Source: Azorhizobium doebereinerae UFLA1-100 (GTDB taxonomy: Bacteria > Pseudomonadota > Alphaproteobacteria > Rhizobiales > Xanthobacteraceae). From it: a stretch of DNA of 64,000 bases. Position 1 is the stretch's first letter. Every line of letters starts with the position of its first letter. The notes under the pieces are model-generated. The model was given only the letters and a program-made list of their open reading frames with translations. It was not told the DNA's origin and made no database searches. The position numbers and the translations under genes are program-made. Below are positions 1 through 64,000 of the stretch, one piece after another. The stretch lies in the NCBI RefSeq assembly GCF_000473085.1, contig NZ_AXBA01000026.1:35871-99870 (forward strand), written 5' to 3'.

Positions 1-827
1 CCTCTCACATGCCCGAAGGCGCATTGAGCACCCATGCCGTCCTCCCATATGTTCTTATGCTCTTCGTTTAAGGCGGCTGCGGCCTGCGGAAACAGCGGAA
101 AATCGCACGTGTCCGCCTGCCGGACCTTCGCCGGCTGCAATCGATGATGCGATGGTCTGTCATCGTGCGTGACGGGGAGCGTCAGTGTCGGCGGTGAGGT
201 CGTTCCATTGGCATCGCGTTCGCCTGTTGTGCTCTGCATGTTCCTCGTCGCGGCAGGGTGGGCGATCAACGACGCGCCGGCATACAACGGCGACCTGTAT
301 GCGAAGCTCCTGGCTCTCAACGTCAGGGTGGAGACGCTGTTCATCGCCAGGCGATAAACGGGTTGGTCGTCGGATCGATTGGAACCTCATTGGTCCGCCA
401 CGCCTCGATACCGGCTTGGCAGACATAGTCGCGCTGCCATGACCCGAGCTTCGATCGTGAGACCGACGTGAATTCGGATTCCTCTCGGATTCCTCTCGGA
501 TTCCGTTTGTCCGGGCACCGGCCTCGTCGGCGACCAGCATCGGCCGCACCTGCTTGAAGCCCCTGTTACCGCAGCGCCCGGCAATCCGTGGCGATGCTCG
601 CCCAGGAAGCAGAATAACGGGGCCGGCCCCCTGTCCAGGGCGCTCGAAAGAACTTGAGCCTGCTGCGGCTGGCGGCTCGATACCCGCTCGTCGGCGCGCC
701 GAGTAACGCCATATCGCCAGCGAAATCCATCTTTCCGCGCCGATCGTTTCTAACGGATCAACTGGCCGCATCGCCCGGAGCCGGGCGCTCCGAGTGTCAG
801 AAATGGGTCTTGGCCGTGTCAAAATAT
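1..827. other. Gene-poor left edge
   Basis: No coding region could be supported in this stretch. Several open frames exist on both strands, but their products are arginine- and proline-rich and resemble no family. One short minus-strand stretch (about 470 down to 357) reads as a well-balanced peptide tail containing GIEAWRTNEVPIDPTTNPF before a stop, and could be the 3' end of a decayed gene. It cannot be extended upstream because the frame is broken at the 11-bp tandem repeat near 476. The sequence is less G+C-rich than the neighbouring genes, which fits an old rearrangement or remnant. Confidence 0.35.
476..505. repeat. 11-bp tandem repeat (2.7 copies)
   Basis: The unit GGATTCCTCTC occurs at 476-486 and 487-497 and is followed by a partial copy GGATTCCG at 498-505. 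Eleven is not a multiple of three, so expansion or contraction here would shift any reading frame crossing it. It lies beside a possible decayed minus-strand gene tail. Confidence 0.8.
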
Positions 828-1535
828 CTAAACAGCGTGCCGACCATCTCCGTCGCTCCGGCGCGGAAACCGGTCGGGAGGAGCCTCGGCGCACCAATTG
901 GCTGCCGCCGCCAGCGTCGCGCGCAGGACGCAGGCGCCGATCACCTCGCCGATTGCGGTATGCATGCCGGCGAACGACGTGCGGGGGGAACCCGCCGGCG
1001 CGCTCACGACGATGCAGTCCGTTCCTGTGCCGGTCACGGCCTCTGTCCGTCCCGGCCGGCGATAGCGGACCTGCGAGAGGGCAACCGTGCGTGCTTGCGT
1101 CACCAGGGATGCGGCTTCGAGAAGCGCTGCTTCCGTCAGCGGCTCGGACACCGCGCACAGGATGTTGATGGTCCCCGCATTCAGCGGATGCAGATGGGCG
1201 CCCACCCGCTGGCCCACCCGCTCTCCATTGTTGAGCCCCAGGGTCACGACGCAATCCGCCCGGACGTCCTCGACGGCTGCGGACTGCCGCTCGTAACGGG
1301 AAACGTCGCGGGCGGTCATGAGGCCGACGGCATCCGCCAAACCGCGTGCCGCAAGCCGTGCCGCGAACCATGCCACCGGGTCCGGGGCGTGACGCAGTTC
1401 CTCGTTGCCGACCTCCAGCCAGGCCACCTGTTCGGCCTGGACAAAACCCGGCCGGTTGAGCGACCAGCTGACCATCGTCTGGGGCCGGGTGAACCGGGCG
1501 ACGAGCCAGGGGCGCTCGCATGTGATCTGGAACAT
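828..1535 (-). CDS. Adenosylcobinamide amidohydrolase-like protein (CbiZ family)
   Basis: This is a 235-residue protein resembling CbiZ, which in archaea and some bacteria hydrolyses the aminopropanol amide bond of adenosylcobinamide so that cobyric acid can re-enter cobalamin synthesis. Visible family features are a GLNN block at residues 100-103, the glycine/threonine-rich TGTGTDC stretch at 168-174 followed by a hydrophobic strand, and the HTAIGE block at 192-197. The ATG at 1535 fits the family N-terminus. A TTG at 1598 in the same frame would add 21 residues and shorten the gap to the upstream amidohydrolase; neither start has a strong ribosome-binding site. It is the last gene of a minus-strand run behind an MFS carrier and an amidohydrolase. 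No other cobalamin gene is in the window, so it may act as a general amidase of this fold. Confidence 0.6.
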   Translation of the reverse strand: MFQITCERPWLVARFTRPQTMVSWSLNRPGFVQAEQVAWLEVGNEELRHAPDPVAWFAARLAARGLADAVGLMTARDVSRYERQSAAVEDVRADCVVTLGLNNGERVGQRVGAHLHPLNAGTINILCAVSEPLTEAALLEAASLVTQARTVALSQVRYRRPGRTEAVTGTGTDCIVVSAPAGSPRTSFAGMHTAIGEVIGACVLRATLAAAANWCAEAPPDRFPRRSDGDGRHAV

Positions 1536-1662
1536 GGCGCCGTGCGTGTCCGGGAGCTTCTGCCCGCCCTCCAGATCATCGGCCGTTCGAATCGTCAAGC
1601 CGATCCGGCGTGCGGGCGCGCCGTGCCCGGAGCCGTGCCGCCGGCTCCCCGCACCGCGCCTG

Positions 1663-2565
1663 TCACACGGCCGCGGGCGGAAAGCCGTAGAGGCGCTGCG
1701 CATTGCCGGCGAGGACGGCGTCGCGCGCCGCCGCGTCGGGCACCCAGTCGGCCAGGAGGTCGAGCAGGTCGCCCACATTCATCATCGGCTGCCAATGGGC
1801 GACGTGGGGCCAGTCGGAGCCCCAGACGCAACGATCCGGGGCGGCTTCGTGCAGCAGCCGGGCAAACGGGATCGTATCGGCGTAGGGCGGCCCCGCGACC
1901 GTGTTGCGGTAGGCGCCGGACAGCTTGACCCAGCCGCCGTCGCGCAGCAGCGCGCAGAGCGTCCGGAAACCGGGGTCGTCGAGCCCGCGCGACACCGGGA
2001 AATGTCCCCAATGGTCGACGACGAACGGCACCGGGAGGGTGGAGAGCCGGGGCGCCAGGGGCACGAGGTCGGCGGCGTCGATCAGGAACTGGAGATGCCA
2101 TCCCATCTCGCGGGCGAGCGCGGCATAGGCGTCCAGTTGCTCGAAGCCGATGCCGCCGCCGTAGAGGATATTGAGGCGCAGGCCGACGATGCCGGCGTCC
2201 TTCAGGGCCGCCAGCTCCCGGTCGGGCAGGCCGAGCGGGATTACCGCGATGCCGCGCAGCCGTTCCCGGTGGGCGGCGAGGGGCTCCAGCATCGCCCGGT
2301 TGTCGGTGCCGTGCACGCTGACCTGGACCAGCACGCCGTAGGTCATGCCGGTGGCGTCGAGCATGGCGAGATAGCTTTGCGCGGTCGCCTCCGGCGGCGT
2401 GTAGCTGCGGCCGGCGACGAACGGATAGGCCGGCGGCAGGCCGATGACATGGGCGTGGGTGTCCACCGCGCCCGCCGGCACACGGTAGCGCGTCGGCCCG
2501 TGCGGGTGGGGCGCCGGCCCCGGGCAGGCCGGGGCGGTCGCGGGGCGGGAGCCTTCGTCATGCAT
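1663..2565 (-). CDS. Amidohydrolase, 2-pyrone-4,6-dicarboxylate hydrolase-like (COG3618)
   Basis: This is a TIM-barrel amidohydrolase of 300 residues. The metal-binding DTHAH motif is at residues 35-39 and the terminal catalytic GSDWPH, with its metal-ligand aspartate D251, lies near 249-254. An internal VDHWGHFP block is typical of the LigI/COG3618 group, whose members hydrolyse lactones or pyrones of aromatic catabolism. The ATG at 2565 overlaps the last codons of the upstream MFS gene by 8 nt (stop at 2558), so the two are probably translationally coupled. Pairing with a carrier suggests uptake followed by hydrolysis of an aromatic or lactone compound; the exact substrate is not readable. 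Confidence 0.8.
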   Translation of the reverse strand: MHDEGSRPATAPACPGPAPHPHGPTRYRVPAGAVDTHAHVIGLPPAYPFVAGRSYTPPEATAQSYLAMLDATGMTYGVLVQVSVHGTDNRAMLEPLAAHRERLRGIAVIPLGLPDRELAALKDAGIVGLRLNILYGGGIGFEQLDAYAALAREMGWHLQFLIDAADLVPLAPRLSTLPVPFVVDHWGHFPVSRGLDDPGFRTLCALLRDGGWVKLSGAYRNTVAGPPYADTIPFARLLHEAAPDRCVWGSDWPHVAHWQPMMNVGDLLDLLADWVPDAAARDAVLAGNAQRLYGFPPAAV

Positions 2566-3841
2566 CGGCGTACAGCACCTTGCCGCGGGTTTCGGGGAGG
2601 GCATAGGCCGCGGCGAAGAACACCACATAGGCGATCACCGCGAAGATGCAGATCGCGTTGGCCAGCGTCGTGGCCTGCGAGAGATAGCCCACCAGGAAGG
2701 GAAAGAGCGCGCCGATGCCGCGGCCGAAATTGTAGCAGAAGCCCTGGCCGGAGCCGCGCAGCCGGGTGGGGTAGAGCTCGGTCAGGAACGCGCCCATGCC
2801 GGAGAAATAGCCCGAGGCGAAGAAGCCGAGCGGGAAGCCCAGCACCCACAGCACCTCGTTCGAGAGCGGCAGCTGGGTATAGGCCGCCACCACCACGATG
2901 GCGCCGAGCGAGAACACCAGGAACAGGTTCCGCCGGCCGTAGCGGTCAGCATACCAGGCGCCGACCAGATAGCCGATGAAGGAGCCGACGATGAGCGCCG
3001 CGAGATAGCCGGTGGAGCCGACGATGGAGAGCTTGCGCTCAGTGGTGAGGAAGCGCGGCACCCAGAAGGTGATGGCGTAATAGCCGCCCTGGCAGCCCGT
3101 GGAGACCAGCGAGGCCAGCACCGTCACCTTGAGGATCGGGCCGTGGAAGATCTCGAGAATGGAGGGGCTCTCGCCTCGGGCCGCAACCTTGGCGCGGGTC
3201 TGCGCCGCCACCTCCGGCTCCTTCACATAGACGCGCAGATAGAGCACCAGCAGCGCCGGCAGCGCGCCGATGGCGAACATCCAGCGCCAGGCCTGCTCGG
3301 CCGGCAGGAAGGAGAACAGCGCCGCCTGCGCCAGCACCGCGAGGCCCCAGCCCACCGCCCAGCCGGACTGCACCGAGCCGACCGCGCGGCCGCGATACTG
3401 CGCGCGGATGGTCTCGCCCATCAGCACGGCGCCGGCCGCCCATTCGCCGCCGAAGCCGAGGCCCAGCAGTGCGCGGCAGATCAGCAACTGGTTGAAGTCC
3501 TGGGCGAAGGCGCACAGCAGCGAGAAGAAGGAGAACCACAGGATGGTGAACTGGAGCGTGCGCACGCGGCCGATGCGGTCGGCGATATAACCCGTGCCCC
3601 AGCCGCCCAGCGCCGAGGCCAGCAGCGTCACCGTGCCGGCGAGGCCCGCCGTGCCGGCGTCCACGTTCCACAGCTTGATGATCGTGCCGATCACCAGCGG
3701 GTAGATCATGAAGTCCATGCCGTCGAGCGCCCAGCCCGTGGCGCAGGCCCAGAAGGTCCGCTTCTCCGGGACCGTCATGTCCTTGTAGAAGCCGGTCAGG
3801 CTGGTGTTCTCGATCGGAACGATCGTCGGCGTCGTCGACAT
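2558..3841 (-). CDS. MFS transporter (aromatic acid/organic acid:H+ symporter type)
   Basis: This is a 427-residue inner-membrane carrier with 12 predicted hydrophobic segments. The N-terminal GWALDGMDFMIYPL stretch and the GYIADRIGRVRT loop between helices 2 and 3 are typical of the AAHS/sialate branch of the major facilitator superfamily. An ATG 12 codons upstream (3877) is less likely: the start at 3841 has GGGAGG at good spacing in the minus-strand leader. It is followed by an overlapping amidohydrolase and preceded, 126 nt away, by an AraC-type regulator in the same direction, which makes a small uptake-and-hydrolysis unit. The substrate is inferred to be an aromatic or organic acid. Confidence 0.8.
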   Translation of the reverse strand: MSTTPTIVPIENTSLTGFYKDMTVPEKRTFWACATGWALDGMDFMIYPLVIGTIIKLWNVDAGTAGLAGTVTLLASALGGWGTGYIADRIGRVRTLQFTILWFSFFSLLCAFAQDFNQLLICRALLGLGFGGEWAAGAVLMGETIRAQYRGRAVGSVQSGWAVGWGLAVLAQAALFSFLPAEQAWRWMFAIGALPALLVLYLRVYVKEPEVAAQTRAKVAARGESPSILEIFHGPILKVTVLASLVSTGCQGGYYAITFWVPRFLTTERKLSIVGSTGYLAALIVGSFIGYLVGAWYADRYGRRNLFLVFSLGAIVVVAAYTQLPLSNEVLWVLGFPLGFFASGYFSGMGAFLTELYPTRLRGSGQGFCYNFGRGIGALFPFLVGYLSQATTLANAICIFAVIAYVVFFAAAYALPETRGKVLYADA

Positions 3842-3967
3842 GTCTGCCTCCCGTGTCGCGCCTTCGGCCGGGCGCATCTTTGGGCAGGAAGGTGTCGCGC
3901 GGCGGCGGGTGCTGTCTGCCAGGAAATCGCCGCGCGGCGGGCCGTGCCGCGGGGGCTTGTCAGGAAA

Positions 3968-4885
3968 TCACTCGCCGCCGGGCCGCAGGCGGCGGAATCG
4001 CGCCGGGCTCACCCCGGTGACCGCCCGGAACGCGGTGCCGAGATGCGATTGCGAGGAGAAGCCGACGGCCAGCGCAATCTCGGCCAGCGGCATGTTCGAG
4101 GTGGCGATGAGGTCCTGCGCCGCCCGCACCCGCTGCTCCACCACGAAGCGGTGCGGCGTCAGCCCGGTGGAGCGCTTGAAGCTGCGGATGAAGGCGGATG
4201 GGCTCAGGCCCGCGACACCGGCCATGTCGGCCAGCGAGATCGCCCGGCCGGGGTCGGCGCGCACGAAGTCGGCGATCCGGGCGGGCATGCCGCGATCGAG
4301 TTCCGGCGCGGGCTCGGTCGGGCACGCCCTGGGCGCGGCATAGCGGTCGGCGAGATGCAGGGCCAGCGTATAGGCGAACTGTTCCGCCAGCAGCGAGCGG
4401 CCCTCGCCCGCCAGCGTGCTCGCCTCCACGAGCCGCTGGGCACACAGGGAGAGCATCGGGTCGTCCACGTCCCAGGCCCGGTCCATCAGCTCGATGGGCG
4501 TGGCGCTGCCGTGGGCGGCGGCCACGTCGCGCAGCAGGGCATCGCCCAGATAGAGCAGCACCAGCTTTCCGGCGTTCGCGTCCGGCACGGCATCGACCAC
4601 CACCGTCCGGCCGGGCAGGCCGATGCGGAACTGCCCGCAGGACACCGGGCCGTCGCGGCGCACGCGCCCGTTCTCGATCAGCACATGGCGGCGCACGTCG
4701 TAGAGCGTGATCGCCACGGTGGCGACCGGCAGGTCGCCATAGTCATAGAGATGCGGCCCGGTGACGTCGCTCAGCGTGGCGGCGAATCCGGTCGTGGACC
4801 ACAGATCCACCAGGGCCGACTGCCGGTGGCCGGTCACCCGTTCCGCGTGCTTGAGTGGATCCAGTCTCATCCGAGACAACCGCAT
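3968..4885 (-). CDS. AraC-family transcriptional regulator
   Basis: This 305-residue regulator has an N-terminal AraC-like ligand/oligomerisation domain (about 1-195) and a C-terminal double helix-turn-helix (about 205-305). Both HTH blocks are visible: SPSAFIRSFKRSTGLTPHRF and the classical second block with LAEIALAVGFSSQSHLGTAF. The start at 4885 is preceded by GAGG at slightly long spacing; ATG at 4870 is an alternative. It lies upstream of the MFS/amidohydrolase genes in the same orientation and divergently from the CoA-transferase at 5229. It probably controls the carrier genes, but it could also act on the divergent promoter. The N-terminal half resembles the AraC-binding-like group found with aromatic-compound genes. 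Confidence 0.85.
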   Translation of the reverse strand: MRLSRMRLDPLKHAERVTGHRQSALVDLWSTTGFAATLSDVTGPHLYDYGDLPVATVAITLYDVRRHVLIENGRVRRDGPVSCGQFRIGLPGRTVVVDAVPDANAGKLVLLYLGDALLRDVAAAHGSATPIELMDRAWDVDDPMLSLCAQRLVEASTLAGEGRSLLAEQFAYTLALHLADRYAAPRACPTEPAPELDRGMPARIADFVRADPGRAISLADMAGVAGLSPSAFIRSFKRSTGLTPHRFVVEQRVRAAQDLIATSNMPLAEIALAVGFSSQSHLGTAFRAVTGVSPARFRRLRPGGE

Positions 4886-5129
4886 GTTTTCGCTGGCCTC
4901 ATTCTCCGCATAGAAACCCGCCGATCACAAGGGACGCTTGGTCCGCCCGCCGGCGGGCGCCTGCTATAGCCGCCGTGCGCCCCGCCTCCTAATGGCGCCG
5001 TCACCGGCGCCCCGCCGGAACCGGCGCAGCCGCGCCCCGGCTTTCTCCGTGAGTGCCGGTCCCCTGATCCCGACGCAAGGCACCTGCCGCGCCCGCCCGC
5101 CCGGCCGCGGCGAAATCCGCAGAGGGCGT

Positions 5130-5160
5130 TTGACAACCTCGTAGATAATGCATTATGCAC
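5130..5160 (+). promoter_or_regulatory. Promoter with GntR-type operator upstream of the CoA-transferase
   Basis: A TTGACA box lies at 5130-5135, and the palindromic core TGCATTATGCA at 5149-5159 covers the expected -10 position (CATTAT at 5151-5156 with a 15-nt spacer). The 16 bases at 5145-5160 are identical to those at 17285-17300. A repressor bound here would block the polymerase. The rest of the 343-nt gap between the AraC gene (4885) and 5229 is GC-rich and shows no gene. Confidence 0.65.
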
Positions 5161-5228
5161 TATCTCAACGCGGCGGTGCCGGCGCTGTCTGGGCGCCGCA
5201 AGCCAGCCGAGCGCCCGGGGAGAAGGCC

Positions 5229-6473
5229 ATGAAGCGCGACAGTCTTGCCGGCAAGACCGTTCTGGAGATCGGCACGATGCTGGCGGCGCCGTTCGCGGGC
5301 CACGTGCTGGCGCAGATGGGGGCCGAGGTCATCAAGCTGGAATCGCCCGCGGGCGACCCGACGCGCAGCCTCGTGCGCGGTGGCCCCAGCGGCACCTACA
5401 TCGCCTATAGCCGTGGCAAGAAGAGCCTGTGCGTGGATCTCGCCTCGCCGGGCGGGCGCGAAGCGCTGGAGCGGCTTCTCCCCACCGTCGACATCGTCCT
5501 TCACAACCTGGCGCCCGCATCCGCACGGCGGCTGGGTGTGACCTACGAGGCCTGCGCCCGGGCCAATCCCGCGGTCGTCTACTGTCATATCCGGGGCTAT
5601 AACGAAGGCCCCCAGGCGGATGACCTGGCGTCCAACCCCATCGCCGAGGCGGCGACCGGGGTCATGGATGCGCACCGGGTCGACGGGCGTCCCAGCCGGC
5701 TCGGCCCCTCGTATCACGACCAGTTCGCCGGCTGCTACGCGGTCATCGGCATCCTCTCCGCCCTGCTCGATCCCGGTCTCGGCGCCGAGCATCGCAAGAT
5801 CGAGGTCGGTCTCTATGAGACCGGCCTGCATGTGGCGGCGCGCGACTATGCCGGCGTCCAGCTCAAGATGCACCTGACCGGCCGGCCGGACCCGGAGCCG
5901 TCGGGCGAGTTCAGCATGCCAGGCTATGGCGCCTATGAGACATCGGACGGCCGCTGGATCTATCTCGTGATGCTCACCGACCGTCATTGGGCGGACTTCT
6001 GGCGGGCGGTGAGGCAGCCGGTGGATCCGGACTATGCGACGCTCAGGTCGCGGAAGAAGCAGCGCGATCGGGTCGAGGCTCTGGTCAGGGAGGCGGTGGG
6101 CCGGTTCTCCTACGCGAATCTGGCGGCGCTGCTGGCCGCGGCCGGCTTCGGCTTCACGGAGGTGCTGCCCATGGAGCGGGTGCTGGAGGCGCCGCAGGCG
6201 CGGCATGGCCACAAGGTCACCCGCTTCGCTTTCCAGGACCTGCCCTTCGTGCTGCCGGACCTGCCGTTCGAATGGGGCGCGGCCACCCAGGCCGAACGAC
6301 CGCCGCCGCTGCTCGGGGAGCACACGCGCGAGACGCTGGCGGGGCTCGGCTTCTCCGCTGAGGCATGTGATGCGCTGGTGGCATCCGGCGCGGCGGTCGA
6401 GCCGGAGCCCGGTGCTCCGGTCTGGGCCCCCATCCGGTCGGTGGAGGTCCGCGCTCAGCCCGCACCCGCCTAG
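5229..6473 (+). CDS. Class III CoA-transferase (CaiB/BaiF family)
   Basis: This 414-residue protein matches the formyl-CoA transferase/CaiB fold, which moves CoA between carboxylic acids through an enzyme-aspartyl anhydride. The N-terminal block VLEIGTMLAAPFAGHVLAQM and the GAEVIKLE motif are standard. The catalytic aspartate by alignment with the family pattern (D followed by G four residues on, then an ALL helix) is D164 in YHDQFAG. ATG 5229 is chosen because it is preceded by GGGGAGAAGG and begins where the family begins; an upstream in-frame ATG at 5148 lies inside the operator. It is the first gene of the plus-strand catabolic region and is separated from the next gene by another operator. 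It probably activates the pathway's acid substrate. Confidence 0.85.
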   Translation: MKRDSLAGKTVLEIGTMLAAPFAGHVLAQMGAEVIKLESPAGDPTRSLVRGGPSGTYIAYSRGKKSLCVDLASPGGREALERLLPTVDIVLHNLAPASARRLGVTYEACARANPAVVYCHIRGYNEGPQADDLASNPIAEAATGVMDAHRVDGRPSRLGPSYHDQFAGCYAVIGILSALLDPGLGAEHRKIEVGLYETGLHVAARDYAGVQLKMHLTGRPDPEPSGEFSMPGYGAYETSDGRWIYLVMLTDRHWADFWRAVRQPVDPDYATLRSRKKQRDRVEALVREAVGRFSYANLAALLAAAGFGFTEVLPMERVLEAPQARHGHKVTRFAFQDLPFVLPDLPFEWGAATQAERPPPLLGEHTRETLAGLGFSAEACDALVASGAAVEPEPGAPVWAPIRSVEVRAQPAPA

Positions 6474-6476
6474 GAG

Positions 6477-6491
6477 ATGCATTCTGCATTA
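6477..6491. promoter_or_regulatory. GntR-type operator copy 2
   Basis: The core TGCATTCTGCA at 6478-6488 follows the stop codon of the CoA-transferase (6471-6473) by a few bases. It matches the core at 7512-7522 exactly and differs from the copies at 5149 and 17289 by one base. It lies 116-126 nt before the ATG of the metallo-hydrolase. Confidence 0.65.
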
Positions 6492-6603
6492 TGGCGGCGG
6501 CGGCCACGAGCCTGAGCGGATGCAGGGCCCCGGATGCGGCTGGTCAAGATGCGCGGCGCCGTGCGAAGCTCCGCGGAAACAAGAACATAAGAGGGAAGGC
6601 GCC

Positions 6604-7434
6604 ATGAGCGAGGTCGGGGCAAAGCCCTATGACATCTATGCCATCCGCTACGCGACCAACGCCAAGCGCCGGCGGGGGCAGAACTTCAACATCGAGGCTT
6701 CGCCCGATACTCCGTTGACGATGGACTTCTTCACCTGGGTGCTGGTGGGCGAGGACCGCACGGTGGTCATCGATACCGGGATGGAGCGGGCCAAGGCCGA
6801 GCGCAACGGCCATACCTTCCTGCGTGAACCGGCGGACGGGCTGCGCGCCCTCGGCATCGACCCGGCGGCTCAGACCCTGGTCGTGCTCACCCACGCGCAC
6901 TACGACCACATCGGCAACGTCGACCAGTATCCAAATGCCGAATTCCTGATGCCGCTGGCCGAGATGCAGTCGGTGACCGGGCCCGACATGCATCATCCCT
7001 GGATGCGGCATGCCTATGCATCCGACGAGATCGCCCGCTTGGTGCAGTATCTCCATGCCGGCCGGCTGAAGCTGCACGGCGCCGATCACGACGTCGCGCC
7101 GGGCGTTTCGGTGCATGTGGTCGGCGGGCACACGGCGGGGCAGTCGATCGTGCGAGTGCTCACCCGGCGTGGCTGGGTCATCCTGGCATCGGATGCTTTG
7201 CACTATTACGAGGAATATGAGCGGGGCGTGCCCTTCGCGGTGGCGCATTCCATCGCCGACATGCTGCGGGCCCACGATCGCATCCGCGCGCTCGCCGACA
7301 GCGACGACCATGTGCTGCCCGCCCACGATCCGCTGATCCTCCAGAAATATCCGGCCGCACGCCCCGAGCTGGAGGGGTTCGTCCTCCGCTTCGACGCGCC
7401 GCCGCATGCTGCCGCGAGCGACAAGGCGGCCTGA
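6604..7434 (+). CDS. Metallo-beta-lactamase-fold hydrolase, N-acyl homoserine lactonase-like
   Basis: This 276-residue hydrolase carries the zinc-binding HAHYDH motif at residues 97-102, a later HTAGQS histidine block and a SDALHYYEEY stretch typical of the AHL-lactonase (AttM/AiiB) group. Members of this group open lactone rings using a dinuclear metal centre. ATG 6604 is preceded by AGAGGGAAGG. It sits between two operator copies inside a CoA-dependent catabolic region and away from any luxI/luxR genes. A catabolic lactone or thioester hydrolase is therefore more likely than quorum quenching. Its substrate cannot be assigned from sequence. Confidence 0.75.
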   Translation: MSEVGAKPYDIYAIRYATNAKRRRGQNFNIEASPDTPLTMDFFTWVLVGEDRTVVIDTGMERAKAERNGHTFLREPADGLRALGIDPAAQTLVVLTHAHYDHIGNVDQYPNAEFLMPLAEMQSVTGPDMHHPWMRHAYASDEIARLVQYLHAGRLKLHGADHDVAPGVSVHVVGGHTAGQSIVRVLTRRGWVILASDALHYYEEYERGVPFAVAHSIADMLRAHDRIRALADSDDHVLPAHDPLILQKYPAARPELEGFVLRFDAPPHAAASDKAA

Positions 7435-7510
7435 CCAGGCGCGCACCAGAACACGGCTGAACGAAGAAGACGGCGGAGCCCGCCGTCGATACCATGCCCT
7501 CGATGCAAGA

Positions 7511-7525
7511 ATGCATTCTGCATTA
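7511..7525. promoter_or_regulatory. GntR-type operator copy 3
   Basis: The core TGCATTCTGCA at 7512-7522 lies in the 218-nt gap between the metallo-hydrolase and the MaoC-like hydratase. It is identical in core to the copy at 6478. It probably controls the transcript that starts with the gene at 7653. Confidence 0.65.
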
Positions 7526-7652
7526 AGCATCTGTTTCGTGAGCTGAATTCAAGGGCGGGAAGCCCCGAGCGCCGATCGCGTCAGCGACGGCGAAGGAAGA
7601 ACCGCGTCGGCCGTTCGCGCCGCCGCCGGAAGAGATGCAACGGGAGAAAGAC

Positions 7653-8858
7653 ATGGACGCTGTGACGGAAAAGGATGTCGGCCACGCTCCGGCCGAGGGC
7701 AAGATCACCGATGCGGCCGTGGCCGATGCCCGGAAGATGATCGGGCTCCAGCTTCGGCCCGAGGGGCCGTATCTCCAGGACGCGAGCCCGGACACCATCC
7801 GCAATTTCTGCAACGGTATCGGCGATCTGAACCCGCTGTACCGCGATGCCGAGCACGGGCGCCAGAGCCGCCTCGGCGGCAACGTGGCGCACCCCATGTT
7901 CCCGATGGCCTTCGGCTGGATCGGCCGCACGCGCTGGGGCCTCTCCGGGGTGCACGGCTTCTATGCCGGCAATGACTGGGAGCTGTTCCGCCATATCCGG
8001 CCCGGCGACCGCATCACCGCCATCGAGCGCGTGGTGGGCGTCGAGGAGAAGAAGAGCGAATTCTCAGGCCGCCTCGTGCTCCAGTATGTGGAGGCGACCT
8101 ACAGCAACCAGCGCGGCGAACTGGTGGCCCGCGCGCTCGGAACCTGCACGCGCCACGAGCGCAAGGCGGCGCGCGACGCGGGCAAGTACAAGGACATCAA
8201 GACCCACGAATACACGCCGGACGAGTTCGAGGCGATCGACGAAGCGATCCTGCGGGAGGAAGAGCGCATCCGCGGCAACAACGTGCGCTACTGGGAGGAC
8301 GTCAAGGAAGGGGAGGAACTGCCCCCGATCGTGCGCGGCCCACTGTCGCTCATGGATACGATGGGCTTCCTGGTGGGCTGTGGCCGCGGCCACACGCACG
8401 GCATCGTGCTGATGTCGGCCGTGAAACATCCCGGGCACTTCTTCCGCAACCCCGAAGCGGGCGGCGGCATCGAATACACCGGCATCGGCCACCACCGGGA
8501 GTCTGTCGCCAAGGAAGTGGGCGTGCCCGGCACTTATGACTATGGGCCGCAGCGCTCCGCATGGATGTGCAGCCTCGTCACCAACTGGATGGGCGATGCG
8601 GCCTTCCTGAAGCGCGTGCGCACCCAGATGCGGCGCTTCAACACCATGGGCGACTGCACGTGGTGCAAGGGCAAGGTCACCCGCAAGTATGTGAAGGACG
8701 GGTTTGCCCTCGTCGACCTGGAGATCTGGGGCGAGAACCAGCGCGGCGAACTCACCACGCCGGGCCTGGCGACGGTCATGCTGCCGTCCCGGGCCGTGGA
8801 GAACCGCGTGTTCTTCGATGGCGCGCAACTCGACCTCGATCTGCCGACGGTTCGCTGA
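7653..8858 (+). CDS. Double hot-dog acyl-CoA hydratase (FAS1-like/MaoC-like dehydratase)
   Basis: This 401-residue protein has two hot-dog halves. The N-terminal half (about 25-165) has the FAS1_DH-type block with DLNPLYRD followed by VAHPMFPMAF. The C-terminal half (about 200-385) is more diverged, with GRGHTHGIVLMSAVKHPG and RFNTMGDCTWCKGKVTRKYV. Such proteins hydrate enoyl-CoA esters or dehydrate hydroxyacyl-CoA esters. ATG 7653 is preceded by GGGAGAAAGAC; an upstream ATG at 7635 is less well placed. It follows an operator and is followed 40 nt later by two CoA-transferase genes. Together with the hydratase at 11312 it gives the region two distinct hydration steps, or one step plus a partner of altered specificity. 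Confidence 0.75.
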   Translation: MDAVTEKDVGHAPAEGKITDAAVADARKMIGLQLRPEGPYLQDASPDTIRNFCNGIGDLNPLYRDAEHGRQSRLGGNVAHPMFPMAFGWIGRTRWGLSGVHGFYAGNDWELFRHIRPGDRITAIERVVGVEEKKSEFSGRLVLQYVEATYSNQRGELVARALGTCTRHERKAARDAGKYKDIKTHEYTPDEFEAIDEAILREEERIRGNNVRYWEDVKEGEELPPIVRGPLSLMDTMGFLVGCGRGHTHGIVLMSAVKHPGHFFRNPEAGGGIEYTGIGHHRESVAKEVGVPGTYDYGPQRSAWMCSLVTNWMGDAAFLKRVRTQMRRFNTMGDCTWCKGKVTRKYVKDGFALVDLEIWGENQRGELTTPGLATVMLPSRAVENRVFFDGAQLDLDLPTVR

Positions 8859-8898
8859 AGCGGTCCGTTCACGTCTTCCAATCGGTGGCGGTGTTCAA

Positions 8899-10107
8899 AT
8901 GAACGGGTGCGTCGAGGGGCCGCTCAACGGCCTCACCATCGTCGAACTGTCATCGGGTGCGGGAGCGGCCTATGCGGGCCGCCTCCTGTCCACCCTGGGT
9001 GCGCTCACCGTGTTGATGGAGCCGCCGGAGGGCTCCGCCCTCCGGCGCAGGCCTCCCTTTCTTCCGCGGCCTGCCGGAGAGGGGGAGGATGTCAGCGCGC
9101 TCTTTGCCTACCTCTCCGCCGGCAAGTCCAGCGTCGTCTGCGACCCGCAGTCTCCGGCCGGACGCGCGAGCTTTCATCGCCTGCTGGAGACGGCGGACGC
9201 CTTCATCTGCGACGTGCCCTTGTCGCAGAGGGCGGCGATGGGCGTGGATGAGGCGAGTGTCCGCGCGAGGAATCCGGCGCTGACCTATGTGTCGGTTCTC
9301 CCGTTCGGGGCCAGCGGTCCGAACGCCGGATGGCGGGGCGAGGAGATCACGCTCATTCACGCCTCCGGCGAGGGCTTCCTCCTTCCCAACGGCCTGTCGG
9401 CCGAGATGTTTCCGGATCGGCCGCCGATCAAGATCCATGGCCATTTCGCGGAGATGCAGGGCGGCGTGGTGGCCGCGCTCGGCGCCCTGGCCGCGCTGCT
9501 GTCGAGGTCGGCGGCGCAGGGAGAGGCGGTGGACGTGTCGATCCAGGACGCGGCCCTGGCGGTCGGTGCGTTCGCCATCCAGCGGCTGGGCGACGGATCT
9601 CTTGAGCATCGGGTCACCCGCTCGTTCAAGTATGGCGGGGTGTTGGAGTGCGCCGACGGTTATGTCCAGTTGCTCACCCTGGAGGAGCGGCAGTGGACAG
9701 GGCTCGTCGAGCTGATGGGCCGGCCGGACTGGGCCACTGCCCCTGACCTTCAGGATCCGCTGGAGCGGGGCCGGCGCGGCGCGGAGATCAACGCCCGGAT
9801 ACGCGCCTGGAGCAAGGGCGAGACGACGGCGGACGTCGTCGCGCGGGCCCAGAAGCTGGGCGTGCCCATGGCCAAGTACAGCAGCCCGGCGGACGTGCTG
9901 GCCGGCGCGCACGAGCAGGCGCGGGGCCTGTTCCAGCGGGTGGATATCCCAGGCGCCACGCCTGCGCCCGTTCTCGTCGCGCCGTTTCACCTGGACGGAG
10001 CTTCCCTTCGATTGCGTGGTGGGCCTCCGGCCTTGGGCGAACATCAGGCCATCCTGCACATCACCAATCGAAGGGAGACCGCCGGCTTGGCGGTGGGCGC
10101 GCGATGA
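8899..10107 (+). CDS. Class III CoA-transferase-like subunit (catalytic Asp replaced by Glu)
   Basis: This is a 402-residue CaiB/BaiF-family protein. The N-terminal GLTIVELSSGAGAAYAGRLL block and overall length fit the family. At the position of the catalytic aspartate, counted back from the conserved G and ALL helix, it has E185 (HFAEMQGG) instead of Asp. The two other CoA-transferases in this region keep D164 and D167. It overlaps the next CoA-transferase gene by 4 nt (ATGA at 10104-10107), so equimolar translation is likely. One reading is a heteromeric CoA-transferase with a non-catalytic partner. The ribosome-binding site before ATG 8899 is weak (GGTGGCGG). Confidence 0.75.
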   Translation: MNGCVEGPLNGLTIVELSSGAGAAYAGRLLSTLGALTVLMEPPEGSALRRRPPFLPRPAGEGEDVSALFAYLSAGKSSVVCDPQSPAGRASFHRLLETADAFICDVPLSQRAAMGVDEASVRARNPALTYVSVLPFGASGPNAGWRGEEITLIHASGEGFLLPNGLSAEMFPDRPPIKIHGHFAEMQGGVVAALGALAALLSRSAAQGEAVDVSIQDAALAVGAFAIQRLGDGSLEHRVTRSFKYGGVLECADGYVQLLTLEERQWTGLVELMGRPDWATAPDLQDPLERGRRGAEINARIRAWSKGETTADVVARAQKLGVPMAKYSSPADVLAGAHEQARGLFQRVDIPGATPAPVLVAPFHLDGASLRLRGGPPALGEHQAILHITNRRETAGLAVGAR

Positions 10108-11294
10108 AACCGCTGGCTGGCCTCAGGATCGCGGACTTCACCGTCCACGCCGCCGGACCCTTCTGCACGCACATGCTGTCCCAGCTCGGGGCCGAGTGCA
10201 TCAAGATCGAGAGCAGCCTGCGGCCCGATATCTTCCGCAAGCCCCATCCCGTCTATGGGCGGATGGGCCCGGCGAGTTTCGACCAGGTTGCGTCGAACAA
10301 GCTCTCGGTTCGCATCAATCTGAAGGATCCGCGCGGGGTGGACCTTGCCAAGCGCCTGGTCTCCATCAGCGAGATGGCCGCCGAGAGCTTTCGGCCCGGC
10401 GTCATGGCGCGGCTTGGCCTCGGCTACGATGTCCTGTCGCAGGTCAAGCCTTCGCTGGTCATGCTTTCCGTCTCCTCCTCCGGCCAGACGGGGCCCGATT
10501 CTCACTTTGCGGGCTATGCGCCGCTGTTCGGGGCCTGGGGTGCTCTTGGCTTCCTGACGGGATATGCCGATGGCCCGCCTGTGGAGATGCGCCACGTGAT
10601 GGACCATTCGGTGGGCATGAACGCCGCCGTCGCCGCCTTAGCTGCGTTCTACCGGATGCGGGCCACGGGGCGGGGATGCCATGTCGATGTCAGCGCCCGC
10701 GAAGTGGCGTCCTCGCTCGCGGGGGAGGCCCTGCTGCTGGCGGCCGCGGGCGGCGCGCCGGCGCGCATGGGCAACCGGGACCTGCAAATGGCACCCCACG
10801 GCGTCTATGCGACATCGCAGGCGGACCGTTGGCTGACCATCGCAGTGCGGGAAGACGCCGAGTGGACGGCGCTGCTGGGCGTGATGGGCCGGAGGGAACT
10901 CGGCGATGACCCGCGGTTCCGGGACGCCGCATCCCGCCTGAAGCATGCGGCCGATCTGGATGTCGAGGTCGAGAGCTGGACGGGGACGCAGATCGCCGAG
11001 CCGGCTGTCGCGCGCTTGCAGGCGGCCGGCGTGCCGGCCTCGGTGTCGGCGACCACCGCTGACCTCACGCGTGACGTGCATCTGCGTGACCGCGGCGCCG
11101 TCGTGGATGTCGAGGACACCGACGGGAAGACCCGCGCGGCTCTGTCGGTTCCGATCCGCTTTTCCCAATCGGAGGCCGGTCTGGAGCGAGGCACGCCCCG
11201 ACTGGGCGAGGACGAGAATTATGTCTTTGGCGAACTGCTCGGCCTGTCGCGCGCGAAACGGGCGGAGCTGGCTGAAGCCCAGGTGATCCACTAG
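10104..11294 (+). CDS. Class III CoA-transferase (CaiB/BaiF family)
   Basis: This 396-residue CoA-transferase keeps the expected catalytic aspartate at D167 (VMDHSVGMN) and the N-terminal GLRIADFTVHAAGPF block. The start overlaps the stop of the previous CoA-transferase by 4 nt, a layout typical of subunits of one enzyme. It is followed after 17 nt by the mesaconyl-CoA-hydratase-like gene, as in itaconate and 3-hydroxypropionate-bicycle gene sets where a CaiB-type transferase feeds a hot-dog hydratase. It probably forms the CoA ester that the neighbouring hydratase uses. Confidence 0.82.
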   Translation: MKPLAGLRIADFTVHAAGPFCTHMLSQLGAECIKIESSLRPDIFRKPHPVYGRMGPASFDQVASNKLSVRINLKDPRGVDLAKRLVSISEMAAESFRPGVMARLGLGYDVLSQVKPSLVMLSVSSSGQTGPDSHFAGYAPLFGAWGALGFLTGYADGPPVEMRHVMDHSVGMNAAVAALAAFYRMRATGRGCHVDVSAREVASSLAGEALLLAAAGGAPARMGNRDLQMAPHGVYATSQADRWLTIAVREDAEWTALLGVMGRRELGDDPRFRDAASRLKHAADLDVEVESWTGTQIAEPAVARLQAAGVPASVSATTADLTRDVHLRDRGAVVDVEDTDGKTRAALSVPIRFSQSEAGLERGTPRLGEDENYVFGELLGLSRAKRAELAEAQVIH

Positions 11295-11311
11295 CAGGCA
11301 GGCGGGATGGC

Positions 11312-12184
11312 ATGAACCAGGTGATCGAGGCGTCGGGAACGGAAAGCTGGCAGGGATGGGTGGGCCGCCAGGAGACGGTCAGCGAACTGCTGTCGGCGGA
11401 GAAGGTGGCCGGCCTCGCCGCCACGCTCGATATCGGCATGTCTCCGGCGGCCGGCGACATGCTGCCGCCGGGCTGGCACTGGCTGTTCTTTAATCCGTTC
11501 GTGCCGCGCAGCGCCCTTGGCGTCGACGGCCATCCCAGGCGCGGCGGCTTTCTGCCGCCCGTGCCGCTGCCCCGGCGCATGTGGGCGGGCGGCCGCGTCT
11601 TCTACAGCCAGCCCTTGACCATCGGGAAGATCGCGACTCGGACCAGCACCATCTCGAAGGTGGAGGCGAAGTCCGGACGGGCCGGGCATCTCGTGTTCGT
11701 CACGGTGGTGCATCGCACGACCTGCTGCGACGTGGAGTGCATCGTCGAGGAGCAGGACATCGTCTATCGCGAGGCCGCCGCGCCCGGTGCGCCGGCACCC
11801 GCCCTGACGCCCGCGCCGGCGGGAGCGCAATGGCGCACGGTCGTGGAGCCGGATCCGGTTCTGCTGTTCCGCTACTCAGCGCTCACCTCCAACGGCCACC
11901 GCATCCACTATGACGGGGACTATGCCCGCCGGGAGGAGAATTATCCGGCCTTGGTGGTGCATGGGCCGCTGACGGCGACGCTGCTCCAGAACTTCGCAAG
12001 CGAGCTGCGGCCCGACGCCGACCTGACGCGCTTCGAGTTCCGCGGGGTGCATCCGCTTTTCGTCAACGCGTCCTTCACGCTGGAGGCCAAGCTTTCGGAA
12101 AATCCCGACGAGGCGCTCGAACTCTGGGCGAAAGGTCCACGCGACGAACTGGCGATGCGGGCGACTGCATTCTTCTCGCGTTAG
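11312..12184 (+). CDS. Mesaconyl-C4-CoA / itaconyl-CoA hydratase-like protein
   Basis: This 290-residue protein closely follows the mesaconyl-C4-CoA hydratase (Meh) and itaconyl-CoA hydratase (Ich) pattern. The block WHWLFFNPFVPRSALG starts at residue 55, and GGFLPPVPLPRRMWAGG and VEEQDIVYRE follow. The C-terminal half holds the hot-dog block with HYDGDYAR and YPALVVHGPL. The known enzymes add water to mesaconyl- or itaconyl-CoA to form citramalyl-CoA, which a CitE-type lyase then cleaves; such a lyase gene lies at 16494. The start has only a modest ribosome-binding site. This is the best clue to the chemistry of the region: hydration of an unsaturated dicarboxylyl-CoA or a close analogue. 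Confidence 0.8.
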   Translation: MNQVIEASGTESWQGWVGRQETVSELLSAEKVAGLAATLDIGMSPAAGDMLPPGWHWLFFNPFVPRSALGVDGHPRRGGFLPPVPLPRRMWAGGRVFYSQPLTIGKIATRTSTISKVEAKSGRAGHLVFVTVVHRTTCCDVECIVEEQDIVYREAAAPGAPAPALTPAPAGAQWRTVVEPDPVLLFRYSALTSNGHRIHYDGDYARREENYPALVVHGPLTATLLQNFASELRPDADLTRFEFRGVHPLFVNASFTLEAKLSENPDEALELWAKGPRDELAMRATAFFSR

Positions 12185-12257
12185 GAGGCAAGTCGAGGGA
12201 GCCCTGTAACAGACAGAAGCGTGGCCAACACGCCTGTTCATCGGAGAGGGAAAGCCA

Positions 12258-13091
12258 ATGAAGGTGTGTCACGCACCGGAAACGGTGGCGGTGCTGGAGA
12301 TCGCGAAGCCGGCGGTCGAGTTCAAGGGCGTGCGGAAGGTCTTCCAGTCCCGGAGCGGGCCGCTGGAAGTCCTGCGGGACTTCTCGCTTGTGGTGGCGGA
12401 GGGGGAGTTCCTTGCCGTGGTCGGGCCGAGCGGCAGCGGCAAATCCACGGTTCTGAACCTGCTCGCGGGGCTGGATATGCCAGACGAGGGGCATATTGCG
12501 TGCAACGGGGCGCCCGTTGACGGGGTGAACACCGAGATCGGCTATCTCACCCAGCACGACAGCCTGCTGCCCTGGCGAACGGTGGAGGAAAACGTCGCGG
12601 TACCGCTGGAGATCCGCGGCGTGGCCGTTTCCGAGCGAAGGGACAGGGTCCACGCGATGATCGCGAGCGTGGGCCTGAAAGGGTTCGAGCGCCATCATCC
12701 CCGCCAGCTTTCCGGCGGTATGCGCAAGCGCGCCATGCTCGCGCGCACCCTCATCTACAATCCGTCGACGATCCTCATGGACGAGCCGTTCGGCCCGCTC
12801 GACGCCCAGCTCAAGCTGGTGCTGCAGGCCGAGCTGATGCGGCTGTGGAGCGAATCCCGCAAGACGGTGGTGTTCGTGACGCATGACATCGTGGAGGCCA
12901 TCACCCTCGCTGATCGGGTGGTCGTACTGTCGCCCCGCCCGTCGCGGGTCAAGCTCGGCGAGCGGATCGCGATCGGGCGTCCGCGCAGCGTGCATGACGT
13001 CCGGTTCGCGCCCGCGTTCGAGGATCACTACCGCCGCCTCTGGGGGGCGATCGAGACCGACATCGGGAGACAGCCGCATGACCAGCAATGA
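12258..13091 (+). CDS. ABC transporter ATP-binding protein (nitrate/sulfonate/taurine type)
   Basis: This is a 277-residue ATPase with Walker A GPSGSGKST at residues 56-64, a Q-loop (LTQHDSLLPWRT), the signature LSGGMRKR, Walker B ILMDEPFGPLD and the switch histidine in VFVTHD. The sequence follows the SsuB/TauB/ThiZ branch. The ATG is preceded by GAGAGGGAAAG. It overlaps the permease gene by 14 nt and is followed by the Tat-exported binding protein at 13962, giving a complete importer. In this context it probably imports the pathway substrate or a related compound rather than a sulfonate; no sulfur-metabolism gene is nearby. Confidence 0.85.
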   Translation: MKVCHAPETVAVLEIAKPAVEFKGVRKVFQSRSGPLEVLRDFSLVVAEGEFLAVVGPSGSGKSTVLNLLAGLDMPDEGHIACNGAPVDGVNTEIGYLTQHDSLLPWRTVEENVAVPLEIRGVAVSERRDRVHAMIASVGLKGFERHHPRQLSGGMRKRAMLARTLIYNPSTILMDEPFGPLDAQLKLVLQAELMRLWSESRKTVVFVTHDIVEAITLADRVVVLSPRPSRVKLGERIAIGRPRSVHDVRFAPAFEDHYRRLWGAIETDIGRQPHDQQ

Positions 13092-13887
13092 TGTAGCCGC
13101 CCCCAGTCGCCGGCCGCGCGTCGGGATGGCAGCTTCCTCGTGGCGTGTCAGCAGGATCTGGGTCTACCGCCTGCTGTTCGCCGCGGCTTTCCTGGCCTTC
13201 TGGCAGTTTGCGTCCGGTCGGCTGGCTGATCCGTTCTGGATCAGCAGCCCAAGCGCCATCCTCGCGCGATTGAGCGAGTGGGTGCGCACGGGCACCTTGC
13301 AGTACAATCTGATGATCACGTTCAAGGAGACGATTTCCGGTTTCCTGATGGGGGCCACCGCCGGCGTGCTCGCGGCCTGCGTGGCGGGCGCCAACGATAC
13401 GATCCGCCGAACGGTCGATCCCTTCGTGACGGCGGTCTACGGCCTCCCGAAGGTGGCGCTGGCGCCGCTGTTCATCATGTGGTTCGGCATCGGCATGGCG
13501 CCGAAAATCGTTCTCGCGGCGGTCAGCGTGTTCTTCCTTGTGTTCTTCAGCACCCTGAGCGGCGTGCGGGAGGTCGATCACAAGATGGTGGAGGCGCTGC
13601 GGACCATGGGCGCCGACCGCCTGACCATCCAGCGCTGCGTCGTCCTTCCTGCGGCGATGCCCTGGATATTCACCGGCCTGAAGCTTGGATTGCCATACGG
13701 GTTCGTCGGCGCGGTGGCGGCGGAAATGATGGCGTCGAACGCCGGCATCGGATTCCTCACGCAGAACGCCGCGGGCCAGCTCGACACCGCCGGTGTGTTC
13801 GCCGCCCTGTTCGCGCTCATGGTGGTCACCTCCCTGCTCAATGAAGGGCTGGGGCGCCTTGAAGCCTGGATCTTCCGCTGGCGCTGA
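13078..13887 (+). CDS. ABC transporter permease (TauC/SsuC type)
   Basis: This is a 269-residue inner-membrane permease with about six hydrophobic segments. The BPD cytoplasmic loop is visible as EALRTMGADRLTIQRCVVLP, preceded by a GLPKVALAPLFIMWFGIG motif characteristic of the SsuC/TauC group. The ATG at 13078 overlaps the ATPase reading frame by 14 nt, so translation is coupled. It works with the ATPase at 12258 and the binding protein at 13962. Confidence 0.85.
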   Translation: MTSNDVAAPSRRPRVGMAASSWRVSRIWVYRLLFAAAFLAFWQFASGRLADPFWISSPSAILARLSEWVRTGTLQYNLMITFKETISGFLMGATAGVLAACVAGANDTIRRTVDPFVTAVYGLPKVALAPLFIMWFGIGMAPKIVLAAVSVFFLVFFSTLSGVREVDHKMVEALRTMGADRLTIQRCVVLPAAMPWIFTGLKLGLPYGFVGAVAAEMMASNAGIGFLTQNAAGQLDTAGVFAALFALMVVTSLLNEGLGRLEAWIFRWR

Positions 13888-13961
13888 GCCCTGAGCGGAG
13901 CGGCCGGGCGACTTCCGCCCTGTCGGCTGAAGAAACGCGAAACCAGAGAGGGAGGGTCGTT

Positions 13962-14993
13962 ATGATTTCTCGCAGGTCCTTGCTTCGCGGCATCGGGCAG
14001 GCCACGGCGGTTGCCGCTCTTCCGCCCTTCACCCGGTCCGCATCGGCCCAGGTCGCGAAAGGCATTCCCCTCACGATCGGCATCGGCGGTTATACGTTCG
14101 CCTACCTGCCGCTGCTCGTGGCCAAGTCCGCCAACATCCTGACCGAGGAGGGGCTCGATGTGTCGCTGGTCAATACCGGAAGCGGCACCAACACGCTCGC
14201 GGCCATGCTGGGCGGCAGCGTCGAGGTCAGCGGCCTGGTCATGAGTGATGTGATCCTGGCGGCCGCGAAAGGCCAGAAGATCCAGGCCTTCGCACCGCTG
14301 ATGTCCCAGTATGCCAGCGACGCGATCATCAGCGTGTCCGCGGCGAAGAAGGTGGGTATCGAACCCGGAATGCCGCTGAAGGAGCGGATGGCCCGCATGA
14401 AGGGGCTGGTGCTGGCGGTTTCGGGGCGCGGCAGCGGGATCGACAAGCTCTGGCGATACCTGCTGGCCCTCGGGGGGCTGGACCCGGATCGCGATGTCAC
14501 CCTGACGGTGGTCAAGCTCGACCAGATGTATTCCGCTCTCAAGTCCGGCCAGATCGACGGCTTCAATACCACCGCGCCGGCCAACAACCGGGCGGTGGAG
14601 GAGGGGCTGGCCGTATGGGTCGCGCGCCCATCGCAGGGCGAAGTGCCAGGGTTGGAGAACTTCCTCTACACCGCGCTATGTGCCCGTCCCGGCTACACTT
14701 CCGACAAGGCGGACATCGCCGGAAAGCTCACGCGGGCCCTGGCGCGTGCGTCGCGGATGATCCAGGACAATCCGCAGGAGGCGGGCCGCCTGATGCAGAA
14801 GGAGTTCTTCGCCCAGACGGATCTGCGCCTGATCGAGAGCGCTGTTGCGGATCAACGCAAGACGGCCGCGGTGCCTCCCACATTGAGCCGGCGGCAGTTC
14901 GACCAGAACCTGGAGTTCATGGCGCGCTTCGGCCATGACGTGGCGGGCGTGTCCTACCAGGACGTCATCGACCCGCGGCTGCTCGGCGTGTGA
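13962..14993 (+). CDS. ABC transporter substrate-binding protein with Tat signal (NMT1/SsuA type)
   Basis: This 343-residue periplasmic binding protein starts with a twin-arginine signal (MISRRSLLRG) and a cleavable hydrophobic stretch ending near ASA-Q. The mature part follows the SsuA/TauA/NMT1 pattern, with FAYLPLLVAKSANI near the start, where such proteins bind small carboxylates, sulfonates or heterocycles. It has a strong GAGAGGGAGGG ribosome-binding site. It is the last gene of the plus-strand run starting at 7653 and is followed by a perfect hairpin at 15049-15081. Confidence 0.83.
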   Translation: MISRRSLLRGIGQATAVAALPPFTRSASAQVAKGIPLTIGIGGYTFAYLPLLVAKSANILTEEGLDVSLVNTGSGTNTLAAMLGGSVEVSGLVMSDVILAAAKGQKIQAFAPLMSQYASDAIISVSAAKKVGIEPGMPLKERMARMKGLVLAVSGRGSGIDKLWRYLLALGGLDPDRDVTLTVVKLDQMYSALKSGQIDGFNTTAPANNRAVEEGLAVWVARPSQGEVPGLENFLYTALCARPGYTSDKADIAGKLTRALARASRMIQDNPQEAGRLMQKEFFAQTDLRLIESAVADQRKTAAVPPTLSRRQFDQNLEFMARFGHDVAGVSYQDVIDPRLLGV

Positions 14994-15048
14994 CCGGACC
15001 GTCGTGGACGGCGGCTGGCAGGCCGCCGCGCACGGCCAGCCGTCGACT

Positions 15049-15081
15049 GCGATCAGGCGCGGGCCAGCCGCGCCTGATCGC
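15049..15081. terminator. Bidirectional hairpin between convergent genes
   Basis: Perfect 13-bp arms GCGATCAGGCGCG (15049-15061) and their complement (15069-15081) enclose a 7-nt loop. The hairpin lies between the converging ends of the binding-protein gene (14993) and the isochorismatase-fold gene (15088). No T-run follows, so it may act with Rho or as a transcript 3' end. Confidence 0.7.
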
Positions 15082-15087
15082 GCCGGT

Positions 15088-15669
15088 TCACGAAGCGAAG
15101 TCCACCTCGTCGCTGGAGCGGATCGCCACGAAGCGCGCCATCGAGCGCAGGGCGTTCTCGTGCTCCTCCGCCGTCGCTCCGGCGCAGCAGTCCTCCAGCA
15201 CGATGCAGTCATAGTCCCGGTCATGCGCCTCGCGCGCGCCGGCGTGAACCACGCCGTTGGTCGAGACACCCGAGAGGACGAGGCGCGTGATCCCGCGCGC
15301 GCGCAGGGCTGGCTCCAGCGCCGTGCCGTAGAAGGGGCTCACCCGGTGCTTGACGAAATCGAAGTCCTCCGGGGCCGGCGAGAACTGCTCATGGACCTCG
15401 GTTCCCCAGGTGCCGAGCTTGAACAAGCCGTTGTCGCGCGCCTTCGAGAACACCGGGGAGGAAGGGGGGCAATCCCGATAGTCGGGGGCGAAGCCCACCC
15501 GGACATAGCCGATCAGCGCGCCGGCCGAACGTGCCCTGTCGATCGCCGCCCGGGTGCGTCCCATGACGTCGCGTGCCGCCATCTGCGGCACATAGGTCTT
15601 GGCACCGGCGCCATTCGCATGGACGAGGTCGTTCAGCATGTCCATGACAAGAAACATGGTGGACGTCAT
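15088..15669 (-). CDS. Isochorismatase-fold hydrolase lacking the catalytic cysteine
   Basis: This is a 193-residue alpha/beta hydrolase of the isochorismatase superfamily. The usual triad positions are D10 (VMDMLND), K107 (FVKHRVSPFYGT) and the residue six after G134 in the GVSTNGVV loop. That last position is V140, where cysteine amidohydrolases (nicotinamidase, N-carbamoylsarcosine amidase, RutB) have Cys. It may therefore act like the cysteine-less members that cleave enol ethers, or be altered. The gene overlaps the 3' end of the GntR regulator by 4 nt (15666-15669) and shares its transcript, so it belongs to the same regulated pathway. Confidence 0.8.
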   Translation of the reverse strand: MTSTMFLVMDMLNDLVHANGAGAKTYVPQMAARDVMGRTRAAIDRARSAGALIGYVRVGFAPDYRDCPPSSPVFSKARDNGLFKLGTWGTEVHEQFSPAPEDFDFVKHRVSPFYGTALEPALRARGITRLVLSGVSTNGVVHAGAREAHDRDYDCIVLEDCCAGATAEEHENALRSMARFVAIRSSDEVDFAS

Positions 15670-16358
15670 GATGGTACTTTCTCCTCCGCGGTTTCACTTT
15701 CTTGGGCGGCAGGAGCGGCGCGCGCACTGTCGAAGCACTGGCGGAACTCGTACCAGCCGGACTCGATATGGCGGCGCATGGTGAGCATGGCGCCGCCGGC
15801 ATCTCCCTCGATGAAATTCCGCAGCAGCTCCGCATGCTCCGCCGCGGCGCGCTGGGCGCGGCCCTCGACGCGATTGATGACATCGAACGGGTAGCGCGCC
15901 CACAGCACCTGCACGAAGTGCAGCGTCTGCGGGAGCTGGGCGAAGTCATAGATCCGGCGATGGAAGCGATAGTTGATGCCGCGCGCCGCGCTGCTGTCGC
16001 CCGCGTTCGCCGCCGCCTCGAACTGGTTGGCGATCTCCCTCAGCTCGGCGATCTCGTTCGATCCCAGATTGCGGGCGGCGCTTTCGACGAGCTGGGTTTC
16101 CAGCATGATGCGCAGCTTGAGGATCTCGGTCGACGCGCTGACGTCGAACGGGACCACGGTCGCGCCGCGATAGGAGTTGCTCTCGATGTAGCCCTCCGCC
16201 TCAAGGAGCTTCAGCGCCTCGCGGACCGGGGTGATCGAGGTGCGCAGCTCGTCGGCGATTTCCTGCTGCTTGAGGCGCGCGCCGCGCGGCAGGCGGCCCG
16301 AGATGATGCCTTCGCGCAGGAAGTCCGCAACCTGCTCTTCCTTTGTCCGGTATTCCAT
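15666..16358 (-). CDS. GntR-family regulator, FCD (FadR) subfamily; likely regulator of this region
   Basis: This 230-residue regulator has an N-terminal winged helix (about 1-75, with LKQQEIADELRTSITPVREALKLLEAEGYI) and a C-terminal FCD ligand domain (about 80-210) containing the histidine-rich NYRFHRRIY and EHAELLRNFIEGD helices that bind metal and effector. It is divergent from the CitE-like gene. The 135-nt gap holds a perfect 21-bp palindrome at 16460-16480, and four more copies of its core lie before other transcription units of the region. Autoregulation and regulon control are therefore inferred. Effectors of this subfamily are usually small carboxylic acids or acyl-CoAs, so a pathway intermediate is likely. 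The ribosome-binding site is weak. Confidence 0.87.
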   Translation of the reverse strand: MEYRTKEEQVADFLREGIISGRLPRGARLKQQEIADELRTSITPVREALKLLEAEGYIESNSYRGATVVPFDVSASTEILKLRIMLETQLVESAARNLGSNEIAELREIANQFEAAANAGDSSAARGINYRFHRRIYDFAQLPQTLHFVQVLWARYPFDVINRVEGRAQRAAAEHAELLRNFIEGDAGGAMLTMRRHIESGWYEFRQCFDSARAAPAAQESETAEEKVPS

Positions 16359-16459
16359 GGTCGTGCTTGGGTCGCCCGTTGCCGTTCCCGAGCCTTCCGG
16401 AGCGGAGGCTCATTGACGCAATGACATACCATATCGTTGCCCGGTGAAGAAGGAGAACA

Positions 16460-16480
16460 TATAATGCATGATGCATTATA
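16460..16480. promoter_or_regulatory. Perfect GntR-type operator between gntR and the lyase gene
   Basis: Two 10-bp arms around a central G at 16470 form a perfect 21-bp palindrome with core TGCATGATGCA at 16465-16475. It lies 14 nt upstream of the lyase ATG, close to or inside its leader, and 102 nt from the gntR start. This is the most symmetric of the five copies and probably the highest-affinity site. Confidence 0.8.
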
Positions 16481-16493
16481 ATTGAGGTAGATC

Positions 16494-17288
16494 ATGCGAA
16501 CCGCCCGTTCCATCCTGTTTGTCCCGGCCGACCGGCCGGAGCGCTTTGAGAAGGCCGCGGCCGCCGGCGCCGACGGCGTCATCCTCGATCTTGAAGACGC
16601 CGTCCCGTTCGAACGCAAGGATCCGGCGCGGGATGCCGTGATCGCCTGGCCCGGCAGCCGGCGCTGTATCCTCAGGATCAACCCATTTGGTACGCAATGG
16701 TTTTCCCGCGACCTCGAGATGGCGGCGCGGGCGGATATCCGGACGATCATGGTGCCTAAGGCCGATCCGGAAAGCCTCGCCGCTGTCCACGCCGTTCTGG
16801 GCGGCGAGGTCGGGTTGATCGCTTTGGTCGAGACCGTCGACGGCTACATGCGGTTGCGGGAGGTCTGCCGGCAGGCGGGCGTGGTGCGCCTTGCCTTCGG
16901 CAATCTGGATTTCGGGATGGATTCGGGCCTGGACGACGGCGCGCTCGACGGCGTGCGGGTGCAGATCGCGCTCGAATCGCGCTTTGCCGGGTTGGTTCCG
17001 CCGATCGACGGCGTGTGTGCGGCGCTCAAGGATGAGGATGCCATCGGCCGCGAGGCCCGGCTGGCGAAGGGCAGGGGATATGGGGGCAAGCTCTGCATCC
17101 ATCCCGCGCAGGTCGCCCCGGTCAATGCCGCATTCCTGCCGTCCGATGCCGATCTCGCCTGGGCGCGGCGGATCCTCGACGCCGTGGCGCAGGGCGGGGC
17201 AGGTGCGATCGCGGTGGATGGGAAAATGGTGGATCGGCCCGTGGTCGAGCGCGCGAGGGCCATCACAGCCGCCGGTGGTCAAAAATAA
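16494..17288 (+). CDS. HpcH/HpaI-family CoA-ester lyase (CitE / citramalyl-CoA lyase-like)
   Basis: This is a 264-residue TIM-barrel lyase of the CitE/malyl-CoA lyase family. The substrate-phosphate arginine block SILFVPADRPERFEKA is at the N-terminus, the Mg-binding DLEDAVPFERK begins near residue 31, and the second acidic ligand lies in the LAFGNLDFGMD block. KLCIHPAQVAPVN near the C-terminus is the family's conserved KxxIHPxQ motif. Such enzymes cleave malyl-, methylmalyl- or citramalyl-CoA to an acyl-CoA plus glyoxylate or pyruvate. TGAGGTAG precedes the start. With the hydratase at 11312 and the CoA-transferases it completes an activate-hydrate-cleave sequence. Its TAA stop (17286-17288) lies inside the next operator. 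Confidence 0.85.
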   Translation: MRTARSILFVPADRPERFEKAAAAGADGVILDLEDAVPFERKDPARDAVIAWPGSRRCILRINPFGTQWFSRDLEMAARADIRTIMVPKADPESLAAVHAVLGGEVGLIALVETVDGYMRLREVCRQAGVVRLAFGNLDFGMDSGLDDGALDGVRVQIALESRFAGLVPPIDGVCAALKDEDAIGREARLAKGRGYGGKLCIHPAQVAPVNAAFLPSDADLAWARRILDAVAQGGAGAIAVDGKMVDRPVVERARAITAAGGQK

Positions 17289-17300
17289 TGCATTATGCAC
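17285..17300. promoter_or_regulatory. GntR-type operator before the branched-chain-type ABC genes
   Basis: The core TGCATTATGCA at 17289-17299 begins within the stop codon of the lyase gene and lies about 86 nt before the ATG of the binding protein at 17386. All 16 bases at 17285-17300 are identical to 5145-5160. Confidence 0.7.
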
Positions 17301-17385
17301 TTTCGGTTTGACCGGCAAAGTTTGGTCAACTATCGTTCCTTTCAATGGGCAAAAAAAGCCCGCTCATGGTCCTAGGGAGGCCATC

Positions 17386-18597
17386 ATGAACCGGCGCGCA
17401 GCGCTCAGGTTGTTAGCTTCGGCTGCCATCTCCGCACACATGTTGCCATTGCGATCCGCGTTCGCGGATACGATCGGGGTTGATCCGGCGAACAAGACCG
17501 TGACCATCGGCGGGTTCACGCCGATCACCGGCCCCGTCCCCTTCTATGCGATCCTGACCCACGCCGCGGAGGCCTTCTTCCGCGCCGCGAACGAGGCGGG
17601 CGGCATCAAGGGGTGGAAAATCCGCTACGTCACCATGGATGACGGGTACGATCCGGCGCGCAGCGTCGCGGTGACCCGGCGGCTGGTCGAGGACGAGAAG
17701 ATCTTCGCCCTCGTCGCATCCGTGGGCACGGCGACGAACGTGGCGGTGATCCCCTATGCCCAGGAGGCGGGCCTCGGCATGTTCGGGCCGATCGGGGGCG
17801 CCTCGGTGTTCTTCTCGCAGCCGAACGTCTTCCCGCTGCTGCCGGACTACGGCTGGTCGGCGGCCTCGAATGCCGAATACGCCTTGAAGGACCTGAAGCT
17901 CGAGAAGATCGCGCTGCTCTGGGAGAATGACGAGCTCGGCCGATCCGCCAAGCGCGGGTTCGAGCTCTATATGGACGCGCAGAAGCTCGCGCCGGCCGAA
18001 TCCGTGCCGTTCGAAGTGAAGACGACGGACTTCACGCCCCACATCCGGCGGGTGGCCAATTCCGGTGCCCAGGCGGCCATCCTCTTCGGCTCCAATGCGA
18101 ACCTGGCGGGTGCCCTGAAGGCCGCCGACCGGCAGGCGCTCAAGTTGAACTGGTTCGCGCCGTTCTTCACCGCCGACCCCTCAACCTACAAGCTCGCCGG
18201 CAAGCTGCTCGACGGGGTGTACTTCTCGTCCTGGCTGCTGCCGGTCACGAGCGAGGATCCGGCGGTCAAGGCGTATCGGGACGCCATTACGAAATACTAT
18301 CCCGATGATCCGGTCGGCGTATTCGGCCTCAACGGCTGGAGCAATGCGGCGCTGTTCGCGAAGGTCTTCGAGGCGCTGATCGACAGCGGCAAGCCGATCA
18401 CGCGCGAGAACCTGCTGGCCGCCGGCAACACGCTCACCGATGCCTCGGTGGGCGGCGCGCGGAAGGTCACCTTCACGGCGAATGACCATCGGGGGACGCG
18501 CCAGGAGGCGATCCTCCAGGCGCGGGATGGTGCCTTCACCATGGTGAGGGACTTCCGCCCCTATCCGGCCGTCGCGTTCGACGCCAAGCCGGCCTAG
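17386..18597 (+). CDS. ABC transporter substrate-binding protein (LivJ/Leu-Ile-Val-binding type)
   Basis: This is a 403-residue periplasmic binding protein with an MNRRAALRLLASAAISAHM signal region and cleavage near AFA-D. The mature part follows the type I periplasmic-binding fold: KTVTIGGFTPITGP at the start, KIRYVTMDDGYDP, and the inter-lobe block SVGTATNVAVIPYAQEAG. A strong AGGGAGG precedes ATG 17386. It feeds the LivHMGF-like genes at 20360-23749, from which it is separated by two dehydrogenase genes. LivJ-like proteins bind amino acids, but also aromatic acids, amides and urea. Its operator ties it to the CoA pathway, so a carboxylate or amide is more likely than leucine. Confidence 0.85.
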   Translation: MNRRAALRLLASAAISAHMLPLRSAFADTIGVDPANKTVTIGGFTPITGPVPFYAILTHAAEAFFRAANEAGGIKGWKIRYVTMDDGYDPARSVAVTRRLVEDEKIFALVASVGTATNVAVIPYAQEAGLGMFGPIGGASVFFSQPNVFPLLPDYGWSAASNAEYALKDLKLEKIALLWENDELGRSAKRGFELYMDAQKLAPAESVPFEVKTTDFTPHIRRVANSGAQAAILFGSNANLAGALKAADRQALKLNWFAPFFTADPSTYKLAGKLLDGVYFSSWLLPVTSEDPAVKAYRDAITKYYPDDPVGVFGLNGWSNAALFAKVFEALIDSGKPITRENLLAAGNTLTDASVGGARKVTFTANDHRGTRQEAILQARDGAFTMVRDFRPYPAVAFDAKPA

Positions 18598-18701
18598 CTG
18601 CATCCGCAGGCTTGCAGCATCTTCGTGCCGCGGGCGATCGGCCGCATCGCCCGCGCGCTGGGCTCACCCATCGCGGCCACCCATGCATCAAGGATCAGTC
18701 T

Positions 18702-19448
18702 ATGGCTGGATCTCCCGTAAGTGGCCCTCCGCGTCTGGATGGTCAGGTCGCGCTCGTCACGGGCGCGGCCGGTGGTATTGGCAGGGCCGTCGTGCGTGTT
18801 CTGGCGGAGGCGGGCGCCAGGGTGGTGGCGACGGACATCGTCGCGGAGGCGGATCTTGCGCAGGCGGCGGGCTACAAGCGTTGCGATCTCACCTCCCAGC
18901 AGGACAGCGAGCGGCTGATTGACGAGGTCTGCGCCGAGTTCGGGGCCGTCGACATCCTCGTCCTCTGCGCGGGCAGCATCTCGAACAAGCCGCTGTGGGA
19001 GTCCACCGATGAGGAGTGGAAGTCCGTCTTCGACGTCAATGTCATGGGGGTCGTCCATCCGGTCCGCAAGCTCTACCCGCTGATGGCGGAACGCGGCTAC
19101 GGCAAGATCGTCGCGCTCGGCTCCATCGCCGCGAAGATCGGCGGTGTCGCGTCCGGCCCCTCCTATGTGGCGGCGAAATCCGCGGTCCACGGCCTGATGA
19201 AGTGGGTCGCGAAGGCCGGGGCGGGCAAGGGCGTCTATGCGAACATCATTGCGCCGGGGCCCGTCGAGACGCCCATGTGGGCGAACGTGACGGGGCAGGC
19301 GCCGCCTTCGGCGAGCGGCAGCGTCCCGCTCGGTCGCTTCGGCACGCCCGACGACATCGCCCAAAGCATTCTTTTCCTCTGCTCGCCCGCGTCGAACTGG
19401 ATCACCGGCACGGTGCTCGACGTGAATGGCGGCATGTTGATGGATTGA
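18702..19448 (+). CDS. SDR-family NAD(P)-dependent oxidoreductase
   Basis: This is a 248-residue classical short-chain dehydrogenase. The cofactor loop TGAAGGIGRA follows QVALV near residue 15. The catalytic Ser, Tyr and Lys are visible in GSIAAKIGG and in SYVAAKSA, and the C-terminal WITGTVLDVNGG is standard. The motif VVATDIV after strand 2 places an Asp at the ribose position, which suggests NAD+. ATG 18702 has AAGGA upstream. The next gene starts 3 nt after its stop. Between the binding protein and the permeases, it probably oxidises or reduces a hydroxy/keto intermediate of the imported compound. Confidence 0.85.
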   Translation: MAGSPVSGPPRLDGQVALVTGAAGGIGRAVVRVLAEAGARVVATDIVAEADLAQAAGYKRCDLTSQQDSERLIDEVCAEFGAVDILVLCAGSISNKPLWESTDEEWKSVFDVNVMGVVHPVRKLYPLMAERGYGKIVALGSIAAKIGGVASGPSYVAAKSAVHGLMKWVAKAGAGKGVYANIIAPGPVETPMWANVTGQAPPSASGSVPLGRFGTPDDIAQSILFLCSPASNWITGTVLDVNGGMLMD

Positions 19449-19451
19449 ACA

Positions 19452-20363
19452 ATGACCTCGCACGAAACGATCGGATTCATCGGGCTGGGCGTGATGGGCG
19501 GACCGATGTGCCGCAACCTCGCCCAGAAGCACGAGGGGGCGGTGACCGCCTTCGACCTCAATGCCGCGGCGCTCGCGGACCTGTCGGACACCAAGGCCGC
19601 TGTCGCAGCTTCCGTTGCTGAAGTGGCGCGCGCGGCGGATGTGATCTTCCTGTCCCTGCCCGGCGACGCGCAAGTGGAGCGGGTCTGCACGGGCCCCGAC
19701 GGCATCCTTGCCGCCGCCCGGCCGGGCTCGGTGGTGGTGGATCTCAGCACCACGTCGGTCGGCGCGGCGCACCGGGTCGGGGCGGCGCTCGCCGCCCGCG
19801 GCATCGGCTTTGCCGACGCGCCCGTCGCCCGGACGCGCGAGGCGGCGCGCAAGGGGGAACTGAGCATCATGGTGGGGGCCAGCCCGGAGGTCTTCGAACG
19901 GATCCGGCCGCTTCTCGGCCACATGGGCACCGATGTCACCCATTGCGGTCAGATCGGCACCGGGCAGACGGTGAAGCTGATCAACAACAATCTGCTGTTC
20001 GAGCATGTGGTCGCGCTGGCCGAGATGATGGTGCTCGGAGAGCGGGCGGGGGTCGCGCCCCAGGTCCTGCTGGAGGCGGTCTCCAAGGGCTCGGGAGACA
20101 GCTTCGCCCTGCGCAATCACGGCATGAAGGCCATGTTGCCCCGGGCCTTCCCGGAGAAGGCGTTTCCGCCCGAATATGTGCTGAAGGACATCGACTACCT
20201 GCTCGCGCTGGCCAAGGAGCACGGCTTCGATGCCAAGGCCGTGGAGCTGGCCCGGCGCTATTACGAGGCGGCCCGGACGCAGGGCGTCTCCGGGCGGTAT
20301 TTCCCCTGCGTGATCGAGGTGATCGAGGCCGGCGCCGCGCGCGACCTGCAGGTCGCGTCGTGA
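19452..20363 (+). CDS. Beta-hydroxyacid dehydrogenase (3-hydroxyisobutyrate / tartronate semialdehyde reductase family)
   Basis: This 303-residue protein has the N-terminal Rossmann block IGFIGLGVMGGPMCRNLA, the substrate-binding DAPVARTREAARKGELSIMVG segment and the catalytic lysine in GTGQTVKLINNNLL. It lacks the commonest DAPVSGG wording of 3-HIBDH (it has DAPVARTR), so the acid-binding loop is altered. The family interconverts 3-hydroxy acids and semialdehydes such as tartronate semialdehyde. The stop codon overlaps the GTG of the permease gene by 4 nt, which makes it part of the transporter operon. It could handle the glyoxylate- or semialdehyde-level product after lyase cleavage. Confidence 0.82.
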   Translation: MTSHETIGFIGLGVMGGPMCRNLAQKHEGAVTAFDLNAAALADLSDTKAAVAASVAEVARAADVIFLSLPGDAQVERVCTGPDGILAAARPGSVVVDLSTTSVGAAHRVGAALAARGIGFADAPVARTREAARKGELSIMVGASPEVFERIRPLLGHMGTDVTHCGQIGTGQTVKLINNNLLFEHVVALAEMMVLGERAGVAPQVLLEAVSKGSGDSFALRNHGMKAMLPRAFPEKAFPPEYVLKDIDYLLALAKEHGFDAKAVELARRYYEAARTQGVSGRYFPCVIEVIEAGAARDLQVAS

Positions 20364-21259
20364 GCGGGCTTTTCGCCCTTTTCCAGGACTTGCCGACCCT
20401 GCTCTGGTCCGGCCTCGTTTCAGGCTGCCTGTATGGCCTCGGCGCGCTCGGCCTGGTGATGGTCTTCAAGAGCTCGCGGGTGGTCAATTTCGCGCACGGC
20501 AATCTGGCGGGACTGGCCGCCTTCCTGGTCTACGGCTTCTCGTCCGGCGTCCTGCTCAACCTGTCCTGGGGCAGCGCCGTCGCGCTGTCCCTCGGCCTCA
20601 CCTGCCTTGTCGGCGTGCTCGCCTATGCGGTGATCGCCCCGCTGGTGTTCAAGTCCGATCTCACCAGCACCATCGCCACGCTGGGCATAGGCCTCATCCT
20701 CCAGGGCACGATCCAGATCGTGTTCGGGGCGGAGATCGTCAGCTTGGAACTGCCCATCCCGTCGTTCGGGTTCGGCGTGGGGGGGCTGCGGATCACGGCC
20801 TACGACCTGACCGTCCTGGCGGTCACGATCCTGATGATCGGTTCGCTGTTCTTCGTCATCGAGCGCACCAAGCTCGGCATCGCCTTCCGCGCGGTCTGCT
20901 CGAACCCCTTCGCCAGCCGCGTCTGCGGCTTGAACCTGCGCCTGGTCCACCTGTTCTCGTGGGTGTCCGGGGCGGTCCTGGGGCTGGTGGCCGCGCTGCT
21001 CATCGTTCCCACCACCTTCCTGAGCTCGACGACGGTCGCCTCGTTCATGCTGACCGCCTTCACGGCCGCGGTGGTCGGGGGATTTTCGAGCCTTCCGGGC
21101 GCCGCGGTCGGCGGCATCCTGGTGGGTGTCGCGATGAACCTGTTCTCCTTCTACGTCTCGCCCGAGTTCATGAACACCTTCCTGCTTGGGGTCATCATGC
21201 TCACCTTGAACTTCTTTCCCGACGGTCTCCTCGAAAAGGCGGTAGGTGGCCGTGTCTGA
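20360..21259 (+). CDS. livH: Branched-chain-type ABC transporter permease (LivH)
   Basis: This is a 299-residue membrane protein with eight or so hydrophobic segments. It has the LivH signature SGCLYGLGALGLVMVFKSSRVVNFAHG near the N-terminus and AVVGGFSSLPGAAVGGILVG near the C-terminus. The GTG start at 20360 overlaps the stop of the dehydrogenase (GTGA). It forms the membrane channel with the LivM-like protein that follows, with which it overlaps by 14 nt. Confidence 0.87.
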   Translation: MSGLFALFQDLPTLLWSGLVSGCLYGLGALGLVMVFKSSRVVNFAHGNLAGLAAFLVYGFSSGVLLNLSWGSAVALSLGLTCLVGVLAYAVIAPLVFKSDLTSTIATLGIGLILQGTIQIVFGAEIVSLELPIPSFGFGVGGLRITAYDLTVLAVTILMIGSLFFVIERTKLGIAFRAVCSNPFASRVCGLNLRLVHLFSWVSGAVLGLVAALLIVPTTFLSSTTVASFMLTAFTAAVVGGFSSLPGAAVGGILVGVAMNLFSFYVSPEFMNTFLLGVIMLTLNFFPDGLLEKAVGGRV

Positions 21260-22226
21260 GCTTGTGCATCCCGAAGGGGCCATCCGGAGCCCGGCCCGCG
21301 CCGTGCCCGATCTGCGCAAATGGCTCGCCGCGCTGGTCGTGGCCGTCCTGGCGGTGCTGCCGATGCTGTCGGGCTCGTTCCTGCTCTACAGCCTGTCGCT
21401 CTGCTTCGCCAATGCGATCGCCGTGCTCTCGGTCAGCGTTCTGGTGCGATATGGCGGCGAGGTGTCCATCGGGCACAGCTTCTTCGTCGCGCTGGGCGCG
21501 TACACCGTGGCCGTCATGGAGAAGCATCTCGGCCTGGGGCTGTGGATCAGCCTGCCGGTCGCCCTGCTCATGGGCTTCGCGGCCGGGTTGCTGTTCGCGG
21601 TCCCTTCCCGCCGCATGTCCGGCATATATCTCGCCGTCGCCAGCATGGCTCTGGCTCTCAGCCTTCCTGAGCTGCTGATCCATATGGAGCGGTGGACCGG
21701 GGGATTCGAGGGCCTGTATATCTCCCGCGACCTTCTGCCCGGCGTCGCGAAGGCCGGTCAGCGATACTATTTCGCCTTGGCCGCCCTCATCCTGGTCTGT
21801 CTGGCCATGGCGCATTTCCGCGGCTCCCGCCAGGGCATGGCGCTGCTTCTGGCGCGCGCCCATCCCCGCGCCGCGGAGGCCTTCGGAATCACCCGGAGCT
21901 GGGCGCGCATCAGCGTCTTTGCCTTGAGCGCCACGCTGGCATCGCTCTCCGGCGCGGTGGTGGCGTTTGCGAGCTCCACCGTGTCGCCCAACAGCTTCAC
22001 GCTCTGGAGCGGAATCTTCTACCTGGTGGGCTCGGTGGTCAGCCTGCAGGGCACATCGCTCCTCGCGGCGCTGGTCGGGGGCGGGATCATTACCCTGGTT
22101 CCGCAGTATCTGGCTGGCGCGGGAGACTATGTGCCCATCCTGTACGGCTCCGCGCTGCTGATCGTGACCCTGCTCGCCAACAGCGGCTCCGGCCTGCGCC
22201 GCCTCCTGCCCGGCAAGGGAGCCTGA
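21246..22226 (+). CDS. livM: Branched-chain-type ABC transporter permease (LivM)
   Basis: This is a 326-residue membrane protein with the LivM pattern VRYGGEVSIGHSFFVALGAY and the later GIYLAVASMALALSLPELL. The GTG at 21246 overlaps the livH gene; a second GTG at 21252 is an alternative start. It is the partner channel of LivH, with ATPases following directly (the next ATG is 1 nt after its stop). Confidence 0.86.
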   Translation: MAVSELVHPEGAIRSPARAVPDLRKWLAALVVAVLAVLPMLSGSFLLYSLSLCFANAIAVLSVSVLVRYGGEVSIGHSFFVALGAYTVAVMEKHLGLGLWISLPVALLMGFAAGLLFAVPSRRMSGIYLAVASMALALSLPELLIHMERWTGGFEGLYISRDLLPGVAKAGQRYYFALAALILVCLAMAHFRGSRQGMALLLARAHPRAAEAFGITRSWARISVFALSATLASLSGAVVAFASSTVSPNSFTLWSGIFYLVGSVVSLQGTSLLAALVGGGIITLVPQYLAGAGDYVPILYGSALLIVTLLANSGSGLRRLLPGKGA

Positions 22227-22227
22227 T

Positions 22228-23028
22228 ATGGCGATCATCCATGCGGAAGCGGCGCCCGAGACGCGGGGGGCGCTCGTCGCGAGCGGCATAAACCTGTCGT
22301 TCGGCGGCATCGATGTGCTCAAGGGCGTCGACCTGGACCTCCGGCCCGGATTGGTCACGGGTCTGATCGGGCCGAACGGGGCTGGCAAGACCAGCCTCTT
22401 CAACTGCCTGACGGGCCTGTATCATCCGAACCGGGGACGGATCGCGCTCGGCGATACGGCGCTTGATGTGCTGTCTCCGGCGCGCAGGGCTGGCCTGGGC
22501 ATGGTGCGTTCGTTTCAGCACATGGCGCTGAGCCCCGATCTCACCCTGCTGGAAAACGTCATGACCGGCCTGACGCTGTCTCGCCGCAGCGGATGGGGCA
22601 GTGCCTTCCTGCCCATGCCGCGCGGCCGCGCGGAGACGCAGGATGCCCGGCGCAGGGCGATGGCGGCGCTCGATGAGCTCGGCATCGCCGGAGCGGCGGA
22701 TCTTGCCCCTCCGGAACTGCCGCCCGGCACGCAGCGCCTGGGGGAAATCGCCCGTGCCCTCGTCGGGGGGCCGAAGGTGCTCCTGCTGGACGAGCCCGCC
22801 GCCGGCTTGAACGCCGTGGAAACGCGCGACCTGACGCGCGCTTTGCGGCGGGTCATGCATCCCGCGCTCATCATGGTGGTGGTGGAGCATGACATGGACC
22901 TGATCATGCAGCTGTGCGACCAGATCTACGTGCTCAACTTCGGCAAGGTCATCGCCTGCGGTTCGCCGGAGGCGGTCCAGGCCGATCCGGAGGTCCTGCG
23001 GGTCTATCTCGGGGCTGGCGATGAATGA
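22228..23028 (+). CDS. livG: Branched-chain-type ABC transporter ATPase (LivG)
   Basis: This is a 266-residue ATPase with Walker A GPNGAGKT, the LivG-type SFQHMALSPDLTLLENV Q-loop region, Walker B LLLDEPAAGLN and the switch HD. The ABC signature is divergent (LPPGTQRLGEIARAL instead of LSxGQQ/LPYGxQR), which is within the range seen in LivG proteins. It overlaps the next ATPase gene by 8 nt. Confidence 0.87.
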   Translation: MAIIHAEAAPETRGALVASGINLSFGGIDVLKGVDLDLRPGLVTGLIGPNGAGKTSLFNCLTGLYHPNRGRIALGDTALDVLSPARRAGLGMVRSFQHMALSPDLTLLENVMTGLTLSRRSGWGSAFLPMPRGRAETQDARRRAMAALDELGIAGAADLAPPELPPGTQRLGEIARALVGGPKVLLLDEPAAGLNAVETRDLTRALRRVMHPALIMVVVEHDMDLIMQLCDQIYVLNFGKVIACGSPEAVQADPEVLRVYLGAGDE

Positions 23029-23749
23029 TCTTCTGAAAGTCCGGGGCCTGCGCGTGCGCTACGGCGCCACCTGCGGCGTTGCCGATGTGGAGCTTGCCGT
23101 GCCATCCGGCGCGGTCGTCTCGTTGCTCGGCGCGAACGGCGCCGGCAAGTCCTCGATCCTGAAGGGGGTGGCCGGATTGGCCGAGGCCGAGGGCGAGGTG
23201 ATCTTCGCGGGGCGGGACCTCAGCCGGGCCTCCGCGCGCGAGCGGGTCAGGAGCGGCATAGTCTATGTGCCGGAGGGGCGCGAGATTGTCGCGGCGCTGA
23301 CCGTGGACGAGAACCTCACCCTGGGCGGCTTCATGCTCGACGGCAGAACGCGTGCCGCGCGGCGCAGCACGATCCTGGATCTCTTCCCGGAAATCTCCAA
23401 CAGAACGCGGGCGCCGGCCTGGATGCTGAGCGGGGGCGAACAGCAGATGCTCGCGATCGGCCGGGCCCTCATGAGCGCGCCCCGGCTGCTGCTGCTGGAC
23501 GAGCCGTCCCTGGGCCTGGCGCCCCTGCTCATCCGGCGCGTGTTCGAGCGGCTCGGGCAAATCCGCTCGGAGACCGGCCTCTCGATCCTGCTCGTCGAGC
23601 AGAATTACGCGATGGTCTCGCGCTTCTCGGACATTCTCTATTTCGTGCGCAGCGGCCAGATATCCGGTCACCGGCTGGCAAGCGAGATCGACGTGTCGGA
23701 GGAGGGGCGCCGGGAGCTTCTCGAATCCTATCTCGGCGCCCGGCACTGA
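23021..23749 (+). CDS. livF: Branched-chain-type ABC transporter ATPase (LivF)
   Basis: This is a 242-residue ATPase with Walker A GANGAGKSS, signature LSGGEQQML, Walker B LLLDEPSLGLAP and the YVPEGREI block typical of LivF. It is the last gene of the large plus-strand catabolic region, and a hairpin at 23802-23829 follows before the convergent efflux genes. Confidence 0.87.
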   Translation: MNDLLKVRGLRVRYGATCGVADVELAVPSGAVVSLLGANGAGKSSILKGVAGLAEAEGEVIFAGRDLSRASARERVRSGIVYVPEGREIVAALTVDENLTLGGFMLDGRTRAARRSTILDLFPEISNRTRAPAWMLSGGEQQMLAIGRALMSAPRLLLLDEPSLGLAPLLIRRVFERLGQIRSETGLSILLVEQNYAMVSRFSDILYFVRSGQISGHRLASEIDVSEEGRRELLESYLGARH

Positions 23750-23801
23750 ACATCCGCAGACCGTGTCGGGGAGGCCGCACCGCACCCCCCTTGGCAGGCC
23801 G

Positions 23802-23829
23802 GTGCCGGCGGCGTCATCGCCACCGGCAC
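23802..23829. terminator. Hairpin between livF and the RND gene
   Basis: GTGCCGGCGGCG (23802-23813) pairs with CGCCACCGGCAC (23818-23829), with one mismatch, around a TCAT loop. It lies between two converging operons and probably serves both 3' ends. No clear T-run is present. Confidence 0.55.
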
Positions 23830-23866
23830 GTCCAGCCACCCGCACGCCCAAGTGGGCCGTGCTGGA

Positions 23867-26800
23867 TCAGGCCTGATGCGGCGCGGGAGCGGCGCCGTCA
23901 GCTTCCGTCTCGGGTTCCACTTCCGCGTGGGTGTGGGCCTTGGCGATCAGCACATAGGCGGCGGGCACGACGTAGAGCGTGAACAGCGTGCCGATGGCGA
24001 GGCCGGTGGCGATGACGAGGCCGAGGTTGTAGCGCGAGGCGGCGCCCGCGCCTGAGGCGAAGATCAGCGGTAGCACGCCGAGCACCATGGCCGCCGTGGT
24101 CATCAGGATCGGCCGCAGCCGCAGCGTCGCGGCGCCGATGATCGCCTCGCGCTTCGACTTGCCGGCGATCTGCAGCTCGTTGGCCACCTCCAACATCAGG
24201 ATGCCGTGCTTGCTGATGAGGCCCATCAGCGTGGTCAGGCCCACCTGGGTGTAGATGTTGATGCTGGCGCCGCCGATGCCGATGCTGATGAAGATCAGCG
24301 CGCCGGCCAGCGACATGGGCACCGAGAGCAGGATCACCACCGGGTCGCGGAAGCTGTTGAACAGCGCCGCCAGCGACAGGAAGATCACGATCAGGGCGAA
24401 GGCGAAGGTGGTGACGAAGCCGCCGCTTTCCTGCACATACTGACGCGAGGCGCCACCGAAATCGAGGGTGTAGCCGGTGGGCAGGGTGCGCTGGGCGAGG
24501 TCCTTCAGCGCGGTGATGGCGTCGCCCGTGGTGACGCCCGGCGCCACCACGCCGGCGATGGTGGCGGCGTTCACCTGCTGGAAGTGGTTGAGCGATTCCG
24601 GCACCGTCTTGGTCTCGATGCGGGCCACGGTGGAGAGCGGAACCATGGTGCCGTCCCCGGTGCGGATGTAATAATCCAGCACCTGAGCGGTGTTGAGGCG
24701 GGCCTCCTGCTTCACTTGGGGGATCACCTTGTAGGAGCGCCCGTCGAGGCTGAAGTAGTTGACATAGCCGCCGCCCAGCAGGCTGGACAGGGCGCCGCCC
24801 ACGTCGCTCATCTTCAGGCCGAGCAGCGAGGTCTTCTCGCGGTCGATGGTGACGGAGGCCTGCGGCTGGTCGATCTTCAGGTCGTTGTTGAGGAAGATGA
24901 ACAGGCCGGTCTCGAGCGCATCCTGGAGGAACTTGGCCGCCACCGCGTTCAGCTTGTCGAAGCCATCGGTGGTGCCGATCACGATCTGCATGGGCAGGCC
25001 GTTCGATCCCGGCAGGGGCGATTGCTGGAAGGCCACGATGTTCTGCCCAGCCACCTGGTTCAGCTCCTGCTGGATCATCGGCTGGAGGGTCTTCGTCGTC
25101 TGCTTGCGCTGGTCCCAGGGCTTCAGCACCCAGCCGGCGATGCTGGTGCCGGGGGCCTCCACCTGGAACACCGTGTCGGTCTCCGGGTGCTTGGCGAAGG
25201 TCTCGTAGGTCTGCTTGCCGTAGAGCAGCTTCTGCTCCAGCGTCGCGTCGGGCGCGGAGATGGTCTGGGCGAGGATGATGCCCTGGTCTTCCTCCGGGGC
25301 AAGCTCGCTTTGCGAGGAGCCGTACAGCCAGTAGACGCTGCACAGCACGAGGCCGGCGAACACGGCGATGACCGGGAGATAGTTCAGGGCGCCGGCGAGC
25401 GAGCGGGAATAGGCGCCGGTCACGGCTCCCATCACCCGGTCCACGGCCATCACCATGCGGGATTCCAGGTCGCCGCCGGCATGGTCCACGGGCTTGAGCA
25501 TGTAGGCCGACATCATCGGCGTCAGGGTCAGGGCCACCACGGCGGAAATGGTCACCGCGCCCACCAGCGTGAAGGCGAACTCGGTGAACAGCGCGCCGGT
25601 GAGGCCGCCCTGGAAGCCGATCGGCACATAGACCGCGATCAGCACCACCGTCATGGCGATGATCGGGTTGGCCAACTGCCGGGCGGCGGTGAACGCCGCC
25701 TGGAGCGGCTTCATGCCTTCCTCCATGTGGTGGTTGACGCTTTCCACCACGATGATGGCGTCGTCCACCACCAGGCCGATGGCGAGCACCAGGGCCAGCA
25801 GCGTGAGCAGGTTGATGCTGAAGCCGAACGCCAGCATCATCAGGAAGGTGCCGATGAGCGACAGCGGGATGGCGATGACCGGGATCAGCACCGAGCGCCA
25901 GGAGCCCAGGAAGGCGAACACCACCAGCGTGACGATGACCAGGGCCTCGACCAGCGTATGGATCACCTCCTCGATGGAGCTGTTCACGAAGTCGGAGCTG
26001 TCATAGATCACGCCCATGGTCAGCCCGTTGGGCAACTGCTTCTCGATGTCGGGCAGCGCCGCGCGCACGCCCTTGATGACGTCGAGCAGGTTGGCGGTCG
26101 GGGCGATCTGGATGCCGATGTAGACCGACTGGCGGCCGTTGAACATGGTGGCGCTGTCGTAGTCGTCCGCGCCCAGCGTAACGTTGGCCACGTCCTTGAG
26201 CCGGACGATGGCGCCGTTGGCCGACTTGACGATGAGGTTCTTGAACTCGTCCACATTGTGCAGGCTGGTGGAGGCGGTGAGGTTCACCTGCACCATCTGC
26301 CCCTTGGTGTTGCCGAGGCTGGCGATATAGTCGTTGTTGGCAAGCGCGGTGGAAACCTCGGAGGCGGTGACGCCATAGGCGGCGAGCCGGATCGGGTCGA
26401 GCCAGGCGCGCATGGCGAAGGTCTTGCTGCCCAGCAGCTCCGCGGTCTGCACGCCTTCAACCGCCTGGAGCTTCGGCTGCACTACGCGGATCAGATAGTC
26501 GGTGATCTGGTTGGGCGCGATGACCTCGCTGCGGAAGCCGATATACATGGAATCGATGGTCTGGCCGACCTTCACCGTCAGCACCGGCTGCTGCGACCCG
26601 GAGGGCAATTGGTTGAGCACCGAATTGACCTTGGTGTTGATCTCGGTGAGCGCCTTTCCGGTATCGTAGTTGAGGCGCAGATTGACCGTGATGGTGCTGG
26701 TGCCGGTGGTGCTGGTGGAGGTCATGTAGTCGATGCCGTTCGCCTGGGCGACGGCATTTTCCAGCGGCGTGGTGATGAAGCCCGCCACCACCTCCGGGTC

Positions 26801-26965
26801 GGCGCCCGGATAGGTGGTCGTCACCGTGACGATGGCGTTCTGGGTCCGCGGATATTGCAGGATGGGCATCGAGCTCATGGCCCTGAGGCCGAGCACGAGG
26901 ATCATCAGGCTGACGACGATGGCCAGGACCGGCCGGCGGATGAAGATGTCGGTGAAGGATGACAT
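23867..26965 (-). CDS. RND efflux transporter permease (HAE1 family)
   Basis: This is a 1032-residue inner-membrane pump of the AcrB/MexB type. The start MSSFTDIFIRRPVLAIVVSL is the usual first helix. The proton-relay aspartate pair is in GLVVDDAIIVVE, and the second-half GLISKHGILMLE block is present. Two large periplasmic loops follow helices 1 and 7. The VTTTYPGADPEVV and GIDYMTSTSTTG stretches match the porter domain. It lies 12 nt after the membrane-fusion gene and completes an OMF-MFP-RND operon read from 29767 leftwards. It probably exports hydrophobic drugs, solvents or aromatic acids. Confidence 0.92.
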   Translation of the reverse strand: MSSFTDIFIRRPVLAIVVSLMILVLGLRAMSSMPILQYPRTQNAIVTVTTTYPGADPEVVAGFITTPLENAVAQANGIDYMTSTSTTGTSTITVNLRLNYDTGKALTEINTKVNSVLNQLPSGSQQPVLTVKVGQTIDSMYIGFRSEVIAPNQITDYLIRVVQPKLQAVEGVQTAELLGSKTFAMRAWLDPIRLAAYGVTASEVSTALANNDYIASLGNTKGQMVQVNLTASTSLHNVDEFKNLIVKSANGAIVRLKDVANVTLGADDYDSATMFNGRQSVYIGIQIAPTANLLDVIKGVRAALPDIEKQLPNGLTMGVIYDSSDFVNSSIEEVIHTLVEALVIVTLVVFAFLGSWRSVLIPVIAIPLSLIGTFLMMLAFGFSINLLTLLALVLAIGLVVDDAIIVVESVNHHMEEGMKPLQAAFTAARQLANPIIAMTVVLIAVYVPIGFQGGLTGALFTEFAFTLVGAVTISAVVALTLTPMMSAYMLKPVDHAGGDLESRMVMAVDRVMGAVTGAYSRSLAGALNYLPVIAVFAGLVLCSVYWLYGSSQSELAPEEDQGIILAQTISAPDATLEQKLLYGKQTYETFAKHPETDTVFQVEAPGTSIAGWVLKPWDQRKQTTKTLQPMIQQELNQVAGQNIVAFQQSPLPGSNGLPMQIVIGTTDGFDKLNAVAAKFLQDALETGLFIFLNNDLKIDQPQASVTIDREKTSLLGLKMSDVGGALSSLLGGGYVNYFSLDGRSYKVIPQVKQEARLNTAQVLDYYIRTGDGTMVPLSTVARIETKTVPESLNHFQQVNAATIAGVVAPGVTTGDAITALKDLAQRTLPTGYTLDFGGASRQYVQESGGFVTTFAFALIVIFLSLAALFNSFRDPVVILLSVPMSLAGALIFISIGIGGASINIYTQVGLTTLMGLISKHGILMLEVANELQIAGKSKREAIIGAATLRLRPILMTTAAMVLGVLPLIFASGAGAASRYNLGLVIATGLAIGTLFTLYVVPAAYVLIAKAHTHAEVEPETEADGAAPAPHQA

Positions 26966-26977
26966 GGCGGCCTCCGC

Positions 26978-28099
26978 TCAGCGATCGACGATGGTGGGAG
27001 CGGGGTTGTCGGCTGGCAGGACGGCGTTGTTCACGCTTACCTGCGAGCCGTTATGCAGCTTCATCTGGCCGGCCACCACCACCTGCTCGCCGGCCTTCAC
27101 GCCGGACGTGATGGCGATCTGGTCGCCGCGCGCCTCGCCGGTCTTCACGAACACCTGCCTGACGGCGAGCCCGGTGGCCGAGCCCTCCTTCTTCTCCACC
27201 ACGAAGACGATGTCGCCATAGGGGTTGGCGGTGATGGCGGTCTGCGGCAGCGTCACCAGATCGGCGGGGGAGCCCACCTGGATGTCCACCGTGGCGAACA
27301 TGCCGGGCACGAGGCGGTGGTCGGCGTTGGCGAACTCGGCACGCACCTGCACGTTGCGCGAGGACGAATCCACCTTGGGGCTGATGGCCGTGATGGTGCC
27401 CTCGAACGCGTCGCCCGGATAGGTGTCCACCTTCGCCTTCACCTTCTGGCCGGCCCTGATGTCGGCGAGGGCCTGCTGCGGCAGGTAGAAGTCGATGAAG
27501 ATCGGGTCCAGCGACTGGAGCGTCACCACCGACGTGCCGGCGCTCACATACTGGCCGAGGTCGACGGAGCGGATGCCGAGGCGCCCGGAGAAGGGGGCCC
27601 GCAGGGCCTTCTTGTCCACCACTGCCTGCTGCTCGGCCACCTGGGCCAGCGCCTTCTTCAGGTTGGCGGTGTCGCTGTCCACGGTCGCCTGGCTGACGGC
27701 GTGGATCTTGAGCTGCTCCTGGTCACGCTTGAGGGTGATGGCGTTGATGTCGGCCGTCGCCTTCAGCGCCTCCAGGTTCGCGGTCTCCTGGTCGGCGCGC
27801 AGTTGAAGCAGGAGCTGGCCTTCCTTCACCTCGTCGCCGGACTTGAAGGTGAGCTGCGAGACGATGCCGGAGCTCTCCAGCGCGAGGTCCGCGCCTTCCT
27901 CCGCGCGGACGCTGCCGACCGCCTTGACCGAGGTCTGCCAGGGCGTGACCGAGGCCTCCATGGTGGCGACGGTCTGCGGCGGGTCGCGCAGCGAGGCCAG
28001 GGCCTGCTTGATCATGGTCGCCTTGAATGCCTGGAAGCCGTAGAGCGCGCCGAAGACGAGGCCGACGGCGACGAGCATGATGATCATGCGCTTTTTCAT
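26978..28099 (-). CDS. RND efflux membrane-fusion protein (HlyD/MexA family)
   Basis: This is a 373-residue periplasmic adaptor with one N-terminal membrane segment (about 5-25) in place of a lipobox. It has the lipoyl half-motif SSGIVSQLTFKSGDEVKEGQLL, a coiled-coil hairpin rich in Gln, Ala and Lys (about 105-165) and the second lipoyl half ALRAPFSGRLGIRSVDLGQYV. It links the RND pump encoded downstream with the outer-membrane factor encoded upstream. Confidence 0.9.
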   Translation of the reverse strand: MKKRMIIMLVAVGLVFGALYGFQAFKATMIKQALASLRDPPQTVATMEASVTPWQTSVKAVGSVRAEEGADLALESSGIVSQLTFKSGDEVKEGQLLLQLRADQETANLEALKATADINAITLKRDQEQLKIHAVSQATVDSDTANLKKALAQVAEQQAVVDKKALRAPFSGRLGIRSVDLGQYVSAGTSVVTLQSLDPIFIDFYLPQQALADIRAGQKVKAKVDTYPGDAFEGTITAISPKVDSSSRNVQVRAEFANADHRLVPGMFATVDIQVGSPADLVTLPQTAITANPYGDIVFVVEKKEGSATGLAVRQVFVKTGEARGDQIAITSGVKAGEQVVVAGQMKLHNGSQVSVNNAVLPADNPAPTIVDR

Positions 28100-28176
28100 G
28101 TGTGGTCTCTCCTGGCCCGTGCGGGGCCGGCAATGCCTGCAAGCTGTGTGGGGCGCGGCGCGTGGTGCGCTCAGGC

Positions 28177-28221
28177 CCGGTCAGTGGTGGCCCGGTCAGT
28201 GGCGGTCCGGTCAGTGGTCCT
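28177..28221. repeat. 15-bp tandem repeat over the stop codon of the outer-membrane factor
   Basis: Three units beginning CCGGTCAGTGG lie at 28177-28191, 28192-28206 and 28207-28221. The third contains the last codons and the TGA of the outer-membrane factor gene (minus strand). Because the period is 15, the extra copies repeat an in-frame His-stop after the true stop. Confidence 0.8.
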
Positions 28222-29767
28222 GGAAATAGCCCGCGTCGGTGCGCGGGAAGGCCTGCGCCGTCTGGTCCACCCGGTTCCACCAGCCCCCGCCGAGGGCCTG
28301 GAACAGGGCGGCGGTGTCGCTGAAGCGCGAGGCCTGGGCCTTGACGCGGGCGATGACGGCCTGCTGGTAGTTCTGCTCGGCGGTGAGCACCGAGGGATAG
28401 GTCACCGCGCCCGCCAGATACTGGGTGCGGGAGATCTTCACGCTGTCCTGCGCGGCCCGCTCGTAGGCGAGCTGGGCCTTGAGCGTGCTGGCGTCGGCCT
28501 CGATGGCGCGCAGCGAATCCGCCACGTCCTTGAAGGCGGTGATCACCGTGCTCTTGTAGGTGGCGAAGGCCTGGTCGCGGCTGGCGATGGCGGCTTCCTT
28601 GTCGTGGAACAGCGTGCCGCCGTCGAACACCGTCTGCGACACGCTGGAGGCCACGCTCCAGGCCGCATTGCCCGGCGAGAACAGGCTGCCCGCGGTCAGG
28701 CTGTTGCGGGCGTAGCTGCCGCTCAGCGTCACCTGCGGCAGCATGTTGGCGACGTTCACGCCCACCGTCGCGGTGGCCTTGTGCAGGCTGGCTTCCGCCG
28801 AGGCGATGTCGGGCCGCTGGCGGACCAGGGCGGACGGCACGCTGACCGGCAGGTCGCGCGGCAAGGTGAGGCTCGACAGGGTGACATGCTCACCGCGATC
28901 CTCGCTCGGCAGGCGGCCGAGATAGGCCATCAGCTGGTTGCGCTGCTGGGCGAGCTGCTTCTGCAGAGGCGGCAGCGTGGCCTGGGTCTGCGCGAGGTTC
29001 GACTGCTGCGACAGCACGTCGGACTGGGCCACGGCGCCCAGCTCGAACTGGCGCTGGATCAGGGTGAGCTGTTCCTGCTCCGACTTGATGATGTCGTTGG
29101 TGGCGTCGATCTGCGCCCGCAGCGAGGCGTCGGTGATGGCCGCCGTGACCACGTTGGCGGTCAGCGAGAGATAGGTCGCCTCCAACTGGTACTGCTGGTA
29201 ATCCGCCTGGGCCTGGAGCGCTTCCACCTGGCGGCGGGTGCCGCCCCAGACGTCGAGCGCATAGGATACGCTCACCCCGGAATTGTAGAGCGTGTAGGGC
29301 GAATAGCCCGACGTGCTGCTGGGCAGGCCCGAGGTCGCCGGTGCCGCCTGCTCGCGGGTGACCGAGCCATTGGCCGACACCTGCGGGAACAGGCTGCCTT
29401 GCTCGGCCAGCACGTTCTCGCGGGCGGCCCGAAGCGCCGCCTGGGCGGAGGCGATGTCGGGATGGTTGGCGATGGCCTCCTGCACGAAGGCATCGATCTG
29501 CTTGTTGCGGAACACCTTCCACCAGTCGCCCGGCAGGTCGCGGCCGGGGCGGAACACCTGCGTGCCGCCGCCATGGACGTCGGCGGAGGTGGTCGGCTTG
29601 GGGGTACCCTCGGGGCCGTAGCTGTTCACCAGTGGGGCCTGCGGCGGAACGGAATCCGGACCGACCATGCAGCCGTGCAGAACCAGCAGGGACACCCCCG
29701 CGGCGGCGATCTTCATGCGGGCGGCGGACGGGCGGAGGCTATTCTCGTTCAGAGCGGACTGCGACAC
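28211..29767 (-). CDS. Outer-membrane efflux lipoprotein (NodT/OprM family)
   Basis: This is a 518-residue TolC-like outer-membrane factor. A lipobox LHGC near residue 33 suggests lipid anchoring, followed by the family start MVGPDSVPPQAP. The repeated alpha-barrel helices carry the typical DWWKVFRNKQIDAFVQEAI and DIASAQAALRAARENVLAEQ stretches, and the second half repeats the pattern (RPDIASAEASLHKATATVG). The GTG at 29767 is the longest start; ATG at 29716 gives a shorter, more usual signal peptide. It is the first gene of the efflux operon, divergent from the TetR gene, with operators between them. Confidence 0.88.
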   Translation of the reverse strand: MSQSALNENSLRPSAARMKIAAAGVSLLVLHGCMVGPDSVPPQAPLVNSYGPEGTPKPTTSADVHGGGTQVFRPGRDLPGDWWKVFRNKQIDAFVQEAIANHPDIASAQAALRAARENVLAEQGSLFPQVSANGSVTREQAAPATSGLPSSTSGYSPYTLYNSGVSVSYALDVWGGTRRQVEALQAQADYQQYQLEATYLSLTANVVTAAITDASLRAQIDATNDIIKSEQEQLTLIQRQFELGAVAQSDVLSQQSNLAQTQATLPPLQKQLAQQRNQLMAYLGRLPSEDRGEHVTLSSLTLPRDLPVSVPSALVRQRPDIASAEASLHKATATVGVNVANMLPQVTLSGSYARNSLTAGSLFSPGNAAWSVASSVSQTVFDGGTLFHDKEAAIASRDQAFATYKSTVITAFKDVADSLRAIEADASTLKAQLAYERAAQDSVKISRTQYLAGAVTYPSVLTAEQNYQQAVIARVKAQASRFSDTAALFQALGGGWWNRVDQTAQAFPRTDAGYFQDH

Positions 29768-29786
29768 GGGGGCACCCGAAAAAATG

Positions 29787-29803
29787 AACCGAACCGTTCA
29801 GTT
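29787..29803. promoter_or_regulatory. TetR-type operator 1
   Basis: The 17-bp dyad AACCGAACCGTTCAGTT, centred on 29795, is symmetric except for the centre and one base pair. It lies 20 nt before the GTG of the outer-membrane factor gene. A near-identical copy follows 60 bp away. Confidence 0.7.
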
Positions 29804-29846
29804 CTGCGATAGTGTGTTAAGATCGGGGCAGCCGGGAGTCAATGCC

Positions 29847-29863
29847 TACCGAACCGTTTAGTT
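29847..29863. promoter_or_regulatory. TetR-type operator 2
   Basis: TACCGAACCGTTTAGTT, centred on 29855, matches operator 1 at 15 of 17 positions and lies 22 nt before the tetR start. The two centres are 60 bp apart, close to six helical turns, so both would face the same side of the DNA. Confidence 0.7.
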
Positions 29864-29884
29864 CGATGAAATGGCGAAAAAAGG

Positions 29885-30520
29885 GTGGCGAGGATGGTGG
29901 GGGTTGCGGACGCCGATCAGGCCGAAAAGCCGTTGAGCAAAAAAGGGTTGCAGATCTTTGCCGGGGCCAGGGCGGTGTTTCTGGACAGCGGCTACGACGC
30001 TTCCACCATGGACGCCATCGCGCGCGAGGCAGGGGTTTCCAAGGCCACGCTTTACGCGCATTTCGCCAACAAGGAGGATCTGTTCGAGGCGATGATCCGG
30101 CAGGAATGCCGTGCCATCGGCGGGCGGATCTACAAGCCGGACGCCACCCGGCGCGACATCAGGCACGAGCTGCTGGAGATGGCGCGCAACATCAGCGCCA
30201 TCTTCACCGCGCACGACGGGCTGGACCTGTACCGGGTTCTCGTCCCCGTGGCCCCGCGCTTCCCCCGCCTGGCGCGGGCCTTCTTTGACGAGGGGCCCGG
30301 CGTGTGCCTCCGACAGTTCTCGACCTTCCTGCGCGCGCTCTGCGATCAGGGGCGTCTGCAGATCCCGGACGTCGATCTCGCCGCCGAGCAGTTCATGTCG
30401 CTGATCCGCGGCGAGATGGATCTCAGCGGCGCGCTGGCCTTGCCGCCGCGCCCGCCGGAGGCGGTGGAAGCGCTGATCCGCGGCGGCATCACCATGTTCC
30501 TGGACTATTACGAGGCCTGA
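29885..30520 (+). CDS. TetR/AcrR-family repressor of the efflux operon
   Basis: This is a 211-residue repressor with an N-terminal TetR helix-turn-helix (about 20-65: TMDAIAREAGVSKATLYAHFANKEDLFEAMI) and an AefR-type C-terminal domain (about 95-205). GTG 29885 or the ATG three codons later (29894) is the start. It is divergent from the RND operon with twin palindromes in the gap, the standard layout for a local efflux repressor that also represses itself. Confidence 0.9.
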   Translation: MARMVGVADADQAEKPLSKKGLQIFAGARAVFLDSGYDASTMDAIAREAGVSKATLYAHFANKEDLFEAMIRQECRAIGGRIYKPDATRRDIRHELLEMARNISAIFTAHDGLDLYRVLVPVAPRFPRLARAFFDEGPGVCLRQFSTFLRALCDQGRLQIPDVDLAAEQFMSLIRGEMDLSGALALPPRPPEAVEALIRGGITMFLDYYEA

Positions 30521-30551
30521 GGACGCTGTTCGGCGGGGTCGGCGGAGGGGG

Positions 30552-30582
30552 CGGGCGGCCGGGGGGCGGTATCGGCCGCCCG
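30552..30582. terminator. GC-rich hairpin after tetR
   Basis: CGGGCGGCC (30552-30560) and its complement (30574-30582) form a 9-bp stem with a 13-nt loop in the gap between the converging tetR and marR genes. Confidence 0.5.
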
Positions 30583-30641
30583 CGGACGCCTCCGGGCGGG
30601 ACTTGAAGACCCGGCGTCGTCGTTCGAGCGTATATTAATGC

Positions 30642-30652
30642 ATATGCACATA
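30642..30652. promoter_or_regulatory. MarR-operator-like sequence in a convergent gap
   Basis: ATATGCACATA is the exact reverse complement of the TATGTGCATAT half of the operator at 31159-31176. It lies downstream of both tetR (stop 30520) and marR (end 30695), where an operator would not normally be useful. An AT-rich TATATTAATGCAT stretch surrounds it. Confidence 0.4.
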
Positions 30653-30694
30653 TTTGGGCGTCGGGTACTGATCGCGTGCTCACTCGGGGCGAGG

Positions 30695-31150
30695 TCAGTC
30701 CTGTTCGGCGCTGATGGCCTCAAGGCCGGACATCAGTGCCGCCAGATCACCCCGGCTGAGGGGCGCGGCGACGGCTTCGTTGACGGTGCGCCAGCGCGCG
30801 ATGGCTTCGCCCAGGAGCGCCTGCCCCTCGCGCGTCAGCGTGATCCGGCGGACCCGCCTGTCCTTCACATCGGCACGGATCTCGACCAGTCCGCGGCGCT
30901 CCAGCGGTTGCAGGTTCTTGGTGGCGGTGGTGCGGTCCATCCCCAGATCGGCCGCCACCTGGCTCACCGTGCGCGGCTTCGGCGCTGCCAGCGCCATCAG
31001 CAGGGTGAACTGCCAATTGCTGAGACCGACGGGGCGGAAGGCCTCGTCGAAACGCTTGCCCACGGTCCGGCTCGCCTGCTGGATGCGCCGGCACAGGCAC
31101 GAGCCGGCGACCAGGGAGACAACGGATGCATCGAGCGGCGCGGGTTCCAT
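30695..31150 (-). CDS. MarR-family transcriptional regulator
   Basis: This is a 151-residue winged-helix regulator. The recognition region TVSQVAADLGMDRTTATKNLQPLERRGLVE (about 80-110) and the wing KDRRVRRITLTREGQ are clear. The N-terminal SCLCRRIQQASRTVGKRFDEAF helix holds two closely spaced cysteines, which could sense oxidants; this is inference. The operator at 31159-31176 lies directly upstream. The MATE exporter gene lies upstream in the same direction. Confidence 0.87.
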   Translation of the reverse strand: MEPAPLDASVVSLVAGSCLCRRIQQASRTVGKRFDEAFRPVGLSNWQFTLLMALAAPKPRTVSQVAADLGMDRTTATKNLQPLERRGLVEIRADVKDRRVRRITLTREGQALLGEAIARWRTVNEAVAAPLSRGDLAALMSGLEAISAEQD

Positions 31151-31158
31151 GCGTCATG

Positions 31159-31176
31159 TATGTGCATATACACGTA
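31159..31176. promoter_or_regulatory. MarR-type operator upstream of marR
   Basis: TATGTGCATATACACGTA is an imperfect dyad (14 of 18 positions symmetric) just before the marR start at 31150. It fits autoregulation. On the minus strand it reads TACGTGTATAT, the same 11 bases as 35601-35611 upstream of the second MarR gene. Confidence 0.6.
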
Positions 31177-31215
31177 TCTGTCAACGGGCTCTCTGCTCAC
31201 GTGCCATGTCCCGGC

Positions 31216-32604
31216 TCATCGCAGGAAGGCACCGGTGCGCACGGCGGCGAACACCGTCGCCCCATAGACGACGAGCGCCAGGGCGAGGGCCGCGAACAAG
31301 GCGGGCAGGGCGCCGGTGAGCGTCAGCGCCAGCCAACCTCCGCCGAGCGCGATCAGCACGCGCAGGAAGCCGCCGGCCAGCGGCCAGAACAGGCGCCCCG
31401 CGCCCTGCGCGGCGAAATAGAGCGACAGGCCGAGCCCGAAGAAGCCGTAGGTCGGGCCGACGATGCGCAGATAGGCCGAGCCGGCCTCGATCATGTCCGG
31501 CTCGGCGCTGAACAGCGCCAGCCACGCGCCGGGGAAGGCGGCGGCCGCGAGGCCGATCGCCTCGGTGATGGCGAAGGCGAGGCCCGCGCCGGTGAGGGTG
31601 ATCGTCAGCGCGCGGTCGAACCGGCCGGCGCCCATATTGGTGCCGACCATGGCCACCATCGGCGCGCCGATGCCGAACACCAGCGGAATGAGCAGGTATT
31701 CAAGCCGCACCCCGGTGCCGAAGCCCGCGACGGCGCCGATGCCCGCATGGGCGGCCACCAGGGCGGTCGAGCCGGCGATGATCAGGTTGGTCTGGATGGA
31801 ATTGATGGCCGACAGGCCGCCCACGCGCAGGATGCCGGCGAACAGGCGCCAGCGCATCCGCGCGCGCTGGAAGCGCACCGGGTTCCGCCCGGCCTGGATG
31901 TGCCAGGCCATGGCCAGCGTGCCGGCGGCGTAATAGGCGACGAGCGCGGCGCCGCCGCCGGCGATCCCCAGCGGTGGGATGGGGCCGAGGCCGAAGATCA
32001 GCACCGGCGACACCGGCACCAGGAAGACCACGCCCACGCAGGTCACGACCGCCGGATAGAGCATGTTGCCGGTGCCGCGGATCACGCTCGCCAGGCCGTT
32101 CATCAGCCAGACGAAGACGGTGCCGGCGAAGGCGACGTTGGAATAGATGAGAGCGGCCTCCAGGTCGCCCGCCGATCCGCCGAGGAGGCGGTAGATCGGC
32201 CGGCCGGCGAGCAGGAACAGGGCGGAGAAGCCGAGGCCGAGGATCAGGTTGATGACCACCGCGTGCAGCACCAGCGCGTTGGCGTCCTCCCGCCGGCCCG
32301 CGCCGAGGGCGCGGGCGATGGCGGAGGAGACGGCGCCGCCGATGGCGCCGGCGGAAATGGTGGTCATGAGCATGACGGCGGGAAACACCAGCGCCATGCC
32401 GGCCAGCGCGTCGGTGCCGAGCTTGGCCACCCACCAGGTCTCGATCAGCCCGGTGGAGGCCTGGGCGAGCATGATGAGCACGTTCGGCCAGGCGAGGCGG
32501 ACGAGCAGCGGCAGGATCGGCGCCTCGAGCAGGCGCACCGTGCGATGGTCGATGGCGGCTGCCGCCGGGGCGCGGGGCAGGGACGTGGCGGCGATGTCGG
32601 CCAT
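31216..32604 (-). CDS. MATE-family multidrug/sodium antiporter
   Basis: This is a 462-residue inner-membrane exporter with 12 hydrophobic segments in two related halves. The first half starts VRLAWPNVLIMLAQASTGLIETWWVAKLG, typical of MATE proteins, and GAIGGAVSSAIARALGAGRREDA follows. The start at 32604 (MADIAATS) is chosen over an upstream ATG because it lies 20 nt after the thiolase stop and gives normal length. It is probably co-transcribed with the thiolase and MFS genes. The substrate is unknown. Confidence 0.85.
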   Translation of the reverse strand: MADIAATSLPRAPAAAAIDHRTVRLLEAPILPLLVRLAWPNVLIMLAQASTGLIETWWVAKLGTDALAGMALVFPAVMLMTTISAGAIGGAVSSAIARALGAGRREDANALVLHAVVINLILGLGFSALFLLAGRPIYRLLGGSAGDLEAALIYSNVAFAGTVFVWLMNGLASVIRGTGNMLYPAVVTCVGVVFLVPVSPVLIFGLGPIPPLGIAGGGAALVAYYAAGTLAMAWHIQAGRNPVRFQRARMRWRLFAGILRVGGLSAINSIQTNLIIAGSTALVAAHAGIGAVAGFGTGVRLEYLLIPLVFGIGAPMVAMVGTNMGAGRFDRALTITLTGAGLAFAITEAIGLAAAAFPGAWLALFSAEPDMIEAGSAYLRIVGPTYGFFGLGLSLYFAAQGAGRLFWPLAGGFLRVLIALGGGWLALTLTGALPALFAALALALVVYGATVFAAVRTGAFLR

Positions 32605-32623
32605 GGGGCTGCTGCTCCGGCGC

Positions 32624-33808
32624 TCAAAGGGTCTCAAGGGCGAGCGCGATCCCCTGGCCGCCGCCGATGCACAGGGTGACGATACCCCGGGACAGGCCGT
32701 CGCGCGCCATGGAATGCAGCAGGCGGGTAACAAGGATGGCGCCGGTGGCGCCGATCGGGTGGCCGTGCGCCACCGCGCCGCCCTCCACGTTCACGATGTC
32801 CTCCGGCAGGCCGAGTTCGCGGGCGACGGCGAGGGGCACGGCGGCGAACGCCTCGTTGATCTCCACCCGCTCGATGTCGCCGAGCGTCCAGCCGGCGCGG
32901 GCCAGCGCCTTGCGCACCGCGGGCACGGGGCCGAGGCCGAACAGCCCCGGCTCCACCGCCGCCACGCCATAGCCGGCCAGCCGGGCCATGGGGACGACGC
33001 CCTTGCGCTCGGCGAAGGCGCGGTCGGCGACGATCATCGCCGCGGCCCCGCTGTTCAGCCCCGGCGCATTGCCGGCGGTGATGCTGCCCTCCGGGCGGAA
33101 GGCGGGCTTCAGCTTGGCGAGGGTCTCCAGCGTGGTCTCGGGCCGGGGAGCCTCGTCGGTGGCGAACAGCTCGGTACCCTTGCGGCCCTTCAGCTCCACA
33201 GCGACGATCTCGGGCATGAACAGGCCGGCGTCACGGGCCGCGGCGAAGCGCTGCTGGGAGCGGGCGGCGAAGGCATCCTGCTCGGCGCGGGTGATCTGGA
33301 GCTTGGTGACGAGATCCTCCGTGTGCCAGCCCGAGTGCTGGCCGGAGAAGGCATCGTTGAGCCCGTCGGTGAGCATGCTGTCGAGGATCTGCGCCGGGCC
33401 CATGCGATAGCCCCAACGGCCGCCATCCATGAGGTAGGGCGCGCGGTCCATGTTCTCCATGCCGCCGGCCACCGCCGCTTCGGCCGCGCCGGCGGCGATC
33501 TCCTGCGCCGAGGTCACGATGGCCTGGGCGCCGGAGCCGCAGACCCGGTTGACGGTCATGGCCGGCACGTCCACCGGCAGGCCGCCGCCGATGCTGGCCT
33601 GGCGGGCGGGGTTCATGCGGTTGCCCGCCTGGACGACGTTTCCCATCACCACGGTGCCGATTTCGCCGGGTTCGAGGCCCGAGCGGCGCAGTGTCTCGCG
33701 CACGGCGATGGCGCCCAGCTCGGTGGCCGGCGTGGCCTTGAGCGCGCCGTTATAGGCGCCGATGGCCGTGCGCACGGGATGGGCGAGGATGATGTCGGGC
33801 TGGCTCAT
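32624..33808 (-). CDS. Acetyl-CoA acetyltransferase / thiolase
   Basis: This is a 394-residue thiolase. The acyl-accepting cysteine is in NRVCGSGAQA (about residue 90), the histidine in GGAVAHGHPIGATGA and the second cysteine in CIGGGQG near the C-terminus. It condenses two acetyl-CoA, or cleaves 3-ketoacyl-CoA in the reverse direction. It lies in a row between an MFS and a MATE transporter, without beta-oxidation partners, so its pathway is not evident. Confidence 0.9.
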   Translation of the reverse strand: MSQPDIILAHPVRTAIGAYNGALKATPATELGAIAVRETLRRSGLEPGEIGTVVMGNVVQAGNRMNPARQASIGGGLPVDVPAMTVNRVCGSGAQAIVTSAQEIAAGAAEAAVAGGMENMDRAPYLMDGGRWGYRMGPAQILDSMLTDGLNDAFSGQHSGWHTEDLVTKLQITRAEQDAFAARSQQRFAAARDAGLFMPEIVAVELKGRKGTELFATDEAPRPETTLETLAKLKPAFRPEGSITAGNAPGLNSGAAAMIVADRAFAERKGVVPMARLAGYGVAAVEPGLFGLGPVPAVRKALARAGWTLGDIERVEINEAFAAVPLAVARELGLPEDIVNVEGGAVAHGHPIGATGAILVTRLLHSMARDGLSRGIVTLCIGGGQGIALALETL

Positions 33809-33856
33809 GGGAAGGTCTCCTGTTGCAGGTTCAGGCCGTGGCCTGCCGCGGAATGG

Positions 33857-35155
33857 TCAGGCCGGCGTGCCGGCGCGGGTCGGCGCGCGGACCGCGAGCA
33901 CGGCGAGCGCGGCGACGAGGCAGAGCAGGCCGGCGACGAAGAAGGCGGGGAGGTAGGTCTGGTAGACCGTGCGGCTGAAGCCGGCGCCGTAGGCGGCGCA
34001 GGCCGCGCCGATCTGGTGGCCGGCGAACACCCAGCCGAACACCAGGTTGGCCCGCTCGCCATAGCGGTCCGCGATCAGCTTCACGGTGGGCGGAACGGTG
34101 GCGATCCAGTCCAGCCCATAGAAGACGGCGAACAGGGACAGGCCGTAGAAGCTGAAGTCGGTGAACGGCAGATAGAGCAGCGAGAGGCCGCGCAGGCCGT
34201 AATACCAGAACAGCAGCTTGCGGCTGTCGAAGCGGTCGGAGAGCCAACCCGAGCCGATGGTGCCGAAGAAATCGAAGAAGCCGATCAGCGCCAGCATGGA
34301 GGCGGCGGTCACCGAGGCCATGCCGAAGTCGCCGCACAGCGAGACGAAATGGGTCTGGATCAGGCCGTTGGTGCTGGCGCCGCAGATGAAGAAGGTGCCG
34401 AACAGCACCCAGAAGGTGCGCGACCCGGAGACCTCGCGCAGCACCAGCAGCGGCGAGGCCAGCATGGCGCCGAAGCTGGACGGCGCGGGCGCGGGCACCG
34501 GCGCTGCGGCGCCATAGGGAGCAAGGCCGATGTCCGACGGCCGGTCGCGCATCAGCGCCAGCACGGCGACCGCCGCCACCAGCAGCAGGGCCAGCATCAC
34601 GGCGAGGGCGCTGCGCCACCCCATGGTCTCGGTCAGTTGCGCCAGCAGCGGCAGGAAGGCGAGCTGGCCGGTGGCGCTGCTGGCGGTGAGCAGGCCCATG
34701 ACCAGCCCGCGCCGATGCGCGAACCAGCGCTGCGCCACGGTGGCGCCGAGCACCATGGCGGTGAGCCCGGTGCCCATGCCCACCACGACGCCCCAGAGCA
34801 GCACGAGGTGCCAGACCCTGGTCATGGCGAACGAGCCGAGGATGCCCGCCGCGATGAGAGAGAGCGCCACGGTGGCCACGCGGCGCAGGCCGAAGCGGTT
34901 GATGAAGGCGGCCGCGAACGGGCCGAGCACGCCGTAGAGCACGAGGCGGACGGCGAGGCTGGAGGAAATGTCCGCCGTCGCCCAGCCGAACTCCTTCTGG
35001 AGCGGGGCGATGAGCACGCCGGGCGCGCCCACGGCGCCGGCGGTGACCAGCATGGTCAGGAAGGTGACGCCGACGACCACCCATCCGTAATGGATGCCGC
35101 GGCGGGCCAGGAAGGTGGGCAAGGCGGCGGTCTCGGGGACGGGAAGCGCGGTCAT
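33857..35155 (-). CDS. MFS transporter (monocarboxylate/oxalate-formate antiporter type)
   Basis: This is a 432-residue carrier with 12 hydrophobic segments. The N-terminal HYGWVVVGVTFLTMLVTAG and the GVLGPFAAAFINRFGLRRV loop resemble the OFA/monocarboxylate branch. A perfect palindrome lies 15 nt upstream of its start, and the MarR gene is 44 nt upstream in the same direction, so it is probably the main target of that repressor. The substrate is probably a small organic acid. Confidence 0.83.
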   Translation of the reverse strand: MTALPVPETAALPTFLARRGIHYGWVVVGVTFLTMLVTAGAVGAPGVLIAPLQKEFGWATADISSSLAVRLVLYGVLGPFAAAFINRFGLRRVATVALSLIAAGILGSFAMTRVWHLVLLWGVVVGMGTGLTAMVLGATVAQRWFAHRRGLVMGLLTASSATGQLAFLPLLAQLTETMGWRSALAVMLALLLVAAVAVLALMRDRPSDIGLAPYGAAAPVPAPAPSSFGAMLASPLLVLREVSGSRTFWVLFGTFFICGASTNGLIQTHFVSLCGDFGMASVTAASMLALIGFFDFFGTIGSGWLSDRFDSRKLLFWYYGLRGLSLLYLPFTDFSFYGLSLFAVFYGLDWIATVPPTVKLIADRYGERANLVFGWVFAGHQIGAACAAYGAGFSRTVYQTYLPAFFVAGLLCLVAALAVLAVRAPTRAGTPA

Positions 35156-35169
35156 TCAGTCACCTATTT

Positions 35170-35185
35170 ACGGGTATATACCCGT
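35170..35185. promoter_or_regulatory. Perfect MarR-type palindrome upstream of the MFS gene
   Basis: ACGGGTATATACCCGT is a perfect 16-bp palindrome in the short gap between marR (end 35200) and the MFS start (35155). A 14-of-16 match lies at 35602-35617 before the marR gene, so one repressor probably binds both. Confidence 0.75.
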
Positions 35186-35199
35186 GAAAACGCCGAAAA

Positions 35200-35598
35200 T
35201 CACAGACTTTCGAGCAGGCGCGTGAGCGTCTCGATATGCGCCGTGCCGAGCCGGTCCTCCAGCCCGCGCTGGCAGCTCTGCCAGACGGGGGCCGCCGCGC
35301 GCAGCACCTCTTCCCCCTGCGGGGTGAGCCGTACCACGGCTTCCCGCTGGTCCGCGCCGCGCCCCATGGCCACCAGCTTCATGCGTTCCAGCACGCGCAC
35401 GTTCCGCCCCACCGTGGAGCGCTCCAGCGCGGCGAGCCGGCCGACGTCCGTCAGGCTGGCCGGCTGGCGCCGCTCGATGATCCGCAGCAGGGAATATTGC
35501 GCGATGTTGATGCCCAGCGGCGCCAAGGCCTCGTCATAGACGGTGGCGACCTTGCGCGCCGCCGTCCTCAGCTTGTTGCAGTAGCAGGGCGAATTCAT
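35200..35598 (-). CDS. MarR-family transcriptional regulator
   Basis: This is a 132-residue winged-helix regulator. The start at 35598 (MNSPCYCNKLRTAARKVATVYDE) is preferred to an upstream ATG because the operator lies just before it. The HTH region SLTDVGRLAALERSTVGRNVRVLERMKLV and the wing follow. CYC near the N-terminus gives a thiol pair similar to known oxidation-sensing MarR proteins; this is inference only. It probably represses itself and the MFS gene. Confidence 0.87.
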   Translation of the reverse strand: MNSPCYCNKLRTAARKVATVYDEALAPLGINIAQYSLLRIIERRQPASLTDVGRLAALERSTVGRNVRVLERMKLVAMGRGADQREAVVRLTPQGEEVLRAAAPVWQSCQRGLEDRLGTAHIETLTRLLESL

Positions 35599-35601
35599 AT
35601 T

Positions 35602-35617
35602 ACGTGTATATACCCGG
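35602..35617. promoter_or_regulatory. MarR-type operator upstream of marR
   Basis: ACGTGTATATACCCGG differs from the perfect palindrome at 35170-35185 in two positions. It lies 3 nt before the marR ATG, where binding would block initiation. The remainder of the 287-nt gap up to 35886 shows no gene. Confidence 0.65.
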
Positions 35618-35885
35618 TTATGCGGGCTGTCCACCCCGGCCGCCCCACCGCGGCCGCCGGCCGGGCGGGCGTCCGGCGAGGGGGCGGGCGCCATGTAAGG
35701 CCTTGACGAAACAGGCGGCGCGGCGGCGAAATGGTATCTCCATGCTAGCCCAAGCCTCGCACAAGCAAGGGGTCCTTAAGTGGGGGCAATGGTTCATTGG
35801 GCGACCACGGAATCGCCATGCCGCCCGGCCTCAGCGTGATGGCCGGCGGGTGCGGGCCGCAGGCCGCCACGGGGGGAGAACGGGG

Positions 35886-36659
35886 ATGAAGGTCGTCATT
35901 CTGGCCGGCGGGCGCGGCTCGCGCCTCGCGGAGGAAACCAGCGTGCGGCCGAAGCCGCTGGTGGAGATCGGCGACAAGCCGATCCTCTGGCACATCATGA
36001 GCATCTATGCCCATCACGGCTTCAACGAATTCATCGTCTGCGCCGGCTACAAGGGCTACCAGATCAAGGAATACTTCGCCAACCTGGTGCTCCACCATTC
36101 CGACGTGACGGTGGATCTCGGCCGCAACCTCGTCCACTACCACCAGTCGGACAAGCCGAACTGGCGGGTTTCCATCGTGGATACCGGCCTCGACACCATG
36201 ACCGGCGGCCGCCTGAAGCGCGTGAAGCCCTATCTGACGCCGGGCGAGACCTTCCTGATGACCTATGGCGACGGCGTCGCCGACGTGGACGTGACCAAGG
36301 AGGTGGCGTTCCACAAGGCGCACGGCCTCCAGGCGACCATGTGCGCCGTGGCCCCGCCCGGCCGCTTCGGCAGCGCCAATATCGAGGGCAACAAGGTCTC
36401 CGCCTTCGTGGAGAAGCCGATCGCTGGCAACCAGCGCATCAACGCCGGCTTCTTCGTGTTGCAGCCGGAAGTGCTCGACCTGATCGAGAATGACGACACG
36501 GTGTGGGAGGGCGGGCCGCTGGAGGCGCTGGTGGCGCAGGGCCAGCTCGCCGCCTATCCGCACGACGGCTTCTGGCGCCCCATGGACACGCTGCGCGAGC
36601 GCATCCAGCTGGAGGAAATGTGGAATTCCGGCCGCGCCCCCTGGAAGGTGTGGGCGTGA
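35886..36659 (+). CDS. rfbF: Glucose-1-phosphate cytidylyltransferase
   Basis: This 257-residue nucleotidyltransferase makes CDP-glucose from CTP and glucose 1-phosphate. The signature VVILAGGRGSRLAEETSVRPKPLVEIG at the N-terminus, the CAGYKGYQIKEYF block and FVEKPIAGNQRINAGFFVL are diagnostic of RfbF. GGGGGGAGAACGGGG precedes the ATG. It overlaps rfbG by 4 nt (GTGA) and heads the CDP-3,6-dideoxyhexose/branched-sugar branch of a glycan locus. Confidence 0.93.
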   Translation: MKVVILAGGRGSRLAEETSVRPKPLVEIGDKPILWHIMSIYAHHGFNEFIVCAGYKGYQIKEYFANLVLHHSDVTVDLGRNLVHYHQSDKPNWRVSIVDTGLDTMTGGRLKRVKPYLTPGETFLMTYGDGVADVDVTKEVAFHKAHGLQATMCAVAPPGRFGSANIEGNKVSAFVEKPIAGNQRINAGFFVLQPEVLDLIENDDTVWEGGPLEALVAQGQLAAYPHDGFWRPMDTLRERIQLEEMWNSGRAPWKVWA

Positions 36660-37711
36660 GCACCTTCTGGCGCGGCCGCCGCGTCCTCGTCACCGGGCAT
36701 ACCGGCTTCAAGGGCGCGTGGCTCTGCCTGTGGCTGGAGCGGCTGGGCGCGCAGGTGAGCGCGCTCGCGCTGGCGCCGGACACCGAGCCGGCGCTCTATG
36801 ACGTGCTGAAGCCCTGGACCGGCCAGTCGCACCACGAGGCGGACATCCGCGATCTCGCCGCGCTCAGCGCCGGGGTGGCGGCCGCCGAGCCGGAGATCGT
36901 CATCCACATGGCCGCCCAGGCGCTGGTGCGCCGCTCCTATGCGGACCCGGTGGAGACCTTCGCCACCAATGTCCTGGGCACGGTGAACCTGCTCTCCGCC
37001 GTGCGCGGCGTGCCGGGCATCGAGGCGGTGGTCGTGGTCACCACCGACAAGGTCTATGCCAACGACAATGCCGGCCGCCCGTTCGGCGAGGACGACGCGC
37101 TCGGCGGCAAGGACCCCTACAGCAGTTCCAAGGCCTGCGCGGAGCTGGCCACCCAGTGCTTCCGCGACAGCTTCTTCAGCACCGTCGGGCCGAAGATCGC
37201 CACCGCGCGCGCCGGCAACGTCATCGGTGGCGGCGACTGGTCGGCGGACCGGCTGGTGCCGGATTTCGTCCGCGCGCTTTCCGCCGGCGCGCCGGTGCGG
37301 CTGCGCTATCCCGACAGCGTGCGGCCGTGGCAGCACGTGCTGGAGCCGTTGTCGGGCTATCTAACCCTCGCCGAGGTGCTGGTGAGCCGCCCCGACGCCG
37401 CCCCCACGGCGATCAATTTCGGCCCCGACCCGGACAGCTTCGCCTCGGTGGCGCAGGTGGCCGAGGGGCTCGGCCGGGCGTTCGGCATGACGACGCCTTG
37501 GCTGCCGGCCGGCGGCACCCATCCGCCGGAGGCCAAGGCCCTGCTGCTGCGCTCGGATCGCGCGGCGGAGGCGCTGGGCTGGCGGCCCCGCCTGTCCATG
37601 GCGGACACCATTTCCTGGACCGCCGACTGGTACCGCGCCTACCGCGCGGGCGCCGACATGCGCGCGGTCTGCCTGGAGCAGATCGCCCGATACGAGGAGC
37701 TTGCGTCGTGA
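36656..37711 (+). CDS. rfbG: CDP-glucose 4,6-dehydratase
   Basis: This 351-residue extended SDR removes water from CDP-glucose to give CDP-4-keto-6-deoxyglucose. The NAD-binding TGHTGFKGAWLCLWL is at the N-terminus and the catalytic VTTDKVYAN and DPYSSSKACAE blocks are present. The GTG start overlaps rfbF. The product goes to the methyltransferase and epimerase encoded next. No CDP-4-keto-6-deoxyglucose 3-dehydrase (RfbH) is present, so the sugar is probably methyl-branched rather than 3,6-dideoxy. Confidence 0.93.
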   Translation: MSTFWRGRRVLVTGHTGFKGAWLCLWLERLGAQVSALALAPDTEPALYDVLKPWTGQSHHEADIRDLAALSAGVAAAEPEIVIHMAAQALVRRSYADPVETFATNVLGTVNLLSAVRGVPGIEAVVVVTTDKVYANDNAGRPFGEDDALGGKDPYSSSKACAELATQCFRDSFFSTVGPKIATARAGNVIGGGDWSADRLVPDFVRALSAGAPVRLRYPDSVRPWQHVLEPLSGYLTLAEVLVSRPDAAPTAINFGPDPDSFASVAQVAEGLGRAFGMTTPWLPAGGTHPPEAKALLLRSDRAAEALGWRPRLSMADTISWTADWYRAYRAGADMRAVCLEQIARYEELAS

Positions 37712-38940
37712 AGGCCGGACACTGCCGTTTCTGCAACACCCCGCTCCGGCTCTCCTTCGTGGACCTCGGCGCCATGCCGCTGGCCAATTCCTACGTGCCG
37801 CCCGAGCGCGCGGGGGAGCCCGAGCCGAGCTTCCCGCTGCGCGCCAGCGTGTGCGAAAAGTGCCGCCTGGTGCAGGCGGACGCCTTCGTGCCGCCGGAGG
37901 AGATCTTCGGCCACTACGCCTATTTCTCCTCCTTCAGCGACAGCTGGGTGGCGCATGCGAAGCGCTTCGCCCACATGGCCATCGCGCGCTTCGGCATCGG
38001 CCCGAAATCTCTGGTGGTGGAGGTCGCCAGCAATGACGGCTACCTGCTGCGCCATTTCGTCGAGGCCGGCGTGCCGGTGCTGGGCATCGAGCCCGCCGCC
38101 AATGTGGCGGAAGCGGCGCGGGCCATCGGCGTGCGCAGCGAGGCGCGCTTCTTCGGCGCCGCGACGGCGGACGACATCGTCGCCCGCGAGGGCGGCGCGG
38201 ATCTGGTGGTCGCCAACAACGTGCTGGCCCACGTGCCGGACATCAATGATTTCGTCGAGGGCTTCGCCCGTGTGCTGAAGCCCGAGGGCGTCATCAGCAT
38301 CGAGTTCCCGCACCTGCTGCGGCTGATCGAGCAGGTGCAGTTCGACACCGTCTATCACGAGCACTTCTATTATCTCTCGCTGCTGGCGGTGGAACAGGTG
38401 CTCGCCGCCCACGGCCTCAGGGTGTTCGACGTGGAGGAATGGCCGACCCATGGCGGCAGCCTGCGCGTCTTTGCCTGCCTGAAGGGCGCGTCCCACACGG
38501 AAGGGCCGGGCGTCGCCAAGGTGCGCGCCGACGAGGCGGCGGCCGGGCTCGACCAGGATGCCATCTATGCCGATTTCCAGCGCCGCGTGACGCCGATCCG
38601 CGACGGCCTGCTGGCCTTCCTGAGACAGGCCAAGGCGGAGGGCAAGAGCGTCGCCGCCTATGGCGCGGCGGCCAAGGGCAACACGCTGCTCAACTTCTCC
38701 GGCGTCACCACCGACCTCATCGCCTATGTGGTGGACCGCAATCCGCACAAGCAGGGCCATCTGCTGCCGGGCAGCCATCTGCCGGTGCATGCCCCCGAGA
38801 AGCTCGCCGAGACCCGGCCGGACTATGTGCTGATCCTGCCCTGGAACATCAAGGACGAGGTGGTGGCCGCCAACGCCGCCGTGCGCGAGTGGGGCGGGCG
38901 CTTCGTCATCGCCGTGCCCGCTCTGACGGTGCTGCCATGA
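37708..38940 (+). CDS. Sugar C-methyltransferase (NovU/TylC3 type, three-domain)
   Basis: This is a 410-residue protein with an N-terminal four-cysteine zinc domain (CRFCNTPL and CEKCRLVQ), a SAM-binding core with VVEVASNDGYLLRHF (about 95-110), the catalytic YHEHFYYLS block, and a C-terminal Rossmann-like domain with AYGAAAKGNTLLNF. Family members methylate carbon 3 of NDP-4-keto-6-deoxy sugars. The GTG start overlaps rfbG (GTGA). Its 3' end carries a perfect 14-bp duplication that separates it from the next gene. Confidence 0.88.
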   Translation: MKAGHCRFCNTPLRLSFVDLGAMPLANSYVPPERAGEPEPSFPLRASVCEKCRLVQADAFVPPEEIFGHYAYFSSFSDSWVAHAKRFAHMAIARFGIGPKSLVVEVASNDGYLLRHFVEAGVPVLGIEPAANVAEAARAIGVRSEARFFGAATADDIVAREGGADLVVANNVLAHVPDINDFVEGFARVLKPEGVISIEFPHLLRLIEQVQFDTVYHEHFYYLSLLAVEQVLAAHGLRVFDVEEWPTHGGSLRVFACLKGASHTEGPGVAKVRADEAAAGLDQDAIYADFQRRVTPIRDGLLAFLRQAKAEGKSVAAYGAAAKGNTLLNFSGVTTDLIAYVVDRNPHKQGHLLPGSHLPVHAPEKLAETRPDYVLILPWNIKDEVVAANAAVREWGGRFVIAVPALTVLP

Positions 38941-38954
38941 CGGTGCTGCCATGA
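38927..38954. repeat. Perfect 14-bp tandem duplication at a gene junction
   Basis: CGGTGCTGCCATGA occurs at 38927-38940 and again at 38941-38954. The first copy ends with the methyltransferase stop and the second supplies the ATG of the epimerase. Without the duplication the two genes would overlap by ATGA, like the other junctions in this operon. Confidence 0.9.
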
Positions 38955-39481
38955 AGATCAGCCCGACCTCCGTGGACGGCGTGATGGCGGTGGAGGTGAC
39001 CCCGTTCAGCGACGAGCGGGGGCTGTTCGCCCGCACCTTCTGCGCCGAGACCTTCGCCGCCCACGGCATGGCCGAGGTCTTCCCGCAACAGAACACCTCG
39101 TTCAACCCGCGCGCCGGCACGCTGCGCGGGCTGCATATGCAGGCCGAGCCGAATGCGGAAGCCAAGCTGGTGCGCGCCACCCGCGGCCGCATCTATGACG
39201 TGGCCGTGGACCTGCGGCCCGCATCTCCCACCTATCGCGCCTGGACGGCGGTGGAGCTGGACGCGGCGCGCCGCAACGCCCTCTACATTCCGGGCGGCTG
39301 CGCCCACGGCTTCCTCACCCTCGAAGACGACAGCGAGGTCTTCTACCTCATGTCGCGGACCTATGTGCCCGAGCTCGCCCGCACCTATCGCTGGAACGAT
39401 CCGGCGTTCGGCGTGGCCTGGCCGGCGGACCCCATTCTCATTTCGGCCCGAGACGCCGCCGCAGAGGACTACAAGCCATGA
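38951..39481 (+). CDS. rfbC: NDP-4-keto-6-deoxyhexose 3,5-epimerase (RfbC-like)
   Basis: This is a 176-residue cupin epimerase. RGLFARTFCAETF, the LRGLHMQAEPNAEAKLVRATRG block with the catalytic His, YIPGGCAHGFLTLED and the terminal YRWNDPAFGVAWP all match RfbC. In this operon the substrate is more likely the CDP-linked keto sugar than dTDP-4-keto-rhamnose precursor, since no rfbA or rfbB is present; that is inference. It overlaps the glycosyltransferase gene by 4 nt. Confidence 0.87.
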   Translation: MKISPTSVDGVMAVEVTPFSDERGLFARTFCAETFAAHGMAEVFPQQNTSFNPRAGTLRGLHMQAEPNAEAKLVRATRGRIYDVAVDLRPASPTYRAWTAVELDAARRNALYIPGGCAHGFLTLEDDSEVFYLMSRTYVPELARTYRWNDPAFGVAWPADPILISARDAAAEDYKP

Positions 39482-40788
39482 ACGCGCCCTTCGACACTGC
39501 CGCGGTGCCCGGCGACGCGCCAGCGATCCGGCCCGAGGTGCCTGCTGACGTCACGCTCAGCATCTGCATTCCCACCTACAATCGCGCGCCCTTCCTGGAG
39601 CATCTCTTCCCGCACCTGAAGGAGGCCTCCAAGGCGTTCGACTTCAGCTACGAGATCGTGGTCTCGGACAATTGCTCGCCGGACAACACGCCCGAGGTGG
39701 TGGAGCGCTTCCGCGCCGAGGGCATGCCGATCCGCTACTATCGCCAGGAGGAGAACAAGCTGCTCTCCAACCTGCTCAGCGTCTATCACCGGGCGCGCGG
39801 CAAGTATCTGGTCTATCTGGCCGACGACGATCTCATCATTCCCGAGGCGCTGGCGGACAACATCCGCTACATGCTGGCCAATCCCGAGATCCGCGCCGTC
39901 TACACGCCCTGGGAGATCTATGACGACCTCAACAAGGTCTCCGGCGGCGCCTTCTACAGCCAGGAGGAGGACCTGATGGTGTTCGGGCCGGGCCAGGAGA
40001 CCGACCTGTTCACCACGCTGGTGAAGGACCACATTTTCCCCGAGACGGTCATCTACCGGGCGGATGCCGCGCGCGCCATCGTGTCGGCCCCGCGCTTCTG
40101 CTACTGGGCCTTCACCTATCTGGCCCAGACCGTGGCGGAGGGGCCGGTGGCGCTGCGCAACGTGCCCTTCTATCGCTCGGTGACCCTCACCCCGGTGGCG
40201 CCCAATCGCGGGCAGCAGGGCGTGGAGGGCGCCATGACCAGCTGGGACGATTATCGCGGCGGCCTGGAATACATGATCTTCAGCCTGCTGCGGCGGGGCA
40301 ATCTGTCCGCCACCCCGCAGATGACCGAAGGCGTGCGCCAGCTGATCGATCACTTCGTGGCCACTCGCATGCGGGTGGCGCTGCGCCTGTGGCTGGAGCG
40401 CAAGGATTATATCCGCGCCTATGAGCTCATCGCGCGCCTCAACCACCTGGCGCCGTCGGCGATGGCCGACATGCAGGGCCTGGAGAACCTGCCCCTGCTC
40501 GCCCTGGCGCAGACGCTGGCGCGCCTCGCCAACGGCATCGCCGAGATCGAGCGGCTGGTGATCGCCGGCGCGGACGACGGCCAGGCGCTGGGCAACCTGC
40601 TGCGCGATACCGGGCTGGAGCGGCGCATCCTGGCGATGCCGCCGCCCAAGGCGCCGTCCGAGAAGAACCTGCGCACCAGCGTCGTCTTCATCGCCCGCGA
40701 CGACCTCCGCCAGGAGTTTCTGGACCAGGGCTACGAGCCCGGCCTCATCATCAGCGAGCGGGACATCCGCGCGACCATCCTGTTGTAG
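39478..40788 (+). CDS. Family 2 glycosyltransferase
   Basis: This is a 436-residue GT-A glycosyltransferase. The N-terminal LSICIPTYNRAPFLEHLFPHL and the SDNCSPDNTPEVVERF nucleotide site are followed by the YLADDDLIIPEAL acidic metal motif. The C-terminal 200 residues are helical and unassigned. It is probably the transferase for the sugar made by the preceding four genes. It is the last gene of the operon and is followed by palindromes. Confidence 0.85.
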   Translation: MNAPFDTAAVPGDAPAIRPEVPADVTLSICIPTYNRAPFLEHLFPHLKEASKAFDFSYEIVVSDNCSPDNTPEVVERFRAEGMPIRYYRQEENKLLSNLLSVYHRARGKYLVYLADDDLIIPEALADNIRYMLANPEIRAVYTPWEIYDDLNKVSGGAFYSQEEDLMVFGPGQETDLFTTLVKDHIFPETVIYRADAARAIVSAPRFCYWAFTYLAQTVAEGPVALRNVPFYRSVTLTPVAPNRGQQGVEGAMTSWDDYRGGLEYMIFSLLRRGNLSATPQMTEGVRQLIDHFVATRMRVALRLWLERKDYIRAYELIARLNHLAPSAMADMQGLENLPLLALAQTLARLANGIAEIERLVIAGADDGQALGNLLRDTGLERRILAMPPPKAPSEKNLRTSVVFIARDDLRQEFLDQGYEPGLIISERDIRATILL

Positions 40789-40792
40789 GCCG

Positions 40793-40808
40793 GGGGCGCC
40801 GGCGCCCC
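40793..40808. terminator. Palindrome after the GT2 gene
   Basis: GGGGCGCCGGCGCCCC is a perfect 16-bp palindrome 5 nt after the stop codon and can fold into a short GC hairpin. The 279-nt gap to 41068 holds no gene. Confidence 0.5.
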
Positions 40809-41037
40809 TCCGCGGGCGGCCGGCGCGAACCCGTCCCGAACCGATCGGGCGCGCGTCGGCCCGGCATGCTGCCGGGAGCCGGCGCGCGCCTCGTGTGCGT
40901 GGGGCGCCGGTTCGCGCGGCGCGTGGCCTGGATGCAAAGGCGGTGGCGCCGCCCGGGCGCCCCTGAGGCGGGAAGGCCTGGAACGTGCCGGCCGGAGGGC
41001 CGCGCCCTCCCACCGGCATCGCGTCCATCAGCCCGAA

Positions 41038-41056
41038 CGAGCCCGAAACGGGCTCG
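41038..41056. terminator. Hairpin after the minus-strand glycan operon
   Basis: CGAGCCCG (41038-41045) pairs with CGGGCTCG (41049-41056) around an AAA loop, 11 nt beyond the stop of the minus-strand methyltransferase. Confidence 0.55.
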
Positions 41057-41067
41057 CCGGGCCGCTC

Positions 41068-42216
41068 TCAGTCGTCCAGCCAGACCCGTTCGAGGCCGTC
41101 GCGCTGAAGCGCCGGCACCTGGGCGATGATGGCGCGCGCCTTCTTCGGATTGAGGCCGATGAAGACCGCCGTGACATCCGCCGGCAGATCCGCCGGGGGC
41201 ATGACCGGCCGCTCGAACAGGGTGGAGCCGGCAAGGTTCGGATTCTGGTCGAGGAAGCCCGAGAGCGTCACGTGCTGCGCCACCCGGCTGGCGATCCAGG
41301 CGCCGTAGAAGCCGGCGCCGTAGATGGCGCAGGTCTGGCCGGACAGCCGCCGCGCGGCGGCCGCGAGGCGCTCTGCCGCCCCACCCCAGAAACCGCAGGC
41401 CGCGCGTGCGGCCCGCGCCGCCTCGGCCGCGTCCCCGGCTGTGGGCACGACGCCCGCGCTCTTGCGCGCGGTCACGAAGAAGGCGCCGGGGAAGGCCGTC
41501 GCGTCGCAGGCCTCCATCCGGAAACCCGCCACTTCCAGCGCACGGGCCAGCGAGGCCGCGCTGAAATGGTTCAGATGGTCGGCCACCATCATGTCGCCGG
41601 GGTTGGCGACGGCGTCCGGCACCGAGATCAGCACCCGGCCCTCGGGCTTCAGGAGGCGCCAGATCTCCTTGAGGAACGGCACCGGCTCGGCCACGTGCTC
41701 CAGCACGAAATGGCTCATCACGGTGTCGAAGCGGCCGGTCCAGCAGAGCGGGGCCTCGTAGGTGGCGCGGTCCTCCACCGCCACCCATCCCTCCCACGCG
41801 GCCGCATAGTCCGTGCTCACGTCGAACACGGCGGGTTTGAGGTCGGGGCGGCTGCGCATCATGGTGCGCAGCGTGGTGGCCTTGGCGGCGCCATAGTCGA
41901 GCACGCGCGCGCCCTGTGGCGGATCGAGCAGCCGCAGCGCGATGCCCGCCTGGTGGGCGGTGCGATAGATCGGCTGGCCGTCGGCGCCCACGGCGAAGAT
42001 CTGGTCGTGATCCTCGGAGGCGAGCGAGATCCGGTAGCCGGTGTCGTAGAAGGCGCGGATGTCCGGCAGGTCCGGGCTCTGGGCATGGCCGCAGCCCTCG
42101 CAGACGAACACCTGCATCGGCCCCTCGATCAGGGTCATGATCGAGGTCATGGACGGCCCGGCGGCCTCATAGGCGGGGGCGCCGAGGGGCGCCCCGCAGA
42201 CGCGACAGGCGATCAT
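41068..42216 (-). CDS. Class I SAM methyltransferase with zinc and C-terminal Rossmann-like domains
   Basis: This is a 382-residue protein. The N-terminal CRVCGAPL and CEGCGHAQS form a four-cysteine zinc site. The central SAM core has RVLDYGAAKATTLRTMM and FDTVMSHFVLEHVAEPVPFLKEI. The C-terminal part (about 285-375) has CAIYGAGFYGAWIASRV, a nucleotide-binding-like fold as in sugar C-methyltransferases. It lacks the YHEHFYY catalytic block of the 37708 protein, so O-, N- or another target is possible. Its start overlaps the dioxygenase gene by 4 nt, and it ends the minus-strand decoration operon. Confidence 0.78.
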   Translation of the reverse strand: MIACRVCGAPLGAPAYEAAGPSMTSIMTLIEGPMQVFVCEGCGHAQSPDLPDIRAFYDTGYRISLASEDHDQIFAVGADGQPIYRTAHQAGIALRLLDPPQGARVLDYGAAKATTLRTMMRSRPDLKPAVFDVSTDYAAAWEGWVAVEDRATYEAPLCWTGRFDTVMSHFVLEHVAEPVPFLKEIWRLLKPEGRVLISVPDAVANPGDMMVADHLNHFSAASLARALEVAGFRMEACDATAFPGAFFVTARKSAGVVPTAGDAAEAARAARAACGFWGGAAERLAAAARRLSGQTCAIYGAGFYGAWIASRVAQHVTLSGFLDQNPNLAGSTLFERPVMPPADLPADVTAVFIGLNPKKARAIIAQVPALQRDGLERVWLDD

Positions 42217-43070
42217 GCCGCGCCCCGTTCCACGGCGAGTTCGGGCAGCACGTCGGCGAACTTCGTGCCGGCGGCGAACGAGCCGCGCCAGCCGATGCGC
42301 ACGCCGAGCGGCTCGGCGAAATTGAAATAGCGGAACTGGATGGTCCAGCGCGGCGTCCGCGAACGGTTGTGCCCGCCTTGGTGCAGGGTGAGGAAGTCCA
42401 TGAGCACCAGATCACCCGGCGTGGTCAGCGGCGCCACCACCTTGTACTTGGCGAGGCGCTCCTGCTCGCGGTCGAGGTGCAGCGCATAGGCGCCGGAGGC
42501 CCCGACGCCCTTGTCGTCCTCATAGACCGGCACGATGCCTTCGGCCTGCGAGCCCTCGGCGATCTCCACCGGGCCCATGTCGGCGGTCAGCGGCAGCAGG
42601 GGCGTCCAGAACACGATGCCGTCGAGACTGCGCAACTGCGAGGGGAATTCCTGGTGCCAGTGGGCGCGGAACTTCTCCTCGCCGGGATTGTCGATGCGGA
42701 TGCCGTAGCCGCCCGCCGCGATGCCGGGAACGCTGCCCGGCCGGAGCGCGCGGAACACCTCGTCGTTCGCGCGGTTGGTCACCAAGCGCATGAAGGCCGG
42801 GATCTGCTTGACCGCGTCATAGATCTCGCCGCCCCAGGTCCTGTTGGTGGCGATGAGCTGCGGATAGGCCAGCGTCATGGCCTCGTGCGGCGTGGCGGTG
42901 GGGGCCACGACGCCGTATTTGCGGCACACCCCTTCGACGATGACGCGGATGCCCTCGTGGATCGGCGCCACGTCGGCCTCGGCATCGTAGAACTGGCGGA
43001 GCACCGCATAGCCCTTGTCGGCGAACGTCGGCTGCGCCTCGGACGCAACGGAGAAAGGCGTCTGGCTCAT
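42213..43070 (-). CDS. Phytanoyl-CoA-dioxygenase-like Fe(II)/2-oxoglutarate oxygenase
   Basis: This is a 285-residue double-stranded beta-helix oxygenase. The metal site is probably H139-Q-E141 (in HWHQEF; the common form is HxD) plus a histidine in TLHQGGHNRSRTPR (H230 or H234), with an Arg following for 2-oxoglutarate. The start at 43070 is preferred to an ATG 12 codons upstream because it overlaps the WbqC gene by 4 nt. Such oxygenases hydroxylate or modify sugars and lipids in surface-glycan loci. The Glu variant of the facial triad is worth attention. Confidence 0.72.
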   Translation of the reverse strand: MSQTPFSVASEAQPTFADKGYAVLRQFYDAEADVAPIHEGIRVIVEGVCRKYGVVAPTATPHEAMTLAYPQLIATNRTWGGEIYDAVKQIPAFMRLVTNRANDEVFRALRPGSVPGIAAGGYGIRIDNPGEEKFRAHWHQEFPSQLRSLDGIVFWTPLLPLTADMGPVEIAEGSQAEGIVPVYEDDKGVGASGAYALHLDREQERLAKYKVVAPLTTPGDLVLMDFLTLHQGGHNRSRTPRWTIQFRYFNFAEPLGVRIGWRGSFAAGTKFADVLPELAVERGAA

Positions 43071-43792
43071 GGGGTTTCCTTCCTTTGCTCCAGGAACTGG
43101 CGCCACGGCTGGGTGGCGGGCCTGAGATGGGTTATGGCATCGCGCCCGGTGTGTGCGATGAGGTCGAGAATCGAGACGTAGGGGGTGAAGGCGCCGCTGC
43201 CCTGCGGCCAGGGCGTGCGGCTGTAGGCCATGTATTCCACGCCGACGCCGGCCGCCTCGAACGCCGCGTGGTCCAGATAGTCGGCGGCGCCGTGGCCGGT
43301 GAGATATCGCGTGCCGTCGAAGTGGCGCACCAGGTCCAGCACCCGCTGCCAGGAGCGGCCCTCCACGCCGAGCCCGGTGGTGCGGGCGATGGTGCGGCCG
43401 GCGCCGATGCCGAGGTAGCGCGCCGGCGCCTCGATGCTGGCGACCAGCAGGTCGCAGAGATTGTCATGGGCGTAGACGGCGTCGAGGATGGCCAGCGCGT
43501 CGGCGCTGTGCGGCGCCTCGGCCAGCGATTGGGCCAGCAGGGCGCGGTGCGCCGCCTTCCAGTCGCCGTCCGTGGCCTTGAGGTCGGCGATGCTCTGGAA
43601 GCTGCCCTTGCCGGCGAGCGGAACGGTCATCCAGCGGCGGTCGTCGCCGTATTTGACCTGGATGCGGTTGGTGAAGCTGCCCTTGGAGAACTGGGTGTCG
43701 TCGAGATAGAGATAGACATCCGCCAGCATCAGCTGCTCGAAGAACCCCGGCCAGGGGAACAGCATGGGCTGGGAGATGACGACCGCCGTCAT
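43067..43792 (-). CDS. WbqC-family protein
   Basis: This is a 241-residue protein matching WbqC, which is found in O-antigen and exopolysaccharide loci. The start VVISQPMLFPWPGFFEQLMLADVYLYLDD and the FTNRIQVKYGDDRRWMTVPL block are diagnostic. WbqC proteins have been proposed to take part in glycine or amino-acid attachment to amino sugars, but the biochemical function is poorly known. It overlaps both neighbours by 4 nt (43067-43070 and 43789-43792), so all are translated together. Confidence 0.85.
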   Translation of the reverse strand: MTAVVISQPMLFPWPGFFEQLMLADVYLYLDDTQFSKGSFTNRIQVKYGDDRRWMTVPLAGKGSFQSIADLKATDGDWKAAHRALLAQSLAEAPHSADALAILDAVYAHDNLCDLLVASIEAPARYLGIGAGRTIARTTGLGVEGRSWQRVLDLVRHFDGTRYLTGHGAADYLDHAAFEAAGVGVEYMAYSRTPWPQGSGAFTPYVSILDLIAHTGRDAITHLRPATQPWRQFLEQRKETP

Positions 43793-44346
43793 GACCCCGT
43801 CTCCGTGAGATGGCGCTGCAGCAGCATCACGTCGTGGACCGCGTCCGTGTCGCGGAAATGCGCTTCGATCAGGCCCACCGGCTTGAAGCCGACGGCATAG
43901 TTCATCTTCAGCGCGGCCGCGTTGTCGGCGCGGATCTCCGACAGCATCTTGGCGAGGCCCAGCTCGCGGCCGGCATAGTCCACCAGCAGCCAGAGCGCGG
44001 CCCGGCCGAAGCCGCGCCCGCGCGCGGCGCGCGACAAGGCAATGCCGCCGTAGCCGCAGCGGTTGCGGCGGTGCACCTGGCTCACCTGGGCATAGCCGAC
44101 GGGCGCGGAGGTGTCCGCCTCGGCGATGACGCGGAAGCCGCCGCCGGCATCCGTGCGGCGCCGCTCGATCCAGGCCCGGACGGCGTCGTCGTCGGTGGCC
44201 TCGGGGATGGTCAGCAGCAGCGACTGCATCTCCGTGTCCCGCCGCATGGCGGCGAGGGCGTCGAAATCGGTCTCGCGCACCTCGCGCAGGATCACCCCGG
44301 CGTCGGCCACCCGGGCCGGCGCGTCGGGCGTCACGCCCGGATGCAT
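43789..44346 (-). CDS. GNAT-family N-acetyltransferase
   Basis: This is a 185-residue acetyltransferase. The acetyl-CoA-binding loop is ARGRGFGRAALWLLVDYA, and motif B with AALKMNYAVGFKPVG follows. It sits downstream of a PLP sugar aminotransferase, so it probably acylates the amino group of the nucleotide amino sugar. The ATG at 44346 overlaps the CmcI-like gene by 16 nt. Confidence 0.82.
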   Translation of the reverse strand: MHPGVTPDAPARVADAGVILREVRETDFDALAAMRRDTEMQSLLLTIPEATDDDAVRAWIERRRTDAGGGFRVIAEADTSAPVGYAQVSQVHRRNRCGYGGIALSRAARGRGFGRAALWLLVDYAGRELGLAKMLSEIRADNAAALKMNYAVGFKPVGLIEAHFRDTDAVHDVMLLQRHLTETGS

Positions 44347-45095
44347 CGCACATATCCCCCCGGGGAGCTGGACAGCACCAGCTTGCCGTTGATCACCGGA
44401 TCGACCTCGAAGCGGTCGGTCTCGGCCAGATAGGCGGTGAGCGCGGCCAGCGGCTCGTCGCCGGGATGCCAGATCTTGGAGCGCTTGGTGGGGGTCTGGG
44501 TGGCGGGCACGCGCCCGAGCAGGGTGTCGGCCACCACCATGTACTGGCCGGCGGTGACCAGCGGGCCATAGGTGCGCAGCTCGTCGAGCACGTGGTCGCG
44601 GCTGTGGTCGCTGTCGAGGATCACCATGACCGTGGCGCCGGGCGGGATCGCCGCGCGCACCCGGGCCATGGTCTCCGGCGCCGTGGACGGCCCCTCGATC
44701 AGCTCGATGCGCCCGGCCATGGGGTGGCTCTCGATGGCCTCGCGATTGTGCGCGCGGATGTCGATGTCCACGCCGACCACCTTGCCCTTGCCGATCAGCT
44801 GGAGCATGGCGGCCATGAAGATGACCGAGCCGCCGCGGGCGACGCCGGTCTCGATGATCACGTCCGGCTTGGTGGCCCAGATCACCTCCTGCGTCGCCAT
44901 CACGTCGGCGGGCATCTGGATGATGGGCACGCCCATGAAGCTCCAGAGGTAGGAGTAGTCGTAGGTATCCAGCGTATAGAGCGCCGACGTTATGGTGTTG
45001 AACGTCGCCTCGTCCCGGCCGAGGGCCAGGCACATCTCGCGCTTGTGCGCCTCGAATTCGATCCGGTCGTCCTTGCTCATCTGGCTCATGTCCAT
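44331..45095 (-). CDS. CmcI-like SAM methyltransferase (cephalosporin hydroxylase family)
   Basis: This is a 254-residue protein of the CmcI/rhamnosyl O-methyltransferase family. The SAM site is VIIETGVARGGSVIFMAAML and the metal-binding block is VILDSDHSRDHVLDEL. Proteins of this family in sugar loci usually O-methylate sugar hydroxyls. The start MDMSQMSKDD at 45095 is preferred because GGGGCGGGA precedes it; the longer upstream extension is GC-rich filler. It lies 50 nt downstream of the aminotransferase gene. Confidence 0.82.
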   Translation of the reverse strand: MDMSQMSKDDRIEFEAHKREMCLALGRDEATFNTITSALYTLDTYDYSYLWSFMGVPIIQMPADVMATQEVIWATKPDVIIETGVARGGSVIFMAAMLQLIGKGKVVGVDIDIRAHNREAIESHPMAGRIELIEGPSTAPETMARVRAAIPPGATVMVILDSDHSRDHVLDELRTYGPLVTAGQYMVVADTLLGRVPATQTPTKRSKIWHPGDEPLAALTAYLAETDRFEVDPVINGKLVLSSSPGGYVRCIRA

Positions 45096-45145
45096 TCCCG
45101 CCCCGGTGCCTGGCACGCGGGATCGTTGTCGCCCGGAGGCGGTTG

Positions 45146-46318
45146 TCACGCGGAGGCTGCGAAGCGATAGGCGCTCCGGCCGTGATCCAGCAGGATCTCG
45201 TTCAAGGCGGCGCACACCACGTCCACCTTCGCTTCGGTCATATTATAGCCCGACGGCAGGTTGACGCCCACGCGGGCGATCCTCTGCCCATGGTCGTTCG
45301 CGGTCACGCGGCGCTTGGCCTCGGGCAAGGCGTCGAAGGCGGGCAAAGTGGAGAGCGGGGAGAAGAACGGCCGGGTGTCGATGTTGCGGCGCTCCATCTC
45401 GGCCATCAGGGCGAACTTGTCGAGGCCGTAGCGCTCGTCCGGCACCACCGTGACCATCCAGTAGGAGTTCTCCACCCCCGCCGGCTCCACGTTCAGGGTG
45501 AGGCCGTCGATGCCCTCCAGGCGCGCGCGATACCAGCCGAAGATCGCCCGCTTGTAGGCGATCAGCGCGTCGATGCGCTCCATCTGGGCGACGCCGAGCG
45601 CCGCGGTGACGGCGTTCATGCGGTATTTGAACGCGATCTCGTGGTTGAGGAAGAAGCGGTCGCCGGGGTTGCGCCCGTGGTCGCGCAGCACCAGCACGCG
45701 GGCGGCGAGGTCCGGGTCGTCGGTGACGAGCATGCCGCCCTCGCCGGTGGCCACCGTCTTGGAGCCGTGGAAACTGAAGGCGGCGGCGCGGCCGAAGGCC
45801 CCCGCCCGGCGGCCGTCCAGGGTCGAGCCCAGGGCTTCGGCGGCGTCCTCCACCAGATGGAGGCCGTGCCGGTCCGCGATGGCCTGGAGCGCGGGCCAGT
45901 CGCACATGGAGCCGTAGAGGTCGACGCCCAGGATCGCCTTGGTGCGCGGCCCGATGGCCGCTTCCACGGCGGCGGGGTCGATGCACCAGGTGTCCGGCCG
46001 GATGTCCACCAGCACCGGCGTGGCGCCGAGCTGGACGATGGGCGCCACCGAGGCGATCCAGGTCACGTCTGGCACGATGACCTCGTCGCCCGGCTGGAGG
46101 CCGAGGGCGGCGAAGATCAGGTGCAGAGCGGAGGTGGCGTGGGGCAGGCTGACGGCGTGGCGCACGCCCACATAGTCCGCCATCATCGCCTCGAAGCGGG
46201 CGTTGTAGGCGTAATGGTTGCCATACCAGGCGGTGCGGGCCGCCTCGGCGGCCAATTCGGCTTCCCGCTCGGTGATCGAGGGACCCGCGACAGGAATCCG
46301 CTCCGGCGAAATAATCAT
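45146..46318 (-). CDS. DegT/DnrJ/EryC1/StrS sugar aminotransferase (perosamine synthetase-like)
   Basis: This is a 390-residue PLP enzyme that aminates keto groups of nucleotide sugars. The PLP lysine is in SFHGSKTVATGEGG, the phosphate-site block TSALHLIFAALGL is near residue 62, and VEDAAEALGS precedes the pyridine-N aspartate. YGNHYAYNARFEAMMADYVGV near the start resembles GDP-perosamine synthetase. It heads the minus-strand decoration operon and supplies the amino group later acetylated by the GNAT protein. Confidence 0.9.
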   Translation of the reverse strand: MIISPERIPVAGPSITEREAELAAEAARTAWYGNHYAYNARFEAMMADYVGVRHAVSLPHATSALHLIFAALGLQPGDEVIVPDVTWIASVAPIVQLGATPVLVDIRPDTWCIDPAAVEAAIGPRTKAILGVDLYGSMCDWPALQAIADRHGLHLVEDAAEALGSTLDGRRAGAFGRAAAFSFHGSKTVATGEGGMLVTDDPDLAARVLVLRDHGRNPGDRFFLNHEIAFKYRMNAVTAALGVAQMERIDALIAYKRAIFGWYRARLEGIDGLTLNVEPAGVENSYWMVTVVPDERYGLDKFALMAEMERRNIDTRPFFSPLSTLPAFDALPEAKRRVTANDHGQRIARVGVNLPSGYNMTEAKVDVVCAALNEILLDHGRSAYRFAASA

Positions 46319-46420
46319 GCTTTCCCCCGCCTTGGCACCGACGTGCTGGAGGTGTGTTAGAGCGAAAGGCTTGCCCGAAGCCGACTTAGCGGCGCCCGGC
46401 GGCGGCGGCCGGGCCGGGGG

Positions 46421-47692
46421 TCAGGAGAAGCCCGAAAGGCTGGCGTCGTCGGGAAAACAGGTGCGGAAATGGCCGAGGCTGCCCTTGGAGGCCATGTCCG
46501 AGAACAGGCGGCAATCCCCGCTTCGCGTGTCCTCCACCGGCGTATCCTCCGCCCGCGTGCCGTCCTCCGCGCGCAGCGTGGACAGGAACCAGGTGCGCGA
46601 ATCGCGCCCGAGCGCGGCGGCGAAGTCGCGGTTGCGGCGGGGGTGCCCGGCCAGCGCCGCATAGGCGCGGGCGAAGGTCCGCAGCGCGGCGGCGGGGGTG
46701 CGCGTCTGGGCCATGTCGTACATGCCCTTGGCGCCCAGCTTGGCCACCCGGCGCGGGTTGCGGCGGGTCCAGTCGATGAGCGCGGCGCAGGTGGCGAGGT
46801 CGTCCACCACCAGGCCGTTGCGGCCGTCGCGCACGATGCCGGTCTCGGCGGGATTGTTCCACACGATGGGCGCGGCGCCCACCGACATGGCCTCCACCAG
46901 CGCGTTCTCCGCCGTGCCGTAATGGCCGGGGGCCAGCAGGTAGAGGAAGACGTCCAGCTTGCCGAGCACCGCCTGCGGATCGGCCGCATAGCCCTCGAAG
47001 CGCACGCGCCCGGGATGCTTCATGGCCGCCGCGCGCGCGGCGACCTCGCCGGTCGGGTCGAGATGGCCGAAGAAGGAGACGCGGATGTCGCCCTCCACCG
47101 CATCGATCACGTCGAACACGCCGGGGTGCATCTTGATGAAGTCGAGCGTGCCCAGATAGCCGTATTTCAGTTGCCCCGTGGGGCAGGCGTTGCGGTTCGG
47201 CGCCGGAAAGCCGTAGCCGGAGTTCGCCACCTCGAACGCCTCCGGCCGCTCGGCGATGAGGGGCTTCAGGTTGGGCGCCGCGAGCGAGCAGGCGGAGGTG
47301 AACAGCGTCTGGTCCGCCAGCGCCACCAGCCCGGTGGGCAGCAGCGGCGGGGCAAGGCCGGAGATGTGCACCCACAGCGCGAGGCGCATGGCGGGCAGGG
47401 GCAGGGTGGCGAGCAGGGCATAGAGGCGGGGGTGGTTCCACCATTCCACCTGCACCACGTCGGCGGCTTCGATCAGTTCGGCCAACTGGCCCGGGCTGGG
47501 CGTCACCACGATGCGCCCGCCGGCCGTGGCGATGCGCTCCGCATAGGCGGTGTCGCGGGGCGCCTCCAGCAGAGCGTAGGTGTGCTGGGTCCGCCGCACC
47601 CGGCCGCGGCCTGCGGCGGCGGCCTCGGCGAGGGCGGCGTGGGCCTTGCCCACCCCGCCGCCCAGGTGGGCGGTGATGTGCAGGATGTTCAT
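46421..47692 (-). CDS. GT4-type glycosyltransferase
   Basis: This is a 423-residue GT-B glycosyltransferase. The N-terminal LHITAHLGGGVGKAHAAL acceptor-side loop and the C-terminal GTAENALVEAMSVGAAPIVWNN with the EX7E motif are characteristic of GT4. The final 60 residues are acidic and unassigned. It stands alone between the decoration operon and the divergent FkbM genes. It probably adds a sugar in the same surface glycan. Confidence 0.82.
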   Translation of the reverse strand: MNILHITAHLGGGVGKAHAALAEAAAAGRGRVRRTQHTYALLEAPRDTAYAERIATAGGRIVVTPSPGQLAELIEAADVVQVEWWNHPRLYALLATLPLPAMRLALWVHISGLAPPLLPTGLVALADQTLFTSACSLAAPNLKPLIAERPEAFEVANSGYGFPAPNRNACPTGQLKYGYLGTLDFIKMHPGVFDVIDAVEGDIRVSFFGHLDPTGEVAARAAAMKHPGRVRFEGYAADPQAVLGKLDVFLYLLAPGHYGTAENALVEAMSVGAAPIVWNNPAETGIVRDGRNGLVVDDLATCAALIDWTRRNPRRVAKLGAKGMYDMAQTRTPAAALRTFARAYAALAGHPRRNRDFAAALGRDSRTWFLSTLRAEDGTRAEDTPVEDTRSGDCRLFSDMASKGSLGHFRTCFPDDASLSGFS

Positions 47693-48091
47693 GCCGCGCT
47701 CCGGGGGCGTGCGGCTGCGTGCGCGGTTCCGCCGGACGCCGGCATGTGCGCGGCGCGGGGCGCGCGGGCTGGATCGAGGATGAGGGATCGGAGCATTCGC
47801 CGGCCCTATTTAGGTGCGATTTAACCGCCATCCTGCCTGTCGCGGATGGCGTGGGGCTGACTTGGCGCGCACTCCGGGCCGGCAGGTCGGGGCTTGATGC
47901 CCGGGCGGCACGAGGGGCAGAGGCGCGTCCCCGCGCGCGCCACAAGGCTTGCGCCAGCCTCCGTGTCCATGGTGAGCGCAAGAGACGGTGCCGCGTATCC
48001 GGCGCCGGTCGATCGCGGGAACAAGAGGCGTCATGCGGGAGTCTGAAGGGGCCGGACCGAAGTCCCGGTCGATTGCAGGAGAGGGTGTGTA
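47693..48091. other. 399-nt divergent intergenic region
   Basis: This gap separates the minus-strand GT4 gene from the plus-strand FkbM genes. An AT-containing stretch CCTATTTAGGTGCGATTTAA (about 47807-47826) is the only obvious promoter-like composition. An adjacent inverted repeat GCCATCC/GGATGGC follows with a 10-nt loop. The remaining sequence is GC-rich with no supported gene. A weak GGAGAGGG precedes the ATG at 48092. Confidence 0.4.
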
Positions 48092-49321
48092 ATGTCCCGC
48101 CGCGCGGCCGCCCGCCGCCTGAAGCTCGTGTCCAATGCCCTGGTCGCCCGCCGCTTCGACGCGCTGCCGGATGCGGCGACGGCGATCGACCTCCTGCGCA
48201 TCGTCAATGCCCGCGCGCCCGCCGGCAAGCCGGTCCAGCTCGGCTCCAAGCCGCTCTGGCTCCATGGCGCCGGCGAGGCCGGCAAGCGCGCCCGCCGGCA
48301 TCTCGACGCCGTGGGCCAGCCGCTGGCCGGCGTGGTCGATGCCGACGCGGCCCGCCGTGCCGAGGATCCGGACTGGGCGGGCATCCCGGTGCTGGCGCCC
48401 GATCGCGTGCCGGATGCGGCGAAGGCCAAGGGCGTGCTGGCGCTGGCCGAGACCGACGGCCCGCACGTGCCGCTGGCCACGGCCCTCAACGCCGAGGGCT
48501 GGGCCAATTGCGTGCCCTTCGCCGATGTCGCCGAGGCGTTCCGCAAGCAGCGGCCCGGCTGCGGCGGCTGGTTCGCGGAGCCGCTCTCGGCAGAGGAGTT
48601 GGAGGCGGCCGGCGCCGTGCTGTCCGGCTTCGGCGACGAGGCCTCCCGTGCGCATTACCTGCGCTGCGCCGCCTGGCGCCTCGCCCGGCAGGAGTGGGAG
48701 TTCGCCACCGTGCCGGTGCTGGGCCCTGAGCGCTTTCTCGTTCCCGAGGTCACCGCCGCCCTGCGCGCCGACGAGCGCATTCTCGACGGCGGGGCCTATC
48801 ACGGCGACCTCACCGCGCGCCTGCTGGAGGCGGTCAAGGGCGCCATCTCGGTGGTGTGGGCGGCGGAGCCGGACGGCGCCAACCGCGCCGTGCTCCAGGC
48901 CCGGGTGGATGGGCTCGACCTTCATCTGCGCGCGCGCATCCAGGTGCTCGACGCCGTGCTCGGCGCCCGCACCGAGGCGGCGCGCTTCCACGAGGGGCTC
49001 GGCCCGGCCTCGCAGATCGCGCCCACCGGCCGGGTGCTGCGCGCCTGCGCGCCGCTGGATGCGCTCGGCCTCGATCCGACCGTGGTGGCGCTCGATCTGG
49101 AGGGCGCGGAACTGGCGGCCCTGCAAGGCGCGCGCGAGACGCTGCGCCGCCGCCGGCCGCTAATCATGCTGGCCATCTCCCACGATGCCACGGGCCTCGT
49201 GGAGACGCCTCACTGGCTGATCGAGAACCTGCCCGATTACACCGTGCTGATGCGCACCCATGGCTGGTGCGGCATGGGCGCGATGCTCTATGCCATCCCC
49301 AAGGAACGGATTGCCCCATGA
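48092..49321 (+). CDS. FkbM-family methyltransferase with N-terminal Rossmann-like region
   Basis: This is a 409-residue protein. Residues about 50-130 contain WLHGAGEAGKRARRHLDA, a nucleotide-binding-like fold. The C-terminal half (about 205-400) is a diverged FkbM methyltransferase with DERILDGGAYHGDLTARLLEA in motif I position and VVALDLEGAELAALQGARETL in motif IV. FkbM enzymes O-methylate sugars or polyketides. The stop overlaps the next FkbM gene by 4 nt, so the two act together. Confidence 0.78.
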   Translation: MSRRAAARRLKLVSNALVARRFDALPDAATAIDLLRIVNARAPAGKPVQLGSKPLWLHGAGEAGKRARRHLDAVGQPLAGVVDADAARRAEDPDWAGIPVLAPDRVPDAAKAKGVLALAETDGPHVPLATALNAEGWANCVPFADVAEAFRKQRPGCGGWFAEPLSAEELEAAGAVLSGFGDEASRAHYLRCAAWRLARQEWEFATVPVLGPERFLVPEVTAALRADERILDGGAYHGDLTARLLEAVKGAISVVWAAEPDGANRAVLQARVDGLDLHLRARIQVLDAVLGARTEAARFHEGLGPASQIAPTGRVLRACAPLDALGLDPTVVALDLEGAELAALQGARETLRRRRPLIMLAISHDATGLVETPHWLIENLPDYTVLMRTHGWCGMGAMLYAIPKERIAP

Positions 49322-50043
49322 CCGTTTTTGCCGATTCAAGCCGCTTCATCATGGATCTCGGCATGAACAATGGCGACGACACCGCCTATTACCTCGCCAA
49401 GGGGTTCGACGTGGTGGCGCTGGAGGCCAACCCGGCCCTGGTGGAGGCGGCGCGCACGCGCTTCGCCAAGGAGATCGCCGCCAAGCGCCTCAACATCGTG
49501 GAGGCGGCGGTGTGGTCCAAGGCCGGCACCGTCCCGTTCTATGTGAACGAGGTGAACAACCACCGCAGCAGCGTCAATCTCAACTGGGCCAGCCACGACG
49601 GCACGCCCGCCCATGCGGTGGAGGTGACGGCGGTGACGCTGGGCGACCTGTTCGACCGCTTCGGCACGCCGCTCTATCTCAAGGTGGACGTGCAGGGCGT
49701 GGACGAGATGGTGCTGAAGCAGTTGCGCTCGCAGATCATCAAGCCGCTCTACGTGAGCGTGGAGGACTGCCGCTTCGGCTATGAGTTCATCGCGGCGCTG
49801 GCGGATGCGGGCTATGACGGCTTCAAGCTGGTGGACCAGTCGCAGGTTTCCAGCATGCGCGACCCGAAGGTGGCCTATCGTTTCTCCGAGGGCTCGTCCG
49901 GCCCGTTCGGCGAGGCGCTGCCGGGCCACTGGCTGGACCGCAAGGAGTTCGAGAAGCTCTATTCCCACACCGTGCGCGACCGCGCCGGCACCCGCGTCGC
50001 CCCGCGCACCCACTGGTGGGACATCCATGCGGTGAAGCTGTGA
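49318..50043 (+). CDS. FkbM-family methyltransferase
   Basis: This is a 241-residue compact FkbM protein. FIMDLGMNNGDDTAYYLAKG is motif I, VVALEANPALVEAARTRFAKE follows, and YLKVDVQGVDEMVLKQL is the FkbM motif with aspartates. The start overlaps the previous gene (ATGA at 49318-49321). It is the last GC-rich gene before the AT-rich island that begins right after its stop. Confidence 0.87.
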   Translation: MTVFADSSRFIMDLGMNNGDDTAYYLAKGFDVVALEANPALVEAARTRFAKEIAAKRLNIVEAAVWSKAGTVPFYVNEVNNHRSSVNLNWASHDGTPAHAVEVTAVTLGDLFDRFGTPLYLKVDVQGVDEMVLKQLRSQIIKPLYVSVEDCRFGYEFIAALADAGYDGFKLVDQSQVSSMRDPKVAYRFSEGSSGPFGEALPGHWLDRKEFEKLYSHTVRDRAGTRVAPRTHWWDIHAVKL

Positions 50044-50067
50044 TGTCTTAAATTTATAGGATAAATT

Positions 50068-50937
50068 ATGAATTATGACGAGATGTATAGGTCGTGTGTT
50101 GATAGATTGGTCAGTTATTGTTATGCGACTAAGACGTTAGCTGCAGCCAATCGAATGGATAGGGCCGTAAATGCGGAGTTGCTCATTTGTGATATCGCGA
50201 ATGTTATGTTCGAATGTAATTTACGTAGTTTAAAGCAGGGACCGATATTTGATTTAGCGGACGATGAGGCTTGTATTGCAATACAGGTAACTTTTGATGG
50301 TTCAATGACAAAATTAGATTCATTTGTGTCAAAAATACAGAATAATGACAATTTAAAGTATAAGAAATGCTATTTTTTCATACTTGATCCAGCTAGAAAA
50401 AATTACAATAGAGACGTAAATATAAAGAATAGCAAAGGTGAGATATATTTTTGTAATAATTATATAATAAATTTATACGATATTTCTAGTTGGATTGGAA
50501 GTTTGATGATAGATAGATTGAAGATTATTTCACTTATCATTGATAAGTATGTACCATATATCAATGAAAAAAAATATGCCGACAAGTTTGATTTTTTAAG
50601 AGATATGTCGGAGTTTGTTTTGCATGTGAATCGTGGGGTGGTTCCAGATCCTATTGGAATTCGTGAATTTGATCCGTGTCAGCAGTTGATTTTGTCTTAT
50701 GATATCCTTGATCGAATGCGGTCTGGGTTTTGTGATATAGAGTTCTTTGTTTCGCAAATTCAGCGAAAGTTGATACAAGAATTTTTATTACAGGCGGATT
50801 TTGCTATCGATAGGTTGAGGGTATTTTCTGAGGCCCCGGTAATTAATATGCAAAGAAACTATCATGTATGGGGTGATGCTCATCGTGAGTTTAAAAAGCT
50901 TGATGATAAAATGAATGAGTTTCGTGAGTCTATGTAG
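50068..50937 (+). CDS. AT-rich foreign gene; possible SMEK-type domain protein
   Basis: This is a 289-residue protein in DNA unlike everything around it: one 60-nt line (50401-50460) is 13 of 60 G+C, against about 40 of 60 in neighbouring genes, and codons end in A/T. Residues about 30-115 resemble the SMEK-type domain of bacterial conflict systems, with MDRAVNAELLICDIANV, a DLADDEACIAIQVTF stretch (D62, D65, Q73) like a restriction-endonuclease-fold core, then KYKKCYFFIL. The remainder is helical with no recognised motif. ATAGGATAAATT precedes the ATG. It stands alone between the glycan genes and a broken parDE locus. The family call is tentative; horizontal acquisition is well supported by composition. 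Confidence 0.6.
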   Translation: MNYDEMYRSCVDRLVSYCYATKTLAAANRMDRAVNAELLICDIANVMFECNLRSLKQGPIFDLADDEACIAIQVTFDGSMTKLDSFVSKIQNNDNLKYKKCYFFILDPARKNYNRDVNIKNSKGEIYFCNNYIINLYDISSWIGSLMIDRLKIISLIIDKYVPYINEKKYADKFDFLRDMSEFVLHVNRGVVPDPIGIREFDPCQQLILSYDILDRMRSGFCDIEFFVSQIQRKLIQEFLLQADFAIDRLRVFSEAPVINMQRNYHVWGDAHREFKKLDDKMNEFRESM

Positions 50938-50993
50938 AATTGCGATCTGATGTAAATTTACATTACGTGTGCAATGTTTAGATTTGTGCTCAT

Positions 50994-51101
50994 TTATTCG
51001 CTTTGTAGCGATGGCGCTTTAAGCCGGCTGTCGGTGGCGATGCGGGGCCAGATGTCGATCAGGTCTTCGTCGGCGTGGTCCGTGCGAAGGATCGGCGGCA
51101 C
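50994..51101 (-). pseudogene. parE: Truncated ParE toxin
   Basis: The frame starts at GTG 51101, 2 nt after the parD stop, and reads VPPILRTDHADEDLIDIWPRIATDS, the conserved first helix pair of ParE/RelE toxins. It then changes to an unrelated tail and stops at 50994 after 35 codons; a complete ParE has about 95-100. The break at about 51000-51025 coincides with the change from GC-rich to AT-rich DNA. The catalytic core and C-terminus of the toxin are missing. Confidence 0.75.
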
Positions 51102-51103
51102 GC

Positions 51104-51382
51104 TCAGCCGCCGCGTCGAGAGGTGTCCAGGCGGCGACGGGCCTCGGCCTTCACCTCGGCCATGCCGGGGCGGGGACTCGGGCCGCGGTCGATGCCTTCC
51201 CGCGCCAAGGCGCGCAGGTCATCCACCGTAAACCCCAGCAGGTCGCGCCGTTCCTGCCATCCGCGCACGGCTTCGCGGATCGCCTCGCTGGTGGAGGCGT
51301 AGGCGCCGGAAGCGACGGCGCGGCGCACGAAACTGGCCATTTCCAGCGTCAGTGCAACGGTGATCTTCTCGACCTCGGCCAT
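51104..51382 (-). CDS. parD: ParD-type antitoxin (ribbon-helix-helix)
   Basis: This is a 92-residue antitoxin. The N-terminal KITVALTLEMASFVRRAVASGAYASTSEAIREAV is the ParD ribbon-helix-helix that binds operator DNA. The C-terminal half (ALAREGIDRGPSPRPGMAEVKAEARRRL) is the toxin-wrapping arm, with the usual GxxSG-like spacing before it. The gene is intact while its toxin partner is truncated, so it may now be a free regulator or may neutralise a toxin encoded elsewhere. Confidence 0.85.
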   Translation of the reverse strand: MAEVEKITVALTLEMASFVRRAVASGAYASTSEAIREAVRGWQERRDLLGFTVDDLRALAREGIDRGPSPRPGMAEVKAEARRRLDTSRRGG

Positions 51383-51459
51383 GCGGATGCGTTCCTATGT
51401 CGGTCTCGGGGTATGCGCTTCGCTTACCCGAGGCAACAGAGCCGTCCGCCGGCCGCGCC

Positions 51460-53685
51460 TCACACCACGATGGCTTCCGGCGCCTTGCCGGCGCTGCGCA
51501 GCGCGTGCATACGCTCATAGGCAGTCTCGATCCCGGCCGTATAGGCGGCGGCATCGAACAGCGGCGCGGTGGCGCGGGCGGCGGCGAGGCGGGCCTTCAG
51601 CGCGGCGAGGCGCGCCGGGTCCTGCGCGAGGGCGAGGGCGAGGGCCTCGTAATCGGCGAGGGAGGTGGTCACAAGCTCCGGCAGGCCCACCGCGGTGAGC
51701 AGGCTGGCAGCGACGCGGGAGGCGAAACTCTCGCCGGCGCAGGTCACCACCGGCACGCCCGCCCACAGCGCGTCGCTGGCGGTGGTGTGGGCGTTGTAGG
51801 GCAGGGTATCGAGGAACAGGTCGGCATGCGCGTGGCGGGCCAGATGGTCGGCCAGGTCCAGCTTGGGCGCGAAGATGATGCGCTCGGGGTCGAGCCCGGC
51901 GCTGGCCGCCTCATAGGCGAGGTTGTCGCGGGCGGTGGCATTGGCCTCGAACAGCCACAGCACGGAGCCGGGCACGGCCTCCAGCAGGCGCATCCACACC
52001 GCGAACACGGCGGGAGTGATCTTGTAGGTGTTGTTGAAGCAGCAGAAGACGAAGCCGCTCTCCGGCAGGCCGCAGGCGGCGCGGTCCGGCACGCTCTCGG
52101 CGATGGCGCGGCGGCTGTCGTTGGGCTGGTAGGCGCCGGGCAACTGGACGATCTTCTCGTCATAGTCGCCGGCATGGTCGAGCGGCGTCACCACCCGGTC
52201 GCCGATGATATAATCGATGAAGTCGGCGCCCATGGTGCCGGGGTAGCCGAGATAGTTCACCTGCACCGGGGCCGGGCGCAGGGCCATGATCTCAGTGCGG
52301 CAGCCGAGCGTATAGCCCTTCAGGTCCACCAATATGTCGATGCCGTCGGCGCGGATGCGGCGGGCGGCCTCCGCATTGGTCATGTCGCCCACCTCGACGA
52401 AATGGTCGAAGGCCTCGATCACGCGCTGGCGCATGGCGGACTTGTCGTCCGGGCTGTGGGAATAGGCGAACACCTCGAATTTCGCCCGGTCGTGCCGCTC
52501 GAACATCTCCACGGCGAGGAACGCCGTGGCGTGGTGATGGAAGTCGCTGGAGAGATAGCCGATGCGGATGCGCCGGGCGGGGTCGGCCGGCGGGGCGGGG
52601 GGCAGCTTGTCCTTCTGCTCCAGCCGCACGCCCCTGGCCCAGACGCGGGCGGCGTGCAGGTGCACGGCGGTGGAGACGTGCGAGGACAGCAGGATGAACG
52701 GGCCGATGCGCATGTCGGTGGCGGCCAGCAGGCGGCCGAGCTCGGCCTCGTCGGCCTCCACGTTGCGCCACTGGCAGATCTGGCGGCCGGCATTGGCGGC
52801 GCCGAGGCGGGCGACCACGTTGTCCGGCTCCGCCGCGATGGCGCGGCGATAATAGGTCAGCGCCTCGGCAAAGCGCTTGCCGTCCACGAACACGCTGCCG
52901 AGGTTGAGCAGCGCGCCCACATGGTTGGGGTCGATGGCCAGCGCCTTGCCCAGCACCTCGACCGCCTCCTTGTGGCGGCGCTTGTCCAGCAGCAGCAGGC
53001 CGAGATTGGCGTGCAAAGCGGCGATGTCGGGGCGGAGCGAGGAGGCAACCTTCAGCAGCGCCATGGATTCGCGGTCGCGGCCCTGCTCATAGGCGTTGAC
53101 GCCGGCAAGGCCCATGCGCTCGGCGGAGAGGGCGCCGCGCTGGAAGGCCTGGGCCCAGACCTCGGCGGCGGCATCGGGATCGCCGTCATTGGCGAGGATG
53201 GCGCAGCCGAGTTCGAGCGCGGCCTCGCCATTGGCCGGCTGCTGGGCGACGGCGAGGCGCAGGGCGTCCAGCGTACCGTCATGGGCGGCGAGGCGGGCGA
53301 GGCCCACCTGGGCGGCGGCATGGCCGGGCTGGAGCTTCAGCGCCTGCTCGAAGGCGGCCTGGGCGGCGGCGGTGTCGCCCATCTGGAGCAGGACGGTGCC
53401 GAGGTCGGCCTGGATGGCGGCGTCCTGCGGGCGCAGGGTCGCGGCGGCGCGCAGGCTGGCCTTCGCCTCGGGCAGGCGGCCGAGCTGGCGCAGGCACAGG
53501 CCGTGCATGTGCTGGACGCCGGCATTGCGGGGATCGCGCTTCAGCGAAGAGGCATAGAGCTTGGCGGCGCCGGCATGATCGCCGGCCTGGTGCAGGCTGC
53601 CCGCGCGCAGCGCGTCCTGCGCGGACTTCATCTGCCCGCCTGCCGGCGTGCCGAAGGCCGCCGTCGCCGGATGCCGCTTGCTCAT
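51460..53685 (-). CDS. TPR / O-GlcNAc-transferase-like glycosyltransferase (GT41, SPINDLY type)
   Basis: This is a 741-residue protein. Residues about 15-300 are tandem TPR repeats (for example AAIQADLGTVLLQMGDTAAAQAAFEQALKLQP). The rest is a GT41 catalytic domain: RIGYLSSDFHHHATAFL holds the conserved histidines, followed by VNYLGYPGTMGADFIDYIIGD, FCCFNNTYKITPAVFAVWMRLL and DTLPYNAHTTASDALWAGVPVV for UDP-sugar binding. ATG 53685 has GGAGGGGG upstream, which rules out the longer extension. Bacterial members often glycosylate flagellin or surface proteins and lie near glycan genes, as here. Confidence 0.9.
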   Translation of the reverse strand: MSKRHPATAAFGTPAGGQMKSAQDALRAGSLHQAGDHAGAAKLYASSLKRDPRNAGVQHMHGLCLRQLGRLPEAKASLRAAATLRPQDAAIQADLGTVLLQMGDTAAAQAAFEQALKLQPGHAAAQVGLARLAAHDGTLDALRLAVAQQPANGEAALELGCAILANDGDPDAAAEVWAQAFQRGALSAERMGLAGVNAYEQGRDRESMALLKVASSLRPDIAALHANLGLLLLDKRRHKEAVEVLGKALAIDPNHVGALLNLGSVFVDGKRFAEALTYYRRAIAAEPDNVVARLGAANAGRQICQWRNVEADEAELGRLLAATDMRIGPFILLSSHVSTAVHLHAARVWARGVRLEQKDKLPPAPPADPARRIRIGYLSSDFHHHATAFLAVEMFERHDRAKFEVFAYSHSPDDKSAMRQRVIEAFDHFVEVGDMTNAEAARRIRADGIDILVDLKGYTLGCRTEIMALRPAPVQVNYLGYPGTMGADFIDYIIGDRVVTPLDHAGDYDEKIVQLPGAYQPNDSRRAIAESVPDRAACGLPESGFVFCCFNNTYKITPAVFAVWMRLLEAVPGSVLWLFEANATARDNLAYEAASAGLDPERIIFAPKLDLADHLARHAHADLFLDTLPYNAHTTASDALWAGVPVVTCAGESFASRVAASLLTAVGLPELVTTSLADYEALALALAQDPARLAALKARLAAARATAPLFDAAAYTAGIETAYERMHALRSAGKAPEAIVV

Positions 53686-53899
53686 GACCCCCTCCATGCC
53701 GTCCGCCCCGGGCGCGACCCGGAGTGTTTCAGCCGGCACCTTCTGCGGCTTCACTTGCTTGAGGCTTGTGCGGCCGGGCCGGGGGCGGGCGCGGCATCGG
53801 AAAAGCCGATGCAGTCGATCCCCCTTTCCGATTGGCACAGGGCGGTGCTGCACCGCATTCTGGCGCTCCCCCTCCCGAACCGCCCCTCCGGAGCGCCCC

Positions 53900-54349
53900 G
53901 TGGCCACGATCTTCTTCATCAACGGGCCGAACGCCAATCTCTACGGCCTCGACCCCTCCGGCACCTATGGCCGCGAGAGCTTCCCGCAGCTCCAGGCGCG
54001 CTGCGAAGCGCACGCCAAGACGCTCGGCGTCGGCCTGGATTTCCGCCAGTCCAACCATGAGGGCGTGATCGTGGACTGGATCCAGGAGGCGCGGGGCAAG
54101 GCGGACGCCATCGTCATCAACGCGGCGGGCCTTACCTACACCTCGATCGCCATCCTCGACGCGCTGCTGGCGTTCGAGGGGCCGATCATCGAGACCCACA
54201 TGAGCAACATCTACAAGCGCGAGCCCTTCCGCCACCACTCCTACGTGTCCAAGGCGGCGAGCGGCATCGTGGCGGGGCTGGGCGCGCTCGGTTATGAACT
54301 GGCCATCACTGCGGCCAAGACGCTGGCTGACGAACGGGCGAAGGGGTGA
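53900..54349 (+). CDS. Type II 3-dehydroquinate dehydratase-like protein lacking the loop arginine
   Basis: This is a 149-residue flavodoxin-like protein of the AroQ family. FFINGPNANLYG, FRQSNHEGVIVDWI, INAAGLTYTSIAI and THMSNIYKREPFRHHSYVS with the conserved histidine are all present, and Y23 aligns with the catalytic tyrosine. The essential arginine of the flexible loop (R19 in the M. tuberculosis enzyme) aligns with D18 in GLDPSGTYG. GGAG precedes the GTG at 53900. The gene is in a catabolic cluster, 1 nt from a hydroxyacid dehydrogenase, away from aromatic amino-acid genes. It may catalyse a different dehydration or isomerisation. Confidence 0.78.
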   Translation: MATIFFINGPNANLYGLDPSGTYGRESFPQLQARCEAHAKTLGVGLDFRQSNHEGVIVDWIQEARGKADAIVINAAGLTYTSIAILDALLAFEGPIIETHMSNIYKREPFRHHSYVSKAASGIVAGLGALGYELAITAAKTLADERAKG

Positions 54350-54350
54350 C

Positions 54351-55295
54351 GTGTTGAGCGAGGCACTGGTTTTCTACAGCAAGGCGGACGTGGCCGAGGC
54401 GTGGCTCTCGGCATTGGGCCGGGAACTGCCCGATCTCGCCATGCACACCGCCATCGACGGGCCGCCGCCCTGCCCGCCGGAAGACGTGCAATATGCGGTG
54501 GTCTGGAAGGCGCCGCACGGCTTCTTCAGGCCGTTCGTGAACCTCAAGCTGGTGGTCAACCTGGGCGCCGGCGTCGATGCGCTGGTGGCGCGCGACGACC
54601 TGCCGGACGTGCCCATCACCCGCCTCTCGGACCCCGAGATGTCGAAGATGATGGCCGGCTTCGTGCTGATGTGCGTGCTGCGCCACGCGCGCGACATCGT
54701 CCCCTTCGAGCGCGCCCAGCGCGAGGGCCGCTGGCGCTACATCCATCCCACCACGCCGGACAAGGTCCGCGTCGGCGTGCTCGGCCTCGGCGAACTGGGC
54801 GCCACGGCGGCGCATGAGATCGCCCGCTTCGGCTATCCGGTGCACGGCTGGTCGCGCAGCCCCAAGAGCCTGCCGGGCATCGACTGCCGCCACGGCCTGG
54901 AGACGCTGCCGCAATTCCTGTCCGAGAGCGACATCCTGGTGGTGATGCTGCCGCTGACGGGTGAGACGCGGCACCTGCTGAACGCCGAGCGGCTCGCGCT
55001 GCTGCCCAAGGGCGCCAAGTTCGTCAACGTGGCGCGCGGGCCCATCGTGGACGAGCCGGCGCTGATCGCGGCGCTCCAGTCCGGCCATATTTCCGAGGCG
55101 TCCCTCGACGTGTTCGAGCATGAGCCGCTGTCGCCGGACAGCCCGCTGTGGGCCATGGACAACGTGCTCATCACCCCGCACCTCGCCTCCATCGCCCTGC
55201 CGAAGTCGGCGGCGGCGCAGATCGCGGAGAACATCCGCCGCATCCGCTCAGGCGAGCCGGTGCTGAACCGGGTCGATCCCGGCCGGGGCTATTGA
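54351..55295 (+). CDS. D-2-hydroxyacid dehydrogenase (glyoxylate/hydroxypyruvate reductase A-like)
   Basis: This is a 314-residue dehydrogenase. The NAD(P) loop GVLGLGELGATAAHEIA is near residue 145, WSRSPK after strand 2 suggests NADPH, and VNVARGPIVDEPALIAAL carries the catalytic Arg with HLASIALP giving the histidine. The pattern matches GhrA. GTG 54351 starts 2 nt after the AroQ-like stop; TTG 54354 is an alternative. Its last 48 nt overlap the 3' end of the convergent LysR gene. Confidence 0.87.
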   Translation: MLSEALVFYSKADVAEAWLSALGRELPDLAMHTAIDGPPPCPPEDVQYAVVWKAPHGFFRPFVNLKLVVNLGAGVDALVARDDLPDVPITRLSDPEMSKMMAGFVLMCVLRHARDIVPFERAQREGRWRYIHPTTPDKVRVGVLGLGELGATAAHEIARFGYPVHGWSRSPKSLPGIDCRHGLETLPQFLSESDILVVMLPLTGETRHLLNAERLALLPKGAKFVNVARGPIVDEPALIAALQSGHISEASLDVFEHEPLSPDSPLWAMDNVLITPHLASIALPKSAAAQIAENIRRIRSGEPVLNRVDPGRGY

Positions 55296-56210
55296 GCCGG
55301 GCGCGAACAGCCCCCCGTCCGCGAAGGCCTCCGACAGGAAGGCCGCGAACACCTCCACCGCCGGGCGCAGCGCCTGGCGGCGCAGGCTGAGGCGCATCAC
55401 CCGCGTCGGCGGCAGCGGCTCGGAGAGCGGGATCACCGCCACCTGCGAGCCGTCATAGGCCATGGTGGTGCGCGGCGCCGCATTGTGGATGGTGTAGCCG
55501 CGCTTCTGGCCTACCAGCCCGCGGATCAGCTCATAGGAGCGGGAGCGGAAGGCGATGCGCGGCTCCAGCCCGAGCTGGGCGAACAGCGAGAAGAAATAGT
55601 CCCGCGAGTGCGGCAGGTCGTAGAGCAGGAACGGCTCGTCGGCGATCTCCGCCAGCGAGGCGGAGGCGCGCCCGGCGAGCGGATGGTCGGCGCTCACCAC
55701 CAGCAAAGGCGGCAGGTCGATCAGGCGCTCGCCCACCACTTCTTCCGGCACCGCATAGCCATAGGAGACGGCCAGCTCGATTCGCCCGGACAGCACGCCC
55801 TCGATGATCTCCTGCTGGTCGCCTTCCTCCAGCCGCACCGTGATGCCGGGCTGCGCCTCGGCGAAGGCGGCGAGCAGGCCGGGCATGAAGCGCGGGGCGA
55901 GGGTGAGGAAGCAGCCGAGCGCGATCTCCCCCTTCAGGCTCTCGCCCAGCGCCCGGGCGCTCTGGGAGAAGTCGCGGGCATGGGCGAGCAGGTGGCGCGC
56001 CTCGTTCACATAGCGCTGGCCGGCGGCGGTCAGCGTCATGCCGCGGGCATGGTGGCGCACGAACAGGGCGGTGCCGACCGCCGCCTCGCTCTGGGCGATG
56101 GCGGCGGAGACGGAGGGCTGGGAGACGTTGAGCCGCCGGGCTGCCTCGGTGACGTTGCCGCTGTCGGCGGTGGCCACGACATAGCGCAGGGCGCGCAGGG
56201 ACAGGTTCAC
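55248..56210 (-). CDS. LysR-family transcriptional regulator
   Basis: This is a 320-residue regulator with the N-terminal HTH LRALRYVVATADSGNVTEAARRLNVSQPSVSAAIAQSEAAVG (about 5-45) and a PBP-type effector domain. GTG 56210 fits the family start; a longer frame reaching 56420 would run through the operator region. It is divergent from the monooxygenase gene, the usual LysR layout, and its end overlaps the hydroxyacid dehydrogenase convergently by 48 nt. Confidence 0.87.
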   Translation of the reverse strand: MNLSLRALRYVVATADSGNVTEAARRLNVSQPSVSAAIAQSEAAVGTALFVRHHARGMTLTAAGQRYVNEARHLLAHARDFSQSARALGESLKGEIALGCFLTLAPRFMPGLLAAFAEAQPGITVRLEEGDQQEIIEGVLSGRIELAVSYGYAVPEEVVGERLIDLPPLLVVSADHPLAGRASASLAEIADEPFLLYDLPHSRDYFFSLFAQLGLEPRIAFRSRSYELIRGLVGQKRGYTIHNAAPRTTMAYDGSQVAVIPLSEPLPPTRVMRLSLRRQALRPAVEVFAAFLSEAFADGGLFAPGSIAPAGIDPVQHRLA

Positions 56211-56282
56211 CGGCCGGTTCCAGGCGGCGTGCGCGGCGGTGCGGGGCAAGGGCGGAAGCGGCCCGAAATCAAAGGTGAATTT

Positions 56283-56301
56283 GCCATTCTGAACATATGG
56301 C
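56283..56301. promoter_or_regulatory. Dyad, candidate LysR-binding site
   Basis: GCCAT and ATGGC arms separated by 9 nt lie in the 199-nt divergent gap, 73 nt before the LysR start. Spacing fits a LysR dyad, but the T-N11-A core is not compelling. Confidence 0.35.
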
Positions 56302-56312
56302 GGTCGCCCGCT

Positions 56313-56326
56313 TTGATCTGCATCAA
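56313..56326. promoter_or_regulatory. FNR/FixK-type box upstream of the monooxygenase gene
   Basis: TTGATCTGCATCAA matches the FNR/Anr/FixK consensus TTGAT-N4-ATCAA exactly. Its centre (56319.5) lies about 90 nt before the ATG at 56410. A TSS about 41 nt downstream (near 56361, in AT-rich DNA) would give the classical class II activation geometry. Confidence 0.65.
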
Positions 56327-56409
56327 GAAACCCGATCTTATCCCCCGGTTTTAAGTATTTTACCGATTTATCGTTCTGCCACAAGATTGAGCATGACCAG
56401 TTTGGGAGC

Positions 56410-57873
56410 ATGCGGGACATGATCAGGACCGGCGCCGCCTACAAGGACGGCATTCGCGATGGCCGTGAGATCTGGATGGATGGCGAGCGCGTCACCGACG
56501 TGACCACCCATCCCGCCTTCAAGCCCATCGTGGACATCAAGGCGTGCATGTACGACCTGCACCACGAGGAAGCGCACAAGGCCGCGCTGACCTATGTGGA
56601 GGACAATGCGGTCCATTCCATCTTCCACCAGCCCCCGCGCACCCAGCAGCACTGGCACGACAAGTGGAAGGGCGTGGACATCCTCTTGAAGGACGTGGGC
56701 GGCGTCGTCACCCGCGTCGGCGACGAGACCATCGGCGAGATGTGGTCGCTCCAGGACGGCCGCGACATGCTGGCGGAGATCGACCCGCGCTTCGCCGCCA
56801 ATATCGACAACCACATCAGGCGTGTAGTGGAGGAGGATCCGTTCCACGTCTCCGCCAACACCGACCCGAAGGGCGACCGCTCCCGCCACATCTCCGAGCG
56901 CGACCCGGACATGATGGTGCATGTCACCAAGGAGACCGACGCCGGCATCATCATCCGCGGCGCCAAGTACGAGACCGCCGCCGCCTATGCCGACCAGGCC
57001 TATCTGAAGCCCACGGTCGGGGCCTGGACGGACGAGAAGGAAAGCGACTACGCGCTGGGCTGCATCGTGAAGATGGGCGCGCCGGGCGTGAAGCACATCT
57101 GCCGCGCCGGCTTCGCCGGCCGCACCGACCCGCGCGACTACCCCCTCGCCAACCGCTATGACGAGGTGGACACGCTGGTGGTGTTCGACGACGTGCTCAT
57201 CCCCTGGGAGGATGTCTTCTTCTACCGCTACACCAAGGCGGCGCAGTTCGTGCGCGGCACGCTGCACCGCTACTCGGCTTTCCCTTATGTGCTGCGGCTG
57301 CTCTACAACGCCGACATGATGATCGGCGCGGCGCTGTGGAACGCCAAGCAGACCGGCCTCGACAAGCTGCAATCGGTGCAGGAGAAGCTGGCGGACCTCG
57401 CGGTCTATCGCGAGGGCATCAACGCCCATCTCGTCGCCTCCATCGCGCTGGCCGAGAAGAGCCCCGCCGGCCTGCTGATGCCCAACCAGTCCATCCTCTA
57501 TGCGGGGCGGGTGCTGGCCTGCTCGCAGCTGCCCGCCATGATGCACGCCACCCGCGAGCTGATCGGCGGCCAGATCTGCGTGACGCCGAACGCCGAGGCG
57601 TTCGAGGCGGCGGGCAGCAAGGACTGGCTGAAGAAGTTCTATACGCTGAACGACAACTGGCAGTCCGAGGACCGGCGCAAGCTGCTGGCCTTCGCCCGCG
57701 ACCTCGTCTCGTCGGACTATGCGGGCCACCGCCTCGCCTTCGTGCAGTTCGCGCAGGCGCCGCACTTCAACCACCTGGCGGCGGTCTACAAGAACTTCGA
57801 CTTTTCCGGCCCGCTCGACTTCGTGCGCAAGACCGCCGGCCTCTCCGACACCGTGCTGGGCGCCCTGAAATGA
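56410..57873 (+). CDS. FADH2-dependent monooxygenase, HpaB / 4-hydroxyphenylacetate 3-hydroxylase family
   Basis: This is a 487-residue oxygenase component with the acyl-CoA-dehydrogenase-like fold. The N-terminal MIRTGAAYKDGIRDGREIWMDGERV is typical, as are VKHICRAGF-like substrate-site segments, WEDVFFYRYTKAAQFV and the C-terminal LIGGQICVTPNAEAFE and SDYAGHR blocks. The enzyme hydroxylates phenols or related rings with reduced flavin supplied by a partner. GGGAG precedes the ATG. It overlaps the flavin-reductase gene by 4 nt, confirming a two-component system, and is preceded by an FNR-type box. Confidence 0.9.
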   Translation: MRDMIRTGAAYKDGIRDGREIWMDGERVTDVTTHPAFKPIVDIKACMYDLHHEEAHKAALTYVEDNAVHSIFHQPPRTQQHWHDKWKGVDILLKDVGGVVTRVGDETIGEMWSLQDGRDMLAEIDPRFAANIDNHIRRVVEEDPFHVSANTDPKGDRSRHISERDPDMMVHVTKETDAGIIIRGAKYETAAAYADQAYLKPTVGAWTDEKESDYALGCIVKMGAPGVKHICRAGFAGRTDPRDYPLANRYDEVDTLVVFDDVLIPWEDVFFYRYTKAAQFVRGTLHRYSAFPYVLRLLYNADMMIGAALWNAKQTGLDKLQSVQEKLADLAVYREGINAHLVASIALAEKSPAGLLMPNQSILYAGRVLACSQLPAMMHATRELIGGQICVTPNAEAFEAAGSKDWLKKFYTLNDNWQSEDRRKLLAFARDLVSSDYAGHRLAFVQFAQAPHFNHLAAVYKNFDFSGPLDFVRKTAGLSDTVLGALK

Positions 57874-58370
57874 GCCCGCTGGACCCGGCCCTGTTCAAGG
57901 AGGCCATGCGCAACATGGCCTCCAGCGTGGCGGTGATCGCCACCGACGGCCCGGCGGGCCGGGCCGGGCTCACCGTGTCCTCGCTCTCCTCGCTCTCCAT
58001 GGAGCCGCCATCGGTGGTGCTGTGCGTGCACGCCAATTCCACCGCCTTGCCGGCGCTGCTGGCCAATGGCGTGTTCACCGCCAATGTGCTGGCGCACGAC
58101 CAGTCGGGCGTGGCCGATGCCTTCGCCGGGCAGGTGCCGGCCTTCAAGGCGGACAAGTTCGCCTGCGCCGAATGGGAGGCGCTGGCCACCGGCGCCCCGG
58201 CGCTGCGCGGCGCGCTCATCACCTTCGACTGCAAGCTGGCGGCGACCTTCGCCTTCGGCACCCATCACATCGTCGCCGGCGAGGTGCTGGCGCTCGCTCC
58301 CGCCGGGACGGGCGCCGCCGAGCCGCTGATCTATGCCAACCGCGCCTACCGGCGGCTCCAAGTTGCTTGA
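57870..58370 (+). CDS. Flavin reductase (HpaC/RutF-like FMN-binding split barrel)
   Basis: This is a 166-residue NAD(P)H:flavin reductase. FKEAMRNMASSVAVIATDG starts the fold, followed by the flavin-binding GLTVSSLSSLSMEPPSVVLCVH and the C-terminal GTHHIVAGEV block. It supplies reduced flavin to the HpaB-type oxygenase whose gene it overlaps (57870-57873). Confidence 0.9.
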   Translation: MSPLDPALFKEAMRNMASSVAVIATDGPAGRAGLTVSSLSSLSMEPPSVVLCVHANSTALPALLANGVFTANVLAHDQSGVADAFAGQVPAFKADKFACAEWEALATGAPALRGALITFDCKLAATFAFGTHHIVAGEVLALAPAGTGAAEPLIYANRAYRRLQVA

Positions 58371-58420
58371 TGACCGCCGCTTGACGACAACCGCCTGAAT
58401 GCAATTGCTTGAGGACAGCC

Positions 58421-58840
58421 GTGCCCACACATACCCGCATCCGCCCGTTCAACACCAAGCAGGCCTATCCCGAGCAGAGCCTCGACAATGACGTGTGCAT
58501 GGCGGTGCGCGCCGGCAACACCGTCTACCTGCGCGGCCAGACCGCCATGGCGCTGGACGGCTCCATCGTCGGCGTCGGCGACGCGGCGGCCCAGGCCGAG
58601 AACGCCATGAGCTGCGCCAAGGTGCTGCTGGAGGAGGCCGGCGCCCGGCTGGAGGACGTCGTCAAGATCGTCATCTACATCACCGACCGGGCCTATCGCG
58701 AGCCGGTGTACCGGGTGGTGGGCAAATGGCTGAAGGGCGTGTTCCCGGTCTCCACCGGCATCATCGTCCAGGGCCTCGCCAAGCCGGAATATCTGATGGA
58801 GATCGACATCATCGCCGAGATCCCCGCCGAGCGCGCGTGA
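58421..58840 (+). CDS. RidA/YjgF/UK114-family protein
   Basis: This is a 139-residue protein of the RidA superfamily. VYLRGQTAMALDGSIVGVGDAAAQAENAM and the C-terminal EYLMEIDIIAEI are visible. Canonical RidA has an Arg in the active site near CTGQ/NCSGQ; here the tail region differs (GLAKPEYLMEIDI), so it may be a non-canonical Rid protein acting on a pathway imine, enamine or carbamate. GTG 58421 is preceded by GAGGA. It is the last gene of the monooxygenase operon. Confidence 0.85.
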   Translation: MPTHTRIRPFNTKQAYPEQSLDNDVCMAVRAGNTVYLRGQTAMALDGSIVGVGDAAAQAENAMSCAKVLLEEAGARLEDVVKIVIYITDRAYREPVYRVVGKWLKGVFPVSTGIIVQGLAKPEYLMEIDIIAEIPAERA

Positions 58841-58877
58841 GGCGAGGCGGGCAGGTGCGCGGGGCGCCGGGGAAAAG

Positions 58878-58901
58878 CCCTCCCCCGCAAGCGGGAGAGG
58901 G
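58878..58901. terminator. REP-like hairpin after ridA
   Basis: CCCTCCCCCGC and GCGGGAGAGGG pair with one mismatch around an AA loop, 37 nt after the RidA stop codon. This hairpin form is common between genes in high-GC alphaproteobacteria and probably marks the transcript end. Confidence 0.6.
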
Positions 58902-58926
58902 AGCCTGTTGAGCGCGAGGTGTAAGT

Positions 58927-58950
58927 AATTACGGGACTTAATTCGTAATT
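58927..58950. promoter_or_regulatory. AATTACG inverted repeat
   Basis: AATTACG (58927-58933) and CGTAATT (58944-58950) face each other 10 nt apart in an AT-rich stretch upstream of the polyamine-type ABC genes. It may be an operator; no local regulator is assigned to it. Confidence 0.35.
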
Positions 58951-58972
58951 TTGTTGCTCACATAAATATATC

Positions 58973-59002
58973 AGTCTCCGGATCATCCGTGATCCGGAGA
59001 CT
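58973..59002. repeat. Perfect 13-bp inverted repeat (hairpin) upstream of the ABC operon
   Basis: AGTCTCCGGATCA (58973-58985) and its exact complement (58990-59002) are separated by TCCG. It lies 138 nt before the binding-protein ATG. It could be an operator, an attenuator or an mRNA 5' stem. Confidence 0.85.
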
Positions 59003-59139
59003 ATCCGCGTTCATATTGCCTCGAAACACGAAAAATATTTGCGATACATCAATTGTGACCTTGCGTCGCAGCATGTCGTTCTGCTTATCTCTATCCCATA
59101 CAATGCTGCCGAAAAGGCGGTTCCAGAGGAGAACGGGAC

Positions 59140-60168
59140 ATGAAGACCTCTTTGATAGCCGTCGGCGCGGTGATGGCGGCGCTGCTGTCCGCGCCCGCCC
59201 AGGCGGCGGACAAGCTGGTGGTGAGCACGTGGGGCGGCAGCTTCCGCGACCTGATCGCCGACACCATCGGCAAGAAGTTCACCGCCGAGACCGGCGTCGA
59301 GGTCGAGTACATCACCGGCGGTACCATTGATCGCCTGAACAAGGCGAAGCTGGCCAAGGGGTCGCCGGAGAGCGACATCACCTTCACCACCTCGCACGTG
59401 GGCTTCCTGTATTCCGGCGACGGCCTGTTCGAGAAGCTGGATCTCGCCAAGATCCCCAACGCCGCCAATCTGGTGGCCGAGGCCAAGGTCAGCCCCTATC
59501 ATTTGGGCACCTGGGGCTATGTCTACACCATCGGCTACCGCGCCGACCTGACGCCGAAGGGCATCAAGTTCGACAGCTGGGCCGACCTGTGGAATCCCGA
59601 GCTGAAGGGCATGCTGGCGGCGCCCGACTTCGACCCCAGCCACATCATCAGCGTGGCGGCGCTGCTCTCCGGCGGCAGCCCGGCGGATTGGCAGAAGGGC
59701 GAGAAGAAGCTGCTGGAGCTGAAGCCCAACTTCAAGGCCTTCTACACCAATGACGCCAACTCCCAGCAGCTGATCGCCACCGGCGAGACCCCGGTGCAGA
59801 TCATGCTGTCCATGAACGCCTATTACATGATCGGGCAGGGCGTTCCGATCACGGTGGCCACTCCGAAGGAGGGCGGCGTGCTGGGCGTGGACACGGTCGC
59901 CATCATGGCCGGCTCGAAGCAGCAGGACCTGGCCTACAAGTTCATCAACATGGCCCTCGACCCGGCGGTGCAGGGCGAGATCGCCAAGTTGAAGAAGGGC
60001 TCCCCCACGGTGACCAACGCCAAGGTGGACCCGGAGGTGGCCAAGCTGCCCGGCGTGCTGACCACGGCCGAGCAGTGGTCGAAGCAGATCGTCATCGACC
60101 CCAAGCTGCGCGCCGAGAAGACCGCCGAGTGGCGCAAGTGGTTCGCCGAGAACATGATGGGCAAGTGA
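59140..60168 (+). CDS. ABC transporter substrate-binding protein (polyamine PotD/PotF type)
   Basis: This is a 342-residue periplasmic binding protein. The signal peptide spans about 1-22 with cleavage at AQA-A. KLVVSTWGGSFRDLIADTIGKKF begins the mature lobe, and LGTWGYVYTIGYRADL and GVPITVATPKEGGVLGVDTVAI form the PotD-like ligand face. GAGGAGAACG precedes the ATG. It works with the permeases and ATPase at 60333-63125. Members bind spermidine, putrescine or other small amines, opines and choline-like compounds. Confidence 0.87.
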   Translation: MKTSLIAVGAVMAALLSAPAQAADKLVVSTWGGSFRDLIADTIGKKFTAETGVEVEYITGGTIDRLNKAKLAKGSPESDITFTTSHVGFLYSGDGLFEKLDLAKIPNAANLVAEAKVSPYHLGTWGYVYTIGYRADLTPKGIKFDSWADLWNPELKGMLAAPDFDPSHIISVAALLSGGSPADWQKGEKKLLELKPNFKAFYTNDANSQQLIATGETPVQIMLSMNAYYMIGQGVPITVATPKEGGVLGVDTVAIMAGSKQQDLAYKFINMALDPAVQGEIAKLKKGSPTVTNAKVDPEVAKLPGVLTTAEQWSKQIVIDPKLRAEKTAEWRKWFAENMMGK

Positions 60169-60258
60169 GCCGTTGAACAGCCCAGACCGGCCCGGCCGGC
60201 GATCCGGCCGGGCAGTCCCGCGGCGCCGCAGGCCGGCTTCCCCCGGCCGCGCGGCCCC

Positions 60259-60322
60259 GCAGGCCCGCTCCCCAACAGGCCCGCTCCCCGCGGGTTCTCT
60301 CCCCACAGGTTCTCTCCTCCGC
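60259..60322. repeat. 16-nt degenerate tandem repeat in an operon spacer
   Basis: Four 16-nt units lie at 60259-60274, 60275-60290, 60291-60306 and 60307-60322. The first two share AGGCCCGCTCCCC; the last two share GGTTCTCTCC. They fill much of the 164-nt gap between the binding-protein and permease genes. The last unit runs into the region directly before the permease ATG. Confidence 0.65.
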
Positions 60323-60332
60323 AGGCCGAGCC

Positions 60333-61184
60333 ATGAAGACCCGCCCCTTCCTTGCCCTGTTCGTCTCCCCGGCGGCGCTGGCGGCGCTGGCGCTGGTGGC
60401 GGCGCTGGCGGCCATCCTGCAGTTCGCCTTCCGCGCCTTCGTGCCGGGTTCCATGGAGCCGGGCGGGCTGACGCTCGCCAATTTCGCCGCTCTGCTGCGC
60501 CCGCTCTATGCGGACGTTTTCTTACAGACTGTCGCAATATGTCTCATGACGGCGCTGGCAACGTTGATTGTTGCCTATCCACTCGCCTACGCCATTGTGC
60601 GATCCCGCTCTATCGCCTTGAAATCCTTCCTGCTCATTACCGCATTGACCCCAATGTTCCTTGGCGAAGTCGTGCGGACTTACTCATGGATCATTGTTTT
60701 GGGGAATTCCGGGTTCATCAATTCCATTTTGCTCGCAATAGGTGTGGTTAACAGGCCGGTGCAACTCATGTTCACCACCTTCGGCGTGGTGGTGGCCTTG
60801 GTGCATGTGACCCTCCCGGTGATGGTCATCATGCTTGCCGCCGCCCTGTCCCACGTGGACCTGGACTATGAGAAGGCCGCCACCAGCCTTGGCGCGGGGC
60901 CGGTTCGCGCCTTCCTGACCGTGACCCTGCCGCTGTCCATGCCCGGCATCGTGGCCGGCGTCACCACCGCCTTCGCCTGGACCTTCTCGGCCTTCGCCAC
61001 CCCGCAGATGATCGGCGGCGGGCGTGTGCCAATGGTGTCTACCCTCATCTATCAACTGGGCTTTTCGTCCTTCAACTTCCCGTTCGCGGCGGCGCTCTCG
61101 GTCACCGGCCTCGCGCTCACCGTCGCCGTGCTGGCGCTGGCGAAGGCCGCGCTGGCGCCGCTCGAACGCCTGGGAGCCCACTGA
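60333..61184 (+). CDS. ABC transporter permease (PotB type)
   Basis: This is a 283-residue inner-membrane permease with six hydrophobic segments. The cytoplasmic loop EKAATSLGAGPVRAFLTVTLPLSMPG couples to the ATPase. The segment 60516-60775 is visibly poorer in G+C (two counted 60-nt lines give 52% and 48%; a flanking line gives 72%), which suggests a recombined block. Its stop shares one base with the next start. Confidence 0.88.
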   Translation: MKTRPFLALFVSPAALAALALVAALAAILQFAFRAFVPGSMEPGGLTLANFAALLRPLYADVFLQTVAICLMTALATLIVAYPLAYAIVRSRSIALKSFLLITALTPMFLGEVVRTYSWIIVLGNSGFINSILLAIGVVNRPVQLMFTTFGVVVALVHVTLPVMVIMLAAALSHVDLDYEKAATSLGAGPVRAFLTVTLPLSMPGIVAGVTTAFAWTFSAFATPQMIGGGRVPMVSTLIYQLGFSSFNFPFAAALSVTGLALTVAVLALAKAALAPLERLGAH

Positions 61185-62002
61185 TGCGCCGCCCGCTCTC
61201 CCACCGCCTGCTGGGCCTCGCCGGCCGCCTCGCCGTGGCGCTGGTGGTGGCCTTCATCCTGCTGCCGGCGGTGGTGGTCACCCTCTCCGCCTTCAACGAC
61301 AAGGCGATCATGAGCTTCCCGCCCACCGGCTATTCGCTGCGCTGGTTCGCCCGGGCCTTCTCCTACAAGGATTTCGCCACCGGCTTCCGCAACGGGCTGA
61401 TCATCACCGCCTTCGCCTCCACCCTCGCGCTGCTGGTCGGCACCGGCTTCGCCTTCGCGCTCGACCGCTACAGCTTCCGCGGCAAGCGGACCCTGGAGGC
61501 GATCCTGGTCTCGCCCCTGGTGATCCCGCACTTCACCATCGGCCTCGGCTTCCTCATCCTGGCGGCACAAATCCAGGCGGCGCGGACCTTTGCGCTGGTG
61601 ATCGCCACCCATGTGGTGCTGGTGCTGCCGTTCGTGATGCGCTCGGTCTACGTCTCGCTGCGCAATCTCGATGCCAGGCTGGAGCAGGCCGCCGCCAGCC
61701 TCGGCGCGCGGCCCGGCCGGGCACTGGTGACGGTGACGCTGCCGCTGCTCCTGCCGGGCCTCGTCTCGGGCTGGCTGTTCGCCGCCATCCTGTCGTTCAA
61801 CGAATTCACCGCCTCGCTGTTCGTGACCGCCCAGGCGACCCAGACCCTGCCGGTGGCCATGTACAATTACGTCCGCGAATATGCCGACCCCACGCTGGCC
61901 GCGCTGTCCGTCGTCTACATCGTTGTGACGGCGACGCTTTTGACCATCGCCAACCGCTTCCTCGGCCTCGGAAAGGTGCTGAACGTTGAGCATGCCCGCT
62001 GA
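61184..62002 (+). CDS. ABC transporter permease (PotC type)
   Basis: This is a 272-residue inner-membrane permease with six hydrophobic segments and the loop EQAASLGARPGRALVTVTLP-like motif that docks the ATPase. Start and previous stop share an A (TGATG at 61182-61186). It ends inside the N-terminal coding region of the ATPase. Confidence 0.88.
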   Translation: MRRPLSHRLLGLAGRLAVALVVAFILLPAVVVTLSAFNDKAIMSFPPTGYSLRWFARAFSYKDFATGFRNGLIITAFASTLALLVGTGFAFALDRYSFRGKRTLEAILVSPLVIPHFTIGLGFLILAAQIQAARTFALVIATHVVLVLPFVMRSVYVSLRNLDARLEQAAASLGARPGRALVTVTLPLLLPGLVSGWLFAAILSFNEFTASLFVTAQATQTLPVAMYNYVREYADPTLAALSVVYIVVTATLLTIANRFLGLGKVLNVEHAR

Positions 62003-63125
62003 ACGCATCCCCCCGGGGAGCGATGCTCCCGCCGCCGCTGCCGCCCGCCGCATCGGCGTCCAGATCGACGGCGTGACCAAGCGCTTCGGCGCCTTCACCG
62101 CGCTGCACGAGGCGTGGCTCAAGATCGAGCAGGGCACCTTCATGACCCTGCTCGGCCCCTCCGGCTGCGGCAAGACCACGCTGCTCAACCTGCTGGCCGG
62201 CTTCCTGGAGGCGGACGGGGGCGAGATCTTCGTCGACGGCCAGCTGATGACCGAGACCCCGCCCTATGCGCGGGAAATCGGCGTGGTCTTTCAGAACTAC
62301 GCGTTGTTCCCGCACATGAATGTCGCCAGGAACGTGGGCTACGGCCTCGCGGCCCGGGGCGTGCCGAAGCGGGAGATCGCCCAGCGGGTCGACGAGATGC
62401 TGGCGCTGGTGAAGCTGGCGGATTTCGGCCACCGCAAGCCGAAGGAATTGTCCGGCGGGCAGCAGCAGCGGGTGGCGCTGGCCCGCGCCCTCGTCATCCG
62501 GCCGAAGCTGCTGCTGCTGGACGAGCCGTTCTCGGCGCTGGACAAGAACCTGCGCGGCTCTATGCAGGTGGAGATCAAGGAGATCCAGCGCCGGCTGGGC
62601 GTCACCACCATCTTCGTTACCCATGACCAGAGCGAGGCGCTGTCCATGTCGGACCGCATCGCGGTGATGTCGGCCGGGCGCATCCGCCAGGTGGGCACGC
62701 CGGACGAGATCTACCGCCGCCCGACCGACCGCTTCGTCGCTGCCTTCGTGGGCGACGTGAACGTGCTGCCGGCCCGGCTGGAGCGCCGCCAGGGCGATCA
62801 GGCCAGCGTGCTGGTGGGCGGCGTGCGGGCTCAGGTGCCGGCGGAGACGATCGAGGGGCTGGCGCCGGGCGCAGCGGTGGACCTGTTCGTTCGGCCGGAC
62901 GCGCTGGCCATCGGCGAGGCCGGCGGCGGCGTGCCGGGCACCATCGCCGCGCACGTCTACCAGGGCTCGCATGTGGACATGGTGGTGGACTGCCCCGCCG
63001 CAGCGGGCGGCCGCCTGCTGGTGCGGGTGCCGGGCACCGAGGCCCCAGGCCTTTGGCCCGTGGGCCGCGTTGTGGGCATCGGCCCCACGGCGGGCGGCGT
63101 CGCCTTTCCCCCCGAGGCCGCTTGA
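61992..63125 (+). CDS. ABC transporter ATP-binding protein (PotA type)
   Basis: This is a 377-residue ATPase with Walker A GPSGCGKT, Q-loop VFQNYALFPHMNV, signature LSGGQQQR, Walker B LLLDEPFSALD and H-loop FVTHDQSEA. A C-terminal TOBE domain (about 285-377) is typical of PotA/MalK-type importers. ATG 61992 is preferred; a TTG two codons upstream (61986) is also in frame. The start lies inside the permease gene (overlap 11 nt). A perfect hairpin covers its stop codon. Confidence 0.9.
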   Translation: MPAERIPPGSDAPAAAAARRIGVQIDGVTKRFGAFTALHEAWLKIEQGTFMTLLGPSGCGKTTLLNLLAGFLEADGGEIFVDGQLMTETPPYAREIGVVFQNYALFPHMNVARNVGYGLAARGVPKREIAQRVDEMLALVKLADFGHRKPKELSGGQQQRVALARALVIRPKLLLLDEPFSALDKNLRGSMQVEIKEIQRRLGVTTIFVTHDQSEALSMSDRIAVMSAGRIRQVGTPDEIYRRPTDRFVAAFVGDVNVLPARLERRQGDQASVLVGGVRAQVPAETIEGLAPGAAVDLFVRPDALAIGEAGGGVPGTIAAHVYQGSHVDMVVDCPAAAGGRLLVRVPGTEAPGLWPVGRVVGIGPTAGGVAFPPEAA

Positions 63126-63134
63126 GCGGCCTCG
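63113..63134 (+). terminator. Hairpin over the stop codon of the ABC operon
   Basis: CGAGGCCGCT (63113-63122) and its complement (63125-63134) form a 10-bp stem with a 2-nt loop; the TGA at 63123-63125 sits at the tip. It lies between the ATPase gene and the convergent DUF1028 remnant. Confidence 0.55.
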
Positions 63135-63163
63135 GAATGCAAGGCCGCCAGACCTCGGTGGCT

Positions 63164-63711
63164 TCAGAAGGCGGGCGCCTCGGCGGGGGTGCGGGCACGG
63201 CTCTCATAGGCCGCCTGCTGCGGGGCGTAGAGGGTCCATAGCCTGCGCAATTCGGTGATGGGGGCCTCGTGCCAGTCCACCCTGAGATCCACCACCGGCC
63301 AGTCGTAGGTCTGCGCCACATGGAGGCCCGCCGCGTGCTCGTCGTCCGTCTCGCCACCCGCCGCAAGGCCGGCTTCCAGGCCGCGCAGCAGCCGCTCCGC
63401 GAGGGGCAGGGCGGCATCGCCCAGGAAGGCGTCCAGCATGGCCTGCGGCACGCCTTCGTCGGCCAGCAGGTTACCGAGCGCGAGGCAGGCGGGACCCGCG
63501 GCGACCGCTGCCAGCGGCAGCGCCTGCGCTCCGGAGTGCCAGGCCACCTGGCCGTAGCGGTCGATCACGCTGGCCTGGCGATAGGCGGGATCGGCCGTGC
63601 CGGCGAGAAGGGTGTCGAGCACCGCCTTCGCCCCGAGGCCCTGGCGCAACAGGGCCTGCCCGGCGGGGCCCAGGGCAGGATCGGTGACGTTCTGTGTGGT
63701 CACGAGGCCTA
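63164..63711 (-). pseudogene. 5'-truncated DUF1028-family (putative Ntn-hydrolase) gene
   Basis: The recognisable part reads GLVTTQNVTDPALGPAGQAL through LPLAERLLRGLEAG to the conserved tail VDLRVDWHEAPITELRRLW, a DUF1028 protein missing about the first 35-40 residues, including the N-terminal catalytic region. The frame runs into IS5-family sequence at about 63711, where the reading changes to unrelated residues. DUF1028 proteins often accompany RidA and ABC uptake genes, so this gene probably belonged to the adjacent amine-uptake set before the insertion. Confidence 0.8.
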
Positions 63712-64000
63712 GGTGGTGTGGACAGTTACCTGATCCACAGGACGATGGCAGCGATTGTGACGATGGCGAGGTAGTTTCGCGCGGTCTTCTCGAAGCGGGT
63801 CGCGACACGCCTGAACTGCTTGAGCTTGGAGAAGCAGCATTCGATCAGGTGGCGCTGAGCGTAGAGGTGCCTGTCGAGGCTATGCTTCCTGGCGCGGGAT
63901 GGATTGGACGGGATGACCGCCTGCGCGTTCCTTGCCGCGATTGTGGCGCGCAGGGCGTCGCTGTCATAGGCGGTATCGGCCATGACGGCCTGGGCGGGCA
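63712..64000. mobile_element. IS5-family insertion sequence (one end; continues beyond the window)
   Basis: The terminal sequence GGTGGTGTGGACAG begins at about 63714, preceded by CTA, and is of the type found at ends of IS5-family (IS427-like) elements. The transposase 3' end lies just inside. The element interrupts the DUF1028 gene. The other terminus and target duplication are outside the window. Confidence 0.75.
63726..64000 (-). CDS. IS5-family transposase, C-terminal part
   Basis: The visible C-terminal part contains ADTAYDSDALRATIAARN (a DDE aspartate region) and RHLIECCFSKLKQFRRVATR with the catalytic glutamate, followed by EKTARNYLAIVTIAAI and a short tail. The frame is open to the window edge at 64000, so the N-terminus is outside. 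It gives the probable direction of the element as minus strand. Confidence 0.87.
   Translation of the reverse strand, partial: PAQAVMADTAYDSDALRATIAARNAQAVIPSNPSRARKHSLDRHLYAQRHLIECCFSKLKQFRRVATRFEKTARNYLAIVTIAAIVLWIR

Follow-up and report, generated by a model that had tools for sequence, protein, structure and literature searches.

The CoA-linked catabolic cluster of Azorhizobium doebereinerae UFLA1-100 carries one short palindrome five times, raising the question of which protein reads these sites and to what effect on the genes beside them. We analysed a stretch of 64,000 nucleotides containing the cluster (the window; Table 1), the assembled genome and the loci of relatives. We propose that the five 21-bp palindromes, of consensus TATAATGCATNATGCATTATA, are likely operators through which the cluster's own FCD-type GntR regulator probably represses all the marked gene groups, gntR included, until a carboxylate or CoA ester of the pathway would release it.

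Table 1. Genes of the cluster and putative operators (window coordinates)
Feature	Position	Strand	Description
CaiB1	5229-6473	+	class III CoA-transferase, PF02515
MBL gene	6604-7434	+	metallo-beta-lactamase-fold hydrolase, lactonase-like, PF00753
MaoC1	7653-8858	+	hot-dog dehydratase/hydratase
CaiB2	8914-10107	+	class III CoA-transferase; start uncertain
CaiB3	10104-11294	+	class III CoA-transferase
MaoC2	11312-12184	+	itaconyl-CoA hydratase-like
tauB/tauC/tauA-like ABC importer	12258-14993	+	ATPase 12258-13091; permease ends 13887; NMT1-type binding protein 13962-14993
GntR regulator	15666-16358	-	230 aa; PF00392 wHTH and PF07729 FCD
CitE	16494-17288	+	HpcH/HpaI lyase
livK-type substrate-binding protein	17386-18597	+	PF13458
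SDR dehydrogenase	18690-19448	+	start uncertain
3-hydroxyisobutyrate-dehydrogenase family protein	19452-20363	+	
livH, livM, livG, livF importer genes	20387-23749	+	livH start uncertain
Putative operator 1	5144-5164	.	GATAATGCATTATGCACTATC; centre 75 bp ahead of CaiB1 ATG
Putative operator 2	6473-6493	.	GGAGATGCATTCTGCATTATG; at CaiB1 stop codon; centre 121 bp ahead of MBL gene ATG
Putative operator 3	7507-7527	.	AAGAATGCATTCTGCATTAAG; ahead of MaoC1 gene run
Putative operator 4	16460-16480	.	TATAATGCATGATGCATTATA; perfect odd 21-bp palindrome between gntR and CitE
Putative operator 5	17284-17304	.	AATAATGCATTATGCACTTTC; overlaps CitE stop codon

Five sites and their rarity in the genome

An earlier note, made from the DNA letters alone, had placed five palindromic cores at 5149-5159, 6478-6488, 7512-7522, 16465-16475 and 17289-17299, and we found them exactly there, all of the form TGCAT-N-(A/C)TGCA; the site beside gntR is the perfect 21-bp palindrome described in that note. 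A 13-bp pattern around the core matches five times in the window against 0.07 expected under a Markov model (at most one in 100 simulations). When the window is scored with a weight matrix to which it contributed nothing, the five sites reach 37.3, 33.8, 33.7, 28.3 and 24.1 and the best of all other separate places 13.2, which bears out the claim that the window holds no other copy. Indeed, in the assembled genome (5.81 Mb, 104 contigs) the five sites alone lie within 0-1 mismatch of the 17-base WWATGCATNMTGCAYTW; at such quality the absence of further copies therefore extends from the window to the assembled genome, and the suggested whole-genome search reveals no scattered, equally good copies. 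Three other places carry two mismatches and the remainder of the list three; on a 17-column matrix the former score 9.6, 10.5 and 14.9 against 26.3-31.2 for the five sites, and three of the 3-mismatch places, also scored, give 5.6, 12.4 and 15.8. Counting sites with an 11-base pattern at up to two mismatches was rejected, as its 131 window matches fall below the shuffle mean of 169.7, making the loose pattern uninformative and leaving exact or near-exact cores as the ones that tell anything.

Conservation with the regulator and its genes

The motif, the regulator and the genes are conserved together. The strict pattern occurs 48 times in 32 loci carrying a GntR orthologue (at least one site in 22 of them; 0.8 expected) and five times in six loci of plasmid-borne cluster relatives, and is absent from 27 control loci (18 distant-GntR loci and nine own-genome paralogue loci, the latter short stretches). 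A matrix score of at least 20 is reached in 26/32 orthologue, 5/6 plasmid and 1/27 control loci, on a matrix derived from the orthologue and plasmid loci themselves, so that only for the window are the scores independent of the data behind the matrix; a looser core pattern gives single matches in three of the 18 distant controls (L045, L049 and L053). Among sampled genomes, a site at one mismatch or fewer is present in 7/8 that carry the orthologue (UFLA1-100 is one of the seven, and G159 is the exception), versus 89/289 without it. As the sites of these loci stand ahead of orthologous genes, the suggested search of orthologous clusters favours the local GntR regulon proposed in the earlier note.

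Ten of the 32 orthologue loci lack a strict site and six lack one scoring 20 (L020, L022, L023, L031, L032 and L034). In the corresponding position ahead of MaoC1, L022 and L023 retain a decayed copy and L032 has none; L031 (a contig of 4.6 kb) and L034 (a match that is partial and broken) are little informative. Pairing sites with genes, window included, gave livK 20, gntR 12, MaoC1 12, CitE 10, CaiB1 5 and MBL 1; because Bradyrhizobium supplies 8/20 pairs for livK and the majority of those for CitE and gntR, these counts are not independent. For 13 of 58 sites none of the 19 query genes starts within 400 bp downstream, some of these sites lying close to where the fetched DNA stops.

Could another transcription factor read the sites, with gntR a bystander that moves with the cluster? 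BoxR and BzdR, of the HTH-XRE type, bind TGCA repeats with the main form ATGCACTATAGTGCAT, according to PMC6449761, and an AraC-type regulator is encoded at 3968-4885. We consider this improbable, since the motif tracks the GntR orthologue across loci and genomes, and gntR and CitE have a site between them. Furthermore, none of the 38 relative loci matches the AraC gene at E 1e-10, and the TGCA arms of the window sites stand 3 nt apart, which argues against a BoxR/BzdR-type reader.

Promoter geometry and proposed mode of action

Some of the sites overlap promoter-like elements. The top promoter-like match of the window, TTGCCC-17-TATAAT, has as its -10 the left arm of operator 4, the TATAAT being spelled by the outer arm of the motif, and a second match (17262-17289) places its -10 within operator 5, past whose centre TTGACC begins after 14 nt. 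The same scan listed no promoter for operators 1-3, but TTGACA at 5130-5135, upstream of operator 1, suggests that this operator would overlie a -10 region; operator 3 is followed 7 bp further on by a third, weak half-site. Among the relatives, position-wise TTGACA likeness over all pooled site-gene pairs gave no single peak, upstream or downstream, and the spacing emerged only after the pairs were split by target gene: TTGAC lies 13-14 nt past the site centre (+13/+14) in 17/20 livK pairs, and for CaiB1/MaoC1 it stands at -20 to -26 in 7/17 pairs, against a background of about 0.5% per 10-nt window. The motif is thus held at fixed positions relative to these promoter-like elements.

This fixed spacing to TTGAC makes it very improbable that the palindromes are terminators, DNA-structure features or mobile repeats in place of operators. 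Operators 2 and 5 do lie at 3' gene ends and relatives of the cluster are in part plasmid-borne, as either a terminator or a repeat would allow, but the centre base varies between sites, the assembled genome has no further copy within one mismatch, and with only two G-C pairs per arm a terminator would be weak.

We infer that this GntR binds the sites, that repression is its action and that its inducer is a pathway intermediate. By occupying the five predicted operators it would turn all gene groups of the cluster off together, gntR itself among them, and would leave these operators on meeting a carboxylate or CoA ester of the pathway, a single effector perhaps serving all units. Autoregulated repression is the likely mechanism. 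A dual role is possible but unlikely, in which the same GntR would repress where its operator covers the -10 (CitE, CaiB1) and activate livK, whose operator, preceding TTGAC just upstream of the -35, is in a position also open to an activator. The two conserved geometries would suit such a division, and FCD activators exist, for example CitO (PMC4746285). Against it, the -10 of the match at 17262-17289, falling inside operator 5, would fit repression. Furthermore, the livK operator centre, judged from the TTGAC offset, would lie near -48/-49, which is not a usual activator position.

A possible change of recognition code and the pathway it may serve

The GntR protein consists of an N-terminal winged HTH (PF00392, residues 7-68, E 6.3e-15) and a C-terminal FCD domain (PF07729, residues 78-199, E 1.8e-22); its nearest solved chains by sequence include 4p9f (the closest, E 1.4e-14) and 3sxy, both compared as VanR members in PMC7797058. 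Across all 38 aligned proteins the HTH residues Q31, S41, I42, T43, P44, R46 and E47 are identical, as are N129, H133, H175 and H197, which alignment with TM0439-type chains assigns to a putative metal site formed by three His together with Asn or Asp, the set described for Atu1419, TM0439 and PS5454 in the same source. The earlier note took such short palindromes to be what FadR-subfamily GntR proteins bind; this does not stand as worded, for the subfamily consensus TKGT/ACMA given in PMC4494728 is broken at its conserved GT/AC bases, our five sites and those of relatives reading TGCA-N3-TGCA rather than GT...AC 2-3 nt apart. That consensus is common and not defining, NanR and BioR also departing from it (same text), and a search of PMC4494728 for the motif letters returned no TGCA. 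The protein differs correspondingly: the position of FadR Arg45, which reads G, is Ile in 38/38 aligned orthologues and that of Glu34 is Gln, whereas own-genome paralogues carry Arg at the Arg45 position in 6/8 aligned (nine of 24 paralogue matches taken).

Comparison with described regulators places these departures in context. Regulators with TKGT/ACMA share with ours a palindrome that is short and A/T-rich, a site within a divergon and possible extra adjoining half-sites (PMC4494728), and differ in that here CA/TG replaces GT/AC, and Gln and Ile replace Glu34 and Arg45. Atu1419 of Agrobacterium fabrum, in the VanR group, is likewise an FCD GntR of a catabolic cluster with several palindromes, overlap with -10 boxes and three His plus Asn or Asp, and is a repressor, as ours is proposed to be; its palindrome is ATGTATACAT, with a guanine whose reading by Arg45 is essential (PMC7797058), in place of our Ile42, TGCA box and 3-nt centre. 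McbR/YncC of E. coli (4p9f) shares SITPVREAL in the recognition helix and differs at positions 31/32, and its ChIP-seq sites, unlike ours, are described as ATATAT-like and very many (PMC13343897). Ms0535 of Mycobacterium smegmatis has a TGCAT-bearing palindrome with CCTTGCATGCA repeats, footprinted with the GntR protein; its site comprises two 11-bp inverted repeats 4 nt apart (PMC4609117). Searching the titles and abstracts of open-licence PMC literature for spellings of the motif returned no GntR regulator.

The earlier note listed two ABC importers, three CoA-transferases, two hydratases and a lyase, and this list was too narrow: the lactonase-like hydrolase, the SDR and the 3-hydroxyisobutyrate-dehydrogenase-like enzyme are also members. 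No other protein of the cluster is as conserved as MaoC1 (76-96% wherever the fetched stretch includes an orthologue), L027 and a Comamonas plasmid having homologues at 38% only. The pathway probably ends with itaconyl-CoA, citramalyl-CoA and then acetyl-CoA plus pyruvate, because MaoC2 and CitE resemble enzymes of itaconate degradation: MaoC2 aligns with itaconyl-CoA hydratase 8khg (E 1.6e-70, residues 13-262), and CitE has as its nearest solved chain 8khl, a 'probable acyl-CoA lyase beta chain' (E 1.3e-48), and as its best NCBIfam model RipC citramalyl-CoA lyase, at 134.9 bits under the 375 cut-off and so homologous but outside the equivalog. Class III CoA-transferases would activate an acid, possibly freed from a lactone, the two MaoC-type (de)hydratases would carry it to citramalyl-CoA, and the RipC-like lyase would cleave this to acetyl-CoA and pyruvate. 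Relative to RipABC, the extra CoA-transferases, second MaoC, lactonase-like hydrolase, SDR and dehydrogenase indicate another starting substrate. None of the three CoA-transferases reaches an NCBIfam equivalog cut-off, the nearest solved chain to CaiB3 being a benzylsuccinate CoA-transferase subunit (9fn0_B, E 7.8e-58); among NCBIfam models the MBL protein matches AidB best (58.4 bits, cut-off 360), and the 3-hydroxyisobutyrate-dehydrogenase-like protein is nearest to 2-hydroxymethylglutarate dehydrogenase (3cky). We can only speculate that entry is through paraconate or hydroxymethylsuccinate, vitamin B6 breakdown, pantoate or the strigolactone D-ring, and word searches of open-licence PMC literature found no description of this pathway.

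Tentatively, and with much less confidence than in repression itself, we suggest that a subgroup of FCD regulators switched its code from GT/AC to TGCA, the Glu34/Arg35/Arg45 set becoming Gln/neutral/Ile, and that it moves, operators included, with plasmids and across the divide between Alpha- and Betaproteobacteria. It would serve as the built-in switch of a pathway not yet described, in which a lactone or hydroxymethyl-dicarboxylate is converted by way of itaconyl-CoA into acetyl-CoA and pyruvate. Relatives of the cluster showing these features occur in many other bacteria. A candidate regulator-operator pair outside the published subfamily consensus, with a matching change in the protein, would make a clear case study of how the large GntR family recognizes DNA. 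Finally, the shared control signal delimits which genes belong to this widespread catabolic pathway and may aid in finding its substrate.

Putative operators of a local GntR regulon

By sequence and comparison the regulon is real; binding, the sign of regulation and the effector are inferred. The system is of an ordinary kind, a putative local autoregulated FCD repressor, and its operator is unusual. The five palindrome cores all lie precisely at the coordinates given in the earlier note, and the 13-bp core pattern, found 5 times, was expected 0.07 times in 100 Markov simulations. The concern that many good copies might exist elsewhere was checked against the full assembly (104 contigs, 5.81 Mb, completeness given as 99.99%), in which the five operators are the only places with at most one mismatch to WWATGCATNMTGCAYTW, so the many-copies test does not refute the regulon. 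Three further places have two mismatches, none on contig 20, with scores on a 17-column matrix of 9.6-14.9 versus 26.3-31.2 for the operators; three 3-mismatch places also scored by the matrix reached at most 15.8.

Features of the window and of related loci
Feature	Sequence	Position	Strand	Context
AraC-type regulator gene	window	3968-4885	minus	adjoins CaiB1
Operator 1	window	core from 5149		before CaiB1 (class III CoA-transferase)
Operator 2	window	core from 6478		before MBL (lactonase-like) hydrolase gene; operator start is the CaiB1 stop codon
Operator 3	window	core from 7512		before MaoC1-CaiB2-CaiB3-MaoC2-tauBCA run
Operator 4	window	core from 16465		between divergent gntR and CitE (HpcH/HpaI lyase)
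Operator 5	window	core from 17289		before livK-SDR-dehydrogenase-livHMGF; overlaps CitE stop codon
Promoter-like match	window	17262-17289		-10 inside operator 5
Promoter-like match	window	17308-17336		-35 just after operator 5
RND efflux genes	window	23867-29767	minus	adjoin livF end
Two operators	L004	9640-9900		gntR-livK interval
Half-site run	L021	11390-11425		upstream of an ORF resembling tripartite-tricarboxylate binding protein
Variant AATATAAAATGCATTATC	L020	9755-9775
Variant AATATAAAATGCATTATC	L025	8814-8834
Variant AATATAAAATGCATTATC	L064			before MaoC1
Variant AATATAAAATGCATTATC	L068	14899-14919		before MaoC1

The RND efflux genes (AcrB-type pump, membrane fusion protein, outer-membrane channel) have no operator copy. 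Among 38 relative loci the pump has two weak matches only (28-29%), the membrane fusion protein none, and the AraC-type regulator none at E 1e-10.

Conservation among relatives

In GTDB genomes 50 loci matched the GntR protein. Of these, 32 are taken as orthologue loci (L004-L034 and L037; best-segment identity 59-86%, L034 partial) and the remaining 18 as distant controls; nine own-genome FCD paralogue loci (32 kb in total) were further controls. The search at orthologous clusters that the earlier note called for bore the regulon out, with 48 sites by the strict core pattern versus 0.8 expected, at least one in 22 of the 32 loci, and none in either the 18 distant or the nine paralogue controls. 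With a 21-bp matrix from 45 unique 21-mers of relatives, window excluded, a score of at least 20 was reached in 26/32 orthologue loci, 5/6 plasmid loci and 1/27 control loci, the first two partly by construction since these loci supplied the matrix; the window operators, which are out of sample, scored 37.3, 33.8, 33.7, 28.3 and 24.1. Among the orthologue loci L020, L022, L023, L031, L032 and L034 fall below 20, as does the plasmid locus L064 (19.9). The operator before MaoC1 is decayed in L022 and L023, intact at the same place in L018, L019, L024 and L030, and absent there from L032.

Three arrangements were seen besides. In the closest relative, Azorhizobium oxalatiphilum (L004), two operators are merely 237 bp apart because no CitE is seen between gntR and livK. 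Acidovorax sp. (L021) has four consecutive TGCA-type half-sites with 7-bp spacing, the last AGCA, which amount to several overlapping operators because TGCA is self-complementary. A half-changed variant, with one TGCA turned to TATA, recurs in four loci.

Among 297 sampled genomes of the order, a GntR orthologue at E 1e-50 is present in eight, the window's own included, and a site with at most one mismatch to AATGCATNATGCATT occurs in 7/8 of these versus 89/289 genomes lacking the orthologue, so lone good copies arise by chance elsewhere. The listed sites lie on the gntR contig, less than 11 kb away, in G064, G092, G245 and G249, and on a different contig in G296; G060 is counted with a site whose positions are not among the matches listed, and G159 has no site at this threshold. 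By their coordinates G249 and G296 are apparently the genomes of L005 and L006, and thus not independent of those loci. None of the 10 other genomes sampled from the same family has the orthologue at this cut-off, and the cluster is therefore accessory.

Operator shape and regulator residues

The search pattern itself imposes the TGCA-N3-TGCA core. Beyond this, the matrix shows that ±6 and ±7 favour A/T, that the centre varies, and that A/T is separately conserved at ±9 (81%), a position left free by the pattern. The arm therefore reads TATAAT on both strands. Before CitE in the window it supplies the -10 of the top promoter-like match in 5000-18000, TTGCCC-17-TATAAT; four such matches were found there versus 1.2 expected, and two of the others lie on either side of operator 5, as tabulated above. 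Across 58 sites (53 from relatives, five from the window; 60 site-gene pairs, one site often counted for both gntR and CitE), TTGAC starts 13-14 nt after the operator centre in 17 of 20 livK pairs, eight of the 20 being from Bradyrhizobium, and lies 20-26 nt before it in 7/17 CaiB1/MaoC1 pairs, on a background of about 0.5% per 10-nt window. The livK spacing agrees in the window, L004-L007, L013, L025, L029 and L068, and departs in L065, L067 and the second L004 site. In MaoC1 pairs the core differs, +1 being C (n=12: TTC nine, TCC one, and one GAA, the complement). The one MBL pair shows this too, versus 0/47 pairs at other genes; every promoter therefore retains an operator version of its own, and affinity may be tuned in this way.

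Residues were matched to FadR by eye, anchored on the shared R-E. Where FadR has Glu34, Arg35 and Arg45, the GntR proteins here have Gln31, A/Q/T/L/V32 and Ile42, with Q31 and I42 identical in 38/38 proteins (short locus L034 excluded). Of eight own-genome paralogues aligned (nine loaded of 24 matches, one failing to align), six have Arg at the Ile42 position and none Ile. PMC4494728 gives the subfamily consensus as TKGT/ACMA, GT and AC being 2-3 nt apart, and names Glu34, Arg35 and Arg45 of FadR as residues with a contact or bracing role; PMC7797058 shows that, for Atu1419, the guanine which Arg45 reads is essential. McbR has SITPVREAL as here, and its site, as described in PMC13343897, is likewise non-GT/AC, so that Ile42 by itself is not new; an Ile42-type protein paired with a TGCA operator was not found in print in searches of the open-licence PMC set.

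Plasmid-borne relatives and a proposed pathway

A MaoC1 search matched nine plasmid records, including Agrobacterium Ti and At plasmids, Salipiger, Qingshengfaniella and Cupriavidus, the ninth being Comamonas with a 38% homologue. All six compared share livK, SDR, dehydrogenase, livHMGF, MaoC1, CaiB2, CaiB3, MaoC2, CitE, CaiB1 and gntR. After livF, Cupriavidus pinatubonensis (L069) has an SMP-30/gluconolactonase gene and Agrobacterium an N-acyl-homoserine-lactonase-like one, which suggests a lactone-hydrolysis step; a pyruvate carboxylase gene downstream in L069 suggests pyruvate as a product. A gene annotated as cysteine hydrolase lies within the cluster in all five annotated plasmid relatives (L064, L065, L067 and L068, from Agrobacterium, Salipiger and Qingshengfaniella, and L069; L066 carries no annotation), and L069 also has a DUF2889 gene; both are absent from the scanned window ORFs.

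MaoC2 matches the itaconyl-CoA hydratase structure 8khg (E 1.6e-70). The best NCBIfam model for CitE is RipC, scoring below cut-off, and its closest solved chains, 8khl and 9nzb, are named acyl-CoA lyase beta chain. For CaiB3, in tandem with CaiB2, the closest match is a benzylsuccinate CoA-transferase subunit, and for the cluster dehydrogenase it is 2-hydroxymethylglutarate dehydrogenase. In the proposed scheme a lactone would be hydrolysed to a hydroxymethyl-dicarboxylate, onto which CoA would be transferred; MaoC1 would dehydrate the product to itaconyl-CoA, MaoC2 would hydrate this to citramalyl-CoA, and CitE would cleave it. The scheme is coherent, but the exact substrate that it assumes is unlikely to be the right one. 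No description of the pathway was found in searches of the open-licence PMC set.
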